A DNA stretch of 56,301 nucleotides from Syntrophus sp. PtaU1.Bin005. GTDB lineage: Bacteria > Desulfobacterota > Syntrophia > Syntrophales > Syntrophaceae. Made by a program: the position numbers and the translations under genes. The notes beneath the pieces were generated by a model that was given only the letters and a program-made list of their open reading frames with translations, did not search any database and was not told where the DNA came from. Each line of letters begins with the position of its first letter. Position 1 is the first letter of the stretch. Shown here one piece after another: positions 1 through 56,301 of the stretch. The stretch lies in NCBI GenBank assembly GCA_002067745.1, contig MVRU01000009.1, positions 1 through 56,301 of the forward strand, read 5' to 3'.

Positions 1-167
1 TAGGTTGATAACTGTTCCGTTGCTCCGAGGGGAATGGCCCCCGTTTTAGTTGAATCCTGTTGCCGCCGCCGGGAAAATTCTTTGGGCAATTGCCGAAGGA
101 CGTTCAACCTGCGGCTTTTATCATCTTGCCCATTTTCAAGCTTTGTAAAGAAAGGAGGGTCTGTACC

Positions 168-911
168 ATGCCGATGGGAGGAGTCGCTTATTGGAAGCGG
201 ACGTTGCTTTATGTGAATATCGATTCGATCGCCACATTGAGGGAAACGCGGGGCGAGGAAGAATCCGATCCTGTCCAGGGCGCGCTTATCTGCGAAAGGG
301 CCGGCTGTGACGGTATTTCGGTTTCTCTTGGGAGAGGCGACCTCGGTCTCCGGGAGGGGGAGATCTTCGCCGTCAAGGAAGCCATCCGTGGAATCTTCAA
401 CCTTGAGATTCCGCTTTCGGACGAACTCACGAATCTCGTGCAGAAGATAAAACCGGCTTCTGTGACCATTGTCCCTGAGGGCAGGGGGGAGGCGGTAGAG
501 CCAGGCGGGCTGAAGATCAGTGCGCATCAAGAGAAAATCAAAGAGACCGTTAACCTGTTCAAGGATCAGGGCATCTCCGTATCTCTTCTCGTAGATCCCG
601 ATCCGGAGGCCGTGCAGCTTGTGTGCGATTGTGAGGCGGACTCCGTCGAACTTTGTACCGGGGCCTATGGCCGTGCCCTTGACGAAAAGGTCATGGAGAG
701 TGAACTGAACAGGATCTACCAGGCGGCGAATGCTGCAGCGCATGTCGGGATCAAGGCCAATGCCGGCCATGGCCTCACCTACAGGAATATCGAGCCTGTT
801 TTAGATGCCAGGGGAATTCTGAGAGTCACGGTGGGAAATGCCGTTCTTTCGAGAGCGGCTTCGGTCGGGCTGGCCAAGGCCGTCGACGAACTGTGTGCCA
901 TACTGGAGTAG
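168..911 (+). CDS. Diverged PdxJ-family protein (pyridoxine 5'-phosphate synthase-like)
   Basis: 247 aa from the ATG at 168, chosen because AAGGAGG lies about 8 nt upstream; a longer in-frame opening exists but has no ribosome site. The TIM-barrel family is recognisable: VNID at 16-19, ATLR at 22-25, FNLE at 77-80, TGAYGRA at 164-170 and NAGHGLTYRN at 198-207. PdxJ condenses 1-deoxyxylulose-5-phosphate with 3-amino-2-oxopropyl phosphate to make pyridoxine phosphate. Several family-typical residues are changed: the His after VNID is Ser20, the HLREDRRHI active-site loop is SLGRGDLGL at 53-61, the His of IEIHTG is Cys163 and the phosphate-binding His of NIGHAI is Asn224. Glu80 and His201 remain. 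Family membership is clear; PdxJ activity is doubtful, and pdxST elsewhere in the window offers another PLP route. Confidence 0.85.
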   Translation: MPMGGVAYWKRTLLYVNIDSIATLRETRGEEESDPVQGALICERAGCDGISVSLGRGDLGLREGEIFAVKEAIRGIFNLEIPLSDELTNLVQKIKPASVTIVPEGRGEAVEPGGLKISAHQEKIKETVNLFKDQGISVSLLVDPDPEAVQLVCDCEADSVELCTGAYGRALDEKVMESELNRIYQAANAAAHVGIKANAGHGLTYRNIEPVLDARGILRVTVGNAVLSRAASVGLAKAVDELCAILE

Positions 912-986
912 TGCATTGGCGCGAAAGAACGTTATCCTGGAGAAGGCCATGCATCGCAACGCTCCATTTCCATGAGGCATAACAAC

Positions 987-1283
987 ATGATGATTCTGGA
1001 CGTGACGGAAAAAGCCGACGCGGCGATCAGGCAGTTTCTGGAAAACCGGACCGGGTCCTCCACCATCCGGATCCTGAGGCAGAATGCCCTGGGGCCCGGG
1101 TTGGCGATGGTTATTGACGAGCCCGGGGAAAAGGATCTGACGGTCACGGTCCGGAACATTGTCTTTGCAATCAACAGGGACCTTCTCAATAAGGCCAGGC
1201 CTATCCGCATCGATTTCGTTGAATACGGGGGAAGGAAGGGCTTTCTGCTTACTTCAAGCCTCCCCACTGGAGGATGCGGCTGA
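987..1283 (+). CDS. IscA/HesB-like protein with most cysteines missing
   Basis: 98 aa from ATG 987, preceded by GAGG with 9 nt spacing; an in-frame ATG at 972 has no such site. It resembles the short IscA/HesB iron-sulfur carrier family (DVTEKA start, IRILRQ strand, VIDEPGEKD, PIRIDFVEYGG, C-terminal SSLPTGGCG). The family normally has one internal Cys and a C-terminal Cys pair. Here the internal position reads NALGPGL, without Cys, and only one Cys is left, two residues before the stop. The stop is TGA; reading on would add 15 codons with no further Cys. It may have lost cluster binding or may be a truncated form. It lies 75 nt after the PdxJ-like gene on the same strand. Confidence 0.7.
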   Translation: MMILDVTEKADAAIRQFLENRTGSSTIRILRQNALGPGLAMVIDEPGEKDLTVTVRNIVFAINRDLLNKARPIRIDFVEYGGRKGFLLTSSLPTGGCG

Positions 1284-1632
1284 TCATGGCGGTTTTTTCC
1301 CGGTTTCAATTTCCTCCACCGGCCCGCTTAACCCGAATGGAAATAACCCCCCCGACATGAATGTTTACGGCGAAAATCGGTCCTCCTCTGCCGCACTTCT
1401 TCCCGTCTGCCGGAACCATCCCAGACTCATTTCGTCTCCCCCTCGGCTCGGTATGACGATTCTCGGCCACAGCCTTTAAAGGGGAATGAACGAGGTCTCG
1501 TTTTTGTCGGCCTGGTAAGATGATGCTGCAGGGCATTTGGATCGGTTGATTTCCTTTGACAAGTATGCAGATCTCGGGTATCTCTGAGTCCTTATTTAAG
1601 TTGAATAAAAAAGTTAATTTATGGAGTGTACA
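1284..1632 (+). other. Intergenic stretch upstream of the FecR-domain gene
   Basis: About 350 bases without a convincing gene. Open frames here lack ribosome sites and family resemblance. The last 80 bases turn AT-rich and hold the promoter listed at 1556-1584. Confidence 0.6.
1556..1584 (+). promoter_or_regulatory. Sigma-70-like promoter for the FecR-domain gene
   Basis: TTGACA at 1556-1561 and TATCTC at 1579-1584, separated by 17 nt, about 50 nt before the start codon at 1633. Confidence 0.5.
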
Positions 1633-3318
1633 ATGAAAAAGTGTGCTCTTATTCTGATGGCTCTCCTTTTCTTTGTTGCCCAGCCGACAAACGGCAGTGC
1701 CGGCATGAAGTCTTCATCCGCAGAACGCTCTACCCAGAACGATCAGATACCAGATACAGGTTGCCGTAAAGATTCCCGCAACTTCAGCAAATCCGGCCAC
1801 AGCAGTGGAACGCCGGCTGATCGGAAGGTCCGGGTTTGTTCCAGCACGAAAAAAAGGCTTAAAGGCAGTCGATATTCCGGGAAGCCTGTTCCCTCCCGGA
1901 ACATGACGCCCCTGAAAGGTTGTGTGGCCCTGGTGCAGGGAGAAGCCCGCATGCAGCTGAGAGGAAAAGGGGACTGGATAAGCCTGAAAGCCGGGGATCA
2001 TATTCCTCCCCGGAGCAACCTGAGGACCGGACGGGACGGCGCCGTGGAAATCAAATATGAGGACGGCAGCAGTTTATTGCTTCGGTCCCACACGGAGGTA
2101 ACGATCATCGAAGCCTGGAAGACCAGGACATCCCGACTGCTGCGCGATTTTTTCCTCAGCGCCGGGCGGGTGACAGCAAAAGTCCAGTCGGTCATGGGGC
2201 GATCATCCCGATTTCGCATCCACACCCCGACGGCGATTGCGTCGGTTCGAGGAACGGAATTCCGGGTCACCGTGGACAAGGAGCATGAAACCTGTGTGGA
2301 AGTCCTCAAGAGCCGCGTCACCGTCGATACGGCCACAAAGGTCATCAACCTGGCGCAGGGTGAAGGCGCCAGAATAAAGAACCCGGCCAGGCCGCTGCCC
2401 CCGCGGAAACTCCTGCTTGCGCCGAACCCCCTGGGCCTGGAATCTCTTTACAACACGGCGCCGGTCATTTCGCTCGCCTCTGTCGGCGGCGCCCAAGCCT
2501 ATCGCGTGATGGTTGCGAAGGATGAGCAGGGGAAGCAGCTGGTGTGGGAACGCGAGGTCAGACGCGGCGAGCGCGTGACCATGAGCGGTCTTGACGACGG
2601 TTCCTATTTTCTCCTGACTCAGAGCATCGATCCGATCGGCCTGGAAGGCGTTCCCTCCGAAGCGTTCCCTTTCACAATCCGGGAAAATCCTCTTCCCCCG
2701 ATGCTTCTTACCTCCGGGTGTGAGCGCCGGGGTGGAGAAAAGGCGGTGACCCTGGAGTGGTTGTCTGTCGCGGACGCGGCACGATATCACCTTCAGATCA
2801 GCGAGGACGGGGATTTCCGGAATCCTGTCGTGGACAGGCCCGATCTGGCGGCCGTGTCATTCAGGGCTGAGGGACTGGAAAACAAGCCCTATTCGTTCCG
2901 GATTCGTTCCGTTGCCAGGGACGACAGTCCGGGAGGCTGGTCCGATCCAGTGGCGATTCCCGCACCCTGCCCGCCGCAGGCATCCTCCGGCGCCTGGCCG
3001 GATTTCTCTGACGGCATGATCACCCTGAGGTCAAGGAGTGCGGGCGAAGGCTTCAAGTATCATGTTCAGATAGCCAGGGACGATCGATTCCAAGAGATCC
3101 TGGTCGATGAGAAGGTGGACGGGCCGGAGATATCGGTCAGAAAACCGAAGGAATCCGGAACCTACTTTGTCCGGATCGCTTCCGTCGACGGAAGCGGCAA
3201 AACCGGCAGTTTTTCCCGGCCGCAGAGTTTCGCCATCCAGAACCGGTTTCCGCCCGAATGGATTGGGATTGGGAGTGGAACCGGTCTATTTCTTTTGCTT
3301 TTGCTTTTTACCCTTTAA
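1633..3318 (+). CDS. FecR-domain envelope protein
   Basis: 561 aa from ATG 1633; GGAG 6 nt upstream favours this start over an in-frame ATG at 1621. A signal peptide (KK followed by a hydrophobic core, to about residue 24) precedes a Ser/Lys-rich linker. A FecR-type domain follows at about 95-235, with KAGDHIPP, YEDGSSLLLRS and the typical TPTAIASVRGTEFRV stretch. The rest (about 265-540) looks like three fibronectin-like repeats (AYRVMVAKD, RYHLQISED, KYHVQIARD). It ends in a short hydrophobic segment. Such proteins often sit beside CHASE2 sensors, as here, and probably act in the periplasm as a sensing or scaffold partner. A -1 frame near the C-terminus would carry the protein on to 3479, touching the next gene; this is reported as a finding. 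Confidence 0.8.
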   Translation: MKKCALILMALLFFVAQPTNGSAGMKSSSAERSTQNDQIPDTGCRKDSRNFSKSGHSSGTPADRKVRVCSSTKKRLKGSRYSGKPVPSRNMTPLKGCVALVQGEARMQLRGKGDWISLKAGDHIPPRSNLRTGRDGAVEIKYEDGSSLLLRSHTEVTIIEAWKTRTSRLLRDFFLSAGRVTAKVQSVMGRSSRFRIHTPTAIASVRGTEFRVTVDKEHETCVEVLKSRVTVDTATKVINLAQGEGARIKNPARPLPPRKLLLAPNPLGLESLYNTAPVISLASVGGAQAYRVMVAKDEQGKQLVWEREVRRGERVTMSGLDDGSYFLLTQSIDPIGLEGVPSEAFPFTIRENPLPPMLLTSGCERRGGEKAVTLEWLSVADAARYHLQISEDGDFRNPVVDRPDLAAVSFRAEGLENKPYSFRIRSVARDDSPGGWSDPVAIPAPCPPQASSGAWPDFSDGMITLRSRSAGEGFKYHVQIARDDRFQEILVDEKVDGPEISVRKPKESGTYFVRIASVDGSGKTGSFSRPQSFAIQNRFPPEWIGIGSGTGLFLLLLLFTL

Positions 3319-3475
3319 GGCTACCCGGAAGAAGGGGACCGGAAAATCGCTTCCTGCCGTCGATCAGGGCTCCGATCTTTGGCGAAATGCAGGCTTTCAG
3401 TCTTCCGTGGTCTGCCGTCAAGGGTCATGAAGCTCTTGTCCGGGGCATGACTTTTATGAAAGAGCACCGCTGTCC

Positions 3476-5755
3476 ATGATGCCCATCCGGAAGATTCTTC
3501 TGGCTGCTTTATGCCTGCTGCTCCTCCTCGGCCTCGAGTATCTCGGTTGTTTCGAAGGGATGAACAATTATTTCTACGATCTCGCCTTTCGTTTTCGAGG
3601 TCCGGAAAGGCCCCTGGACAAAATTCTCATTGCAGCCGTTGATGAGAAGACGCTTGACCGACTCGGACCCTGGCCCCTGAAACGAACCTGCTATGCTTCC
3701 CTCCTTGAAAAAATGAAGCCCTCCGGCATTGTGGCTTTTGATATCCTCCTGTCCGAGCCTTCCCCCCTTGATCCTCTTCTTGCCGAGGCCATGAAAAAAG
3801 GCCCTCCGGTTGTTTTGCCGATCCTGATCAACGAGGACCTGATGATTGAGCATCCTGCCCGTGCGCTCTCGGCATTTCCTGCGGGACACGTTCATGTTGA
3901 ACGGGGGATCGACGGGGTAGCCAGGGAAGTACATCACACGCTCTATTTTCAGGGGCGGCTGCTGCCGTCGTTTGCTTCGATGGTCCATGAACTGGCGGGA
4001 GGGCGCTCCCTTTCCCGGGGAGCCCACCCCCCGGAGCCTGAGGACGAAAAAACCATTTTTCAGGAAAATCTCATGAGAATCAATTACGCAGGCGGTCCGG
4101 GCACCATCCCCCGCGTCTCTGTCTGCGATGTTGTCCAGGGGGCTTATCCCGAGGACCACTTCCGGGGCCGGATCGTTCTGGTTGGAATTACAGCCATGGG
4201 ACTGGTGGACAGCGTCACAACCCCCTATGCCGAAACCCGGATGGGTATGTCGGGTGTAGAGGTTCAGGCCAATATCGTCAACAACCTGCTTCTTGGCAAC
4301 GAGATCCGCGTAGTTTCCCTGGCGGCAAGCTGGTTGATCGGCATTCCGGTCGCCCTGTTGCTTTATGGCCTTTTTTTCCGAATGACGGAAGGGAGCTGCC
4401 TCCTTCTTCTGATCGCCGCCGTGATGATTTATTCCCTGCTCACCCTCCTCGCTTTTTTCGTCTGGCATGTCTGGAACCCGCCGGCTGCAACCATGCTCAG
4501 TTTTCTGGTTCTCCTGACTCTGGCCTATCTCCTCAAACTCCATGCAGCGGCGGAAAGTCTCGGTGCGACCTATGCGGCCATCCGGCCGCACCTGAGAAAT
4601 GCGGGGGGTAAGGATGAGCCGGGTTACGGCAGAGAGGGGATTGCGGGGCTTCTCACCCCCAGGGGAATTCAGCGGCAGGCCCTTTCCCTTCATGGAATCG
4701 CGCATCAACTGATCTTTGAAAAGGAGCTGTCCGATCGGATTCTGTTAAGCGACATCTTCGGCGTGGCGGTTTTCGACCCCGATGGAAGGCTGATGCTGGC
4801 CAATGGCGATATCCATCGGCTCTGTGCGGAAAATGAAATCTTTCTGAACGCCAGGGATCGTTTTCTGTCCGATCTGGCCGGCCATGTCCTGGAAAAGGAG
4901 GCGAGCGAACCGGCCTTCGAGCAATGGCTTCAGATGGGGGCCATTACGGTCTTTCTCGACAGGCCGGAAAGGCGATATCTCAAGGTGGACGTTTCACTGC
5001 TGCCCGTTGCGGAGAAGGCGTACTCCCTGTTCCTTCTCACCGACATCACGCAGGTCAAGGAAGTGGAGCTTCTGAAAGGTCAAATCGTATCAATCGTCTC
5101 CCACGAGTTGAGGACTCCCATGGCCAATATCCAGGGCTTCAGCGAACTGCTGGCGGGCAGTCTGGAGGGGGATCTCAAACAGTATGCCGGCATTGTCCTG
5201 GAGGAATCGGAGCGGCTGACCAAATTTGTCAACACCTTCCTCGACATCAATCGGCTGGAGGAGGGGCGGGAGCGGATGGAAAAAACCCCCGTTTCCGTTC
5301 CGGACCTCGTCCGGAAGGCTCGAGTCAAGATGCAGCCCGCGTCGAAGGGCAAGGGCATCGAGCTCCTTGCCGAGGTTCCTGCCGATATGGCTCCCGTTCT
5401 TCTGGACCGGGATGTCACCGAGCAGGTCCTTTTGAATCTGATCGAGAACGCCCTCAAGTACAGTCCGCCGAACCGGCCTGTGATTCTTCGGGTTGCGGAA
5501 GGGCCGGACTCCGTCATCATCGAAGTGGCTGATAAGGGGTACGGGATCCGGGACGAGGACCGGGACCGGATCTTCGATAAATTCTACCGGGCGAACGTCG
5601 CAGGTGCTGAAACTGTGAAAGGATCGGGACTGGGGCTGGCTTTTGTGAAGCGGGCCGTTGAAGCTCAGGGGGGGCGGGTGATCGTCCGGAGCGTCTTTGG
5701 AAAGGGATCCACCTTTTCACTTGTCTTTCCCAGAGCGGTGCGGCCGGAGATGTAG
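3476..5755 (+). CDS. CHASE2-domain sensor histidine kinase
   Basis: 759 aa. The order is: N-terminal membrane anchor (about 6-24), extracytoplasmic CHASE2 sensor domain (about 30-280, with FYDLAFRFRGP and AVDEKTLDRLGPWP), three hydrophobic segments (about 275-360), a weak PAS-like region (about 420-530), then HisKA with SHELRTP and phosphoacceptor His543. The HATPase_c domain follows with N box NLIENALKY, G1 box DKGYGI and GSGLGLAF. It is expected to autophosphorylate in response to an envelope signal. No response regulator follows directly; the nearest is the convergent receiver-kinase protein at 5783-7783. The FecR-domain gene upstream is its likely partner. ATG at 3476 is the first of two adjacent ATG codons. 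Confidence 0.93.
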   Translation: MMPIRKILLAALCLLLLLGLEYLGCFEGMNNYFYDLAFRFRGPERPLDKILIAAVDEKTLDRLGPWPLKRTCYASLLEKMKPSGIVAFDILLSEPSPLDPLLAEAMKKGPPVVLPILINEDLMIEHPARALSAFPAGHVHVERGIDGVAREVHHTLYFQGRLLPSFASMVHELAGGRSLSRGAHPPEPEDEKTIFQENLMRINYAGGPGTIPRVSVCDVVQGAYPEDHFRGRIVLVGITAMGLVDSVTTPYAETRMGMSGVEVQANIVNNLLLGNEIRVVSLAASWLIGIPVALLLYGLFFRMTEGSCLLLLIAAVMIYSLLTLLAFFVWHVWNPPAATMLSFLVLLTLAYLLKLHAAAESLGATYAAIRPHLRNAGGKDEPGYGREGIAGLLTPRGIQRQALSLHGIAHQLIFEKELSDRILLSDIFGVAVFDPDGRLMLANGDIHRLCAENEIFLNARDRFLSDLAGHVLEKEASEPAFEQWLQMGAITVFLDRPERRYLKVDVSLLPVAEKAYSLFLLTDITQVKEVELLKGQIVSIVSHELRTPMANIQGFSELLAGSLEGDLKQYAGIVLEESERLTKFVNTFLDINRLEEGRERMEKTPVSVPDLVRKARVKMQPASKGKGIELLAEVPADMAPVLLDRDVTEQVLLNLIENALKYSPPNRPVILRVAEGPDSVIIEVADKGYGIRDEDRDRIFDKFYRANVAGAETVKGSGLGLAFVKRAVEAQGGRVIVRSVFGKGSTFSLVFPRAVRPEM

Positions 5756-5782
5756 GTCCATCGGAATCTCGAAGCCTGCGCT

Positions 5783-7783
5783 TCAGACCAGGACTTTGCG
5801 GACAGCCCGCGCCAGGTCCCCGAGGGACAGCGGCTTCATGAGGAATTGGCGGATGCCGATCTCCTGCGCCCTGACTTCGGAAATCAGGTCGCTGTACCCG
5901 GTGCAGAGAATGATGGGTATATCGCTGCGAATCTTCAACAGCTCCTCGGCCAGTTTGTCTCCCCTCATGTTGGGCATGGTCATGTCCGTGATGACAATAT
6001 CAAAGGAATCGGGCTGAGCGCGAAAAAGCTCCAGCGCTTCCGCGCTGCTCTGTCTGGCGGTCACATGAAACCCGAGGGCCGTGAGCATGGATTTTGTCAC
6101 GTCGAGAATGGCCGCTTCGTCATCAACGAACAGGACGCGTTCGCTGCCCTTGGGGATCGGCTCCGAGTCTCCGTTGTCTCCGGGTTCTTCCGGTTCAATC
6201 AGGGGCAGATAAACACTGATGGTTGTGCCCTCTCCCGGTACGCTGGCGACATGGATCCTGCCGCCGTGATCCCGGACAATGCCGTAAACAACGGATAACC
6301 CCAGGCCGGTTCCTTCTCCGGGGCCCTTGGTGGTGAAAAAGGGATCAAAAATCCGGTCAAGAATCGCCGAATCGATCCCGTGTCCCGTATCCCTGACCCG
6401 TAATCTGGCGTACTCGCCTGTAGCGAGATGGATGGACGGATGCCGCTTGCCGGGAGGGATTTTTTCCTGAGCGAGTTCAATGTCCAGGATGCCGCCCCGT
6501 TCCCTCATGGCATGAAAGGCATTGGTCGCCAGATTCATCAGGATCTGGTGCACCTGGGTCGCATCGGCGAGAATCATGAGGGACTGGTCGGAAATCCGCT
6601 GATTGATCTGAATCGTGGACGGGATCGTGGCCCGAAGCATCTTGAGCCCCTCCTTGATGACCGGTGCCAGGAGGATGGGCTTTTTCTCCTGATCCTGAGG
6701 GCGGCTGAAAATGAGGATTTGTTTGATCATGTCCTTGGCGCGATTGCTGACCTGGAGGGCCCGGTCAAGATAAAACTGGCGCTTTTCCGGGCTGGGGGTC
6801 AGTTTGGTGAGCTCCATGTACCCGATCATGGCGCTCAGGATATTATTGAAATCGTGGGCAATGCCTCCCGCCAGTGTCCCGATGGCTTCCAGTTTCTGGA
6901 CCTGCTTGAGCATTTCGTTAGCCCGCTTCAAATCCTCCGTCCGCTCCTGAACCAGTTCCTCCATATGGTGGTGGGAGTCCCGCAGCGTTTTTTCGGCCTG
7001 TATCCGCCGCGTGACATCCTCGATCAGGATAAGAATGTTGCTGAACTCTCCGCAGGAGGGCAATCTTTTTACGGAAAGGATGCGTTCTTTGCCATCCTCT
7101 GTTTCCGGCTGCTCGATCAGGATCTGATCCGGAGAGTGGGAACCGAGGAGCGACTCTATCTGGGTTCTCGCCTCTCCTTCAAAGAGGGTGGGAAGCGGAA
7201 CAAAGAGGATCTGATCCTGTGTCTGGTCCAGGATCTTCATGGCCGGAGCATTGACATAAACAATCTGGCCGGAGCAGATCTCAATGATCCCTTCCGCAAT
7301 GCTGTCAAGCATTGTCTGCAGGTATCGGTTCTTGGCAATCAGTTCCTTGGTCAACTGCCTCGCATTGGTGCATTCCAATCCGATCCGGCCGGTTTTCCCC
7401 GGGCGGGAACCGCAGGTCTGCACATCTTCAAGGAGGGCTAAAATATGGGATTCCGTCTCCTTGAAAGAACCCTTGGCGATCAGGGCATCGGCGCCTATGC
7501 TAGAAGGATCCAGATCCAATTCATGGGCTGCCGCTGACATGATGGCCAGAAAGACGCTTTTCAGGGAATCCATCCGGCGGATTTTCTGGCACAACTCATC
7601 ACCGTTGATGTTCGGAAGAAAGTAATCACAGAGAATGATGTCGGGGGTATAATGTTCCAGAGCCCTGAAGGCTGACAGAGCGTCCATGGCCGTGACGACC
7701 TCATGTCCGGCATCGGTCAACTTTTTTTCCAAAAACATGCTGAGATGGCTATTGTCGTCAATGATGAAAATTTTTTCCCCCAT
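5783..7783 (-). CDS. Hybrid receiver-PAS-histidine kinase-receiver protein
   Basis: 666 aa with two receiver domains around a kinase. The N-terminal receiver occupies 1-120 (acidic IIDD at 7-10, phosphoacceptor Asp53 in LCDYFLP). A PAS region lies at about 150-260 and a coiled-coil linker to 295. HisKA carries AHDFNN with His310, followed by HATPase_c with DTGHGID and GTGLGLSV. The C-terminal receiver occupies 548-666 (Asp600 in ITDMTMP, Lys in LMKPLS). This is the architecture of a phosphorelay node that receives a phosphoryl group at one end and processes a second receiver at the other. No DNA-binding domain is present. It converges on the CHASE2 kinase gene with a 27-nt gap. Start ATG fits GGATGG upstream. 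Confidence 0.93.
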
Positions 7784-8304
7784 GGTACCATCCTTAAAAT
7801 GTCAGGCGAGTAATGCGCTCACAGAGCGACATAAAAACTGGTATAAAGGCAAGTCAACGACCCCGGTTTGCACTCGATTCAAGTCCAAAGAAGGAGGCCG
7901 TTACCGGCCTGAGCCAGAAAAAATCAACTTTAATGAGGAAACGGAGTATGGCATATGCCTTGTCATCATTCAAGGTTAAAAAAGAGACCAGAAAAAAATG
8001 ATGCCTCTCCCCTGCAAGGTCCTCAGGCTGCAGAGGAGGGAGGCCGGAGAAAGGACCTCTCCGGTCGGCAGGTTTGGCCGTATCCGGGGCGTCATGTTCC
8101 GGCGGCAGGCAGCGGAGAACGAAACATGCGGGTAAGGCCGCAGGTCCCGGCTCGTGAACCAATAAATCATCTATCTATATAAAATAACTTGTGAATTATA
8201 AATTTAAGTTTTGTTGAGATGGAAATTCGTCTATAGTGATTATCAGAGATGATTCAAAAAGACAAAACGAACGGAAAGGTTTCCGTCGATTCGGGAGTCA
8301 TGTT
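7784..8304 (+). other. Intergenic stretch upstream of hgcA
   Basis: About 520 bases between divergent genes. It holds the kinase promoter (7829-7857), a short perfect hairpin (AGGCCG/CGGCCT around 7906-7921) and an AT-rich block at 8160-8235 likely to contain the hgcA promoter. I looked for the conserved box of a cobalamin riboswitch, relevant because HgcA binds a corrinoid, and did not see one. Small open frames here have no recognisable product. Confidence 0.5.
7829..7857 (-). promoter_or_regulatory. Promoter for the hybrid kinase gene
   Basis: On the minus strand TTGACT (7857-7852) and TTATGT (7834-7829) with a 17-nt spacer, about 45 nt before the start codon. Confidence 0.45.
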
Positions 8305-9459
8305 ATGCCGTCGGAACAGCAGAGCCGGAAGATCATTTCCGGGATCTCATCGAAGACCGCTGGCGACGAAGGGGGTCGGACTTCATCAGATCTTCCCGGC
8401 CTTCATCAATCTTTCGTCCGGGGTTTTCTGCACACACCCATCGGTGCTGTTCCCGTCGTGGAAGCCGATCTTTCCCGCCGGGATCTGCTCGGCAGCCTCA
8501 AGGTCCGCTTTGGAATCGGCTGGAGGAACTACTCTCTTGATCCGGGCCTCTACGCCCTGGGCAGACCGGACGAAGCGTCCCCGGTGGTGGTTTCGGCAAA
8601 CGATAAAGCGAGCTTTGACCGTCTGCGGGAGGCCCTTTCCGGCAGGTCCGCCTGGATTCTCGTTCTCGACACGCAAGGGGTAAATGTCTGGTGTGCCGCC
8701 GCGAAAGGGGATTTCGGGACGGAGGAGCTGGTCCTTCGCCTGCAGTCCAGCGGGCTGGGACAGGTGGTGAAGCATCGGCGGCTGATCCTGCCGCAGCTTG
8801 CAGCCTCGGGAGTGGCCGCCCACGAGGTTCGAAGCCGGACCGGCTTTACCGTTTCCTATGGCCCGGTGGAGGCCTACGACCTTCCCGCATACCTGGATGC
8901 CGGGATGAAGGCGACGGAGGCCATGCGGAGAAAGACCTTTCCCCTCCGGGATCGGATCGCCCTTATTCCCATGGAATGGATTTCCAGCCTGAAGCTTTTG
9001 ATTCCGCTCTGTCTTTTTTTCCTGCTTGCCGCCGGGATAGACGCAGAATACGGATGGAAGACGGCTCTTGCCTTCGATTCAGGACTCTTCATGGTCTATG
9101 CCCTGCTGGGGGCATTTTTTTCCGGGACGACGGTCACTCCGGCGCTTTTCCCGTGGCTGCCGGGCCGGACGTTTGCCGCCAAGGGGCTGTGCCCCGCCTG
9201 GATCATCGTCCTGTTTCTGCTCAACGCCCGGCTGACCTCCCCCCTATCTCTGCCGAGGGTTCTGGAGTCTTTTTCCGTCCTCTTTCTTGTGCCCGCCGTT
9301 TCCTCCTTCCTGGCCATGCGATTTACCGGTTCTACGCTCATTACCTCCCTGTCCGGGGTGCGCAGGGAAATGCGCCTGGCTCTTCCCCTGCAGATCGCCG
9401 GAGGGCTGGCGGGTCTGGCGCTCTGGATTGCCGCGAAGACGCTCCGGATTCTTTGGTGA
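8305..9459 (+). CDS. hgcA: HgcA, corrinoid methyltransferase of mercury methylation
   Basis: 384 aa from ATG 8305, which has GGGAG 7 nt upstream; a GTG at 8236 opens the frame but lacks a site. The N-terminal cobalamin-binding domain (about 35-235) has the family's signature: NVWCAAAKGDFGT with the cobalt-ligating Cys130, preceded by WILVLDTQG and followed by HRRLILPQL and VAAHEV. About five membrane helices fill residues 240-384. HgcA passes a methyl group from its corrinoid to Hg(II); with the ferredoxin HgcB it makes methylmercury. The signature is usually NVWCAAGK, and here the Gly is Ala. The following hgcB is only a stump, so function is uncertain although HgcA itself looks full length. 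Confidence 0.93.
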   Translation: MPSEQQSRKIISGISSKTAGDEGGRTSSDLPGLHQSFVRGFLHTPIGAVPVVEADLSRRDLLGSLKVRFGIGWRNYSLDPGLYALGRPDEASPVVVSANDKASFDRLREALSGRSAWILVLDTQGVNVWCAAAKGDFGTEELVLRLQSSGLGQVVKHRRLILPQLAASGVAAHEVRSRTGFTVSYGPVEAYDLPAYLDAGMKATEAMRRKTFPLRDRIALIPMEWISSLKLLIPLCLFFLLAAGIDAEYGWKTALAFDSGLFMVYALLGAFFSGTTVTPALFPWLPGRTFAAKGLCPAWIIVLFLLNARLTSPLSLPRVLESFSVLFLVPAVSSFLAMRFTGSTLITSLSGVRREMRLALPLQIAGGLAGLALWIAAKTLRILW

Positions 9460-9498
9460 GGAATGTCAAGCAGCCGACAGGAGTGTTGAAAAAGCACG

Positions 9499-9630
9499 AT
9501 GGAAACGCTGCTCTGCTTGGAACATGTTGTAACTCTGCAGCTGGACGGGGAAAAGTGCATCGGCTGCGGCATGTGTCTGGAGGCCTGTCCCCGCCGGGTC
9601 CTGCTCTGGGCGACAGATGAGGAGCACCCC
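9499..9630 (+). pseudogene. hgcB: Truncated hgcB ferredoxin, read in frame into the next gene
   Basis: From ATG 9499 about 36 residues match the start of HgcB: a VVTLQLDGEKC approach and one complete 4Fe-4S motif CIGCGMCLEACP. The protein should continue with a second CxxCxxCxxxCP cluster and a C-terminal Cys pair. Instead, after RRVLLW the frame runs without a stop through a short linker into the DUF3147 protein at 9631. The second cluster was not found in any nearby frame. It is either a deletion remnant or a ferredoxin-membrane fusion of about 154 residues (9499-9963). Position right after hgcA, 39 nt away, supports the identity. Confidence 0.75.
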
Positions 9631-9963
9631 ATGCAGATGCTCATCAAAGTGGTCATCAGTGTGTCCGTTATTGTCCTGGCGACTGCCCTTGCCAGGAGGT
9701 TTCCTCTGCTGGCGGGCCTGATCGGCGTCATGCCGTTGACCGGTGCCCTTGTTCTGGTCTGGGTCTATCTTGAGAACGGGGGCGATCCACAGATCATGCA
9801 GAGCTTTGCCAAGGGGGCATTCTGGGGCATCCTGCCGACCCTGCTGTTCTTTTTTGTGGCCTTTCTGTGTTTGAAAAAAGGGTGTTCACTGCCGGAGGTC
9901 CTAGCCGCGGGTTTTGCCGCCTGGACCGCAGCTGCCTTCCTGCACCAGTGGCTGCTGAAATAA
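9631..9963 (+). CDS. DUF3147-family small membrane protein
   Basis: 110 aa from ATG 9631, with TGAGGAG 6 nt upstream and a length that fits this four-helix family (LIKVVIS start, RRFPLLAGL, MPLTGALVLVWVYLE, ILPTLLFFFVAFLCLKKG). Function of the family is unknown. The frame is open upstream into the hgcB stump, so a longer fusion product is possible, but the internal ribosome site and family length favour this start. It lies between hgcA and the YeeE/YedE-type pair. Confidence 0.75.
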   Translation: MQMLIKVVISVSVIVLATALARRFPLLAGLIGVMPLTGALVLVWVYLENGGDPQIMQSFAKGAFWGILPTLLFFFVAFLCLKKGCSLPEVLAAGFAAWTAAAFLHQWLLK

Positions 9964-10044
9964 GAGCAGCGGCTTCAGGAACATCGTGTAAGGATCGCCC
10001 TGGCAGCCCCCTTGGAATCTTTCTGGAGGAAAGGAGATCGCGTG

Positions 10045-10587
10045 ATGAAGAGAAAAACGAAGGATCGAGGCTGGAGCCCTTACCTCGCCGGGGCCCTTCT
10101 GGGGCTCCTGGCCGTCGTCTCCGTATGGGCGACGACCGCTCTGCTGGGGAAGAGCACCTATCTGGGAGCCTCAACGACATTCGTCCGTGCCGCCGGCCTT
10201 TTGGAGCGGACGGTTGCCGGAGAGCACGTGGCGGCGAACGAGTACTTCAAGAAGGAAAAGGTGCGCGTCGATTGGCAATTCATGCTGGTTTGCGGCATTT
10301 TCCTGGGAGCGCTGGTCTCGTCCCTCTCCGACAGGAGCTTTAAACTGGAAGGTGTTCCCCCCGTGTGGAAAAAGCGCTTCGGGCCGTCCGTCGGGAAAAG
10401 GGCGGCCGGAGCCTTCCTCGGAGGCATTGTCGCCATGGTAGGCGCCCGGATGGCGGACGGCTGCCCCAGCGGCCATGGCCTCAGCGGCATGATGCAGCTG
10501 TCGGGAAGTGCCTTTGTGGCGCTGGCGATGTTTTTCTGCGTGGGTGTCATTGTTGCGGCCATTGTCTATGGAAGGAGGGCGTCATGA
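10045..10587 (+). CDS. YeeE/YedE-family transporter, first half
   Basis: 180 aa membrane protein; ATG 10045 follows AAGGAG with 8 nt spacing. An N-terminal helix, a helix near 75-95 and a C-terminal pair are visible. The conserved Cys-containing loop GARMADGCPSGHGLSG marks the YeeE/YedE family, whose members carry thiosulfate or other sulfur compounds across the membrane. In this subfamily the transporter is split into two genes, and the second half follows with a 4-nt ATGA overlap. Confidence 0.85.
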   Translation: MKRKTKDRGWSPYLAGALLGLLAVVSVWATTALLGKSTYLGASTTFVRAAGLLERTVAGEHVAANEYFKKEKVRVDWQFMLVCGIFLGALVSSLSDRSFKLEGVPPVWKKRFGPSVGKRAAGAFLGGIVAMVGARMADGCPSGHGLSGMMQLSGSAFVALAMFFCVGVIVAAIVYGRRAS

Positions 10588-11114
10588 GCACGGAACAGAT
10601 ACTGGGCCTGATGACGGGTGTGGCCTTCGGGTTTCTTCTGCAGAAAGGTCGCGTGCTGCGATTCGAGAAGCAGCTCGGCGCCCTGATGCTCAGGGACATG
10701 ACCATCTTCAAATTCATGCTTTCGTCGATCCTCGTCGGCATGGTGGGGATTAACCTGCTATCCGACGCAGGAATCATTACCTTGAGCCATAAAGCCATGA
10801 ATGTCGGCGCCGTGGTGGTGGGCGGCGCCCTGTTCGGAGCCGGCTGGGCCATCATGGGCTTCTGCCCTGGCACATCCGTCGGCGCACTGGGGGAAGGACG
10901 CTGGCATGCCCTGTTTGCCGCCTTGGGCATGGTGGCCGGGGCGGCTCTCTATGCAGAGCTCTATCCTTTTTTCAAATCCACCGTTCTGGCGTGGAAAAAC
11001 TTCGGCAAGATCGGCCTGCCGGAAGTGACGGGCCTTTCGCCATGGGTCATCATCGCCCTGTTCTGGGCGGCCACGATTTCCCTGTTCGCCTGGTTCGAAA
11101 AGAAAGGGCTGTGA
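10584..11114 (+). CDS. YeeE/YedE-family transporter, second half
   Basis: 176 aa, start ATG overlaps the previous stop (ATGA), implying translational coupling. Hydrophobic helices surround the matching Cys loop GWAIMGFCPGTSVGALGEG. Together with the preceding gene it supplies the two Cys loops expected of a complete YeeE-type sulfur-compound permease. Substrate cannot be told from sequence; thiosulfate, sulfide or selenium compounds are possible. Confidence 0.85.
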   Translation: MSTEQILGLMTGVAFGFLLQKGRVLRFEKQLGALMLRDMTIFKFMLSSILVGMVGINLLSDAGIITLSHKAMNVGAVVVGGALFGAGWAIMGFCPGTSVGALGEGRWHALFAALGMVAGAALYAELYPFFKSTVLAWKNFGKIGLPEVTGLSPWVIIALFWAATISLFAWFEKKGL

Positions 11115-11299
11115 AGGGCAACGGCGAGACAACGCGACGGAGATGTCGTATCGGCCGGGTTTGTTTGTAAGGAAAAGTACGGGGAAGCTCACGGTAATCG
11201 TTGGCCGGGAAGAGAGGGCCCTCTTAGAGGAAAACGCGTCTGATCCGGCGGGGAAACCCCTGTCGGTCTTCAAGGAAAGTGCTGACGGGCTGAGGCTCT

Positions 11300-11659
11300 A
11301 TGAACATCAAGCTGAGAAGGGCTTATGAAGCCCCGCAGGAAGAAGACGGATTGCGGATTCTTGTGGACCGGCTCTGGCCACGCGGCGTGTCCAGGAGTTC
11401 GGCTGGGATCGATCTGTGGCTCAGGGAAATCGCCCCCAGTGACGCTCTCCGGAAATGGTTCGGCCATGATCCGGAAAAATGGGCCGGGTTCCGCGACCGC
11501 TATGCCGGGGAACTCGACCATAAGCCCGAAGTCGTTGAAGAACTTCGGAAGAATGCCTGCCATGGCACGATCACGCTCGTGTATGGCGCCAAGGACACGG
11601 AGCACAACAATGCCGTTGTCCTGAAAGAATATCTGGAATCGGATCGGAACCAGCCCTGA
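11300..11659 (+). CDS. DUF488 (YeaO-like) protein
   Basis: 119 aa. Family pattern RAYE, then ILVDRLWPRGVSR, WLREIAPSDALRKWFGHDPEKW, and ITLVYGAKDTEHNNAVVL near the C-terminus, all typical of the YeaO branch of DUF488. Biochemical role unknown. Start ATG 11300 is preceded by GAGG at short spacing. It ends 36 nt before the next gene. Confidence 0.85.
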   Translation: MNIKLRRAYEAPQEEDGLRILVDRLWPRGVSRSSAGIDLWLREIAPSDALRKWFGHDPEKWAGFRDRYAGELDHKPEVVEELRKNACHGTITLVYGAKDTEHNNAVVLKEYLESDRNQP

Positions 11660-11695
11660 ACGCTGTCAGGCTCCAGGGAAAACAAGGAGGCGGCA

Positions 11696-12286
11696 ATGAC
11701 ACATCGGATCGATGAACTGATCGTCAAGATCAAGGAACTTGAAGAGGAAATGGAGATTGAGTTCCAGAGGAAACGGGAAGATCTCCTGACCAGCATCGAC
11801 AGGAAGCGCTTCCGCCTCAGTGAAGAGGTGGCCCTCCAGCAGCGCCGTTTCAAACAGGGCGTGGTCCATTTCCTGATCGAAGCGCGGCTGCTCAACATCC
11901 TGACGGCTCCGTTGATCTACTCCGGCTTTCTCGTTTTCGTGCTGCTGGACCTGCTGATTTTTGTGTACCAGGGCATCTGCTTTCCCGTTTACGGCATTCC
12001 CAAAGCGAAACGATCCGATTATCTCGTCTTTGACCGTGTGGATCTTCCCTATCTCAACGCCATTGAGAAGTTCAACTGCTTCTACTGCTCCTATGCCAAC
12101 GGCCTGGCTGCCTATTTCCGGGAGGTTGCCGCCCGCACGGAGCAGTACTGGTGTCCCATCAAACATGCCCGCCGGATTATGGCCGCTCACGACCGCTATC
12201 CCCGATTTTTCGAGTACGGCGATGGCGAAAGCTACCGCAAGGGGCTGGAGCGGCTGCGCAAGGAATACGAGAAGCAGGGAATTTAA
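11696..12286 (+). CDS. Coiled-coil membrane protein of unknown function
   Basis: 196 aa, strong ribosome site AAGGAGG. Residues 1-55 are charged and heptad-like (IVKIKELEEEMEIEFQRKRE), predicted coiled coil. A long hydrophobic segment spans about 65-100. The C-terminal half is soluble and contains a CxxC (FNCFYCSYANG) and the segment EQYWCPIKHARR, suggesting a metal or redox site. I recognise a conserved hypothetical pattern but not a function. Confidence 0.7.
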   Translation: MTHRIDELIVKIKELEEEMEIEFQRKREDLLTSIDRKRFRLSEEVALQQRRFKQGVVHFLIEARLLNILTAPLIYSGFLVFVLLDLLIFVYQGICFPVYGIPKAKRSDYLVFDRVDLPYLNAIEKFNCFYCSYANGLAAYFREVAARTEQYWCPIKHARRIMAAHDRYPRFFEYGDGESYRKGLERLRKEYEKQGI

Positions 12287-12355
12287 ACGGACTGTGCCGA
12301 TGCCCGGCAGGGCGGCATCATCCGAAACCCCTGCATCCTCTATCTTTCCCGTTCC

Positions 12356-13858
12356 TTATCCCCTGGACGGGAACAGGGCGTGGTGCGCGTCCCGAAAGCC
12401 GTCCTTGCCGGTGGCCAGCATCAGGGTGAGGGGCATGACCTTCCGGGCAAGAACGAGCATGTCGTTCACAAGCCGGCGGATGTCCCACTGGGCGTGAGCG
12501 TCGGCCCGCAGGCGGGCCATGTGGTAGAGCTCCCGGGCATTGACCTTGAGGAGGACCCGGCGGCGGTGTGCATTGGTGAGGATGTAGGCGGCGGCTTCCG
12601 GAGCCGTTGAGGCGATCCGCTGATAGACCGCTTCCGTCCGGGCAATGACTTCCCGGAAGGTTGGTTCCATGCCGGTTTCCACAATGGCGTCGGGAATCGT
12701 GACCCCGAGATCGGGATGGTAGTCCTGAACGGTAAGGGTGGCCATCCGGTGCCGTTTGAGCTGGGCGAAGCAGCTTGCCGAGAGGGTCAGCTCAAAGGTC
12801 AGGTCCGCATATTCAAACTCCCTCAGAACCGCATCATGCTCCGATAGGAAGCGGAGGGCCTCCTCCAGAAGGGCCGTTTTTTCGGTGGGGCTCATCCGGT
12901 GCACCAGGGTCCGGCATCGGTGGAGGGACAGGGACAACGAGGAATGAAGCAGCGCCGCCAGGATACGTTCATCGGCGTCCGGCGCGGCCTCGATCAGGCG
13001 GACGCCGCCCATTTGCCGGCCTTCTTCCCCGCCTTCACCAACCTGCGGATCTTCCCCGTCGGCATATCGGGCCGACAGGGCTCCGCCTGCCCTGCGCAGA
13101 GCCGGCCGGGTGTCCCGGTCAAAGGGGGTGGGGTCGGCGTAGCGGATGAGGGACGGCGCAACTTCAAAGGTCCTCTCGTAAAGCTGCCGGCTGATGGCCC
13201 GGCACTCCGTTAAGGGATGGGCGGCCAGCCGCCGCAGCATGAGTTCAAGATTCCGGGTGTTGAGGGTCATCCCCAGCTGAGCCTCCGTTGCCAGGGAAAC
13301 GATGTAGCGGGCGTCCTCCTTGGCCCATCCCTCCAGGATGGCCCGGTTCGCGGGGAGGGCGGCCATTTCCGGATGCTTTTCCAGGACGTAAGGCAAAAGC
13401 TTTTCATACAGGGCGTGATAGAGGGCGTTCTGCTCCCCGATCATTTCCCGGAAGGCCTCTTCCAGCCCCGCCTGCCGGACCTCATCGGGAATCACGAAAT
13501 CGTCAGCCAGCAGGATGTAGCGCTGGGATTTCTCTGTGTAGGAACAGAGGCGGCATTTTTCGATTTCCTCCGCCGCCAGCCGGGAAATACCCAGGATATC
13601 GATGTTGAAAACGGCGTGTTCGGCAATGGAGCTGTGTCCCAGACCGAAGACGATGGTCTGGTTGGACTGCCTGGCCTTTTCGACCGTCTCCCGGGCAACG
13701 GCCCGCAGCTCATCAACAGGCCGGGGATCGCGGCTTATGCGGGCATAGGCGGCGGAAAGGGTTTCAGGGGTCAGATTGCGCAGATCAGGCCGGGCAGCCT
13801 GCAGCTGCCGGATCGTTTCGTAATCCAGGTTATAGCCGGCCAGAAGAATCTTCATCAT
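12356..13858 (-). CDS. Double-length ThyX-family protein (flavin-dependent thymidylate synthase-like)
   Basis: 500 aa from the first of two ATG codons, behind an AGGAG site. ThyX proteins are usually 220-250 aa with the motif RHRxxSxNxxSxRY. Here two ThyX-like halves appear fused. The N-half has GHSSIAEHA and KCRLCSYTEKSQRY, which keeps the Ser and Arg-Tyr but loses the first Arg and His. The C-half has LKRHRMATLTVQDYHP, which keeps RHR but alters the rest. Each half thus keeps a different part of the motif, which could make one composite site or a non-catalytic protein. ThyX methylates dUMP using methylene-THF and FAD. GlyA and dCMP deaminase in this window would feed such a reaction. Confidence 0.75.
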   Translation of the reverse strand: MMKILLAGYNLDYETIRQLQAARPDLRNLTPETLSAAYARISRDPRPVDELRAVARETVEKARQSNQTIVFGLGHSSIAEHAVFNIDILGISRLAAEEIEKCRLCSYTEKSQRYILLADDFVIPDEVRQAGLEEAFREMIGEQNALYHALYEKLLPYVLEKHPEMAALPANRAILEGWAKEDARYIVSLATEAQLGMTLNTRNLELMLRRLAAHPLTECRAISRQLYERTFEVAPSLIRYADPTPFDRDTRPALRRAGGALSARYADGEDPQVGEGGEEGRQMGGVRLIEAAPDADERILAALLHSSLSLSLHRCRTLVHRMSPTEKTALLEEALRFLSEHDAVLREFEYADLTFELTLSASCFAQLKRHRMATLTVQDYHPDLGVTIPDAIVETGMEPTFREVIARTEAVYQRIASTAPEAAAYILTNAHRRRVLLKVNARELYHMARLRADAHAQWDIRRLVNDMLVLARKVMPLTLMLATGKDGFRDAHHALFPSRG

Positions 13859-14103
13859 GAAAAGGCTCCTAATTAGAAAAAACCCGGGCAGGATATCCAT
13901 GTGCGCGGATTTAATCAAGGGGGGATTACGATCATTCCTCTCGAAGAATGGTCGGGAGGTTCTGCGCGATTTCCCATGTTCAAACGGCCGGTCTTGACGG
14001 CTGAATCCAGGGAAAACGGTTTGCGAATGATTCCGGCGCCGTCCCGCCCGTCGATCAAGCGCGGACCCTTCGGTGGGACCGGGCCGGCGGGATCGCTGCG
14101 CCG

Positions 14104-14949
14104 TCAGAGAATGCCGCGGAGCAGTTCGCTCATCTCAGGACAACGCAGATAGCCATAGATCTTGTGATAATTCTTTTTGCCGTCCGGTCCCTGGTAGTTG
14201 TTCAATATCAGGTCGTCTTCAACCCTGACGCCCCGGTCGTTGGCCTCATAATCATTCCGGAGGCGGGCATCAAAGGCGACAGGATCTCTCGGGTCAGACA
14301 AATTCACCCACCGCTTCACGACGCTGGGGGTGCGGAGAATGTTCCATTCTTTGGCGATTCTCGCTGCAACCGTGGGAAGCCCGAGAGGGGAGCCGATCGT
14401 GACGAAATTATCGACTCGATACGTCATATCGGTGTCTCCAAGCTCTCTGAGGGCATCATACGCAATGATGGATCCCATCGAGTGCGCAATGAGGGTGATT
14501 CGCCGGTTCTTGCTGCCGTCGATGGCATCTTTCACCAATCCCCTCAGCTCGGTGCGGTTTTCATGGCTGCTGTAATACAGGCCAAGGTCCGTCAGCTTCC
14601 TGTTCAGCACGGCCTCGGTAACCAGGCCGAACCCGAACCACTCCTTGGCCTTCTGGATCATGTCGCCCGGAACATCAGAGACATATCCTCTGAGTTGGTC
14701 CATAAAGCCGTCCCGGTATTTCTTGATCGGTTGGTCTGAAGGGGTCGCGACATAGGGTTCGGGATCGGGGCTTACCGGGTCGGGGTAATTAAGATGCGCC
14801 CAATGGACCGGGATATAGTCGATGGTCTGGATGTCGAGGGAGCAGTTTCTTTTTAATCCTTCCCGGATCGCCGCGATCCAATCCTGGGCGTGTTTCTCCC
14901 GGGGCGGCTTGTTTGCGAGTCCATGAACACCGATAATGACATAAGACAT
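14104..14949 (-). CDS. Alpha/beta-hydrolase (esterase/lipase-like)
   Basis: 281 aa, no signal peptide, so probably cytoplasmic. The oxyanion-hole stretch GVHGLANKP is near the N-terminus, and the nucleophile elbow is AHSMGS with Ser157. A plausible acidic residue lies in NLSDPRDP and a His in the C-terminal NYHKIYGYL. The substrate is unknown. It is flanked by a 245-nt gap toward the ThyX-like gene and is divergent from the LexA-like gene. Confidence 0.8.
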   Translation of the reverse strand: MSYVIIGVHGLANKPPREKHAQDWIAAIREGLKRNCSLDIQTIDYIPVHWAHLNYPDPVSPDPEPYVATPSDQPIKKYRDGFMDQLRGYVSDVPGDMIQKAKEWFGFGLVTEAVLNRKLTDLGLYYSSHENRTELRGLVKDAIDGSKNRRITLIAHSMGSIIAYDALRELGDTDMTYRVDNFVTIGSPLGLPTVAARIAKEWNILRTPSVVKRWVNLSDPRDPVAFDARLRNDYEANDRGVRVEDDLILNNYQGPDGKKNYHKIYGYLRCPEMSELLRGIL

Positions 14950-15152
14950 GATCAGTCTCCTTTCTCATTTTTTTGGAGGATGACGTGCCCTCGGGGCAAA
15001 GCAATGATCCAGGAAAAAATCTTGTCTGAATGGCACGGTGAAGTCAAGAAGAAATGGTTCATTAAGCAATATCATATTCAGAAGTTGACTCATCTTTCGC
15101 TGTGAGGATCCCTGACCTGGATGAAGAAGATCAACCGGCTGGAAGATTTTTC

Positions 15153-15179
15153 TTGACAATAGAACGGTCGTTCTATAAT
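15153..15179 (+). promoter_or_regulatory. Promoter of the LexA-like repressor gene
   Basis: Consensus -35 TTGACA at 15153-15158 and -10 TATAAT at 15174-15179, 15-nt spacer, 9 nt before the start codon at 15188. The spacer is filled by a palindromic operator. Confidence 0.7.
15159..15176 (+). promoter_or_regulatory. Palindromic operator, probable LexA-type box
   Basis: ATAGAACG-GT-CGTTCTAT: two perfect 8-nt arms around 2 nt, lying between the -35 and -10 boxes of the repressor's own promoter. Position implies autorepression by steric block. Confidence 0.7.
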
Positions 15180-15187
15180 AGTGAGTC

Positions 15188-15775
15188 ATGAAAGAAAAAC
15201 GAACCGTTCAGAGCGTGAAACAACAGATTGCCGCGTTCTTCCGCGAGAGCAGGCGGATGCCGACCTATGAGGAGATGGTGGCGCTCCTCGGCGTAAAGTC
15301 GAAAAGCGTTGTGCATTTCTGGGTGGGCAAACTCATCGAGGCGGAGATCCTGGAGCGGGATTCAAAGGGGCGTCTTGCCTGGAAGCAGCGGCCCTTTTCC
15401 ATCCCCCTGGTCGGAGAGGTCGCCGCCGGTTTTCCCTCTCCGGAAGAAGAGGAGCTGAGGGATATCCTCTCCCTGGATGAATACCTGGTGTCCAGGCCCG
15501 AAGCAAGTTTTCTGCTGCAGGTATCCGGCGATTCCATGATCGGGGAGGGGATTATGCCGGGGGACCTCGTGATTGTGGAAAAGGGCCGGGAGCCGAAAAA
15601 CGGCGACGTGGTGATTGCCGAAGTGGACGACGAGTGGACCATGAAAACCTTTCGAAAAGAAAAGGGCGAGGTCTATCTTGAGGCGGCCAATCCGAACTAC
15701 CCGCTCATCCGGCCTCGGCAGGAACTGAAGCTGGCCGGGGTGGTCACGGCCGTCGTCCGGAAATACCATACCTAG
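15188..15775 (+). CDS. lexA: LexA-like autocleaving repressor
   Basis: 195 aa. An N-terminal winged-helix domain (about 5-65, with MPTYEEMVALLGVKSKSVV) is joined to a S24-type protease domain. The self-cleavage site Ala80-Gly81 (EVAAGFPSP), catalytic Ser116 (SGDSMIGEGI) and Lys153 (WTMKTF) are all present. Such repressors control DNA-damage genes and cleave when RecA filaments form. The recognition segment differs from enterobacterial LexA, consistent with the different box (arms AGAACG/CGTTCT). Nothing nearby is an obvious SOS target; the small gene at 15833 follows 57 nt downstream. Confidence 0.9.
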   Translation: MKEKRTVQSVKQQIAAFFRESRRMPTYEEMVALLGVKSKSVVHFWVGKLIEAEILERDSKGRLAWKQRPFSIPLVGEVAAGFPSPEEEELRDILSLDEYLVSRPEASFLLQVSGDSMIGEGIMPGDLVIVEKGREPKNGDVVIAEVDDEWTMKTFRKEKGEVYLEAANPNYPLIRPRQELKLAGVVTAVVRKYHT

Positions 15776-15832
15776 GGCGGGACTGAGATAACAGACAGAA
15801 AACCTGATTTTTCATGTGACAGGAGGGTAGAG

Positions 15833-16060
15833 ATGAGAACAATGACCGCAGGAAACGCCGGATATTTGAGCGGAAGAAATGCCGTGGCCCGGTGCCCCTT
15901 TGACCTTGGAAGGCAGCTCCGCCGCTTTCAGCGCTATGTCGAGACTTCCGATTGGGACGAGCAGCTGATCCGATTTGCAGCCCGCTATGACAGGGCCCTC
16001 GTATACGTCGTGGCCGGATTGGCTCTTGCCGCCGCTTTCTCCCTGTCACAATCCCTTTGA
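15833..16060 (+). CDS. Small membrane protein, unknown
   Basis: 75 aa, strong AGGAGGG site with 5 nt spacing. The first 50 residues are polar with many Arg (RQLRRFQRYVETSDWDEQ); residues 54-73 form one membrane helix. No family recognised. It could be co-transcribed with the LexA-like gene. Confidence 0.55.
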   Translation: MRTMTAGNAGYLSGRNAVARCPFDLGRQLRRFQRYVETSDWDEQLIRFAARYDRALVYVVAGLALAAAFSLSQSL

Positions 16061-16295
16061 TGTTTCCAGTTTCAGCGGCCGATGCCGCGATACTGAAAAC
16101 CGGCACAACGCCGAGGCGGATGCACGGCGTTGCGTCGGATGTGGCACGAAATCCAGTCGCCGCTTCTCTTTCCTTCCCGCCTTCGTGAGGCCCCCGTTCT
16201 CCATAAGATATCCGGGAATTTAAATAATGGCCCCGGAAAGCCTTTAATGATAGAATGGCCGATCTTTGCCGCACTCAGGAGCTTTGGTCCGGTTC

Positions 16296-17408
16296 ATGTC
16301 TCTCGTTATGATTCGAAAATCCTCGTACCGGTACGAAACGTTGCAGCCTTTGGTATTCGCCATGCTGGATCGTTTCGGAGGACGGAACCTCTCCGCCCGG
16401 AGCCGGGTGCTGATCAAGCCCAATCTGATGACCTACGCCGCCCCTGAACAGGCCCTCTTGACGCATCCTCTGGTCATCAAGGCCGTTGCGCAATACGTCC
16501 TGGAGCGGGGCGCCCGCCCCCTCATCGCCGACAGTCCGGCGCTGGGTTCCTTCGGCAGGATTCTTCAGGAAAGCGGCATTTCGGAAGCCCTGGCCCCGCT
16601 GAACGTGGAATGCCGCCCCTTTCAGGAATCCCTGAAAATCGACATCGGCCCGCCCTTCGGATTCATCGACATCGCCAGGGAAGCGATCGAGTCGGATTTT
16701 ATCATCAATCTCCCCAAGCTTAAAACCCACCGCCAGATGATCCTCACGCTGGGCGTCAAGAATCTCTTTGGGTGCATCGTAGGATACCGCAAACCGGAAT
16801 GGCACATGAGGACAGGGGTCAATCATCCCCTCTTCGCCCGGCTGCTGGTCCAGATTTACCAGCGGATTTCTCCTGCCGTTACAATCCTCGACGGGATTCT
16901 GGCCCTGGAGGGGGAAGGGCCTGGAAAACGGGGAGTTCCGAAGGAGATCGGCCTGCTGATCGGAAGTGACAATGCCCTGGCCATCGACAGAACGGTTTGC
17001 CGAATCCTGGAACTGGAGCCGGAGGCAATCCCCGTCCTGAAAACCGCCGGTGAAAGGGGGCTTCTGGAAGAGCCGCTTTCCATCGACGGCCAGCTGGAGC
17101 CTGTCAGGTCTTTTGAGCTACCCCGGTCCGTGCCGTCTCTGCTCTACGGCCCCCGGATCCTGCAGCGCTTTCTCAGGCTCTACTTCCTTCCCAGGCCCGT
17201 TGCCGAACTGGATCGCTGCCGACATTGCGGGGCCTGCTGGGACATCTGCCCGGCGAAAGCCATCAACGGAAGCGTTCGGCCCCTGAAATTCATCTACGAC
17301 CAATGCATCCGCTGCTTCTGCTGCATCGAAGTCTGTCCCCACGGCGCTCTCCACACGGTGGACCCCATGCCGGCCCGCCTGGTTCGAATGCTTCTGGCCC
17401 GCCGGTGA
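16296..17408 (+). CDS. DUF362 protein with C-terminal two-cluster ferredoxin domain
   Basis: 370 aa. The DUF362 core has KPNLMTYAAPEQALLTHP near the N-terminus, a GARPLIADSP segment and LPKLKTHRQMILTLGVKNLFG in the middle. The C-terminal 75 residues hold two 4Fe-4S motifs, CRHCGACWDICP and CIRCFCCIEVCP. Such proteins are widespread in anaerobes and of unknown function, probably cytoplasmic electron carriers. The start is uncertain: a TTG at 16266 or an ATG at 16308 are alternatives. Confidence 0.85.
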   Translation: MSLVMIRKSSYRYETLQPLVFAMLDRFGGRNLSARSRVLIKPNLMTYAAPEQALLTHPLVIKAVAQYVLERGARPLIADSPALGSFGRILQESGISEALAPLNVECRPFQESLKIDIGPPFGFIDIAREAIESDFIINLPKLKTHRQMILTLGVKNLFGCIVGYRKPEWHMRTGVNHPLFARLLVQIYQRISPAVTILDGILALEGEGPGKRGVPKEIGLLIGSDNALAIDRTVCRILELEPEAIPVLKTAGERGLLEEPLSIDGQLEPVRSFELPRSVPSLLYGPRILQRFLRLYFLPRPVAELDRCRHCGACWDICPAKAINGSVRPLKFIYDQCIRCFCCIEVCPHGALHTVDPMPARLVRMLLARR

Positions 17409-17475
17409 CGGCCGGGAGGAGGACAGTTCAGAAATAAGAAATTATGGTGTTATCTTTATGATTTTATATTAGATC

Positions 17476-17504
17476 TTGACAAGGCTGCATGGCATGATTA
17501 TATC
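17476..17504 (+). promoter_or_regulatory. Promoter for the MoxR/VWA operon
   Basis: TTGACA at 17476-17481, 17-nt spacer, TATATC at 17499-17504; AT-rich upstream. It leaves a leader of about 100 nt before the start codon at 17612. Confidence 0.6.
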
Positions 17505-17611
17505 TGCGGGGTTGAAGGAATGGAGTTGAAATGCTGTCCGGACCTAAAAAATATTGCAGGTCTTTCCTGCAAAAAATCGGGTTGATTCCCGGAGTTCAAG
17601 GAGTTTCCGTT

Positions 17612-18463
17612 ATGAGTGAAAACAAGTCGTTACACCGGTTCGAGGGGGCCTCGAAATATATTCTCGACGAGGAGCTTTCCAAAATCGTCAATGTCTCCAT
17701 TGCCATTGAAATGCCGCTGCTGCTGAAGGGTGAGCCTGGTACGGGAAAGACCATGCTGGCCCATGCGATCGCAGAAAGCCTCAACATGCCGCTCATTGTC
17801 CTGAACGTCAAATCCAGCATGAAGCTGCTGGAGGCTCTCTATCAGTATGACACCCTGACGCGTCTCAATGACAGCCGTTTCGGTGATTCTAAACGGGATG
17901 TGAGCGATATCGAAGAGTACATCAAGATGGGCAAGATCGGCCAGGCCTTTGTGGCCGATGAGCGCACGGTTCTGCTCATCGATGAAATCGATAAGGCGGA
18001 TACGGATTTTCAGGACGACATGCTCGACGTGCTGGACCAGATGCAGTTCGACATCATCGAAATCGACAAGACGATCAAGGCGAAGCATCGGCCGGTCATC
18101 ATCATCACGTCCAACGCCAAGAAGGACCTGTCGGACCCCTTCCTGGGGCGCTGCAACTTCCATCACATCGCTTTCCCCGATCCCGATGTCATGAGGCAGA
18201 TTGTGGATGTCCATTTCCCCAGCATCAATGACGACATGGCGGAGGCCTGCATCGCCACCTTTTACCGGCTGCGGGAATTCCGAGGCATCGAGAAGAAGCC
18301 GGCCACGCGGGAACTGATCAACTGGATTCGCGCCCTCAAAGCGGATCCGGACTTCAAGGTCGGCAAGCTGCGAAGGGGGGATTCGCCCTACCTCGGCATC
18401 CTGTTCAAGAAGAGCGCGGATTTGAATCTTGCCGCCCAACAGATGTCACGCCTGAGAATGTAA
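17612..18463 (+). CDS. MoxR-type AAA+ ATPase
   Basis: 283 aa from ATG 17612 (AAGGAG 7 nt upstream; an ATG at 17531 opens the frame without a site). Walker A GEPGTGKT at 40-47, Walker B VLLIDEIDKA around 115-124, sensor 1 IIITSNAKKDL and an arginine-finger region DPFLGRCNFHH. MoxR ATPases act as chaperones that activate metal or multi-subunit enzymes together with a VWA-domain partner, which is the next gene 12 nt downstream. The client is not identifiable from the window. Confidence 0.9.
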   Translation: MSENKSLHRFEGASKYILDEELSKIVNVSIAIEMPLLLKGEPGTGKTMLAHAIAESLNMPLIVLNVKSSMKLLEALYQYDTLTRLNDSRFGDSKRDVSDIEEYIKMGKIGQAFVADERTVLLIDEIDKADTDFQDDMLDVLDQMQFDIIEIDKTIKAKHRPVIIITSNAKKDLSDPFLGRCNFHHIAFPDPDVMRQIVDVHFPSINDDMAEACIATFYRLREFRGIEKKPATRELINWIRALKADPDFKVGKLRRGDSPYLGILFKKSADLNLAAQQMSRLRM

Positions 18464-18475
18464 GGGGGGATTTTC

Positions 18476-19672
18476 TTGTTTACGCAATTTTTTTACACCC
18501 TGCGCGAGAAGGGGATCCCGGTATCCCCGACTTCCTTCCTCCGGCTGCAGAAGGCGTTGGGATTGGGGATGGTGACCTCCCTCGAGGATTTTTACACGGT
18601 GGCCCGCTCTATCCTGGTCAAGAGTGAGCGCTATTTTGATCTTTATGATCAGATCTTCGCCTATCATTTCAAAGGGGTGGCCCTGGAGGAGCCCGATATC
18701 GAGGAAATATCGGACGTTGTTCGGGCCATGCTGGAGGACTGGCTGAATAAGGATCCCGGGGCGTTGGCCCGGGAGCTGGGCATCGACGAGCAGGAGATGC
18801 AGAAAATGACCCCGGAAGAGCTGGTGCAGTATTTCCTCGATCGCCTCAAGGACCAGACAGAGGAGCACCACGGGGGACACAAGTGGATCGGCACCGGGGG
18901 GACCTCACCCGTCGGCCATTCAGGTTACCATCCGGGAGGAATGCGCGTTGGCGGCCGTTCCCGGAACAAATCGGCCATCAAGGTGGCCATGGACAGGCGT
19001 TATAAGTCCTATTCCCTGGAAGGCCCTCTGACCCAGCGCCAGATGGGCGAGGCCCTGAAGCGTCTGAGGCGCATGGTTCCCGAGGGGCCGAAAGACATCG
19101 TCAATGTGGACAAGACCATCTATGAAACGATGCGCAATGCCGGCGAGGTCGAGATTGTCTTTGACCGCCGGATGACGGACCGCCTCAAGGTGATCCTGAT
19201 GATCGACAACGGCGGCTGGTCCATGGATCCCTATATTCAAGTGGTGCAGACCCTGTTCAGTTACGCCCGCACCCAGTTCAAGGATCTGAAGATCTACTAT
19301 TTCCACAATACCGTCTACGATCATGTCTGGCAGGATCCGGAGCGCCGCCACAAGGCGGAGGCCATCGAGGATTTTCTCCGCAAGGAGCCGGATACGCGCC
19401 TGATCATGGTGGGAGACGCCAGCATGGCACCGTCGGAATTGATGCATCAGAATGGGGGGATTTACTATTTCCATCGGTCCTCTATTGCCAGCATCGAGCG
19501 GCTGAAAATGATGGCTCGGACCTTCCGCCATGCCGTCTGGCTGAATCCCCAGCCGGAGTGGGAATGGCGCCATACCTGGACCATCGGGATTGTCCAGGAT
19601 GTCTTTCCCATGTTCGAGTTGACCCTGGACGGTCTGGAGAAGGCAGTCCGTCACCTGGTGTCACGCAATTAA
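18476..19672 (+). CDS. VWA-domain protein, CoxE-like partner of MoxR
   Basis: 398 aa, TTG start behind a purine-rich AGGGGGGA site. The N-terminal 135 residues are helical (YTLREKGIPVSPTSFLRLQ), a Gly/His-rich linker follows, and the C-terminal von Willebrand A-like domain spans about 235-398. The MIDAS motif, normally DxSxS, reads DNGGWS here, so metal coordination may differ. Always-paired MoxR/VWA genes load or remodel cofactor enzymes. The two genes form a bicistron ending near a hairpin at 19700-19732. Confidence 0.85.
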   Translation: MFTQFFYTLREKGIPVSPTSFLRLQKALGLGMVTSLEDFYTVARSILVKSERYFDLYDQIFAYHFKGVALEEPDIEEISDVVRAMLEDWLNKDPGALARELGIDEQEMQKMTPEELVQYFLDRLKDQTEEHHGGHKWIGTGGTSPVGHSGYHPGGMRVGGRSRNKSAIKVAMDRRYKSYSLEGPLTQRQMGEALKRLRRMVPEGPKDIVNVDKTIYETMRNAGEVEIVFDRRMTDRLKVILMIDNGGWSMDPYIQVVQTLFSYARTQFKDLKIYYFHNTVYDHVWQDPERRHKAEAIEDFLRKEPDTRLIMVGDASMAPSELMHQNGGIYYFHRSSIASIERLKMMARTFRHAVWLNPQPEWEWRHTWTIGIVQDVFPMFELTLDGLEKAVRHLVSRN

Positions 19673-19699
19673 CAGTCCAGGGTTTTCTGTTTCTTATTG

Positions 19700-19732
19700 C
19701 AGCGGCGGCCGGCTTTTCCGCCTCCGCCGCTG
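19700..19732. repeat. GC-rich hairpin between convergent genes
   Basis: CAGCGGCGG at 19700-19708 pairs perfectly with CCGCCGCTG at 19724-19732 around a 15-nt loop. No U-tract follows on the plus strand, so it is at best a weak terminator for the VWA gene. Confidence 0.4.
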
Positions 19733-19787
19733 AATTCGGCCCTTCCTTGCCTTTCTGTCATGCCTAACAGGGGTTTCCCCCCGCTGT

Positions 19788-20327
19788 CTACTTGACGATT
19801 CTGAAGATGTCTTTAAATTTTTCGGAGGCGGCTGTCCGTAAAAGCTCGAAGAGGACTGCCTCCGTGCAGGTGAGTCTGCCGCCGGCATCCCCCATCATCT
19901 TCAAACCGATCTCACGGTTCCGGGCTGTCCGCGAGGAGACGGCGTCGGCGACGATGTACACTTCGTAGCCCGCTGCGAGAAGATCCCGGGCGGTCTGGTA
20001 AACGCAGATATGTGTTTCAATTCCCGTCATCAGGACCTGTCGGCGTCCCGTTTTCTCCAGGGTTTCCCGGAAGCCGGGATTCTGGAAGCAGCTGAAGCTT
20101 TCCTTGGCGATCGGGGTCATGCCTTGGAACAGGTCGGCGATTTCAGGGATCGTCGGTCCCAGTTTGGCCGGAATCTGTTCGGTGACGATCAGGGGGATGT
20201 CAAAGGTCTGTATCCCCTGGATGATTTTCCGAACGTTTTCAAACAGGGATCCCCGGTCGTCCATGGCCTGTGCCAGATTGCCCTGGAAATCAATGACGAG
20301 CAGAATGGTCTGATCGATAGTCAGCAT
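19788..20327 (-). CDS. Isochorismatase-family cysteine hydrolase
   Basis: 179 aa, site AAAGGAGGG upstream. The catalytic triad is intact: Asp13 (VIDFQGNL), Lys75 (IAKESFSCF) and Cys108 (GIETHICVYQTA), with the cis-peptide VEAH-like region. Members hydrolyse small amides or vinyl ethers such as nicotinamide or isochorismate. The specific substrate cannot be assigned. It converges on the VWA gene. Confidence 0.9.
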   Translation of the reverse strand: MLTIDQTILLVIDFQGNLAQAMDDRGSLFENVRKIIQGIQTFDIPLIVTEQIPAKLGPTIPEIADLFQGMTPIAKESFSCFQNPGFRETLEKTGRRQVLMTGIETHICVYQTARDLLAAGYEVYIVADAVSSRTARNREIGLKMMGDAGGRLTCTEAVLFELLRTAASEKFKDIFRIVK

Positions 20328-20372
20328 GCTGAAAACCCTCCTTTATCCTTAAAAGCGCTGGGCGCTGTTGCG

Positions 20373-20582
20373 TTATAGTGGGTCATCGGTTCCGTTTAAC
20401 CGTTCCCGGTCATTGCGGATCGCGGCAAGCTGCCGATGGATTTCGATAAGGGCCTTGTCCTGGGCGGCGAGATGATCGAGAATCGCCCACAATTCCTCTT
20501 CCTCCTTCACATTGAGATCACGGATGTTGCAGAAGGGAGGATGCCGATGCTCATAGGGTTCGGGAGAACGCGGAGAACTCAT
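20373..20582 (-). CDS. Small hypothetical protein
   Basis: 69 aa from ATG 20582, which has AGAGG 8 nt upstream; a GTG three codons earlier is less likely. Sequence is polar, with a possible helix VKEEEELWAILDHLAAQDK. Family not recognised. It lies 45 nt upstream of the isochorismatase-family gene on the same strand and may share its transcript. Confidence 0.55.
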   Translation of the reverse strand: MSSPRSPEPYEHRHPPFCNIRDLNVKEEEELWAILDHLAAQDKALIEIHRQLAAIRNDRERLNGTDDPL

Positions 20583-20742
20583 AAATCGCACCTCTTGATT
20601 GATCCGGTGAGGATGTTCTTTCGGGTGCGATTATAGAAAGGGCCGGACAAAGTATCAAGACGGAATATCCCGACGGTTTGTTTGGAGAGGCTCATGGCAT
20701 TCCTTTTGACAATTCTGCAAAGATGTTATAGCAAGTCGTCCC

Positions 20743-20907
20743 ATGGAAAGATATAAGCAAGAACTCCTGAAGAAAATCGGCCTTACCGAAGAAGATCTGC
20801 AGAAGTCCTCCAAGCTTGTCAATCCTTCGGAGGAGCAGATCATCGACGGATTGGAAAGGCTGCTTGAAGAGCTTATCAAAGAGGAAGAACAGGAAAAGGG
20901 CGATTGA
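20743..20907 (+). CDS. Very small acidic helical protein
   Basis: 54 aa: ATG 20743 to TGA 20907. The product is almost wholly charged and helical (KQELLKKIGLTEEDLQKS, then LERLLEELIKEEEQEKGD), which is unlikely by chance. A TTGACA at 20706-20711 lies upstream, but there is no clear ribosome site. Function unknown. Confidence 0.5.
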   Translation: MERYKQELLKKIGLTEEDLQKSSKLVNPSEEQIIDGLERLLEELIKEEEQEKGD

Positions 20908-21142
20908 GCGCCCCCTGCCGTTTCGATGGGCTCCGATTTCATGCGCCGCGGCGTCTTCTCCTACACAGATGCCTGACTGCGGCCTTTCGTGTCGAAGTAG
21001 TGAGATCGGGCAGAGACGAACCCTCAGAATAGCCCTCTCTCATCCGGACCGCATCGACCGGGTACAGGAGCTGTAAAAGACCCTCCGGGAAGGTTTCTCG
21101 AAATATTCTTCCGCTATTTGTTGATTTAACAGAACATTTCTA

Positions 21143-21170
21143 TTGACTTTTAGCAGAATGGCCTTTAAAT
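21143..21170 (+). promoter_or_regulatory. Promoter for the HU gene
   Basis: TTGACT at 21143-21148 and TTAAAT at 21165-21170 with a 16-nt spacer, in an AT-rich stretch about 75 nt before the start codon. Confidence 0.5.
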
Positions 21171-21244
21171 GCTGATTTAGCGAGTGCGTGTGCGGTGTAA
21201 GTGTTGTGGGCAGTGACGAACGACATTGATGAGGAGGGGTAGAG

Positions 21245-21520
21245 ATGAATAAAGGCGATCTGGTTGAAGCGGTAGCGAAAGTTGTCGGGAAAAAGAAACT
21301 GGCGAGGGAAGCCGTGGGATGTGTTCTCGAATCAATGACCGAAGCACTTAAAAAGGGCGAATCTGTAACACTCATCGGTTTCGGCACGTTCAAGGTTGCG
21401 AAAAGGGCAGCCCGAACCGGAAGAAATCCGCAGACAGGAAAACCGATCAAAATCAAGGCGAAAAAGGTCCCAAAGTTTACGGCCGGCAAGATGCTCAAGA
21501 CTGCCGTGGCAAAAAAATAA
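21245..21520 (+). CDS. hup: HU-family DNA-binding protein
   Basis: 91 aa, full length for HU. Contains MNKGDLVEAVAK, the GFGTFKV turn and the DNA-binding arm RAARTGRNPQTGKPIKIKA. It bends DNA nonspecifically and compacts the nucleoid. GAGGAGGGGT precedes the ATG. It is monocistronic, with its own promoter and a strong terminator 20 nt after the stop. Confidence 0.95.
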   Translation: MNKGDLVEAVAKVVGKKKLAREAVGCVLESMTEALKKGESVTLIGFGTFKVAKRAARTGRNPQTGKPIKIKAKKVPKFTAGKMLKTAVAKK

Positions 21521-21539
21521 CGACATCCGTTCTTTAAAG

Positions 21540-21584
21540 AAAGGGCTTCCCGTGTTTCACTGAACATGAGAAGCCCTTTTTTTT
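21540..21584 (+). terminator. Rho-independent terminator of the HU gene
   Basis: Stem AAAGGGCTTC (21540-21549) with GAAGCCCTTT (21570-21579), 20-nt loop, followed by a run of T to 21584. Confidence 0.85.
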
Positions 21585-21983
21585 GCGCGAGTTTTAAGCG
21601 CAGTGAATCAGCGAAGGGCAAAGCAACCATTTCCGCTTGTTTGCCGAACCGGAATGAGGCGCAGGCCGAATGGGGGTACAGAGCGAAGCGGAATATAAAG
21701 ACATCTAATCACGAAAAATTATCTGTATGATGTCTATTGATAATTTCCTGTAGCCAAGCGAGGGACAGTCTCGGCCGCCGTGCAATCTTGCCATCAGATA
21801 TCGTCGGGCACATGCCGTGGGTGTCTGCCCGAAGCGCAATCAAAACAGGATTCTTAACGGGCTAATTCTCAAGGAAGTGAGCCGATTCCTCAAGAAGGAA
21901 CGCCGCCCCTGTTTTTCGATGAAGAATATCCTGTGAAGCGAGCCCGCCCCTCTACTCCGAGCCGTCAGAAGAAATGTCTGACA
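21585..21983. other. Gene-free stretch next to a recombination scar
   Basis: About 400 bases with no supported gene. A short inverted pair AGACATC/GATGTCT around 21699-21735 is the only structure I see. It adjoins recombinase and transposase remnants and is probably decayed accessory DNA. Confidence 0.5.
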
Positions 21984-22184
21984 TCAATCGTCGGCATTGG
22001 GCATGAGCTTATCCGGCGGACTCTGCAGACCGCGGATATCGCGGGACATCACATGGGTATATATCTCCGTTGTCTTGACATCCGCGTGGCCGAGGAGTTC
22101 CTGAATGACGCGGATCGTGACCCCGTTTTCCAGCATGTGCGTGGCAAAACTGTGACGCAGCGTGTGACATCCCACTCTTTTGGT
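21984..22184 (-). pseudogene. Tyrosine recombinase C-terminal fragment, integron-integrase-like
   Basis: About 66 residues in the minus frame, starting abruptly at [15 protein letters not shown] and ending [14 protein letters not shown]. It has the second half of the catalytic site: HxLRH, GH in [10 protein letters not shown] and nucleophile Tyr in [10 protein letters not shown]. The tail after the Tyr resembles IntI-type integrases. About three quarters of the gene is missing; the upstream end abuts the ISL3 fragment at 22185. Confidence 0.8.
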
Positions 22185-22355
22185 TCATCCGGTTAATGAG
22201 TACCTCTGGGTATGCAGGTGATAGAGTCGGAGTTTGAAGTATTCCATATCCCTGAATCCATAGGCCTGCTTCTTTAAGGTTTTAAGCTTGTTGTTTGTGC
22301 CCTCAAGGGCGGCATTTGCAATGTGATGCTTGAAATAATTGAGAGATATTGTCAA
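22185..22355 (-). mobile_element. ISL3-family transposase, C-terminal fragment
   Basis: The minus frame reads about 55 residues ending at TGA 22187-22185, including YFKHHIANAALEGTNNKLK, AYGFRDMEYFKLRLYHLH and RYSLTG at the end, which is the conserved ISL3 transposase tail. No start or DDE residues are present. It is fused between two recombinase fragments, so it marks a past insertion or rearrangement. Confidence 0.75.
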
Positions 22356-22368
22356 TAGTTGTGGTCCC

Positions 22369-22551
22369 TCGGTCTTAAATGACGTTCACCCGGTCAGCAT
22401 CAAAAAGCTTCAGCGGTTATTGAGACACCAAACGCAGACTACAACAGGGATATACCTCAAGAAGATTGATGATCTGGCCGTTGGATTAAGGCTTTTGGAA
22501 AAGAGGGACGCACCTCGGGACACCCAAATAAAAAAGCAGTTATCTAATTAG
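22369..22551 (+). pseudogene. Second tyrosine recombinase C-terminal fragment
   Basis: Plus frame with SIKKLQRLLRHQTQTTTGIY and a downstream KKIDDLAVGL tail: the last His/Arg box and the nucleophile Tyr of a phage-type integrase. Only about 60 residues remain and the stop falls inside the tRNA-Glu terminator. Orientation is opposite to the other fragment, so these are two different integrases. Confidence 0.65.
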
Positions 22552-22559
22552 ATAACTGC
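22528..22559 (-). terminator. Terminator of the gltX/tRNA-Glu transcript
   Basis: A perfect 24-nt palindrome at 22536-22559 (arms GCAGTTATCTAA) is followed on the minus strand by six T at 22535-22530. It lies 10 nt beyond the tRNA 3' end. Confidence 0.85.
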
Positions 22560-22569
22560 ATGTATTTAT

Positions 22570-22644
22570 TGGTAGTCCCACGGGGAGTTGAACCCCGGCT
22601 TCCGGCGTGAGAGGCCAGCGTCCTAACCACTAGACGATGGGACC
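22570..22644 (-). tRNA. tRNA-Glu (anticodon CTC)
   Basis: 75 nt including an encoded CCA (22572-22570). Acceptor stem GGTCCCA/TGGGACT, anticodon arm CTGGC-CTCTCAC-GCCGG with CTC at the centre, and T arm CGGGG-TTCAACT-CCCCG all fold. It reads GAG codons. It sits 50 nt behind the stop of gltX, the enzyme that charges it, on the same strand and before one terminator, so they are probably co-transcribed. Confidence 0.95.
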
Positions 22645-22694
22645 ATGAGGGCAGTTTCTATGCAACAACACAGAAAAAGTCAAGGCAAAAGATT

Positions 22695-24113
22695 TCAGGA
22701 CAAGCGGTGATTCCGGATGTACGACACCGCTCGCCGGATGCGTGAAGACACACGCTCCTTTCCAAGGGTCAGCATGATGTCATCGAGCCCTGGGCTGGCC
22801 GTTTTCCCGGTCAGGGCGATGCGGAGCGGCTGGGCGATTGTCTTGAGCTTGATGGACCTCGCTTCGGCCAGGTTGCGGAGAAAGGCCTCAATCCCTTCCT
22901 TGGAATAATCCGAGAGCGTTGTCAGCTCATCCGCAATGGCTCCCAGATGGTCGGCGATTTCCGGGGTGAGGAATTTTGCCGCCGCATCGGCGTCGATGGG
23001 CGGCTCATCGGTGAAATAAAAGAGGCTGGATTCCACCATTTCGGGAAGGGTCTTCGCCCGGGCCTTCAGATCACGGACAATGTGCAATCCATAATCGGAA
23101 TCGGTCACGTCAAGACCTGATTTTTTCCAGAAAGGCCGAAGAACATCCAGGAGTTTCTCTTCCGGATAGGATTTGATGTAGTGCTGATTCAGCCAGAGAA
23201 GCTTGTCGGGATTGAAAACGGCGGCGGATTTGCCGATGCTTCCCAGGTCGAACAGTTCGATGAGTTCATCCAGGGCAAAGATTTCCTGATCTCCGTGAGA
23301 CCACCCGAGACGAACAAGATAATTGACCAGGGCCTCCGGCAGATATCCCAGCTCCTTGTAAGCCATGACGGATGTTGCCCCGTGCCGCTTGCTGAGGCGG
23401 GTCTTGTCGGCGCCGAGGATCATCGGCACATGGCCGAACTGGGGGATCTCGTAATCCAGGGCTTCGTAAAGGAGAATCTGCCGCGGGGTATTGTTGACAT
23501 GGTCGTCGCCCCGGATCACATGGGTGATGTTCATCTGGGCATCGTCGACCACAACGGCGAAATTGTAGGTCGGGTAGCCGTCGCTGCGCTGAATGATCAG
23601 ATCATCCAGCTCTTCATTGTTAAAGGAAATCTTCCCCTTAATGAGGTCCTCGACGATTGTCGTTCCTGTCTGGGGGCAGCGGAACCGGACAACGGCTCCA
23701 TCGGAGGGGGGAAGTTTTCTATCCCGGCAGGTTCCGTCATATTTCGGCTTCCTGCCTTCCGCAAGGGCCCGCCTCCGCTTCTCCTCCAGTTCCTCGGGTG
23801 TGCAGACGCAGTAGTAGGCCTTGTCCTCGTCAATCAGCTTCCGGATCATTTCCCTGTGGATGGTGACCCGTTCGGCCTGGAAATAGGGTCCTTCATCCCA
23901 GTTCAGCCCGAGCCACTCCATGGCATCCAGGATCGCACGGGTTGATTCCTCTGTGGAGCGCTGCTGGTCCGTGTCTTCGATTCGCAGCACGAACTTCCCC
24001 TGCGAATGCCTGGCGTAAAGCCAGCTGAACAGGGCCGTGCGCGCCCCTCCGATGTGAAGGTAACCTGTCGGCGAAGGGGCGAACCGGGTCCGAACCTGTT
24101 TATTTTTCTGCAT
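22695..24113 (-). CDS. gltX: Glutamyl-tRNA synthetase
   Basis: 472 aa from ATG 24113 (GAGG upstream; a longer in-frame opening at 24167 is unlikely). Class I synthetase: [18 protein letters not shown] carries the HIGH-type motif and [10 protein letters not shown] the KMSKS-type motif. The anticodon-binding helical domain fills the last 150 residues. It attaches Glu to tRNA-Glu. It has its own promoter with near-consensus boxes. No second gltX is in the window, so whether it also charges tRNA-Gln cannot be told. Confidence 0.97.
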
Positions 24114-24147
24114 TATATTCGTTTCCTCAGGGAATTGTAGTGTGACC

Positions 24148-24177
24148 TTTATAGGACCAGCGTTCATGGTTTGTCAA
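24148..24177 (-). promoter_or_regulatory. Promoter of gltX
   Basis: Minus strand TTGACA (24177-24172), 18-nt spacer, TATAAA (24153-24148), 34 nt before the start codon. Confidence 0.7.
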
Positions 24178-24194
24178 GGCGGTTTTCGAGCAAA

Positions 24195-24224
24195 TTGTAC
24201 TTGACAAGGATGGATATTTATAAT
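24195..24224 (+). promoter_or_regulatory. Promoter of yceD-rpmF
   Basis: TTGTAC at 24195-24200, 18-nt spacer, consensus TATAAT at 24219-24224. It is back to back with the gltX promoter. An overlapping TTGACA at 24201 would give a spacer of only 12 nt. Confidence 0.5.
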
Positions 24225-24313
24225 CTAATCCTCACCTTTATATAAGAGATTCACAGGGTTACAGGTGGCATCTCCGGTTAAAAGCCTTACGATTTAATGA
24301 GTTATGGTGCATC

Positions 24314-24847
24314 TTGAAAATTAATGTTCTGATGGTGCCGGAAGCGGGCCTCGACCTCCATTTCGATTTTACGGAGGGCTGGTTCCGGAATTTTCTGGCG
24401 GATGGCGAGTCAGACATCCTCAGCATCCCCCAGGCAGCCGTCACCTGTCATGTTTCCCGGGCTGGGGAGGCGGTGTTTGTCGAGGGGAAGATCAATGCCG
24501 TTGTAGAGACCCTTTGCTGCCGCTGCCTGGAGACCGTCCGGTTGCCCGTGGACTTTGATTTCCGTTACACGTTGATGCCGGTCAGAGAGAGCATGAAGGA
24601 TGACGTGGAACTGCAGGCGGAGGATCTGGAATTCGGCTTTTATCAGGGAGAGGTCGTTGATCTGTCGCCTTTGATCTATGAACAGATCATGCTTCAGATT
24701 CCCATGAAGGTTCTTTGCCGTGAAACCTGCAGGGGATTGTGTCCCCAGTGCGGCGCGAATCTCAATGCAGGAACCTGCGGCTGCCGGGCGGCTCCGGGGG
24801 ATGACCGATTCGCCGTTTTAAAAAATCTCAAGATTCCCGGGAAGTAA
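24314..24847 (+). CDS. yceD: YceD / DUF177 protein
   Basis: 177 aa, TTG start (MKINVLMVPEAGLDLHFD matches the family's beginning). It has the family's Cys pairs: ETLCCRCLE in the middle and CRETCRGLCPQCGANL plus TCGC near the end, likely zinc sites. YceD is linked to 23S rRNA accumulation and is nearly always upstream of rpmF, as here. Confidence 0.9.
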   Translation: MKINVLMVPEAGLDLHFDFTEGWFRNFLADGESDILSIPQAAVTCHVSRAGEAVFVEGKINAVVETLCCRCLETVRLPVDFDFRYTLMPVRESMKDDVELQAEDLEFGFYQGEVVDLSPLIYEQIMLQIPMKVLCRETCRGLCPQCGANLNAGTCGCRAAPGDDRFAVLKNLKIPGK

Positions 24848-24991
24848 CCTGAAGAAATATACCAACGGAAAGAGCTGTTTCCAAAGAGTTCACCCTTAAA
24901 CGGGCCTGCGGGGCGGGATGGGTGAAGAGAGCGGTCGTAATCATTAAACACTATCAATTTTCATGACATATAAAAGGAAAGAGGGATTACC

Positions 24992-25177
24992 ATGGCAAAT
25001 CCGGTAAAGAGACATTCCAGAACAAGAAGAAATATGAGAAGGGCGCATGATTTTCTGAGCCCCGTTCAGGCTTCGGCCTGTCCCCAGTGCGGCAAATTCA
25101 AGCTGCCTCACCATGTCTGTCCCTACTGCGGGACCTACAAGGGTCGGGCTGTCATCAAAGTGGAAGACCTTGGCTGA
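24992..25177 (+). CDS. rpmF: 50S ribosomal protein L32
   Basis: 61 aa. Starts MANPVKRHSRTRRNMRRAHD and carries the zinc ribbon CPQCGKFKLPHHVCPYCG. AAGG-rich site upstream. Normally followed by plsX-fabH-fabD-fabG; here acpP comes next after 174 nt. Confidence 0.97.
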   Translation: MANPVKRHSRTRRNMRRAHDFLSPVQASACPQCGKFKLPHHVCPYCGTYKGRAVIKVEDLG

Positions 25178-25351
25178 TCCGTTTTTCCGGTTGAAGCGGG
25201 GCGACTGCCAGGTGCGGTTTTGCTTCTTGAAAAACTTCAGCCGTCATGAAAAAAAACGTCTTTTAACCTGAAGCGGCGGGAACATCATCCCGGGGGATGC
25301 CGCGGAAAAGCGACTTGATTTCAGGAGCGAAAGTGCGGGGAGGAACAACAG

Positions 25352-25594
25352 GTGACGCTGGAAGAAAAAGTTCTAGAAATTATTGTCGAACAGCTGGAAG
25401 TGACAAAGGAGGAGTGCGTCCCTGAGGCATTCTTTATTGATGATCTCGGGGCTGATTCTCTTGATTTGGCGGAATTGCTGCTGGAGATGGAAGACACCTT
25501 CGATGTGGAGATTTCCACCGAAGAGCTCAAGAAGATCCGTAAGATCCAGGATGTAATCGATTTTCTCAAGGCGAGGAATGTAACCTGGGATTGA
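25352..25594 (+). CDS. acpP: Acyl carrier protein
   Basis: 80 aa, GTG start behind GGGGAGGAA. Phosphopantetheine attachment at Ser36 in LGADSLDLAELLLEMED. Acidic four-helix protein that carries growing acyl chains. It lies 187 nt before fabF. This is the conventional ACP, in contrast to the variant at 50231-50479. Confidence 0.95.
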   Translation: MTLEEKVLEIIVEQLEVTKEECVPEAFFIDDLGADSLDLAELLLEMEDTFDVEISTEELKKIRKIQDVIDFLKARNVTWD

Positions 25595-25781
25595 AAGCGC
25601 CCCGGTCCGGATCTTCGATCACGGGCGATCGGCCTGGCCGTCCCGCCTCCCCATGTTGCAGGGGCTGTGCGAGGATGACAGAGAGGAAGCCTTCAGGGGC
25701 GGGATGCTCTGTTTCAGGGCCCGGCAACCGGAACGTGACGAAGCGTCGATTTAACAAAACAACTTGAAGGGAATGCGTTCC

Positions 25782-27023
25782 TTGAAAAGGAGAGTCGTCA
25801 TAACCGGTATGGGCGCTGTGACGCCCCTGGGAAACTCCGTTGCGGAGACATGGGCTGGAATCTGCGCGGGACGCTCCGGCATAGGACCGATAACGAAATT
25901 TGACGCCTCGGATTTTGAAACCCGCATAGCCGGGGAGCTGCAGAACTTCGATCCGATCGCTTACGTCGGCAAAAAAGAGTTGCGACGTCTCGATCCCTTT
26001 ATTCTCTATTGCCTGGCTTCAGCGGAGATGGCCGCCGCCGATGCGGAGCTGACCCTTAAGGATTCCCAGGCCCATCGTGCGGGTGTCGTGATCGGTTCGG
26101 CCATCGGCGGCCTGACCACCCTGGAAAAGCAGAAGGAGATTCTCCTGCGCAGCGGCCCCCGTAAAATCTCCCCTTTCACCGTTCCTTCGGTGCTATCCAA
26201 TCTGGGGGCTGGAAATGTCTCCATACGCTTCGGCGCCCGGGGACCCATCGGCTGCCCCGTCACGGCCTGCGCTTCCGGAACGACCGCGCTGGGCGACGCC
26301 TTCCGGCTCATCGCATCGGGATATGCCGATGTCGTTTTTGCCGGAGGAGCTGATGCCGCGATCACCCCGATGGCCGTGGCCGGTTTCACCGCCATGGGCG
26401 CTCTTTCCCGGAGAAACGATGAACCGCGGAAGGCCAGCCGCCCCTTCGACCTGGACCGCGACGGATTCGTCATCGGCGAGGGATGCGGCATTCTGATTCT
26501 TGAAGAGCTTGATGGCGCCAGGGCGAGAGGGGCAAGAATCCATGGAGAAATTCTGGGATACGGAACGACCGGCGACGCGTTTCACCTGGCCGTCCCGCCT
26601 CCCGGTCATGAGGGAGCGGTCCGGTGCATGCAGGCCGCCTTGCAGGATGCCGGGATCGGCCCTTCCGATGTCGATTATGTAAACGCCCACGGCACATCGA
26701 CACCCCTTAACGACCGGTACGAAGTGGAGGCCATCAAAACCGTATTTGGAACCTCGGCCGGTCGACTTCTGGTCAGCTCGACAAAATCCATGACGGGTCA
26801 CCTTCTGGGCGCAACAGGGGGCGTGGAAGCGATCCTTACCGCGAAGGCGCTTGAATCAGGGATCATTCCCCCGACCATCAATCTTGAGACGCCTGATTCC
26901 GGCTTTGATCTGGATTTTGTTCCCCTATCGGCGCGGAAGAGCGATATCCGGATCGCCATGTCCAACACCTTCGGCTTCGGCGGGGTGAATGCAACCATCA
27001 TCTTAGCGAAATATTTCGAGTAG
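25782..27023 (+). CDS. fabF: 3-oxoacyl-ACP synthase II (KAS II)
   Basis: 413 aa if the TTG at 25782 is used; AAGGGA ends 9 nt before it, whereas an ATG at 25773 has no room for a site. The numbering then matches E. coli FabF: Cys163 in TACASGTTALG, the His of NAHGTSTPLND and the His of KSMTGHLLGATGG complete the Cys-His-His triad. It elongates acyl-ACP with malonyl-ACP. It follows acpP and precedes rpiB by 6 nt. Confidence 0.95.
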   Translation: MKRRVVITGMGAVTPLGNSVAETWAGICAGRSGIGPITKFDASDFETRIAGELQNFDPIAYVGKKELRRLDPFILYCLASAEMAAADAELTLKDSQAHRAGVVIGSAIGGLTTLEKQKEILLRSGPRKISPFTVPSVLSNLGAGNVSIRFGARGPIGCPVTACASGTTALGDAFRLIASGYADVVFAGGADAAITPMAVAGFTAMGALSRRNDEPRKASRPFDLDRDGFVIGEGCGILILEELDGARARGARIHGEILGYGTTGDAFHLAVPPPGHEGAVRCMQAALQDAGIGPSDVDYVNAHGTSTPLNDRYEVEAIKTVFGTSAGRLLVSSTKSMTGHLLGATGGVEAILTAKALESGIIPPTINLETPDSGFDLDFVPLSARKSDIRIAMSNTFGFGGVNATIILAKYFE

Positions 27024-27029
27024 ACCCCT

Positions 27030-27494
27030 ATGGCTCAAACCATCATTATCGGCGCCGATCACGCCGGCTTTCTTCTCAAGGAAGAGATCAAATCCTTCCT
27101 GGAGGAAAACGGCTGGATCGTTCAGGATGTTGGAACGGACAGCGAGACCTCCGTGGATTACCCGGATTACGGGGCGGTGGTGGCAAAATCCGTCGCTTCA
27201 GGTCTTTTTGCCCGCGGAATCCTGGTCTGCGGTTCAGGGGTCGGCATGGCCATCGTGGCCAACAAATTCGCCGGAATCCGGGCGGCGGTCTGCCTGGATA
27301 CGGAGACGGCGCGGCTGAGCCGCCTGCACAACGATACCAACATCCTGATCCTCGCCGGCAGGCGGACCCGGCCCGAAACAGCCAGAGAGATCGTTGCGGT
27401 CTGGCTGGAAACACCCTTCGAAGGGGGGCGCCATCGGGGCCGCCTGGACAAGATCCGGGCGCTTGAAGACGCGCGAAGCGGCTTTGATCCGTAA
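27030..27494 (+). CDS. rpiB: Ribose-5-phosphate isomerase B
   Basis: 154 aa. GADHAGF at 8-14, catalytic Cys67 in VCGSGVGMAI and His100 in RLHNDTNIL. Interconverts ribose-5- and ribulose-5-phosphate in the pentose phosphate pathway. Position between fabF and glyA is usual for deltaproteobacteria. Confidence 0.95.
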   Translation: MAQTIIIGADHAGFLLKEEIKSFLEENGWIVQDVGTDSETSVDYPDYGAVVAKSVASGLFARGILVCGSGVGMAIVANKFAGIRAAVCLDTETARLSRLHNDTNILILAGRRTRPETAREIVAVWLETPFEGGRHRGRLDKIRALEDARSGFDP

Positions 27495-27608
27495 GGGGGC
27501 GGGACAGATTCCTTCAGGTGTGGGTCCCACGGTATTCGATCCGGGACAAAGCGTCAACATCCGCAGAACATGCAAGATTGAACACAGAGAAAAGGGGATA
27601 CAGCATTC

Positions 27609-28862
27609 ATGTCAGTGTTAAGAGAGACCGATCCCGAAATCGCCGAGGCCATCCTGCTGGAAACTCGGAGGCAGGCTGAAAAACTGGAGCTCATCGCGTC
27701 GGAAAACTTTGTCAGCGAGGCGGTTCTTGAGGCCCAGGGATGCACGATGACCAACAAGTATGCGGAAGGGTATCCTGGAAAAAGGTACTATGGAGGCTGT
27801 GAGTACGTCGATATGGCTGAAAACCTGGCCATTGAGCGCTGCAGGAAACTGTTCGGCGCAGATTATGTCAATGTTCAGCCCCACTCGGGGACTCAGGCCA
27901 ACATGGCGGTTTACTTTGCCGCCCTTTCGGTGGGAGACACCATCCTGGGAATGAACCTCGCTCATGGCGGCCACCTGTCTCACGGGAGCCCGGCCAACTT
28001 TTCCGGAAAATTGTACAACATCGTTCCTTACGGCGTGGACAGGGAGACGGAACGCATCGATTTCAACCAGGTGGAGGATCTTGCCAGGCAGCATAACCCC
28101 AAGCTGATCGTCGTCGGCGCCAGTGCCTACTCCCGGACCATCGAATTCGAAAAATTCCGGGCCATTGCTGATGCGGTCGGCGCCTTGGTGATGGCCGATA
28201 TCGCTCATATTGCGGGCCTGGTCGCGGCAGGGCTTCATCCCTCGCCCGTCCCCGTCTGCGAATATGTCACGTCGACAACCCACAAGACCCTGCGGGGTCC
28301 CCGGGGGGGGCTGGTCATGTGCCAGGCGCCCTATGAGAAAACCCTTGGAAGCCGCGTGTTTCCCGGTATCCAGGGGGGGCCGCTGATGCACACCATCGCC
28401 GCCAAGGCGGTGGCCTTCAAAGAGGCCCTGACGGAGGAATTCAAGGAATATCAGAGGCAGATCGTCAAGAATGCCCAGGCGATGGCTGAGGAGCTGATTC
28501 GTCAGGGCTACCGCCTTGTTTCCGGCGGAACGGACAACCATCTGCTCCTTGTGGACCTGACGGACAAGGGACTGACCGGGAAGGACGCCCAGGAGCTGCT
28601 CGATTCGTCGGGGATCACCGTCAACAAGAACGGAATTCCCTTCGATACCCGCGGCCCCATGGTCACCAGCGGGATCCGGATCGGCACCCCCGCCCTGACA
28701 AGCCGGGGTATGAAAGAGGGGGAAATGCGGAAGATTGCCCGCCTGATTGTCGACGTTCTGGGCAACCGGGACAGCGAAAGGCATCGGCAGGAGGTAAGGG
28801 AAGAAGTGCGCCGCCTTTGCGGGAAATTTCCCCTTTATGCCAAACGGATCGAAGGCGCATGA
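27609..28862 (+). CDS. glyA: Serine hydroxymethyltransferase
   Basis: 417 aa. PLP lysine in [15 protein letters not shown], plus [18 protein letters not shown] and [11 protein letters not shown] near the start. Converts serine and THF to glycine and methylene-THF, the one-carbon donor for thymidylate and methionine. Its TGA overlaps the next ATG. Confidence 0.97.
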
Positions 28863-29311
28863 CAGAGGACCATTCCAGGCCGGACTGGGACGAATACTTC
28901 ATGGATATCGCATCGCTCGTTGCCCGGCGTTCCACGTGCACAAGGCGCAGGGTCGGAGCCCTGCTCGTGAGGGAGCGCCGGATTTTATCCACGGGGTACA
29001 ACGGCGCCCCTACGGGATTGCGCCATTGTCTGGAGGTCGGATGCCTGCGCGATCAGCTCAACATCCCCTCAGGGGAGCGGCATGAGCTTTGCCGGGGGCT
29101 TCATGCCGAGCAGAATGCCATTATCCAGGCGGCCCTGCACGGAGTCGGCACCGCAGGCGCGACCCTTTACTGCACGAATCATCCCTGCGGGATCTGTGCA
29201 AAGATGATCATTAATGCCGGAATCGTTTCCATCGTGATTCGGGATGGATACAGCGACAAGCTGGCCGATGAAATTTTCGCTGAGGCGGGAATCCAGGTGA
29301 AAACCCTATGA
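28859..29311 (+). CDS. dCMP deaminase
   Basis: 150 aa, ATGA overlap with glyA. Zinc site His82-Ala-Glu84 (LHAEQNAI) and Cys110/Cys113 (PCGICAKMI), with [13 protein letters not shown] and GYNGAPTG typical of deoxycytidylate deaminase. It produces dUMP, the substrate of thymidylate synthase. It overlaps nrdR by 4 nt. Confidence 0.93.
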
Positions 29312-29778
29312 AATGCCCCTTCTGTGGCTACACGGAGAGCAAGGTGATGGATTCCCGGGTGAGCCGGGACGGCAGCGCCATCCGGCGAAGGCGGGAGTGT
29401 CTGGACTGCGGCCGACGCTTTACGACGTATGAGTACATTGAAGAAATTCTCCCGACCGTGGTCAAAACGGACGGCCGCCGGGAAGCCTTTGACCGCAACA
29501 AAATCCGGAGCGGAATCCGGAAAGCCTGCCAGAAACGGCCCATCAGTACGGAAAGCATCGAATCTCTCGTGGCGGAGGTGGAGCGCTTCTGCCAGGAGTA
29601 TTCCGGCGAAGAAATTTCATCTTCAAGCATCGGTGAAAAAGTGATGCAGGTTCTCAAGGATCTGGATGCGGTCGCCTATGTGCGGTTTGCCTCCGTTTAT
29701 CGGCAGTTCCGCGATGTCAAAGATTTCCTTGAGGAGCTCAAGGAATTTCAGGACGGTAAAAAAGAGGACGGGTCATAG
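29308..29778 (+). CDS. nrdR: Transcriptional repressor NrdR
   Basis: 156 aa. N-terminal zinc ribbon with Cys3, Cys6, Cys31, Cys34 ([16 protein letters not shown]), then an ATP-cone domain to about 140. It represses ribonucleotide reductase genes in response to ATP/dATP. It is coupled to the upstream deaminase; both concern dNTP supply. Confidence 0.97.
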
Positions 29779-29789
29779 GAAGATCGAGG

Positions 29790-30437
29790 ATGTTTACGGG
29801 CATTATTCAAGCGATGGGGACCGTCCTGCGCCTGTCCCGGCGGGGTGAGGATGCTGTACTGGAAATTGGGACGGACATGGATCTTTCGGATGTCCGCATC
29901 GGCGACAGCGTGGCCGTGAATGGAGCCTGCCTGACCGTTACCGCCGTGGGCCGCCGGAGTTTCAACGCCGACGTTTCCGCAGAAACGCTCTCCCGGACGG
30001 ATCTCGCCTTTTTTTCACCGGGAGAGTCGGCCAATCTGGAAAAAGCCCTGCGCCCCACCGATTTTCTAGGGGGGCATATTGTCCTGGGTCATGTCGACGG
30101 CCTGGGACGGATTCAGGAGCGGACCGTCAAATCCGGTTCCGTTATTTTCCGGATTGATGTGGAGCACGGCTTGAGCCGCTATCTGGTTCCCAAGGGATCC
30201 GTGGCCGTCGATGGGGTCAGCCTGACGGTGAATCGCTGTGAAGAGCATGCGTTTTATGTTAACATGATCCCCCACACGGCGGGAAAGACGACCCTGGGAT
30301 TCAAGAAAAAAGGGGACCGGGTCAATATCGAAACCGACATCCTGGGCAAATATGTGGAGCGCCTGTTACATCCCGAAGAGAAAAAGGAAGGCGGCATAAC
30401 CAGGGAACTGTTGATGAAGCAGGGATTTTTCAAGTAA
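29790..30437 (+). CDS. ribE: Riboflavin synthase, alpha chain
   Basis: 215 aa. Two lumazine-binding repeats, starting [12 protein letters not shown] and, at about residue 98, [11 protein letters not shown]. Dismutes dimethyl-ribityl-lumazine to riboflavin. It follows nrdR by 11 nt; ribD, which often sits between them, is absent. Confidence 0.96.
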
Positions 30438-30518
30438 ACTCCGGAAAGCGCGGGAGCGGGATTCGCACTGAAAGAGCGGACGCGCCGGCCGGTGCTTTTC
30501 AAATGAGGAGAGAGAGTT

Positions 30519-31721
30519 ATGAGTTTGTGTAAGATAGAGGAGGCCATCGAGGACATCCGGAACGGCAGGATGATTATTCTGGTGGACGATGAAGACCGGG
30601 AAAATGAGGGAGATCTCTGTATGGCGGCGCAGTTTGTAACGCCTGAGGCGATCAATTTCATGGCGAAATATGGCAGAGGACTGATCTGCTTGACCTTGAA
30701 CGAGGAGATGGCCGATAAGCTGAATCTCCCAATGATGGTGCAGGACAACCGCTCCCGCTTCGGAACGGCCTTTACGGTTTCCATCGAAGCGCGGTGCGGT
30801 GTGACCACGGGCATTTCCGCCGCGGATCGGGCAACGACCATCCAGGCGGCTGTGGCGGATAACGTTCAGCCCGGTGATCTTGTCAGCCCCGGCCATGTTT
30901 TTCCCATTGTGGCGAAAAAGGGAGGTGTCCTGGTCAGAACAGGTCAGACGGAGGGCTCGGTTGACCTGGCGAGACTGGCGAAGCTGAAGCCCGCGGGGGT
31001 GATCTGTGAAATCATGAAGGATGACGGGACGATGGCCCGAATGCCCGATCTGGAGGTCTTTGCCGAGGAGCACGGCCTGAAGATAGCGACCATTGCCGAT
31101 CTCATTGAATTCCGCATGAAGCACGAATCGCTGATCCGCCGGGCGGCGACGGCAACCATACCCACCCGCTATGGCGGAGAATTCAAACTGGTGGTCTACG
31201 AAAACGATGTGGATAAGTTCCAGCACCTGGCCATGGTCAAAGGGGATATCCAGCCGGACGATGAGGTGCTGGTACGGGTCCACTCCGAATGCCTGACGGG
31301 AGACGTGTTCGGTTCCGAACGCTGCGACTGCGGCGATCAGCTCCATACGGCCATGGAGATGATCGACAAGGAGGGGAAGGGCGTCATTGTCTACATGCAT
31401 CAGGAAGGCCGTGGAATCGGGCTGGTCAATAAGATCAAGGCCTACGAGCTTCAGGAGCATGGGCAGGATACCGTGGAGGCGAATATCGCCCTGGGCTTCA
31501 AGCCGGATCTGCGGGATTACGGAATCGGGGCTCAGATCCTGGTCGATCTCGGGGTGAGGAAGATGCGCCTTATGACCAACAACCCGAAGAAAATCGTAGG
31601 CCTGGAAGGATATGGGATCAAGGTTACGGAGCGGGTGCCCATTGAAATCACTCCGACGGACAAGAATATCCGTTATCTGACCACGAAGAAGAAAAAAATG
31701 GGACACATTCTGGAGATCTAG
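30519..31721 (+). CDS. ribBA: Bifunctional DHBP synthase / GTP cyclohydrolase II
   Basis: 400 aa. The N-terminal RibB half has [10 protein letters not shown] at 23-32 and HTGQTEGS-like [15 protein letters not shown]. The C-terminal RibA half has the zinc motif [11 protein letters not shown] and HQEGRGIGL. Makes both precursors of lumazine, from ribulose-5-phosphate and from GTP. GAGGAGAG upstream of ATG. Confidence 0.97.
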
Positions 31722-31879
31722 CGTCCCGGAGCGGGGATCGCAGGGACTGTCCCTGAAGGGGTAGCAGGATAAAGCGCTGAAGTTTGCTGAAGCCTGTGCC
31801 GAAAATCCGGTCAGGCCGACTGCGAAGCGAGAGCCGGGACAGGAATTGCAGGAACAGACGAGAGAAAAAGGAGGATGAC

Positions 31880-32344
31880 ATGCCGATAGCGACAGAGGGG
31901 CGTTTAATTGCAACGGGAATGAGAATTGGCATCGCTGTCAGCCGTTTCAATGATTTTATCGGCAGCCGGCTTCTGGATGGTGCTCTGGATGCCCTGATGC
32001 GTTCCGGGGCGGAAGAAAAGGATATTCAGATTTACCGGGTTCCCGGGGCATTCGAACTGCCGCTGGTGGCTAAAAAGCTCGCCGCCAGCAAACGCTTTGA
32101 TGCCATCATCTGTCTGGGGGCGGTAATCCGTGGTTCGACCCCGCATTTTGATTACATCAGCGCGGAAGTTTCCAAAGGGATTGCCAACGTCGGCCTGGAA
32201 CTGGGGGTTCCAATCTCCTTTGGCGTTTTGACGACGGATACCATCGAACAGGCTATTGAACGGGCGGGCACCAAGGCAGGAAACAAGGGGTGGGACGCCG
32301 CCATGACGGCCATTGAGATGGTTGATCTGTTAAGGCAGATATAA
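31880..32344 (+). CDS. ribH: 6,7-dimethyl-8-ribityllumazine synthase
   Basis: 154 aa from ATG 31880 behind AAGGAGG. Family motifs [15 protein letters not shown] and [14 protein letters not shown] with the catalytic His. It assembles a 60- or 10-subunit shell and condenses the two RibBA-derived precursors. About 160 nt separate it from ribBA, with no FMN riboswitch visible. Confidence 0.97.
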
Positions 32345-32562
32345 GGCCTTTTATCCGGGACGCATCCTGGAGAATATCGGGCCGACGGATGCTCTGCCGC
32401 CGGTGGCCCATGTCTGCCATGAGGTTCTTCCAGTTCCGGACGGGAGATGATATCGGGGTGGCGCGGCAGCAGCGACACCGCTGAGCGGCGGCTTTTCCCG
32501 GGAGCTGGGCGAGCCGCTGCGGCCGGGGTCGCTATGATGTTACATTGGAATCAGAGGAGTTC

Positions 32563-33021
32563 ATGCGTCAGAGAAGAATAGCACGGGAAATAGCCCTGCA
32601 GGTTCTTTACAGTCTGGAAGTTATGGGGATGGAGGCCGGGGAGGCCATTGAGCTGTACTGGGCGCATCACGATGCGTCCGTGGACGCCAGGCCGTTTTCG
32701 TCCCTTCTCATCGAGGGGACCTGGGAACATCGGGATCAGATTGATTCCCTGATCGGCAGCTGTTCCGAAAACTGGTCCATAGCGAGGATGTCGAAAGTCG
32801 ACAAAAGCATCCTGCGCATGGCGGTTTTTGAACTCTGCTTCTGTGCGGACATCCCGCCCAAAGTGACGATGAACGAGGCCATTGACCTGGGAAAGGTTTA
32901 CGGCTCCGAAAACTCCGGTTCTTTTATCAATGGGATTCTTGACGCGCTTTATGTAAAACTTGGAAAAAAGGAAGCGGATCAGGAAATCACAAGCGGCGTC
33001 CTCGAGGAACCAAAACAGTAA
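32563..33021 (+). CDS. nusB: Transcription antitermination protein NusB
   Basis: 152 aa from ATG 32563 (GAGGAG upstream). All-helical NusB fold: REIALQVLYSLE start, SKVDKSILRMAVFEL and EAIDLGKVYGSENSGSFINGIL. Works with NusE on boxA RNA in rRNA antitermination. A rib-nusB order is common. Confidence 0.95.
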   Translation: MRQRRIAREIALQVLYSLEVMGMEAGEAIELYWAHHDASVDARPFSSLLIEGTWEHRDQIDSLIGSCSENWSIARMSKVDKSILRMAVFELCFCADIPPKVTMNEAIDLGKVYGSENSGSFINGILDALYVKLGKKEADQEITSGVLEEPKQ

Positions 33022-33288
33022 ACGCGCCCTTTTTCGGACGTGCAACCCCATTTTTTTTGAAACGGCCTTCCAATCCTTCCTCCTTCGGCAACACTCCATT
33101 GATAAACGGCCGGGTACGCTAAGTACCCTTCATCAGAATCATGCACCATCGCGGGCTTCCTGTGCGTGGTTTGACCGTGCCCTCCCGGATGCCCAAATCC
33201 GGGAAGTCAAAAGTGACGACAGTTTCCGTGTTGAATGCGCTATCGTAATATGTTAGAGAACATACCGACTTTAATCGGGGAGTGCCTT

Positions 33289-35877
<2,589 letters not shown>

Positions 35878-35969
35878 GGATAGTCGAGAGGCGTTCGGCT
35901 TGGAATGACCCATCGCGTTGGAATTCGGGAAAAATTCAGGCCGGCCGGTCAGAGGTGGATGGAGAGGCC

Positions 35970-36521
35970 ATGAAGGGGATGGATTGCCAGAGGGTGTCTG
36001 GACGGTGGACCGGGCTTGTGTGCGCTTTGATTATGCTGTGGATGAGTTCCGGTTGCGGATATCATCTGGCTGACGGTGAGGATAGCATCGATCCCGCCAT
36101 CCAAAAGGTTTTTGTCGACACCTTTACCAACAGGACCAGCGAAGCCGGGATTGAAAACCTCTTCCGCAGCGCCTTCATGGATCAGGTCCTGCGGGGGGGG
36201 CGTTTTCAGCTTGCCGGCAGCCGTGAGGAAGCGGATGCCCTGATCCGGGGGGATATCCGAAGCCTGAGCACTTCTCACCTCTCCTATGGGAAGACGGATC
36301 TTTCTGTGGAAGAGCGGCTCACCGTTGTGATGGATGTTACGTTTGAGGAGCGGACGTCGAAAAGGATTCTCTGGCAGGTCCGGAACTTCAACTATTACAA
36401 CGACTACACGGTGGCGGGCGAACAAACGAATGTGATGGAAATCAAACGGAAAAACGCCTTGGTGAAGTTGTCCGGCGATGCAGCGGAAAGGGCGTACAGC
36501 CTGATCCTCTCAGGATTCTGA
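35970..36521 (+). CDS. lptE: LPS-assembly lipoprotein LptE
   Basis: 183 aa from ATG 35970 (GAGAGG upstream). A signal peptide with lipobox MSSGCGYHL precedes IQKVFVDTFTNRT, typical of LptE. It anchors in the outer membrane and plugs the LptD barrel that inserts LPS. The leuS-lptE order is conserved in proteobacteria and shows the organism has an LPS outer membrane. Confidence 0.9.
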   Translation: MKGMDCQRVSGRWTGLVCALIMLWMSSGCGYHLADGEDSIDPAIQKVFVDTFTNRTSEAGIENLFRSAFMDQVLRGGRFQLAGSREEADALIRGDIRSLSTSHLSYGKTDLSVEERLTVVMDVTFEERTSKRILWQVRNFNYYNDYTVAGEQTNVMEIKRKNALVKLSGDAAERAYSLILSGF

Positions 36522-36591
36522 CGGCTGCCGTACGCCCTGTCTCATGAATTGTGGGGCCAGATGTCGAAAAAACCGGGCTTCGAAATGAAGT

Positions 36592-36867
36592 CTATGCCTC
36601 GGCGGCAAACTGGACATTGACCTTGCGGGTGAGCCTGGATATATAGCGGGAAGCGGTCTTGTGATGATAAACGCCCTTTGCGCCAGCTTTGGCAATGACA
36701 GGAACCGCCTTTTGCAGGGCGTTTAACGCCCCCTCTTTATCCCTTGCCTCGACAGCCGTAAGCACCGATTTGATGTAGGTTTTAACTCTTGATTTTATAG
36801 AGATATTTCCCACCCGGCGTTTCTCATTCTGCTTGCTTCTCTTTTCTGCGGATTTATGTGTAGCCAA
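36592..36867 (-). CDS. rpsT: 30S ribosomal protein S20
   Basis: 91 aa, basic, THKSAEKRSKQNEKRR start. The initiation codon is TTG behind GGAGGAAAA. E. coli rpsT also starts with UUG, which matters for its autogenous control, so the same regulation may apply here. It is a single gene with its own promoter. Confidence 0.95.
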   Translation of the reverse strand: MATHKSAEKRSKQNEKRRVGNISIKSRVKTYIKSVLTAVEARDKEGALNALQKAVPVIAKAGAKGVYHHKTASRYISRLTRKVNVQFAAEA

Positions 36868-36908
36868 GAATTTTCCTCCTTCTTAAGAGTTCAATAAGTA
36901 AATTTGAC

Positions 36909-36937
36909 TTTCTATATGAAACCCATTTTCATGTCAA
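36909..36937 (-). promoter_or_regulatory. Promoter of rpsT
   Basis: Minus strand TTGACA (36937-36932), then TATAGA at 15 nt or TAGAAA at 17 nt, about 45 nt before the TTG start. Confidence 0.6.
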
Positions 36938-37064
36938 GGTGAAATTGGCCGTCAGGGACTTCGCAAGATTTATGTCCGATAGGGATTGCCATGAGGAGAA
37001 GGTGTGATTACATTATATTCGTCAAGGGAAGTCGCAGGCGTGATTGTATGAGCAGGGAAAGAAT

Positions 37065-37093
37065 TTGAATTTTGGGTGAATTTGAATTATATA
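37065..37093 (+). promoter_or_regulatory. Candidate clpS-clpA-aat promoter
   Basis: TTGAAT at 37065-37070, 17-nt spacer, TATATA at 37088-37093. A second possible -10, TACAAT, lies at 37099-37104. Confidence 0.45.
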
Positions 37094-37259
37094 ACTGGTA
37101 CAATGCTCCATTAGATGGTTGAGAAGATTGGCTTTTATTGAGGAATTCCTTCTTCGGTGGCAAAGAAAGATTCTCCCGGCATGAAACATGCCAGCAGAAG
37201 GACTCGAACTCCTGCAGTCCTGAAGAGGAGGCCGTACCTGATTGGGAAGCGGAAAGAGA

Positions 37260-37571
37260 ATGCACCAGGAACCGAATCACAGCGATGAGTTGGACATCGG
37301 GCTGGAAAACGAGATTTTAAAGCCCAGGATGTACCGTGTTTTGCTTCACAACGATGACTATACCACGATGGATTTTGTCGTTTATATTTTGATGACCATC
37401 TTTCACAAATCAGCCGCAGAGGCGACGAGGATCATGCTGGATGTGCACAGGAAGGGTCTGGGCGTCTGCGGAATTTACACCTATGACATTGCATCTACGA
37501 AAATTGCCCGGGTTCATTGCATGTCCAGGCAGAGGGAGTTTCCTTTAAGGTGCAGCATGGACGAAGCCTGA
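37260..37571 (+). CDS. clpS: ClpS adaptor
   Basis: 103 aa from ATG 37260. Carries the N-degron pocket VLLHNDDYTTMDFVVYIL and DVHRKGLGVCG with its His. ClpS hands proteins with Phe, Leu, Tyr or Trp N-termini to ClpA. Forms the head of a clpS-clpA-aat operon that holds both recognition and tagging arms of the bacterial N-degron pathway. Confidence 0.96.
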   Translation: MHQEPNHSDELDIGLENEILKPRMYRVLLHNDDYTTMDFVVYILMTIFHKSAAEATRIMLDVHRKGLGVCGIYTYDIASTKIARVHCMSRQREFPLRCSMDEA

Positions 37572-37668
37572 AAAGGAGGCCCCGGAGAAATCCGGCCGGG
37601 CGGTTTGGCCGGATGAAAGGCCGGGACCGGCCCGGCCACAGGAAGTTTTAAAACGAGAGGTAAGAATA

Positions 37669-39975
37669 ATGAGGCTTAGTGAAAGCTTGAATCAAATTAT
37701 CATGGCGGCCTATGCGGAAGCAAAATCACGGCGCCATGAATTTATTACCCCGGAACACCTGCTCTATGCCGCGCTTTTCTTTGATGAAGGGCGGGATATC
37801 ATCGCGAGGTGCGGGGGAAATCTGGGCCATTTAAAGAGCGCCCTGGAACATCATCTTCATGATTCCCATGCAAAGCTGAATGATTCGGATGCCGTTCAGT
37901 CTCTGGGTTTTCAGAGCGTTCTCGAGAGGGCTGTATGGCATAATTCGTCGTCGCAGAAAGAAGTCCTGGATCTGGGGGATGTCCTGGTCTCCATTCTGGA
38001 GGAAAAGGAGTCTTTCGCCTCCTACTTTCTGGCCCAGGAGGGGATAACCAGGCTTGTGCTTCTGAATTATATTTCTCACGGGATACCGGCCATACCGGAA
38101 AAGGAATTTGAGCACGGTCCGAAGCATGAAGATCCCAAGGCCGACGGAGAGACGGGCCGCCGCGAACAGGAAACGGTGAAGAGCGAAGTGCTCAAGGCCT
38201 TCACGACGGACCTGACCGCCAAGGCCATGGCCGGTGAACTGGATCCGTTGATCGGCAGGGAGGACATCCTGGATCGGACCATCCAGGTTCTCTGCAGGCG
38301 GTTGAAGAATAACCCGGTTCATGTGGGTGAACCGGGAGTAGGGAAGACGGCCCTGACGGAAGGGTTGGCCCAGATGATCATCCATGGAAAAGTGCCCCGG
38401 CGGTTGAAGCATGCCAGGATCTATGCCCTGGATATGGGTGCCCTGCTGGCAGGGACGCGATTCCGCGGTGACTTCGAAGAGCGGATGAAGCGTGTTCTTT
38501 CAGAACTGAATAAACTTGATAATGTGATCCTGTTTATCGATGAGATCCATAACATCGTGGGGGCAGGTGCGGTGTCCGGCGGCTCCATGGATGCCTCCAA
38601 CATTCTCAAACCGGCGCTGGTCAACGGAAATCTTCGGTGCATCGGCTCTACGACGTATGACGAGTACCGAAAATATTTCGAGAAGGACGGCGCTTTGTCG
38701 CGGCGTTTTCAGAAGATTGAGGTTCCCGAGCCGACCGTTGAGGAGACGTTCCAGATCCTCAAAGGGCTGAAGGACAAGTACGAGGAATACCATCACGTCT
38801 ATTACACGGAGGCGGCCCTGCGGTCCGCCGCGGAGCTGTCCGGAAAATTCATCAATGACCGGAAGCTCCCGGACAAGGCGATTGATGTCATCGACGAAGC
38901 AGGGGCCGTCGCCAATATGCGGCCGTCAGCTGATTATATCCGCCATGTGATTGATCAGCATGATGTGGAGCGGATCGTCGCCAAGATAGCCCGGATTCCC
39001 GAGAAGAACGTTTCCTCCTCCGAAATTGAAAAATTGAGGGATCTTGAACTCGAGCTGAAAAGCTCCATTTTCGGGCAGGATTCCGCCATCGAACAGCTGG
39101 TGGAAGCGATCAAGCGGTCAAGGGCGGGTTTCCGCGAGCCGGACAAGCCTGTGGGCTCCTTCCTGCTGGTAGGCCCGACGGGTGTGGGCAAGACGGAGCT
39201 GGCCCGCCAGTTGGCTTCCTCTCTGGGCATTCCGCTCCATCGGTATGACATGAGTGAATACCAGGAGAAGCACACGGTCGCCAAGTTGATCGGCGCACCT
39301 CCGGGGTATGTGGGTTACGAAGAAGGCGGCCTTTTGACCGAGGACATCCGGAAATCTCCGCATTCCGTGCTGCTCTTCGATGAAATTGAAAAGGCGCACA
39401 GCGATATATTCAGTACCCTGCTCCAGATCATGGATTACGCGACCCTGACGGACAACACGGGTAAAAAGGCCGATTTCCGCAATGTCATTATTCTCATGAC
39501 CTCCAATGCCGGTGCGCGGGAAATCGGAAAGCCGGCCATCGGTTTCGGCGGAAAGGAAATCAACCGGGATGCCGTGTTTGTGGAAATCGAGCGCATCTTC
39601 TCGCCGGAGTTCCGAAACCGCCTCGATGCCGTCATCAATTTCAATGCCCTGACCGATGAGGTGGTGTTGAAGATCGTGGAGAAGGCAATCCGGGATTTCA
39701 ACAGACAGTTGCAGGACAAGAAGGTCGAACTGGAGGTTTCAGAGGCCTGCCTTGCCTGGCTGGCCCGTAAGGGCTATTCCCCGGAATACGGAGCCCGGGA
39801 GATTGCCCGACTGATTCAGGACAAGGTCAAACGGTTCTTTGTCGACGAGGTCCTTTTCGGCAGCCTGCAGCAGGGCGGCAAGGCCTATGCGGATATCGAC
39901 GAAGATGATGTCGTCGTCAAGGTGATGGAGGAACAGCTCGAACGGAAGGACCATGCCGATCTTCCGGCTCGGTAA
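37669..39975 (+). CDS. clpA: ATP-dependent Clp protease ATPase subunit ClpA
   Basis: 768 aa. N domain about 1-140, two AAA+ modules: GEPGVGKTAL with FIDEIHNIVGAG, and GPTGVGKTELA with LLFDEIEKAH. An acidic linker (KHEDPKADGETGRREQE) follows the N domain. Unfolds substrates for ClpP, directed by ClpS. Its 3' end overlaps aat by 23 nt. Confidence 0.97.
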   Translation: MRLSESLNQIIMAAYAEAKSRRHEFITPEHLLYAALFFDEGRDIIARCGGNLGHLKSALEHHLHDSHAKLNDSDAVQSLGFQSVLERAVWHNSSSQKEVLDLGDVLVSILEEKESFASYFLAQEGITRLVLLNYISHGIPAIPEKEFEHGPKHEDPKADGETGRREQETVKSEVLKAFTTDLTAKAMAGELDPLIGREDILDRTIQVLCRRLKNNPVHVGEPGVGKTALTEGLAQMIIHGKVPRRLKHARIYALDMGALLAGTRFRGDFEERMKRVLSELNKLDNVILFIDEIHNIVGAGAVSGGSMDASNILKPALVNGNLRCIGSTTYDEYRKYFEKDGALSRRFQKIEVPEPTVEETFQILKGLKDKYEEYHHVYYTEAALRSAAELSGKFINDRKLPDKAIDVIDEAGAVANMRPSADYIRHVIDQHDVERIVAKIARIPEKNVSSSEIEKLRDLELELKSSIFGQDSAIEQLVEAIKRSRAGFREPDKPVGSFLLVGPTGVGKTELARQLASSLGIPLHRYDMSEYQEKHTVAKLIGAPPGYVGYEEGGLLTEDIRKSPHSVLLFDEIEKAHSDIFSTLLQIMDYATLTDNTGKKADFRNVIILMTSNAGAREIGKPAIGFGGKEINRDAVFVEIERIFSPEFRNRLDAVINFNALTDEVVLKIVEKAIRDFNRQLQDKKVELEVSEACLAWLARKGYSPEYGAREIARLIQDKVKRFFVDEVLFGSLQQGGKAYADIDEDDVVVKVMEEQLERKDHADLPAR

Positions 39976-40675
39976 AGAGATTCTCTTTCCCCCCGTATCC
40001 CTGGCGATGGAAAACGGCCTCTTGGCGGTGGGCGGTGATTTGTCGCCCTACCGTCTTCTGGAGGCGTATCGGCAGGGCATCTTTCCCTGGTATTCCAATG
40101 GGGATCCCATCCTCTGGTGGGCTCCCCATCCCCGTTTTATTCTCTTCCCCCGGGAAATCGTCATATCCCGAAGCATGAAGCAGGTCCTGAAGCAGAAGCG
40201 GTTTTCCATGACCCTGGACCAGCATTTTGACGACGTGATTTCCGCCTGCGGAACAGTCGGCCGGCCGGCTCAGGATGGGACATGGATTACAGCCGGGATG
40301 GAGGAGGCCTATTGCATCCTTCATGAACTTGGCTATGCGCACTCCGTGGAGGTTTGGTGCGGCGAAAAGCTGGCCGGGGGACTGTACGGCGTTTCCCTGG
40401 GAGGCTGCTTTTTCGGCGAATCCATGTTTTCCAAGGAAAAAAACGCCTCCAAGGCGGCGTTGATATTTCTGGCGCAACTGCTTGGAAACCTTCATTTTAC
40501 CCTGATTGACTGCCAGGTTTACACCTCACATCTCGCCTCCCTCGGTGCCCGTTTTGTTCCCAGGAAGACCTTCTCTTCTCTGATCAGGAAATCTCTCTCC
40601 GTGGCGACTTTGAGAGGAGACTGGTCCGCTCATCGTGAAATAGCGGATAAATGGCCCCTGGAGGACTGCTTTTAG
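39953..40675 (+). CDS. aat: Leucyl/phenylalanyl-tRNA-protein transferase
   Basis: 240 aa. Motifs GLLAVGGDLSPYRLLEAYRQ, GIFPWYSNGDPILWWAPHPR and GGLYGVSLGGCFFGESMFS. Adds Leu or Phe to proteins with N-terminal Arg or Lys, creating ClpS substrates. Starts inside clpA, so its translation is coupled. Confidence 0.97.
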   Translation: MPIFRLGKEILFPPVSLAMENGLLAVGGDLSPYRLLEAYRQGIFPWYSNGDPILWWAPHPRFILFPREIVISRSMKQVLKQKRFSMTLDQHFDDVISACGTVGRPAQDGTWITAGMEEAYCILHELGYAHSVEVWCGEKLAGGLYGVSLGGCFFGESMFSKEKNASKAALIFLAQLLGNLHFTLIDCQVYTSHLASLGARFVPRKTFSSLIRKSLSVATLRGDWSAHREIADKWPLEDCF

Positions 40676-40742
40676 GGAAGAAAAATATTGGAGAGGACGG
40701 GCGGAAAGAGCAGGGAATTGCGGGCAAGGTTGACAGGCCAAT

Positions 40743-40764
40743 CCAGGCCAAAAGGCTGGCTTTT
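40743..40764 (+). terminator. Weak terminator after aat
   Basis: CCAGGCC-AAAA-GGCTGG with one bulge, followed by CTTTTAT. The T-run is short. Confidence 0.3.
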
Positions 40765-40769
40765 ATAAA

Positions 40770-40798
40770 TTGACAGTTGTGATATTTTGTGGTAGCAA
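40770..40798 (+). promoter_or_regulatory. Promoter of the thiolase/DUF35 pair
   Basis: TTGACA at 40770-40775, 17-nt spacer, TAGCAA at 40793-40798, about 80 nt before the start codon. Confidence 0.45.
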
Positions 40799-40875
40799 AA
40801 CCGCTGTTGAGCATTACTCCGGCAATGAAAATTGTGTGACGGGATGAACTAAACAAAAAGATCAGGAGGAAATTT

Positions 40876-42042
40876 ATGAGTCGAGTTGCAGTTATTGGCG
40901 TAGGACAAAGCACCTTTGTTCGAAGCTATCCCGGTTCCATCAGGGAATTGGCGTTTGAAGCTTATAGTGAAGCAATGAAGGATGCAAATATACAGAACTC
41001 GGATGTTGACGCGACGGTCATGTGTTCCGCCCCCGAGTATGACAAGCAGAGATCCCCGGCTGGTGTTGTAGCCGAATATCTGGGTTTGAATCCCCAGCCG
41101 ACCTTCTATGTTGAAACCCTCTGTTCATCCAGCAGTACGGGATTGAAGCTGGCTTACTCCCTGGTTGCATCCGGCCTCCATGACTGCGTTATGGTTCTGG
41201 GCTTCCAGATCATGTCCCAGTTGACCTCCAATGAGTCCCAGGAAAGAATGGGCCGGGGCGCCGACATTCAGTGGGAATCGACCTTCGGCACAATGATGCC
41301 TGCCTACTATGCCCTTCATGCCCAGGCTCACTTCGCAAGATACGGAACAAAACCGGAAGATCTCGCAAATATCCGTGTGAAATCAGCAACTTACGGTGTT
41401 CTGAATGACCGCGCCGTTTATCGGAAACCAGTGGCCCATGAAGATTTCCTCGATCCCCAGAAGATGGGCGGACCGGTCGCCAGCCCTCTGCGCGTGGGAG
41501 ACTGCTGCGCAAACGCCGACGGCAGTTCCTGCATCATCGTCGCCAACGAAGAGAAGGCGAAGAGATTCTGCAAGAAGCCTGTCTGGATTCTCGGCGTCGG
41601 CGCCGCTTCGGCCTCGGTCAACATGGTCGGGCGTGAATCTTTGAGCGGGTTGGCGGTTGGCATTGAAGCGGGTAAGCAGGCTTACAAAATGGCCGGCATT
41701 ACGCCGAAGCATATCGATGTTGCTGAAGTCCATGACTGCTTTACCATTGCCGAAATGATGGCCATTGAAAACCTCGGTTTTGCAGAGGCGGGCGGCGGTC
41801 CTGAATTGGTCCGTGCCAAAGAGACCTATAAAGAGGGAAGCATCCCCGTCAACATCGACGGCGGTCTTCTTTCCAAGGGGCATCCCATCGGAGCAACGGG
41901 TGGTTCGCAGGTTCGGACCATCGTTCGTCAGCTGAGGGATGAGGCTGATAATATTCAGGTGAAGGATCCGATGTTCGGTCTGGTTCATAACATCGGTGGT
42001 GTCGGCTTGTACGGTAGTGTGACTATTTTTGGGAGAGAATAA
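40876..42042 (+). CDS. Thiolase-family acyl-CoA acyltransferase
   Basis: 388 aa, strong AGGAGG site. Nucleophile Cys83 in VETLCSSSSTGLKLAY, EVHDCFTIAE carrying a catalytic His, and the C-terminal GGLLSKGHPIGATG. It belongs to the SCP-x-like thiolase branch that works as a complex with a DUF35 partner, encoded 2 nt downstream. Known pairs of this kind include archaeal acetoacetyl-CoA thiolase and the benzoylsuccinyl-CoA thiolase BbsAB. In a syntrophic anaerobe, cleavage or formation of a 3-oxoacyl-CoA is likely; the substrate is not known. Confidence 0.88.
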   Translation: MSRVAVIGVGQSTFVRSYPGSIRELAFEAYSEAMKDANIQNSDVDATVMCSAPEYDKQRSPAGVVAEYLGLNPQPTFYVETLCSSSSTGLKLAYSLVASGLHDCVMVLGFQIMSQLTSNESQERMGRGADIQWESTFGTMMPAYYALHAQAHFARYGTKPEDLANIRVKSATYGVLNDRAVYRKPVAHEDFLDPQKMGGPVASPLRVGDCCANADGSSCIIVANEEKAKRFCKKPVWILGVGAASASVNMVGRESLSGLAVGIEAGKQAYKMAGITPKHIDVAEVHDCFTIAEMMAIENLGFAEAGGGPELVRAKETYKEGSIPVNIDGGLLSKGHPIGATGGSQVRTIVRQLRDEADNIQVKDPMFGLVHNIGGVGLYGSVTIFGRE

Positions 42043-42044
42043 TC

Positions 42045-42479
42045 ATGGCTAAAGATAAAGATGTTCGCTTCAGTAAATTTGGGACGGTAAGCTTCACAGG
42101 TGTAACGCAGGTCAACGATTTTATTGATTACCTGGAACAGGGAAAGATCATGGGAACAGTCTGCAAGGATTGCGGCCAGAAATTTTTCCCACCACGCGCT
42201 CAGTGTTACAAGTCTCTGTCCAGCAATATGGATTGGTTTGAAGTCACCGGCAAGGGAAAGCTGGTATCTTTCAGCACGCTTCGCTACGGGCCGACGGGCT
42301 TCACGGATGAACTGCCCTACACCATCGCCCTCGTAGATTACGGCGATTACAAGGTGTTCGGGCGCATCGACCCGGCGGTCTCCAATCCTGATGACTCCCT
42401 GAAGGTCGGTATGGAGATGGCGGCCAAGCCAGCCAAGACAAGCAACGGGCAGCTGACCTATGTCTTTCAGCCTGCGTAA
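42045..42479 (+). CDS. DUF35 OB-fold protein, thiolase partner
   Basis: 144 aa. N-terminal rubredoxin-like zinc region VCKDCGQKFFPPRAQCYKS followed by an OB-fold (GKGKLVSFSTLRYGPTGF, PYTIALVDY). The zinc site usually has four Cys; here the last is Ser, leaving three. The OB domain is thought to guide CoA substrates to the partner thiolase. It ends a two-gene unit closed by a terminator. Confidence 0.87.
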   Translation: MAKDKDVRFSKFGTVSFTGVTQVNDFIDYLEQGKIMGTVCKDCGQKFFPPRAQCYKSLSSNMDWFEVTGKGKLVSFSTLRYGPTGFTDELPYTIALVDYGDYKVFGRIDPAVSNPDDSLKVGMEMAAKPAKTSNGQLTYVFQPA

Positions 42480-42549
42480 CGATTGCGCGGTGTAGAAGAG
42501 AAGAGTCAAGATTCGCATAGAGGAAAGCAGCACCAATTGAGAAGTGTGA

Positions 42550-42586
42550 AAGCCTTGCCTGGCTTCCGTGTCAGGCGAGGCTTTTT
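42550..42586 (+). terminator. Terminator of the thiolase/DUF35 unit
   Basis: 12-bp stem AAGCCTTGCCTG (42550-42561) with CAGGCGAGGCTT (42572-42583), one G-U pair, 10-nt loop, T-run to 42586. Confidence 0.85.
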
Positions 42587-42653
42587 ACATCGGAGACAGG
42601 ACATTGCCCGGCTTTGACGAGGGAAGTATGGCGAGGCCCCTTCAGATGAATTT

Positions 42654-43289
42654 ATGATCGCGATCATTGATTACCAGGCAGGAAATTTGACCAGTGTGTT
42701 CCGCGCCCTCAAGTGGTTAAAGCAGGAGTGCGTCGTTACAAAGGATTATGAAACGCTGTGCAGCGCCTCCCACGTTATTTTTCCGGGAGTCGGTGCGGCG
42801 GGGGATGCCATGTTCCATTTAAAGCGGACAGGGCTGGACCGGGTCATTATCCAACTCGCCCGGGAGGGGAAACCCCTGCTGGGGATTTGTCTCGGAACTC
42901 AGATTATCTTCGACTTCAGCGAAGAAAACACGACCCCCTGTTTGGGGATTCTCCCCGGCACGGTTAAACGTTTTCCCGAGGATCTGATGAGCAGCGGCGC
43001 CCTGCTGAAAATACCCCACATGGGGTGGAATTCCGTGTCCTTTCGAACAAACCATCCCGTTTTCCGCGGAATATCGGACCATGCGGAATTTTACTTTGTG
43101 CATTCGTTCTTTCCCCGTCCGGATTCAGAAGAATATGTCCTGGGAACAACTTCTTACGGAATCGAATTTCCCTCCGCGGTCGGGGCGGCAAATGTCGTTG
43201 CGGTGCAGTTTCACCCGGAGAAGAGCGGAAGGCCCGGGTTGGCGATCCTCGAGAATTTTTGTGGATGGAGAGGAACGGATGCTGAGTAA
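42654..43289 (+). CDS. hisH: Imidazole glycerol phosphate synthase, glutaminase subunit
   Basis: 211 aa. Class I glutamine amidotransferase: oxyanion [10 protein letters not shown], nucleophile Cys in [10 protein letters not shown], His and Glu in VQFHPEKSG. Supplies ammonia to HisF. It overlaps hisF by 11 nt. No other histidine gene is in the window. Confidence 0.95.
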
Positions 43290-44058
43290 ACGGATCATCC
43301 CCTGTCTTGACGTCCGCGCCGGCCAATTGACCAAGGGGATAAAATTCAAGGATAATATTGATATCGGAGACCCTGTTGAGGCGGCCCGCCGGTACTATGA
43401 AGAGGGGGCGGATGAACTTGTCTTTTATGACATCACCGCATCGGCAGACAGTCGGGACATCATGATCGATCTTGTCCGCCAGGTGGCGGAGGTCATCATG
43501 ATCCCCTTCTCCGTAGGCGGAGGAATCCGGACGGTCGAAGACATGAGGCGCGTGATCCTGGCGGGAGCTGAGAAGATCAGCGTCAATTCGGAAGCCATCA
43601 AAAATCCTCTTCTCATCAGTGAGGGGGCCAAAGCCTTCGGCTCACAATGCATCGTTCTGGGTATGGACGTTAAAAAAGTCGATGCATCGTCATCCATTCC
43701 ATCGGGTTACGAGATGGTCATTCACGGGGGCCGCATTTTTACAGGGATTGACGCCCTGGCGTGGGCCAGAAGGGCCGAGAGCCTCGGTGCCGGAGAAATA
43801 TGCCTTAATTCCATTGATGCAGACGGCACCCGGGAAGGTTACGAGATCTATCTGACGTCCCTGATTTCATCAAATGTGCGCATTCCGGTTATCGCTTCCG
43901 GCGGGGCGGGCAACCCCGAGCATCTTTGCGACGTTTTGACCCGTGGCAGAGCCGATGCGGCACTGATTGCGTCCATGGTTCATTATCACAGTTATACAAT
44001 ACGGGACATAAAGACATACCTGGATTCTCAGGGCGTTAAAATGCGGATGTTTTGGTGA
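43279..44058 (+). CDS. hisF: Imidazole glycerol phosphate synthase, cyclase subunit
   Basis: 259 aa TIM barrel from ATG 43279. Catalytic Asp residues in IPCLDVRAG and VLGMDVKKV, phosphate loops SVGGGIRT and IASGGAG. Makes imidazole glycerol phosphate and AICAR from PRFAR. The C-terminus is slightly extended (MRMFW). Confidence 0.95.
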
Positions 44059-44163
44059 AGCCCATCCCGGAATGGGGAAGATGCCGGCAGCCGCCGCTCC
44101 CCGGGCCGGAATGGGAATGTCGGATTCTTTCCGGTTCGAAATTCTTTCATTTTGCTTTTACTC

Positions 44164-44192
44164 TTGACGTATTCCCAAAATCATCATAAAAA
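44164..44192 (+). promoter_or_regulatory. Candidate pdxST promoter
   Basis: TTGACG at 44164-44169, 17-nt spacer, TAAAAA at 44187-44192, 51 nt before the GTG start. Confidence 0.4.
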
Positions 44193-44243
44193 TCAAATCA
44201 CTTTATATCCTGGAATTCCCGGGAACTGGAGAGGTAACCTATC

Positions 44244-45125
44244 GTGGACACAAAAAGATATGAACTCAATGTTCAACTGGCACAAATGCTTAAAGGCGGC
44301 GTCATCATGGACGTTACCAATGTTGAACAGGCTAAGATCGCAGAAGAGGCGGGGGCTGTGGCGGTCATGGCCCTGGAGCGCGTACCGGCGGACATTCGCG
44401 CGCAGGGCGGGGTGGCAAGAATGTCCGATCCAGCCATGATCTCCGAAATCAAGAAGTCCGTTTCAATTCCGGTCATGGCAAAGGCCCGGATCGGTCACTT
44501 TGTGGAGGCGCAGATCCTGGAAGCTCTCAAGATTGATTATATTGATGAAAGCGAGGTTCTTACACCCGCTGACGAGGAGTGCCACATCGACAAAACCAGG
44601 TTTTCCATCCCCTTTGTCTGCGGTGCTCGAAATCTCGGCGAGGCGCTCCGGCGGATCGCCGAAGGCGCGGCCATGATTCGAACGAAGGGTGAAGCCGGTA
44701 CGGGAAACGTTGTGGAAGCGGTTCGCCACATGAGGACCATGAATCGAGAAACGAGGCAACTGGCCAGCATGCCGGTTGAAGAGGTTACGGCTTTTGCAAA
44801 GAACAACGGGATTCCCCATGAGCTTGCCCTTCAGGTCCGGACACTCAAACGCCTCCCCGTCGTGAATTTTGCCGCGGGAGGGATTGCAACGCCGGCTGAT
44901 GCCGCTTTGATGATGCAGCTAGGCTGCGACGGCATCTTTGTGGGGTCGGGCATCTTCAAATCTTCGGATCCTGCCAGGCGCGCCCGTGCCATTGTCAAGG
45001 CGACGGCCTACTTCAACGATCCGGCAAAGGTCCTGGAGGCCTCCATGGACCTGGGCGATGCCATGCCCGGGCTTGAAATCGCTCAAATACCCGAGGATCA
45101 GATCCTGGCGACGCGGGGCTGGTAA
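44244..45125 (+). CDS. pdxS: PLP synthase, synthase subunit
   Basis: 293 aa, GTG start behind GGAGAGG. Key residues Asp23 (IMDVTN), Lys80 (VMAKARIGH) and Lys148 ([11 protein letters not shown]) match the two-lysine mechanism of PdxS. With PdxT it builds pyridoxal phosphate directly from ribose-5-phosphate, glyceraldehyde-3-phosphate and glutamine. The family forms a dodecamer ring. Confidence 0.98.
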
Positions 45126-45145
45126 ATCAAAAGTTTTTTTTCACG

Positions 45146-45817
45146 ATGATCTGCAGCGAAGCATTGTTACAAAACAGAATCGGTGTTCTTGATCTTCAGG
45201 GAGGGGTTTGCGAGCATCTGGACCATCTGGAGCGTCTGGGAATAACCGGAAAAAGAGTCAAAGAATCCGGTGATTTTGAAGATATTGCGGGGTTGATCCT
45301 CCCAGGTGGGGAGAGCACCTGCCTTTCCCGGCTGATGCGGATCTTCGGAATGGAAGAGGCTTTGCTGGCTGCCTTTCATCGGGGCATGAACATCTGGGGG
45401 ACCTGTGCCGGTGCGATTCTCCTGGCAACCCGCGTTCTGGGAGAAAAGCCTCATCTCGGGCTGATTGACATGGCCATTGAACGGAACGGTTTCGGTTCGC
45501 AGCTGGACAGTTTTTATCGCGAAGCTTCAATTCCCGAGGTCTCTCCGGACGCCATCCCCCTCACCTTCATCCGGGCTCCGAAGATCGTCGGCGTTGGACG
45601 CGATGTCAAGGTCCTCCTGCAATTTGAGGACTATATCGCTGCCGCGGAAAACGACCGGGTACTCGTCACCGTGTTCCATCCGGAATTAACGCCCTGCCTG
45701 GCCTTTCATCGCTATTTTGCCCTGAAATGCGGTGCCTTGACTCCAGAAAGCCTTGTCGACGCCACCGGGCATTTCTGGAATGCAACAAGCTGGACCCGGC
45801 TTGCTCCACATGCCTGA
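45146..45817 (+). CDS. pdxT: PLP synthase, glutaminase subunit
   Basis: 223 aa. LQGGVCEHLDHLERLG start, GGEST loop, catalytic Cys87 (WGTCAGAIL), His178 and Glu180 (VFHPEL). The family normally ends near HRYF; here about 30 extra residues follow and overlap the convergent lipoprotein gene by 132 bp. The start lacks a clear ribosome site; coupling to pdxS 20 nt upstream is likely. Confidence 0.93.
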   Translation: MICSEALLQNRIGVLDLQGGVCEHLDHLERLGITGKRVKESGDFEDIAGLILPGGESTCLSRLMRIFGMEEALLAAFHRGMNIWGTCAGAILLATRVLGEKPHLGLIDMAIERNGFGSQLDSFYREASIPEVSPDAIPLTFIRAPKIVGVGRDVKVLLQFEDYIAAAENDRVLVTVFHPELTPCLAFHRYFALKCGALTPESLVDATGHFWNATSWTRLAPHA

Positions 45818-46489
45818 CCGGCTTGAGAGCAATTCAATCTTCCGGCGGATTTTCTCTTCTTTTTCCATGTCCGACCGGCTCCGGTAAAACGATTTCAGGC
45901 GGTCAAGATAAATCAGCAGGGGCCTCCTCCAGCCATGAACGGAAGCGAGGTCCACTGCACCGGTCAGCAGGGCTTCGTCCTCCCCTCGATAGCGGACCGC
46001 CAGCCCCGTGGCGATCAGCCGGGAGAGATCATCGCGGATTCTGTGAACCGACCCGGAGATCTCCTCCCTGTCTCCCCTCTCCAGGGCTGCGGCAAGGTCC
46101 TGATAGGAGGGCGGAAGGTGCTCTCTCTGGAGCGAGTCGAAGCTCCCCGCCAATAAGAGATAATAGTTTTTTTGACGATCGGCACCGGCCGGATCGGCTT
46201 TTGCGATTTCGAGATATTCCCGGTGGTCGGACGTTTCAAGGACAGCGATCCGGAGCGCAGACCGGGTCAGGTAAGCCGTCATAAGCAGCGATAAATCGCC
46301 GCTTCTTTTAATTTCCTCAATGGCCTTTTGAAAGTGAAATTCAGCCGTTGTGTCCTTTCCCGACAGAAAATCGCTCTTGTATCGTTCCAGATGGGAAAAG
46401 CTGGCCGTTCTCCATTCCGGGACGGATTTCCCGGCGCATCCGCATAACAGAAGCAGACAGCCACACATGAAAGCCAGGTATCGTTTCAC
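45686..46489 (-). CDS. Lipoprotein at the end of the MCE operon
   Basis: 267 aa. Signal peptide with lipobox LLLCGCAGK, so a membrane-anchored lipoprotein. The mature part is helical with TPR-like character (EFHFQKAIEEIKRSG, YLEIAKADP). Not recognised as MlaA or another known accessory. Its ATG overlaps the MCE gene stop by 4 nt, placing it firmly in the operon. The last 44 residues are antisense to pdxT. Confidence 0.75.
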   Translation of the reverse strand: MKRYLAFMCGCLLLLCGCAGKSVPEWRTASFSHLERYKSDFLSGKDTTAEFHFQKAIEEIKRSGDLSLLMTAYLTRSALRIAVLETSDHREYLEIAKADPAGADRQKNYYLLLAGSFDSLQREHLPPSYQDLAAALERGDREEISGSVHRIRDDLSRLIATGLAVRYRGEDEALLTGAVDLASVHGWRRPLLIYLDRLKSFYRSRSDMEKEEKIRRKIELLSSRSGMWSKPGPACCIPEMPGGVDKAFWSQGTAFQGKIAMKGQAGR

Positions 46490-47439
46490 GGCAGTTTTAT
46501 CCTGGGCTCCTTCCTGAAGGGGATTTTCCTGTCCAACTCCTTGACAAGACTGTTGATCGTGCTGATCGTTTCATCGATGTCCCTGCGCAGCACTCCGAGA
46601 TCCTTTGTCGATGCGTCCACGTTGGCGCCCACGTTGTTTACATGGATAACGAACTGATCCAGTTTGGCCAGCTTGCCCACAAGATCCACCAGGAGCGTTC
46701 GCATGGATGGGAAAATTCCGTCCTTGCCGTAAAGGGCTTCATCCGATTTTACAGCCATGGCATCCACCGTCTTTAAAATGCGGGTCATCTCCGTGGTTAT
46801 TTCCTCTGTATTTTTGAGTGCTTCCTGTACGGCGGACACCGTATCCGGGTTGCCCAAGGCAAGATCAAGAAGGGAATCCGTGCGGGCCAGCCGCTCGGCC
46901 AGTGTTTCCGTGTGACGCAGAATCTGATTCACGTTTCCCTTCGGGTCGACCAGGTTCGCCGTCAGGGTTTCGATATTGATGGTGATCCGGTTCAGCCGCT
47001 CCACGACCGGTTCCAGTTTCTTGATGGTTGTGTTGATGTCATTGGCCACCACAACTTCCTTGATCGCTTCCGTGGACAGGGGGGGACTGCTCATTTTCCC
47101 CGTGGAAAGTACGATGCGCGGATCGCCGATCAGCGGCTTGTTGATGATAAACACGCTGTCCCGCCGAAGCCATTTCGCATGCCGGTGGAGAATTTTGATC
47201 CGGATCAGGATGCGCCCGTCATCGCCGAGTTCCAGGGCATGCACTCTGCCGATCTTGTAGCCTGACAGGAGGACCGGCATACCCTCCGTCAGATCTTCAC
47301 CGGAAAAGGAGGCCAGTGTGTACGTGTCCACCCGGGAAAAAACATCCTTCTTGTAGGCCACATAACCGATGGCGGAAACAATCAGCACCGAGGTGATCAG
47401 GATGAACAGCCCGACCTTGTATTCAAGACTCCGAAACAT
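46486..47439 (-). CDS. mlaD: MCE/MlaD-family periplasmic lipid-binding protein
   Basis: 317 aa. One N-terminal membrane helix (about 10-28), then a single MCE domain (about 38-120: SFSGEDLTEGMPVLLSGYKIGRV) and a long helical tail (about 125-300) with repeated coiled-coil segments. MCE proteins form hexameric rings or tubes that shuttle lipids between inner and outer membranes. Its start overlaps the degenerate ABC gene by 17 nt. Confidence 0.9.
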   Translation of the reverse strand: MFRSLEYKVGLFILITSVLIVSAIGYVAYKKDVFSRVDTYTLASFSGEDLTEGMPVLLSGYKIGRVHALELGDDGRILIRIKILHRHAKWLRRDSVFIINKPLIGDPRIVLSTGKMSSPPLSTEAIKEVVVANDINTTIKKLEPVVERLNRITINIETLTANLVDPKGNVNQILRHTETLAERLARTDSLLDLALGNPDTVSAVQEALKNTEEITTEMTRILKTVDAMAVKSDEALYGKDGIFPSMRTLLVDLVGKLAKLDQFVIHVNNVGANVDASTKDLGVLRRDIDETISTINSLVKELDRKIPFRKEPRIKLP

Positions 47440-47845
47440 CTTTTATCCTATAGCGGTCGCGATTCCATGAATAATCCAAAATCCTGCAGGAGAAATAAAG
47501 GTCATCGATCCGGGTCAGACTGTTCTCGATCAGTTCCGCATCGGGCAGATCAGGCACGAGACGAAAGGGCCGGTCAATGACGATCAGGGCATCCTGGACC
47601 ATCGCCGCCCGCAGCAGTTTGACCAGGTAGCGTTCCCAGTGATCCAGCGCCGCAATTCGCAAACCGGCGATCTCCCGCTTCTGAAAACGGTTCAGAAGAC
47701 CCACGACGACCCTCTTCGCCTGCAGCCTGCTTTCGCTGAGATGGTAAAGCCGTATTAGAGCAATATTCAGCCACACATTCAAGTTGGAAATCAGGGGAAT
47801 GTCCGTTGAAACAAGCCCGAGGTTCTCCGGATGCCTCTCCTTCAA
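47423..47845 (-). CDS. Degenerate ABC-transporter ATPase subunit (MlaF-like remnant)
   Basis: 140 aa from TTG 47845. It holds the gene position of an MlaF ATPase, and its middle follows that family: ISNLNVWLNIAL resembles the Q-loop/helical region, AALDHWERYLVKLLRAA lies where LSGGxxxRVxLARAL should be, and ALIVIDRPF replaces the Walker B LLLLDEPF. Walker A is absent. The frame stays open upstream to about 47905 but offers no normal start codon or Walker A. Either a decayed ATPase or a re-purposed non-ATPase subunit. It overlaps mlaD and follows mlaE by 44 nt. Confidence 0.6.
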   Translation of the reverse strand: MKERHPENLGLVSTDIPLISNLNVWLNIALIRLYHLSESRLQAKRVVVGLLNRFQKREIAGLRIAALDHWERYLVKLLRAAMVQDALIVIDRPFRLVPDLPDAELIENSLTRIDDLYFSCRILDYSWNRDRYRIKDVSES

Positions 47846-47889
47846 ATCCGAAAGGGCCTCGTCAAGGCGATTCTCATCTTCAAATAATA

Positions 47890-48675
47890 TTAAATGGAGC
47901 TTAGGATTAATGACAGGACCTCAATGACGACGATGGCTATAAATACGTTATTCATACCGGTCAAAACGGCTATGGGAATGCTGGACAATTCATTCGATGC
48001 CGTCAAACCGTATCGAATCGGAAGCAGGGTGATAAAAAATCCGAAGGTTGCGCATTTCAGGATCAGGATCACCAGGTCCGAAAAGTCGGCGGATACAACC
48101 AGAATCCGGATGTAGGCATCGAATGCCAGACCGAAAATCATCCGCGAAAACAGGGCCCCGCTCGCCAGAAGCACGAGGGTGAAAATGCCGTTGAGAAGAA
48201 CGACGGAAATGATTCCGCTCAAAATTCTGGGGACAACGATATAATCGAAGGCGTCGATTCTAAAGACATTCAGCGCATCCAATTCCTTGCTGACCTTCAT
48301 GACCGCCACCTCCGTGTTGAGCGCCGCCCCGGAGCGCAACGCCAGCAGGAGCACGGTCATAAAGGGGCACACCTCCGTGAAGATGAAGCCCATCAGAATA
48401 TTACCCAGATTCCCCGCCATCCCCATCTGTTTGATGGAGTCAAGGACGATCCCCATCAGAAACAGGCCCATCAGGGCGGAAATATAGATGAACAGGGGCA
48501 GTATCTGTACGGCCGTAAAATACAGCTGCGTGATGATGACCAGTTGAGTGGCCTTATTGTACGTCTTGAGGTCAAGGAGATGAAGGATGACCTGCCAGGT
48601 AAAAAAAAGCGTTTCGAATGCGGAACGGCAAAGCTTTAACGTCCTTGTGCCTATGCCTTCAATAAAAGTAACCAT
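47890..48675 (-). CDS. mlaE: MlaE-family ABC permease
   Basis: 261 aa with five or six membrane helices. The conserved cytoplasmic segment RSGAALNTEVAVMKVSKELDALN, normally GxxxAAELGTMKVTEQIDAL, marks the MlaE/YrbE family that pairs with MCE proteins. It moves phospholipid or another lipid across the inner-membrane face of the system. The gene starts the transport half of the operon, 132 nt after the phosphopantetheinyl transferase. Confidence 0.93.
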   Translation of the reverse strand: MVTFIEGIGTRTLKLCRSAFETLFFTWQVILHLLDLKTYNKATQLVIITQLYFTAVQILPLFIYISALMGLFLMGIVLDSIKQMGMAGNLGNILMGFIFTEVCPFMTVLLLALRSGAALNTEVAVMKVSKELDALNVFRIDAFDYIVVPRILSGIISVVLLNGIFTLVLLASGALFSRMIFGLAFDAYIRILVVSADFSDLVILILKCATFGFFITLLPIRYGLTASNELSSIPIAVLTGMNNVFIAIVVIEVLSLILSSI

Positions 48676-48807
48676 TGAATTTCCGCAATCCAGGGTGCCG
48701 TGGTGATGATTCCTCGTCTTTACATGCCCTCAGGCAAAACATGCATTTCCGGAAAAACTACCATAGGAAGGCAAGGAGTGCAAATCCCAAAACGAAGGCC
48801 TTTCAAA

Positions 48808-49497
48808 TCAGGGAACGGAAGGTTGCAGGAGGCAGGCATGGGCCAGAAACAACCCGTCATGACTCAGGCTGATGTCAACATCAAGGAGCCGGCCCCGGCA
48901 GAAGACCCGGGGCGGTGCCGCTGAAGATCCCTTCTGCTGCCGGACAATCTCCAGGTCCTCGAAATGCTCGGAAAGCAGTCCCGCAAGATAGAACCTTGCC
49001 GCCAGCCGGCCGGCCTCGGTATCGGGAGCGCGCCCCCCCTGAAGGGATGAAGAAAGGTAGTGAACATGACGGAAAACGCTCAGGGTATCCGGAGCGTGAG
49101 TAAAGGCAAGGCAGTGGAGGTAGGTATGGCGGTATTCAATCCGGATCCAGCACCTCCCAGCGGGCGTCAAGACGGAACCTGCAGACAGACGTGGAAAGAA
49201 AAGGCCCTGGATGTCCGGAGATTCCGTTCCGGAATCTTCATGGCCTTCAGGGTCTATGGAGACCGGAAAGAGCTTCGGGATGGCTGGTATGTCAGGACAG
49301 GCCTTGCTGATGGCTTTGTAAGCCGCTTCCTTGGCCGCCCAGCAGCACCAGAGCCTCAGTTCCGGGAAGGCGGATGAGGACAGGATGAAGTCCTGTTCAT
49401 CAGGCGTGAAGACGCGGTTGAGGAAACGAATATTTCTGCTCTTCTTTTTTGCAGTGGATTGGGTCAGATCCACGATGTCGTTGCCGACATGAGGCAA
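48808..49497 (-). CDS. 4'-phosphopantetheinyl transferase
   Basis: 229 aa. VGNDIVDL with metal ligand Asp7 and WAAKEAAYKA with Glu57 are the two PPTase motifs. A third block, DISLSHDGLFLAHA, lies near the C-terminus. It converts apo-ACP to holo-ACP and probably serves the variant ACP at 50231-50479. Its start lies 98 nt inside the upstream acyltransferase gene, in another frame. Confidence 0.87.
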   Translation of the reverse strand: MPHVGNDIVDLTQSTAKKKSRNIRFLNRVFTPDEQDFILSSSAFPELRLWCCWAAKEAAYKAISKACPDIPAIPKLFPVSIDPEGHEDSGTESPDIQGLFFPRLSAGSVLTPAGRCWIRIEYRHTYLHCLAFTHAPDTLSVFRHVHYLSSSLQGGRAPDTEAGRLAARFYLAGLLSEHFEDLEIVRQQKGSSAAPPRVFCRGRLLDVDISLSHDGLFLAHACLLQPSVP

Positions 49498-50221
49498 AAT
49501 GCTGTTCCTCCATATGGGCGAGTTTCTGTATGCATTGAGCCGCGTAGTGACGGTGCGCCCTGCGGCCGCTCAATTCCGTTGGTGCCGGTTCAATGACATC
49601 GACCAGCACGGAAAACTTTTCTCCCCACCGGGGCAGATTGCTGTATTGATCCTGATGATCTCCCCGGAGGTATAGGCAAAGCACTTTGCACTCCCTGCAG
49701 CAGTCGATCAACTGACCAATCCCGTAGGAAAAATTCTCCGTGTCCACATGGCCGATCCGGGAACGGCCCCCTTCCGGGAAAATCATGACATTCTGCTTGC
49801 TGTTCAATACGGCAAGACATTGGTCGAGTGTGGACTGGACCTCCTGGCGACCGGCTCCGCGGCTGATCGGAATGCACTTTGTAAGATAACAGACAACCGT
49901 GAGAAAGAGATTCCGTTGGAAATTCGCCCGCTCCGGAACGTTCCAGGGGAGCGTCTGATAGCTCAGAAGAAAACGGTACAACGGCGCGATGGCATAGGTC
50001 AGAATGGCGGAATCGATCATCGTCAGATGATTCGCACAAATGATCCACGGCCCTTCATGGATTTTGAAGAGCTCGTGGCATTTATGGCGGATCCTGCGGA
50101 TGTCCCGGATTCGGTAACCCGCAAGGCGTATGGCAAGATATATCAATGGACCGACAATAAAAACGGCGATTCTGCCGAGAGCATATTGCAGTCTGAGAGA
50201 ATTATTTCCCGCTTTCTTCAT
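49400..50221 (-). CDS. PlsC-type 1-acylglycerol-phosphate acyltransferase
   Basis: 273 aa. An N-terminal membrane helix (about 15-33) is followed by the acyltransferase motifs NHLTMID (His65, Asp70), RANFQRN, and FPEGGRSR at 148-155. It would move an acyl group from ACP or CoA to a glycerolipid or other alcohol. The final 32 residues overlap the PPTase gene. Position directly after ACP suggests acyl-ACP from this operon is the donor. Confidence 0.87.
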   Translation of the reverse strand: MKKAGNNSLRLQYALGRIAVFIVGPLIYLAIRLAGYRIRDIRRIRHKCHELFKIHEGPWIICANHLTMIDSAILTYAIAPLYRFLLSYQTLPWNVPERANFQRNLFLTVVCYLTKCIPISRGAGRQEVQSTLDQCLAVLNSKQNVMIFPEGGRSRIGHVDTENFSYGIGQLIDCCRECKVLCLYLRGDHQDQYSNLPRWGEKFSVLVDVIEPAPTELSGRRAHRHYAAQCIQKLAHMEEQHFASCRQRHRGSDPIHCKKEEQKYSFPQPRLHA

Positions 50222-50230
50222 GAAGAACCC

Positions 50231-50479
50231 TTAAGCCAGTTTGCTTTGAACCACTTCGATTGCATTTCCGATGGTCCGGATTTTGTCGGCATCGTCGTCA
50301 TCGATCTCTATTCCAAAGACATCCTCACATTTGATGATGACGTCCACAAGACGCGCGGAATTGACTTTGAGGTCGTTGAGAATGTGGGTATCTTTTGTCG
50401 CCGTTTCCAGAAGGGCGGGGTCCTTGGCGTAAAGCCTCAGGATGTTGATCAACTCTTCAAAAATCTTTTTTTCGTCCAT
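50231..50479 (-). CDS. Variant acyl carrier protein
   Basis: 82 aa from ATG 50479, behind AAAGGAG. The attachment Ser41 lies in LKVNSARLVDVIIKCED instead of the usual DSLD, so Asp-Ser-Leu became Asn-Ser-Ala. The rest is a typical acidic helical ACP. It is the dedicated carrier of the second fatty-acid-like set and differs clearly from acpP at 25352. Confidence 0.88.
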   Translation of the reverse strand: MDEKKIFEELINILRLYAKDPALLETATKDTHILNDLKVNSARLVDVIIKCEDVFGIEIDDDDADKIRTIGNAIEVVQSKLA

Positions 50480-50512
50480 TTTAATGCTCCTTTTCAATGC
50501 TCTTATTTGTTT

Positions 50513-51790
50513 TTATTCTTCCCATTTCTTAAAAATCAGGCAACTGTTCACATCGCCAAATCCGAAGCCGGCTTTGGCGATAATTTTCAAATCCGGGCAC
50601 TCCACCGTCTGATGCGGAATGCTTTTGGAAAAAGCGGTAATCTCCGGATGGACATCCTCGCAGTTGATGGAGGGATGGAGAAACCCCTTGTAGAGCTCCA
50701 GCACAACGGCAACGCACTCAATGGCCCCGGCTGCACCAAGGCAATGACCGACCATGGACTTTGTTGACTGGATGTAGGGGAAATTTTCCGGACCGCGTTC
50801 TAACGCTCCGGTCCAGTTCTTCACCTCGTAGGGGTCAGCGAAGGTGGCCGTCAGGTGGCCGTTGATGGCCTCGATGTCCTGAGCCGAAATCCCCGCGTCG
50901 GCGATGGCTGCAAGGATGCACCTCTTGACCCCTGTCGGATTGGGGGCGGTCATAGAGCCCCCCATTCGGTGTCCGCCGCAATTGACGTGCCCTCCGAGCA
51001 GCTCCGCGTAAATGCGGGCGCCGCGGGCCTGAGCCGTTTCCAGGTCCTCGAGAAGAAGAAGGGCCCCCCCGGATCCTGGAATAAATCCGCCGGCTGATGC
51101 GCTCATCGGCCGCGATGCCTCTTCGGGGCGGTCATTCGATTTTTTGGAGAGCACCCGCATGGCATCGAAGCCCGCCCAGATATGGGGTGAGGCGCCTTCC
51201 GTGCCGCCGGCCAGCATGCGCTTGGCCAATCCGGCCCGAATCCGCGTCATGGCATCAAAAATGGCTTCATTGCCGGTGCTGCACGCCGAGGAGTTGGAGG
51301 TCACCTGGTTTCCCAGGGCCAGCAGTCCGCCGACACGCGCACTGGTCCCGCTGTTCATGACCTGTTCGACAATGCTGCTGCCCATCCGCTTCACTTTTCC
51401 CGCATTGACCATGGGAACCACGATATTGGCGATGGTGTCCATCCCCCCGATGCCGGAACCGACGATAATGCCCGAATCCCAGTCCACCTCATCGGAATCG
51501 AATGAAGGGACGGTCAGCCCGGCATCCCTCCAGGCATCAACCGCTGAGATTGCTGCGTAGCTGATATTCTCATTCATCGAAATCAGCTGTTCCGGGACGA
51601 AATATCGCTCCCGTATCGCCTCGACACCCTGCGGGATTCCACCGACCTGACAGGCAAAATTGAGCTCCTTCAACTCCGGAATATAGCGAATCCCGGACCG
51701 TCCTTCACGAAGGGCCGCTTCATATTCCTCCAGACCATGACCGTTGGGTGCAAGGACACCCATTCCTGTAATAACGACTCTACGTTTCAT
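50513..51790 (-). CDS. KAS II-like 3-oxoacyl-ACP synthase
   Basis: 425 aa. FabF fold with intact triad: Cys170 (SSACSTGNEAI), His312 and His349 (KSMVGHCLGAAGA). Around the first His the sequence is NGHLTATFADP rather than NAHGTSTPLND, indicating a distinct subfamily, perhaps with altered chain or partner specificity. It condenses acyl groups with malonyl-ACP. Its start overlaps the FabZ-like gene by 11 nt. Confidence 0.92.
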   Translation of the reverse strand: MKRRVVITGMGVLAPNGHGLEEYEAALREGRSGIRYIPELKELNFACQVGGIPQGVEAIRERYFVPEQLISMNENISYAAISAVDAWRDAGLTVPSFDSDEVDWDSGIIVGSGIGGMDTIANIVVPMVNAGKVKRMGSSIVEQVMNSGTSARVGGLLALGNQVTSNSSACSTGNEAIFDAMTRIRAGLAKRMLAGGTEGASPHIWAGFDAMRVLSKKSNDRPEEASRPMSASAGGFIPGSGGALLLLEDLETAQARGARIYAELLGGHVNCGGHRMGGSMTAPNPTGVKRCILAAIADAGISAQDIEAINGHLTATFADPYEVKNWTGALERGPENFPYIQSTKSMVGHCLGAAGAIECVAVVLELYKGFLHPSINCEDVHPEITAFSKSIPHQTVECPDLKIIAKAGFGFGDVNSCLIFKKWEE

Positions 51791-52259
51791 GCAACATAAC
51801 CCCCGCCCCGGCTAGTACACCAAAACAGATATTTTCACCGTTTTCCCGTTCCATACTGATCTTTGTTTTAAGGCTTCCTCTCCGGAAATATATTTTTTCA
51901 CCACGGATGACCACCCGTTCGCCGGGCGATACAATATTATTGAATTCGACACTTTCTACAAACGTAAAAAGGGTTGTCAATTGTCTGGTCTCTTCAAGAG
52001 AATTGTGCTTCTGCTGCATTGTCAGATAAAGCCCGAAAGCCACGACGCCGGTCTGGGCCATCGTTTCAATCAGAATCACTCCCGGGGTAATCGGACGGTC
52101 AGGAAAGTGTCCCGTATAGAAATACTCGTCCTCGCGATAACGGTATGCGCCGACGATGTGATTCTCGTCGAGCTCGATGATCTCATCGATGAACCGGAAG
52201 GGGTATTGCTGGGGAACCGCCTTCAGCACGAGATCCATGGTTTTTCGATCAGCCCCCAT
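51780..52259 (-). CDS. FabZ-like hotdog dehydratase
   Basis: 159 aa from ATG 52259, chosen for GGAGG 5 nt upstream; ATG 52277 is weaker. Catalytic His51 (YTGHFPDRPITPGV) and Glu65 (LIETMAQTG) are 14 residues apart, as in FabZ. It dehydrates 3-hydroxyacyl-ACP. It overlaps fabG-like by 11 nt. Confidence 0.9.
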   Translation of the reverse strand: MGADRKTMDLVLKAVPQQYPFRFIDEIIELDENHIVGAYRYREDEYFYTGHFPDRPITPGVILIETMAQTGVVAFGLYLTMQQKHNSLEETRQLTTLFTFVESVEFNNIVSPGERVVIRGEKIYFRRGSLKTKISMERENGENICFGVLAGAGVMLHET

Positions 52260-52983
52260 AAAGGCCTCCGTTGACATGAATCACCGTCCCTGAAATATAG
52301 GAGGCCCGGCAGGCGAGGAAGGAAACCACATCGGCGATCTCCTCCGGAGAGCCGAGACGCCCCAGGGGGATGCTGTCCAGGATGCGCTTTTTGACTTCCT
52401 CGGGCAGATTCTGGGTCATCGGGGTGTCAATGAATCCCGGCGCAATGGAATTCACCAGGATGTTTCTTCCCGTCAGTTCCTTGCAGAGCGACTTCGTAAA
52501 GGCGTCCAGGGCGGCTTTTTCCATCGTGTAGGGAATTTGCCCGCTGTTCCCGGTATGGCCGACGACGCTGGAGATGTTGATGATGCGACCGCTGTTTTTC
52601 CGGAGCATGAAAAGCCGCAGAATCCGTTTGGTCAGATACCAGCTTCCCCGGACGATGGCCCGCTGCAGATCGAAATCCTCCAGCGTCATACTGTTGATGT
52701 CCTTGTTGATGGAAATGCCTGCGGCATTGAGAAGCACATCGACACGGCCGGCCTGCTCCTTGATTTCGGCAAGCATGGACTCGACCTGGCCGGCATCCGT
52801 GAGGTCGGCCTTGAGAAGAAATCCGTCTTCAATCTCCGCAAGAACGGCCTTGGCCTGCTCTTCAACGATATCGATATAATTGATTCCCACCCGGAAACCT
52901 TCCCGGGAAAGAACCCTGGAACAGGCGGCGCCGATGCCCGTACCGCCCCCCGTCACTATCGCCACTGGTTTATTCGAACTCAT
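52249..52983 (-). CDS. FabG-like 3-oxoacyl-ACP reductase (SDR)
   Basis: 244 aa. Cofactor motif TGGGTGIG at 11-18, NAAG at 86-89, catalytic Ser139 (INISSVVG), Tyr152 and Lys156 (YTMEKAALDAF), SIAPGFIDTPMT near 185. The Asn that completes the usual SDR tetrad is not evident (AIVRGSW where VNLxG is expected). NADPH reduction of 3-oxoacyl-ACP is the likely role. Confidence 0.92.
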   Translation of the reverse strand: MSSNKPVAIVTGGGTGIGAACSRVLSREGFRVGINYIDIVEEQAKAVLAEIEDGFLLKADLTDAGQVESMLAEIKEQAGRVDVLLNAAGISINKDINSMTLEDFDLQRAIVRGSWYLTKRILRLFMLRKNSGRIINISSVVGHTGNSGQIPYTMEKAALDAFTKSLCKELTGRNILVNSIAPGFIDTPMTQNLPEEVKKRILDSIPLGRLGSPEEIADVVSFLACRASYISGTVIHVNGGLYGG

Positions 52984-52985
52984 GA

Positions 52986-53576
52986 TTAGCTCCTGATGAT
53001 TCCTCCCGTCGAATTGCGGGAGTGCTTGGGATAATCCGGGTAAACGATGCCGCTGAAAACACCGGACTGGGCCTTGTTGATCTCCGTGATCAATTCGTTG
53101 TCGACAAAGACTTTCGCATCGCCGATAACCACGCTGGAACCGGAATCTTTCAACTGGGAAAAGCGGCGGATATCCACTTCGTAGCGGACGCAGCGGTTAT
53201 ACGGACGAATCTGGCCGTTGAAGGAAACGTTTTGGCAGCCGAGCGCCCTACCCGCCCCGAGGGCCCCGCGCCAGACACAGTAAAACCCGAGCAACTGCCA
53301 GACGGCATCGACACAAAGACAACCCGGCTGGATAGGATCCCCGGAGAAATGACACTGAAAATACCACGCGTCAAGGCGAATATCCTGTTCCGCCACAATG
53401 CGGCCTTGACGACCGTCGTGGGTGATCGTCAGAATCCGATCCATCATGAGAAAGGGGGGCGCAGGAAGGCGGGCGTCAAAGCCTTCGGGGCGATTTTCCA
53501 CGAGATTACCGTAAGCAAAGGCCAGCAGATCTTCAAGGCTGAAGCTGCCGCGTTCGCGAAACTCCTCATAGGTCAT
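52986..53576 (-). CDS. FabA-type 3-hydroxyacyl-ACP dehydratase/isomerase
   Basis: 196 aa. Close in pattern to E. coli FabA: FQCHFSGDPIQPGCLCVDAV with His76 and Asp90 (14 apart, as His70/Asp84), WQLLGFY, and QNVSFNGQIRPYNR. Begins with SLEDLLAFAYG. FabA both dehydrates and isomerises to the cis-3 enoyl product, allowing anaerobic unsaturated chains. It overlaps the KAS III gene by 4 nt. Confidence 0.88.
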   Translation of the reverse strand: MTYEEFRERGSFSLEDLLAFAYGNLVENRPEGFDARLPAPPFLMMDRILTITHDGRQGRIVAEQDIRLDAWYFQCHFSGDPIQPGCLCVDAVWQLLGFYCVWRGALGAGRALGCQNVSFNGQIRPYNRCVRYEVDIRRFSQLKDSGSSVVIGDAKVFVDNELITEINKAQSGVFSGIVYPDYPKHSRNSTGGIIRS

Positions 53577-54553
53577 AATTGATCCTCAATTTTCAATAGG
53601 GTATGCACCCATGTCAGACCGCCCCCCACAACGCAGACCGCCACGTGGTCGCCGGGGGAAAAGTCGTTCCAGTGCTGGCTCAGAACAGCAGGAGCGCCGG
53701 AGCAGCCTGTGTTGCCAAAATATTCAACATTGTGCCAGTGCTGCTCCTCCAAAATGCCAGTGCGCTCGCAGGCGGTGCGGAGCATCCCGAGATTGGCCTG
53801 ATGGCCGACAAAGCGGTTGACCGGGTAAACGGACTGCAACGCCCGGATGGAGTCCGTCGTCTTGCGGATGGCGAACCCCTGAACCGCATGCCCATCCTGG
53901 CGAAAATAACCCATCCGGGGAATAACTACCTTTTCCCAGGCTGTGGGCTTCGAATCACAGAAACTGGAGAGAAAGACGGCCCCGGAGGACTCCCGCGTTG
54001 AAACCACCGCCGCTGCGGCTCCATCGCCGAAGAGAACGGCGACGGCGCGATCCGAGTAATCCACGCTCCGGGTCATGGTTTCCGGATTGACGATCAGTAC
54101 GAAAGGGGGAAGAGTCTCCGGTTTCATCATGTCCAGGACGTGAATATCCATCCCGAAGCTGCTGCAGGCCGAATTCACGTCGAAGCAGGGGACGTCGATG
54201 TTCAGTTCCGCGGCGACGGTCGATGCCTCCGCCGGTGTCAGATGATCCGAAGCGGAACTTCCCGAAATCACCATCCCGATATCGCCGGGAGAAAGCCCGG
54301 CGCGTTCGAGGGCCATCTGCGCCGCGAAGGCGGCGATCTGTGCGTTATTGTAGTCAGAGGCCTCTATCGCCGCCCGTGGATCCACATTTTTTGTGGAGCG
54401 GATATAATCGAGGGACATGACCGTCCGGCGGGCCGCAATGCCGACCCGCTCCATGATCCATTCTTCGTTCGTACCGATGTCCAGTTCTTCCAGAAAAGCA
54501 TTGCTGATGACATTTTCAGGATGAAAATGACCTAAGCCGTGAAGATATAGCAT
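53573..54553 (-). CDS. KAS III / FabH-like synthase
   Basis: 326 aa. Triad Cys130 (VNSACSSFG), His251 (FVGHQAN) and Asn281 (YFGNTGCSG) intact. It likely primes chain synthesis from an acyl-CoA. Compared with FabH there is an insertion near 45-60 (SLDYIRSTKNVDPR). Starter unit unknown; in a benzoate or cyclohexane-carboxylate degrader an unusual starter would be conceivable. Confidence 0.9.
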   Translation of the reverse strand: MLYLHGLGHFHPENVISNAFLEELDIGTNEEWIMERVGIAARRTVMSLDYIRSTKNVDPRAAIEASDYNNAQIAAFAAQMALERAGLSPGDIGMVISGSSASDHLTPAEASTVAAELNIDVPCFDVNSACSSFGMDIHVLDMMKPETLPPFVLIVNPETMTRSVDYSDRAVAVLFGDGAAAAVVSTRESSGAVFLSSFCDSKPTAWEKVVIPRMGYFRQDGHAVQGFAIRKTTDSIRALQSVYPVNRFVGHQANLGMLRTACERTGILEEQHWHNVEYFGNTGCSGAPAVLSQHWNDFSPGDHVAVCVVGGGLTWVHTLLKIEDQL

Positions 54554-54560
54554 AATTATC

Positions 54561-55757
54561 TCATACCAGTTCCCGCCCGATGATCATATCCTGAACCTCG
54601 CGGGTGCCCTCATAAATATCAATGATGTGCACATCACGAACGAGTTTGGAAATCTCATACTCATTGGTGAACCCGTAGCCGCCGTGCAGGTGCAGCCCCT
54701 CGTTGCAGCAGAAAAGAGCGGTTTCCGCGGCCATGTTTTTCGCGAGGGACGAATAAATCCCTTTATCGGGCGCGTCTTCCATGATTTTGATGGCGGATTT
54801 TAACAGAGCCAATTCGGAAAGTTCAACCTTTTTCCACATCGAGACAAGGGTCTGCCTGGCGACCGGGATGTCACAGAGCCTCTGGCCGAAGAGTTTGCGC
54901 TCCTTCGCATACGACAGGGTCAGATCAAAGGCCCTTTTTGCCACTCCGACTCCGATGGCTGCAATCATGGGACGGGCGAAATCCAGGACGTCGATCACGT
55001 ACTTGAAGCCCAACCGGCGATCTCCGATAATTTGGCCGGGTTCGAGCAGAACATCCTCGAAGGTCACGCCGGCTGTGTTGGACAGGCGCTGCCCAAGTTT
55101 GTCTTCCGGTTTGCCGACTATGATCTTTCCGCCTGTGGGCAGCTGAATTTCCCGAACCCCGTCAATGGGGGACGCCGCGTCGAGGGGAAGGGGAGGAACG
55201 GGGATGATCGCACAGGCCATCAATTGGCTGGAAGGTTTTCCCACCTTGCAGAAAACGGTGAATTGAGAGGCATAGGTGGCATTGGTGATGAAACACTTCG
55301 ACCCGTTGAGGACATACCTGCCGTCTTCCCGCTTTGAAATATAGGAGGTCATGGAAAGGTTGTCCGAACCTGCGGCCGGTTCCGTCAGGCAGAAGGCCGA
55401 GAGCAGCGGGGCATCGACAAAGGGCTTCAGATAGGCCTGCTGCTGAGCTTCCGATCCGTGCTGGGCAATAACGACGTTCGCCAGGTCATTGCACATGGCG
55501 GACGTTGCAAGGCCGGAATCGCCATAGGAAAGTTCCCGGATGATCAAGGCGGCTGATACCACATCGACATGGTACCCCTTGATGGATTCCGGGACGGAGA
55601 TATTCATGATGCCCATATCCCAGACCTGTTTAAGCAAATCCACTGGGAACACGTGCTTCCGGTCCATCTCAAGGGCGTGGGGAAGAATCTCGTTCTTGAC
55701 AAATCGCGAGACCGTGTTCACGTACATCTGCTGAGTTTCGTTCAGGCTTAGATCCAT
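54561..55757 (-). CDS. Acyl-CoA dehydrogenase-family flavoprotein
   Basis: 398 aa. FAD contacts in FCLTEPAAGSDNLSMTS and CFITNATYA, and the catalytic-base region DIYEGTREVQDMIIGREL with Glu383. Full length for the family. Inside a fatty-acid-synthesis-like operon it may reduce enoyl-ACP, or desaturate an acyl-ACP, since no enoyl reductase of the FabI, FabK or FabV type is present. It is 7 nt from the KAS III gene. Confidence 0.92.
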   Translation of the reverse strand: MDLSLNETQQMYVNTVSRFVKNEILPHALEMDRKHVFPVDLLKQVWDMGIMNISVPESIKGYHVDVVSAALIIRELSYGDSGLATSAMCNDLANVVIAQHGSEAQQQAYLKPFVDAPLLSAFCLTEPAAGSDNLSMTSYISKREDGRYVLNGSKCFITNATYASQFTVFCKVGKPSSQLMACAIIPVPPLPLDAASPIDGVREIQLPTGGKIIVGKPEDKLGQRLSNTAGVTFEDVLLEPGQIIGDRRLGFKYVIDVLDFARPMIAAIGVGVAKRAFDLTLSYAKERKLFGQRLCDIPVARQTLVSMWKKVELSELALLKSAIKIMEDAPDKGIYSSLAKNMAAETALFCCNEGLHLHGGYGFTNEYEISKLVRDVHIIDIYEGTREVQDMIIGRELV

Positions 55758-55787
55758 AGCTTATCCTTTCTTGAGAAATAAACGGGT

Positions 55788-56301
55788 TTAAAGGTTCGAT
55801 GCTTTGTCGGCGTTACGAAAGAGGCGTTGGGCCGCGGAAAGGGCCGTGATGGAAGAGCAGGAGACGCCGATGGTCTTGAAAAAGTCCCTCAGCGGTCTGC
55901 CGGGTCCGATTTCATAGACGGTTTTGGTTGTGGAAGACAACGCTCTCATGTTATCGATCCAACGAACGGCGGAACTCAGTTGTAAAACGAGGGCGTTTAA
56001 AATAGCATCCGCCTCTGGACGGTGGTAGGTTCCGGTGTAGTTGGAAGTCACTGCTGCCGCCTTTTCGGGCTGCCAGGAAGATGCGGTGGCGATCAGGACC
56101 TGCTGGAAAGGTTCGCCGATGGCTTTCATGAACCGGCTGTGAAAAGGGGCGCTGACACGCAGTGCAACGACGCGGAACGACGGATCGGCAAACCGCTCGG
56201 ATAACCGCTTCTCTGCGTCAGGCAAGGCCTCGACGGCCCCGCTGATGACCACCTGGGAAAGGGAGTTTTCATTTGCAACATCGACAGGCAGATCCGACAG
56301 C
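55788..56301 (-). CDS. Malonyl-CoA:ACP transacylase, C-terminal part (runs off the window)
   Basis: About 171 residues up to the window edge, frame open at 56301. Contains VVISGAVEAL and the second catalytic element VSAPFHSRFM with its His, followed by VTSNYTG and the terminal VYEIGPGRPLRDFFK, all typical of FabD. The Ser nucleophile part lies outside. It would load malonyl groups on the variant ACP. Confidence 0.85.
   Translation of the reverse strand, partial: LSDLPVDVANENSLSQVVISGAVEALPDAEKRLSERFADPSFRVVALRVSAPFHSRFMKAIGEPFQQVLIATASSWQPEKAAAVTSNYTGTYHRPEADAILNALVLQLSSAVRWIDNMRALSSTTKTVYEIGPGRPLRDFFKTIGVSCSSITALSAAQRLFRNADKASNL

Follow-up and report, generated by a model that had tools for sequence, protein, structure and literature searches.

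hgcA is widely used as a marker of mercury methylation, and a fused form of hgcAB has been reported in Pyrococcus furiosus. Natural HgcAB-like fusions are captured by the profile NF043039, and the canonical pair by NF040863 (HgcA) and NF040864 (HgcB). In a coevolution-based model of HgcB, cluster A is held by Cys20, Cys23, Cys26 and Cys60 and cluster B by Cys50, Cys53, Cys56 and Cys30, while Gly96 of HgcA contacts Arg58 of HgcB (PMC7305189). Among the mutants summarised there, HgcB Cys73Ala abolished methylation activity and a Cys94/95 double mutant had 95% less activity (PMC7305189). When HgcA is made in E. coli without HgcB, it is insoluble and cobalamin-free (PMC11588087).

The window, by which we mean the whole analysed stretch of 56,301 nucleotides, corresponds to contig C9 in the draft genome (2.9 Mb, 165 contigs) of Syntrophus sp. 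PtaU1.Bin005 (G000). It carries a second hgcA of this genome (hgcA2) followed by an open reading frame in which the beginning of HgcB runs into a membrane protein; a preliminary description of the window had placed this arrangement at 8305-9963, and its coordinates and content hold (NF040863, 388 bits; matches to NF040864 and NF006752). We consider it likely that this second hgcAB is redundant and at an early stage of decay, with an intact pair being kept on another contig, C105. The locus has in common with the natural HgcAB-like fusions that HgcA and ferredoxin sequence are arranged unusually; in those proteins, however, HgcA is fused to HgcB, whereas here HgcA is separate and the HgcB remnant is joined to an unrelated membrane protein. 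HgcA2 itself scores 193 bits with the fusion profile, below its cut-off of 285. The features of the locus are collected in Table 1.

Table 1. Features of the hgcA2 locus and its 3' neighbours (positions in the window).
Feature	Position	Strand	Evidence
hgcA2, full-length HgcA (corrinoid and membrane domains), second copy of the genome	8305..9459	+	NF040863, tree
Cap-helix motif NVWCAAAK (NVWCAAGK elsewhere); codon 8701-8703 GCG = Ala	8683..8706	+	
hgcB stub, first 35 HgcB codons (METLL...CPRRVL), one CxxCxxCxxxCP motif	9499..9603	+	NF040864, homology to G001 and G002
Deletion junction, 27 nt against 308 nt in G001 (remaining hgcB and intergenic DNA)	9604..9630	+	Comparison with G001 L029 3826-4133, reversed
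PRK09272/DUF3147-type membrane protein, complete, own ATG and ribosome site	9631..9963	+	NF006752
YeeE/YedE-family sulphur transport protein, first half-gene	10045..10587	+	PF04143 9e-23; same order in G001
YeeE/YedE-family sulphur transport protein, second half-gene	10584..11114	+	PF04143 5.4e-19; same order in G001

In common with a canonical pair, HgcA2 passes the NF040863 cut-off (388.6 bits against 275, covering positions 1-323 of 325), has both corrinoid and membrane domains, retains the catalytic Cys93 (NVWCA at 8683-8697) and is encoded immediately 5' of an HgcB start, in the operon order of the genus mate G001. Translation from the ATG at 8305 gives MPSEQQSRK, the counterpart in a second genus mate, G002, begins MPSEQQTR, and the frame stops at 9459. 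In the tree, HgcA2 is sister to the HgcA of G002 (98/90) and that of G001 joins next (100/100). The window departs from a canonical pair, however, in that its HgcB ends after 35 residues and in that Ala replaces the invariant Gly96 of HgcA (ND132 numbering), a change that the preliminary description did not mention. We surveyed this column in 74 Syntrophales HgcA, 79 motif-bearing loci from named genomes and 8 further loci, some contigs being common to more than one set, and Gly96 was present in all of the other Syntrophales loci (73/73), all named-genome loci (79/79) and all 8 of the remainder, leaving HgcA2 as the only one of approximately 150 HgcA with Ala. R35W and Y63D are further changes at otherwise invariant columns; in total HgcA2 departs at five of the columns that do not vary in 71 other HgcA, where its two closest relatives depart at 2 and 1, and its NF040863 score is the lowest among the full-length HgcA of the order.

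The fusion ORF (9499-9963) has 154 codons and starts 39 bp past the hgcA2 stop codon. Its residues 7-39 match HgcB positions 3-35 of 93 only, at 35.4 bits (cut-off 99), and with 77% identity to the HgcB N-terminus of G001 and 83% to that of G002, the stub is by homology genuine HgcB. The second CxxCxxCxxxCP motif is missing and the first is the sole remainder; relative to G001 and G002, Cys73 and the C-terminal cysteines are deleted, and Arg58, the modelled contact of Gly96, also falls within the deleted part. The preliminary description spoke of a decapitated hgcB, and the gene is indeed broken, by deletion, but it is the C-terminal two thirds that were lost in comparison with G001, the N-terminus being kept. 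The description was also right that a first cluster motif remains, although this motif is not self-sufficient, given that cluster A needs Cys60 and that Cys30 belongs to cluster B (PMC7305189). Because the four cysteines retained (the equivalents of Cys20, 23, 26 and 30) are split between clusters A and B, neither [4Fe-4S] cluster could form normally in the stub, and the residual protein in addition lacks Cys73 and the terminal cysteines, which according to the published mutants are needed for methylation. HgcA2, with its full ORF and Cys93 and yet without Gly96, the modelled contact of the missing part of HgcB, is on its own most likely inactive in mercury methylation.

In G001, which is a single 3.18-Mb contig, the order is the ancestral one, hgcA, hgcB, DUF3147, yeeE, yeeE, and hgcB is complete, with two cluster motifs, the Cys73 region and the C-terminal cysteines, while the membrane-protein gene has its own ATG. 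The window shares this gene order, with 71-90% protein identity along the locus, but in G001 hgcB is separate from the membrane-protein gene and there is no second hgcA. This locus type is common to two of the three genus mates (G001 and G002), and both possess a complete hgcB, so that the comparison with relatives proposed in the preliminary description supports a deletion in the window. The net loss relative to G001 is approximately 281 bp from hgcB codon 36 onward, covering the second cluster motif, Cys73 and the C-terminal cysteines; the deletion took away the remainder of hgcB together with intergenic DNA, so that the 35 codons left at the start now read in frame into the gene that follows. 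The relatives have TCCTG at both edges, in G002 within hgcB (GGGTCCTG) and in G001 5' of the membrane gene (CATCCTGG), which is compatible with a short-homology deletion, the edges being read from these relatives and not from the exact ancestor. The 27 nt of the junction retain GAGGAG at 9619-9624, six bases ahead of the ATG at 9631, which agrees with the own start and ribosome site that had been noted for the membrane protein.

As the draft comprises 165 contigs and is a single assembly, a true full-length hgcB might have been collapsed or misjoined at this point. We regard such an error as distinctly unlikely, considering that an informal look noticed no misjoin-prone repeat at the joint, that the junction is in frame and leaves the following gene with a good ribosome site, that hgcA2 carries the independent unusual change G96A, and that G002 has an independent rearrangement of the adjacent interval.

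Downstream of the junction, fusion ORF residues 45-154 match all of NF006752/PRK09272 (positions 1-110 of 110; 166 bits, cut-off 162). The frame does therefore pass into a complete membrane protein, as the preliminary description stated, but the Pfam name it used, DUF3147 (PF11345), is reached only below threshold, through the orthologue in G001 (16.6 bits against a cut-off of 23.6); the copy in the window gives no match. The protein shares 77% identity with its separately encoded G001 counterpart, and many genomes across the phylum carry the family as a stand-alone gene. In 16 of 17 family members M1 aligns with the ATG at 9631, the remaining one having Ile. Positive charges are conserved at 22-23 and 82-83, in two loops expected to be inside, and by the positive-inside rule the N-terminus is probably outside the cell. 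The preliminary description had suggested a new ferredoxin-membrane electron donor, which would make the fusion a working one-cluster ferredoxin, anchored in the membrane and supplying electrons to HgcA2. Although no stop interrupts the frame at the joint and four cysteines survive, these serve two different HgcB clusters (PMC7305189), leaving the stub without the full ligands of either, and a stub at an outer N-terminus would not reach the cytoplasmic corrinoid domain of HgcA. Moreover, no ferredoxin was found 5' of any other membrane-family gene examined, no comparable fusion occurs among the hgcB neighbours surveyed, and the ribosome site of the stub is poor (GGAG at 9480-9483, 15 nt ahead of the ATG at 9499). 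We find this role very improbable. The most economical view is that translation of the membrane protein would still begin at 9631, its own start, the stub being a passenger if made at all.

A genome-wide search found one hgcB above the cut-off (124.8 bits against 99), on C105, where it adjoins an HgcA of 453 bits with the motif NVWCAAGK. The pair, whose sequence was examined in full, is canonical, with a two-cluster HgcB that includes Cys73 and the terminal Cys pair. The preliminary description had proposed that the strain may have lost the trait, and had named an intact hgcB elsewhere in the genome as evidence to the contrary; this is what C105 holds. The trait is therefore probably not lost, and any mercury methylation by the organism would rest on the C105 pair. 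The genes are arranged as MarR-hgcA-hgcB-DUF2703 (L003 2909-5915), together with a putative ArsR-like gene, judged by sequence, near the contig end. The third genus mate, G003, has the same arrangement plus an inserted permease, and the cluster suggests metal- or arsenic-linked regulation.

C105 very probably belongs to the G000 genome, an assignment made by composition and phylogeny rather than linkage. Its GC content is 0.554 (window 0.555) and its tetranucleotide correlation with the window is 0.91, where pieces of the window give 0.88-0.96 and loci from other families 0.75-0.85; in the tree its HgcA groups with that of G003 as sister (99/98), and their clade is distinct from that of the window type. 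Contamination is disfavoured by this window-like composition and by the position of the HgcA next to that of a genus mate, and the contamination score of 2.7% is background, since the single-contig G001 itself scores 3%. The nearest relatives of the C105 flavoprotein are found beyond the genus (78%, G024), so that some doubt on the origin of the contig persists. Two full-length hgcA per genome are rare, being found above the cut-off only in G000, G430 and G496 in a phylum-wide sample of 395 genomes. A literature search for reported two-hgcA genomes yielded none bearing on the G000 case. In both G430 and G496 (L209-L212) hgcB is intact beside each hgcA copy, and redundancy thus need not bring decay.

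hgcA2 contains no frameshift and no stop and shows no pervasive relaxation, its pairwise dN/dS being 0.19 with G002 and 0.22 with G001, compared with 0.18 between G001 and G002. A neutral pseudogene along the whole branch is ruled out by the value of 0.19 and the absence of stops, and the substitution pattern indicates that HgcA2 was under selection during most of its history. On the hgcA2 branch amino-acid changes are raised (39 vs. 23, p=0.056), silent changes are also up (45 vs. 30), and a neighbouring gene trends similarly. The open frame and low dN/dS imply either that the deletion and decay are recent or that HgcA2 is still under selection. It is therefore conceivable that HgcA2 is still in use, partnered by the HgcB encoded on C105 in the same genome, and that its local hgcB is dispensable; the retention of Cys93 together with the purifying selection would fit this, and hgcA and hgcB lie far apart in Desulfovibrio inopinatus (PMC5038027). 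However, HgcA2 and the C105 HgcA belong to different clades and are only about 47-50% identical, G96A is located at the modelled HgcB contact, and the selection signal is mostly older than the deletion and cannot show present use, which leaves us viewing continued use as unlikely. A further reading, that HgcA2 was freed from its own HgcB and adapted, through G96A and the other conserved-site changes, to work with a different partner or to catalyse something other than the methylation of mercury, with participation of the membrane fusion, we hold to be very unlikely. We favour decay of a redundant copy on three grounds: the destruction of the partner, the change at an otherwise invariant interface residue, and the presence of a substitute pair.

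Overall, the event is ordinary and the gene family interesting: an in-frame deletion has disrupted a redundant copy of hgcAB. An hgcA that scores above the curated threshold and encodes the catalytic Cys can adjoin a destroyed hgcB, and since such copies exist, counts or amplicons based on hgcA only can include probably non-functional ones. G000 also offers a natural two-copy genome for examining the roles of Gly96 and of a local HgcB.

Other irregular hgcAB loci were observed in the course of the analysis. In G002, hgcB (L030 8084-8443, C28) is complete but stopless, its frame continuing into the final codons of the homologue of window 11696-12286, an independent and different deletion having taken out the DUF3147-yeeE-yeeE interval. 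Two of the three species with this hgcAB type show a deletion here, each a different one, and the interval 3' of hgcA is thus deletion-prone. The reverse of the window case is seen in G130 (C56, L105), where an intact two-cluster hgcB stands beside a broken hgcA (match 146-324, internal TGA), and L160 encodes an HgcB-like protein in which a long insertion separates the two cluster motifs. Elsewhere in the window, at 46486-55757, ketosynthase, reductase, dehydratase, acyltransferase and acyl-CoA dehydrogenase-like genes were recognized by eye from their translations, and this region looks like a polyene or fatty-acid-type biosynthesis locus.

Follow-up and report, generated by a model that had tools for sequence, protein, structure and literature searches.

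Layout of the gene run

Fourteen minus-strand genes follow each other at the end of the window (the whole stretch of DNA analyzed here, 56,301 bases, which is an entire contig), and they combine functions in acyl chain synthesis with those of an MCE-type lipid transporter. The question raised by this locus is whether a single operon makes a special acyl lipid, which a PlsC-type enzyme attaches to a backbone and an MCE unit delivers to the outer envelope, as proposed in the initial annotation, or whether the two halves of the run have separate roles. Gene content, conservation, motif loss, purifying selection, start-site constraint and module independence were computed for this locus and its relatives.

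The reading-frame list contains the fourteen genes in the order originally named, from 45686 to 56301, and the widest gap had also been placed correctly (132 nt, 48676–48807, minus strand). No match resembling a sigma-70 promoter or a terminator was found in this gap by a sequence search, and the run may form a single transcript. The tight spacing noted before was confirmed for neighbors ranging from a 98 nt overlap (PPTase and PlsC genes) to a 30 nt gap, but mlaE and the ABC-like gene would be 44 nt apart if the latter started with TTG. Likewise, the assigned functions agree with Pfam and NCBIfam for all but two genes, those of the ABC-like frame and the lipoprotein, neither of which matches a family by itself; several of the NCBIfam matches fall below the curated cut-off. 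The FabD gene is cut by the contig end, because the window is the whole contig. In two relatives (L076 and L077), the run begins with FabD, behind which a response regulator/histidine kinase pair is divergently oriented (the names of the neighbor clusters, HtrA-like and kinase/regulator, each derive from one Pfam-scanned member).

The run consists of two separately conserved modules

The genes from FabD to the PPTase form a separately conserved type II fatty-acid block of the Syntrophales, and the genes for MlaE, the ABC-like protein, the MCE protein and the lipoprotein form a conserved unit of their own. The two modules are adjacent head to tail in all 4 genomes of genus g1, taken as Syntrophus, and in both genomes of family f2, that is, the same gene order recurs in six genomes of two families and the two halves do occur together. 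Adjacency was counted only for loci of the block with 1 kb or more of sequence beyond the PPTase gene; of these 19, one, from Syntrophus, has mlaE there. Location on a different contig does not prove distance, because many of the assemblies are fragmented, and the value of 5 of 20 MCE loci is not a sample, because the 20 loci were hand-chosen, with g1 and f2 included on purpose.

Across 155 Syntrophales genomes, the MlaE clade was counted in 89 (best E below 1e-24; KAS III was scored at E ≤ 1e-30). Both modules were present in 73 genomes, MlaE only in 16, KAS III only in 50, and neither in 16, so that, with presence lists compiled by hand, co-occurrence was not above chance (odds ratio 1.46, Fisher p 0.42). 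Block genes were scored as present by BLAST; ORF picking chose antisense frames at some loci. Taken together, the run is composed of two separately conserved modules that occur independently and mostly apart. A functional link is possible in the two genera that keep the modules together, precisely because they do so.

The first module probably serves core fatty acid synthesis

The block contains a type II set of MAT, KAS III, KAS II, KR, DH and ACP, and the checked catalytic residues are intact in the window. On the minus strand, it begins with the partial FabD, the C-terminal 170 aa of a malonyl-CoA:ACP transacylase (55788–56300; NCBIfam TIGR00128, 5e-22, below the cut-off as the gene is partial); the residue check covered this C-terminal half, the first part lying outside the window. 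The next genes encode a flavoprotein of the acyl-CoA dehydrogenase family (54561–55757; Pfam Acyl-CoA_dh domains, catalytic Glu in 34 of 34 readable sequences), a FabH-like KAS III (53573–54553; Cys/His/Asn in 33 of 33), and a FabA-type dehydratase/isomerase (52986–53576; His/Asp in 27 of 27), which matches NCBIfam NF003509 with 200 bits (cut-off 124) and TIGR01749 below its cut-off. A FabG-type ketoreductase (52249–52983) and a FabZ-type dehydratase (51780–52277), both assigned by family profiles and the catalytic-residue check, are followed by a FabF/FabB-like KAS II (50513–51790; Cys/His/His in 31 of 31) and an acyl carrier protein (50231–50497; Ser in 30 of 30), also recognized by family profiles. 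The PlsC-type acyltransferase (49400–50221) has an intact HX4D motif and is one of three such enzymes in the genome, as counted by PF01553 matches, and the last gene encodes a 4'-phosphopantetheinyl transferase (PPTase, 48808–49497; PF01648, 1.9e-12, with residue check). In such a pathway, FabD would load malonyl and KAS III would prime synthesis, FabG, FabZ and FabA would process the intermediates, and KAS II would elongate them.

Searches of 8 genomes revealed no FabD other than that of the block in 7 of them, including that of the window, and no second clear KAS III in the window's genome. Because of these sole copies, and because FabI and FabK were not found, the block looks like core fatty acid synthesis rather than the synthesis of a special lipid. 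A second FabD copy could lie in a gap of the genome, the contig ending within the FabD gene of the window; a relative assembled as a single contig (G073) likewise has one FabD. KAS III and FabA are not needed everywhere, because both are missing from the block in three genomes that belong to one genus.

Elsewhere in the window, a housekeeping FabF is encoded on the plus strand (25764–27023, above the family cut-off), with an ACP-like frame just upstream (25352–25594; the ACP and the neighbors were identified by eye). None of the frames beside this FabF gene was recognized as fabH, fabD or fabG.

The clusters for ladderane or polyunsaturated hydrocarbon synthesis in Kuenenia and Desulfotalea resemble the block in that additional FAS genes are clustered in anaerobes. 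They differ in containing radical SAM and phytoene-desaturase-like genes, of which there are none among the fourteen genes here, and FabA was not located in Kuenenia (PMC2649909).

A flavoprotein as the candidate enoyl-ACP reductase

Neither FabI nor FabK was found in four genomes including that of the window (G000, G073, G074 and G009), and FabL gave no match above the cut-off in 12 genomes. The acyl-CoA-dehydrogenase-family flavoprotein is likely to be the enoyl-ACP reductase of the block, a role assigned to it from context. The genome may harbor another, unrecognized enoyl reductase, because the FabV search ran without a positive control and SDRs score beneath the FabL cut-off. Alternatively, the flavoprotein might desaturate acyl-ACP or have some other role, which we consider possible but rather unlikely. 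The models of the carrier-protein-linked dehydrogenases PigA, RedW and MbtN do match the protein, all under their cut-offs, but its best NCBIfam model is a reductase, the acryloyl-CoA reductase AcrC, also under its cut-off. The lack of detectable FabI and FabK in the window's genome also argues against a desaturase, as do two divergent relatives of the block in which a FabL-like SDR gene is located ahead of KAS III and the acyl-CoA-dehydrogenase-like gene is absent.

FabI, FabK, FabL, FabV and FabMG catalyze the same step as proposed here but belong to different protein families, and the term acyl-CoA dehydrogenase is absent from the main text of a review of enoyl-ACP reductases (PMC9260719). 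If true, an enoyl reductase from the acyl-CoA dehydrogenase family would solve an essential step in a new way.

In favor of the special-lipid operon, the tandem order is found in the six genomes mentioned above, the 132 nt gap lacks a terminator-like match, and ACP, PlsC and PPTase are retained with the block in the relatives whose contigs extend far enough. However, no FabD and no clear KAS III were found in the genome outside the block, and the modules are independent across the 155 genomes and mostly apart. We therefore rejected the construction and delivery of a special acyl lipid as the main reading, and we regard it as quite improbable.

The second module contains a degenerate ATPase

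The second module encodes, again on the minus strand, an MlaE permease (47890–48675; PF02405, 148.6 bits, cut-off 22.5), the ABC-like protein (47423–47911), an MlaD-like MCE protein with a long region beyond the MCE domain (46486–47439; PF02470, 27.8 bits, cut-off 25.1), and a lipoprotein whose Cys18 is invariant and whose fold is predicted to be all-helical (45686–46489). Thus, the permease and the MCE domain of an Mla-type system are present, and the ABC-like protein has a predicted ATPase fold but not the motifs. There is no MlaB (STAS) frame in this four-gene unit of the window, and MlaE is the only membrane family among the four genes, with no protein of the PqiA/LetA type. The lipoprotein has no Pfam match, including to PqiC-type lipoproteins, and its model yielded no Foldseek match at E ≤ 0.001; matches to helical repeats (Z up to 11.7 at an rmsd of 4.7) are uninformative. 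The lipoprotein may have a fold that is not among the matches listed.

An ABC-related gene had been recognized in the initial annotation, but it was overlooked that the gene encodes a truncated, MlaF-like ATPase core of 162 aa that lacks the ATPase motifs. The motif table shows no Walker A in any of its 15 Syntrophales rows, and LSGG and the Walker-B Glu are replaced in every one of them, as in the window (the H-loop column is not reliably aligned in these rows). The gene was present at 85 of 86 MlaE loci examined, which came from 86 of the 89 genomes with the MlaE clade (G033, G148 and G152 were left out), and the P-loop pattern occurs in 0 of the 85 copies. In a sample of 395 genomes of the phylum, all 13 matches at E ≤ 1.2e-52 were from Syntrophales, followed by the next match at 1.9e-13; the Walker A pattern is present at 15 of 17 next-best loci examined. 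For this sample, a full-length pseudo-ATPase beyond the Syntrophales was therefore rejected. Related systems in the Desulfobacterota show a partial loss of the ATPase motifs, inside their own operons. The MlaE clade has a support of 1.0 in a tree rooted on one of its own MlaE proteins; at L196, L197 and L200, MlaE was lacking or too short to be included.

The AlphaFold model of the pseudo-ATPase (mean pLDDT 93.2) predicts an ATPase core fold and, by Foldseek, matches ABC ATPases including chain I of MlaFEDB (6xbd) with an E value of 2e-7; a structure comparison with this chain gave Z 14.9 and an rmsd of 2.8 over 158 aligned residues. A profile search with the family also gave hits to ABC ATPases in the PDB, with a best E value of 2e-7. 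With Pfam alone, weak matches to ABC_tran are obtained for 11 of the 24 family members (best 8e-5), but not for the copy in the window.

A probable AUU/AUC start codon inside mlaE

The pseudo-ATPase frame most likely starts, judging from the sequence, at an ATT codon within the 3' end of mlaE (47909–47911), overlapping mlaE by 22 nt, and a Shine-Dalgarno-like GAGGTC precedes this proposed AUU start (47917–47922, both on the minus strand). The arrangement GAGGT, 6 nt and an in-frame ATT or ATC is found at 84 of the 85 junctions of mlaE and the pseudo-ATPase gene, with ATT at 74 and ATC at 10 of them. Of the 84 relatives that have GAGGT, 79 show the form GAGGTG. When the 162 conserved columns of mlaE are ranked by the share of a single codon, the top four (GAG in 85/85, TCA in 79/79, TTA in 71/73 and GTG in 79/84) are all located in the Shine-Dalgarno/start stretch. 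In 61 of the 85 copies, the first 25 codons of the frame include a canonical start codon (in the window, codon 23 is TTG); in 24 they include none, and 18 of the 85 have one about 48 codons upstream. These canonical codons are possible starts, though their positions vary and neither set would explain the constraint, which could also have another cause such as a frameshift or an RNA element.

Several alternative readings of this gene can be weighed on these data. The loss of the N-terminal part and of the ATPase motifs might indicate a decaying pseudogene, and one copy of 85 (L173) is indeed interrupted, with a stop at codon 57. However, 82 of the 85 copies are complete (154–169 codons) and two more run off the stretch; the dN/dS values of 0.13–0.18, near those of mlaE (0.10–0.16), reveal purifying selection, 14 columns are invariant among 24 sequences (e.g., PLISN and RA), the start region is constrained, and the fold is predicted with high confidence. 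Decay was therefore rejected, in spite of L173, as extremely improbable. The conserved GAGGTG..TCATTA might be a −1 frameshift signal at the end of mlaE that yields an MlaE-pseudo-ATPase fusion, given that the pseudo-ATPase is read in the −1 frame relative to mlaE and that an internal Shine-Dalgarno motif stimulates −1 shifting in dnaX. This is improbable: no slippery heptamer was seen by eye, the 5 nt between GAGGTG and ATT suit initiation, and ATC is the sole substitute for ATT at the 85 junctions. A further alternative concerns the energy source. ATP hydrolysis could be provided in trans, because two further Mla-type systems, each with an intact ATPase, are encoded in the window's genome; the MlaF of one of these would then drive the unit, with the pseudo-ATPase as a partner or adaptor, similar to mycobacterial Mce systems, which share the ATPase MceG. 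We consider this unlikely, since the pseudo-ATPase keeps a predicted fold that would fill the docking site of MlaE, and the sister systems lose their ATPase motifs within their own operons.

The best reading of the second module, based on motif loss, is thus an MCE conduit whose own subunit presumably no longer hydrolyzes ATP. The pseudo-ATPase would be translated from AUU or AUC in the last mlaE codons, behind a strong Shine-Dalgarno motif, and two such subunits would serve as a scaffold for the MlaE dimer, without ATP hydrolysis. Lipids would follow the MCE ring and the extension of this ring between the membranes, with the lipoprotein as the putative outer-membrane partner, and lipid gradients or another energy source might drive them, as debated for the Pqi MCE system.

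Comparison with known systems

The unit shares with MlaFEDB the MlaE permease, an MCE-domain protein and a third gene derived from an MlaF-type ATPase; it differs in the truncated, motif-less ATPase subunit, in the absence of MlaB, MlaC and MlaA from the unit, and in the presence of a helical lipoprotein instead (PMC7790496). The minimal MlaEFD of Veillonella parvula is also encoded by a small operon, has an MlaD longer than that of E. coli, and is proposed to bridge the envelope without MlaA and MlaC. However, its MlaF closely resembles that of model diderms, and its MlaD carries an outer-membrane barrel (PMC10665443). PqiABC likewise combines an MCE protein and a lipoprotein in an operon without an ATPase, but PqiA is the inner-membrane part there, as compared with MlaE and the pseudo-ATPase here, where the MCE protein has one domain. 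The study further describes PqiC with sheets and helices, in contrast to the all-helical model obtained here, and the energy source of PqiA as debated (passive, an unknown ATPase or the proton motive force) (PMC10897342).

E. coli infC starts with AUU. Further rare start codons include AUU in S. aureus cvfC1, AUA in S. aureus infC and ccpN, and AUU in E. coli pcnB (PMC13009471), as well as GTC in Streptomyces sigR (PMC5472188). These genes share with the present one a conserved non-canonical start, and the S. aureus cases also a strong Shine-Dalgarno motif. The case described here, deduced from sequence conservation, differs in that the start is located within the upstream gene, mlaE, and belongs to an ABC-like subunit. 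If true, a conserved AUU start within an upstream gene would be a rare addition to the cases of non-canonical initiation.

Implications

Among the titles and beginnings of abstracts listed by literature searches, none describes a motorless MlaE system, such a gene block or such a reductase. Syntrophus carries two tandem modules, probably a core type II FAS with a flavoprotein reductase and an MCE unit with an AUU/AUC-started, non-hydrolyzing pseudo-ATPase. A more far-reaching scenario is offered tentatively, as its chances appear somewhat less than even. A Mla-type branch in the Desulfobacterota might have lost its ATP motor stepwise, putatively in the order H-loop His and LSGG, catalytic Glu, and P-loop, followed in the Syntrophales by the N-terminal part; the dead subunit would have been kept under strong selection as a scaffold dosed by the AUU/AUC start within mlaE, lipids would move without ATP hydrolysis, and in core synthesis an acyl-CoA dehydrogenase flavoprotein would have taken over from the known enoyl-ACP reductases. 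What the ATPase contributes can be tested by comparison, because the motifs are gone from an MlaE-type system throughout an order and partly lost in its sisters. A motorless system would offer a natural test of whether MCE lipid transport needs ATP.

Gene content of the two modules

The window carries a run of 14 minus-strand genes from position 45686 to its end. The window is the whole of contig C9 (56301 bases), and FabD is therefore cut by the contig end. The names given in the initial annotation to FabD, ACAD (an acyl-CoA-dehydrogenase-family protein), KAS III, FabA, FabG, FabZ, KAS II, ACP, the PlsC-type acyltransferase, PPTase, MlaE, and MCE were corroborated by Pfam and NCBIfam; on their own, the ABC-like frame and the lipoprotein had no match in either database. 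Below, the genes from FabD to PPTase are called the block, and those for MlaE, the ABC-like protein, MCE, and the lipoprotein the MCE unit. Catalytic residues were scored in 36 loci, where readable, and were kept throughout for the ACAD Glu (34/34), the KAS III Cys/His/Asn (33/33), KAS II (31/31), FabA (27/27), FabZ (31/31), the PlsC HX4D motif (30/30), and the ACP Ser (30/30); for FabG, the Ser was found in 29/31 and the Tyr in 30/31. Elsewhere in the window, a short frame (21984–22175, minus strand) resembles, by eye, the end of a tyrosine recombinase and is likely a remnant.

Conservation and linkage of the two modules

With the KAS III protein as query, a pattern scan of the genome collection yielded 29 loci, mostly from Syntrophaceae and other deltaproteobacterial bins, with one labelled Acidobacteria and one Pseudomonadales. 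To the limit of each locus, the order FabD-ACAD-KAS III-FabA-FabG-FabZ-KAS II-ACP-PlsC-PPTase holds with the following departures: ACAD is missing from two loci (L027, L028), FabA from four (L016, L018, L023, L026), FabG from L007, and FabD from L027, and a 513-aa gene separates PlsC and PPTase in L025.

The search for the same gene order in Syntrophales genomes found the block and the MCE unit head to tail, as the initial annotation had described them, in all four genomes of genus g1, taken as Syntrophus (G000, the source genome of the window, G073, G074, and G075), and in both genomes of family f2 (G002, and G001, whose contig stops inside the block). Of the loci that extend 1 kb or more past the PPTase gene, 19 in number, mlaE comes next after the block in one (L005, Syntrophus). 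In G009, the modules are divergent, and four other genes fill the roughly 8 kb that separate them; in G078, they lie 188 kb apart on one contig. Among 20 MCE loci that we chose by hand for their neighbourhoods, the block is upstream of the MCE unit in the five from g1 and f2 and not in the 15 others. The MlaE clade of the MCE unit was counted in 89 of 155 Syntrophales genomes and KAS III in 123 of them (73 genomes with both, 16 with MlaE alone, 50 with KAS III alone, 16 with neither; Fisher odds ratio 1.46, p 0.42).

The block resembles core fatty-acid synthesis

The initial annotation had proposed that the block builds a special acyl lipid. Searches of the genomes for FabD, KAS III, FabI, and FabK did not bear this out, and the block looks like core fatty-acid synthesis. 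FabD is single-copy, at the block, in seven of the eight genomes searched (G000, G073, G074, G002, G035, G031, G036), and G090 has two copies; the copies at the block fall short of the curated cut-off, some of them narrowly. For KAS III (12 genomes, E <= 1e-10), the block copy is the only one in G009, G078, and G090; G000 and G074 each have a single further match (E about 2e-11 to 3e-11), and G073 has three weaker ones (best 1.5e-27); the weak second match of G000 is a thiolase-like gene in the window (40876–42042). The window also harbors a housekeeping cluster of an ACP-like frame (by eye) and FabF, the latter over the cut-off (25352–27023), and inspection of the frames by eye found no fabD, fabH, or fabG beside it. 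The source genome has three PlsC-type acyltransferases, including that of the block. Against an indispensable block, three g20 genomes (G035, G031, G032) keep it without KAS III and FabA. In these three genomes, a 480-aa gene that looks, by eye, like a biotin-dependent carboxyltransferase lies between FabD and ACAD (L188:7354–8796, L189:8376–9818, L190:1165–2607).

FabI had no match in eight of 12 genomes (E <= 1e-15) and FabK none in four of 12 (E <= 1e-10), both being missing from G000, G073, G074, and G009. No FabL was over the cut-off in the 12 genomes, and SDRs do match below it; the FabV search, run without a positive control, is uninformative. In the two loci lacking ACAD (L027, L028), KAS III is preceded by an SDR that, among the NCBIfam models, matches FabL best, below the cut-off. 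From these results, we infer that the enoyl-ACP reductase is most likely to be the ACAD-family protein, as the leading candidate.

A pseudo-ATPase in the MCE unit

The ABC-like gene (47423–47911, minus strand), here called the pseudo-ATPase, is present at 85 of 86 MlaE loci; the locus without it, L185, covers 1.3 kb around a fragment of MlaE. Counted from the ATT/ATC codon described below, 82 copies are complete with 154–169 codons, and two run off the fetched stretch. The sole interrupted copy, L173, has a stop at codon 57, by sequencing error or decay. Separately, an MlaE-clade match in G033 (C188:1249–1857) has eight in-frame stops; the unit may be decaying there.

None of the 85 copies has a P-loop pattern. 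Relatives align to the window copy with 37–78% identity, and F10, PLISN (39–43), N49, L52, L73, L89, R101-A102, P115, and Y154 are invariant in 24 sequences. A sequence profile matches PDB ABC ATPases (best 2e-7). The AlphaFold model from the 24 sequences (mean pLDDT 93.2, pTM 0.90) matches chain I, presumably MlaF, of the MlaFEDB structure 6xbd (Foldseek E 2e-7; Z 14.9, rmsd 2.8 Å over 158 residues, chain residues 32–218), as well as other ABC ATPases. According to the motif table, the first ~30 residues, the P-loop, the LSGG signature, and the Walker-B Glu are absent; the signature is LTxEE-like, and the Glu position is mostly Arg, in some copies Gln. The rate ratio of the window copy versus three relatives is 0.13–0.18, like that of mlaE (0.10–0.16) and inside the range of the lipoprotein (0.12–0.24). 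In a 395-genome sample of the phylum, the full-length pseudo-ATPase form (E <= 1.2e-52) occurs in 13 genomes, all Syntrophales.

A putative non-canonical start codon inside mlaE

The conserved pseudo-ATPase protein probably starts within the 3' end of mlaE. Of the 85 junctions, 84 show GAGGT and, six bases later and in the pseudo-ATPase frame, ATT (74) or ATC (10); the remaining one (L153) has GAGGC and ATC. As a control, codon choice was determined at 162 conserved mlaE columns, on all of which the kinship of the genomes acts alike. The median single-codon share is 0.52, and the top four shares all belong to columns of the junction stretch (Glu GAG 85/85, Ser TCA 79/79, Leu TTA 71/73, Val GTG 79/84); in the other six conserved Glu columns, fewer than half of the codons are GAG (7/70 to 29/66). 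From these sequence comparisons, the simplest reading is a Shine-Dalgarno motif with an AUU/AUC start codon. The site leaves little room for AUG, which would force Cys, Trp, or a stop in mlaE. Canonical start codons count against this reading: in 61 of the 85 copies, one stands at a variable position among the first 25 codons, and 18 of the 85 have one some 48 codons upstream. A −1 frameshift at the end of mlaE is another alternative.

Sister systems with partial motif loss

Outside Syntrophales, some of the next-best matches are ATPases encoded next to MlaE or MCE genes; they share with the pseudo-ATPase a LISN/LIAN motif after the Q-loop. In ten such sister ATPases from other genomes of the phylum (L195–L203, L206), the H-loop His is missing and LSGG is altered without exception. 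The catalytic Glu is replaced by Gln in L197 and L199 and by Asp in L202; the P-loop is gone in L196 and L198, a variant P-loop (APVASGKS) is retained in L206, and Walker B is lost in all three of these. Judged by their motifs, L196, L198, and L206, full-length ATPases in MCE operons, are probably additional cases of motor loss. In a tree of MlaE, which took the seven sister systems with long enough MlaE, these and the Syntrophales form one clade (support 1.0) that leaves out L205 and the two other MlaE proteins of the source genome; the ATPase tree agrees less clearly (support 0.70, L204 inside). The ATPases of these two other Mla systems are intact. One of them (L186:3975–5222, contig C11) is an MlaF with an extra C-terminal region of ~150 residues, by eye like a divergent GGDEF-type domain.

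Proposed mode of action

The MCE protein has a long region past the MCE domain, with a DUF948 match below the cut-off, and its C-terminus is mostly IKLP, the last Pro being invariant. In the lipoprotein, Cys18 is invariant and the predicted fold is helical. Its frame in the window is 267 aa long versus ~220 aa in most relatives, and its last part (45686–45817), modelled with low confidence, overlaps the convergent pdxT gene at the 3' end of the latter. An HtrA/DegP-like cluster gene lies less than 3 kb from mlaE, often divergently, in 11 of 19 measured loci (L081, L083–L087, L089–L092, L095); a link of the MCE unit to envelope stress via this neighbour is possible.

In the account of MlaFEDB (PMC7790496), MlaF carries the docked MlaE coupling helix, and a continuous hydrophobic path is formed by MlaE together with the MCE ring. 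The core fold of the pseudo-ATPase would dock on MlaE, and since this docking fold is kept in the model, a scaffold role is likely. With its putative outer-membrane lipoprotein, the layout of the unit resembles that of Pqi, where transport is discussed as passive or as driven by an unknown ATPase or the proton motive force (PMC10897342). We consider the chances about even that the MCE unit works without ATP hydrolysis; it appears rather unlikely that an ATPase acting in trans drives it. No description of this system was found in the open-access literature searched. The system represents known families in a new state.
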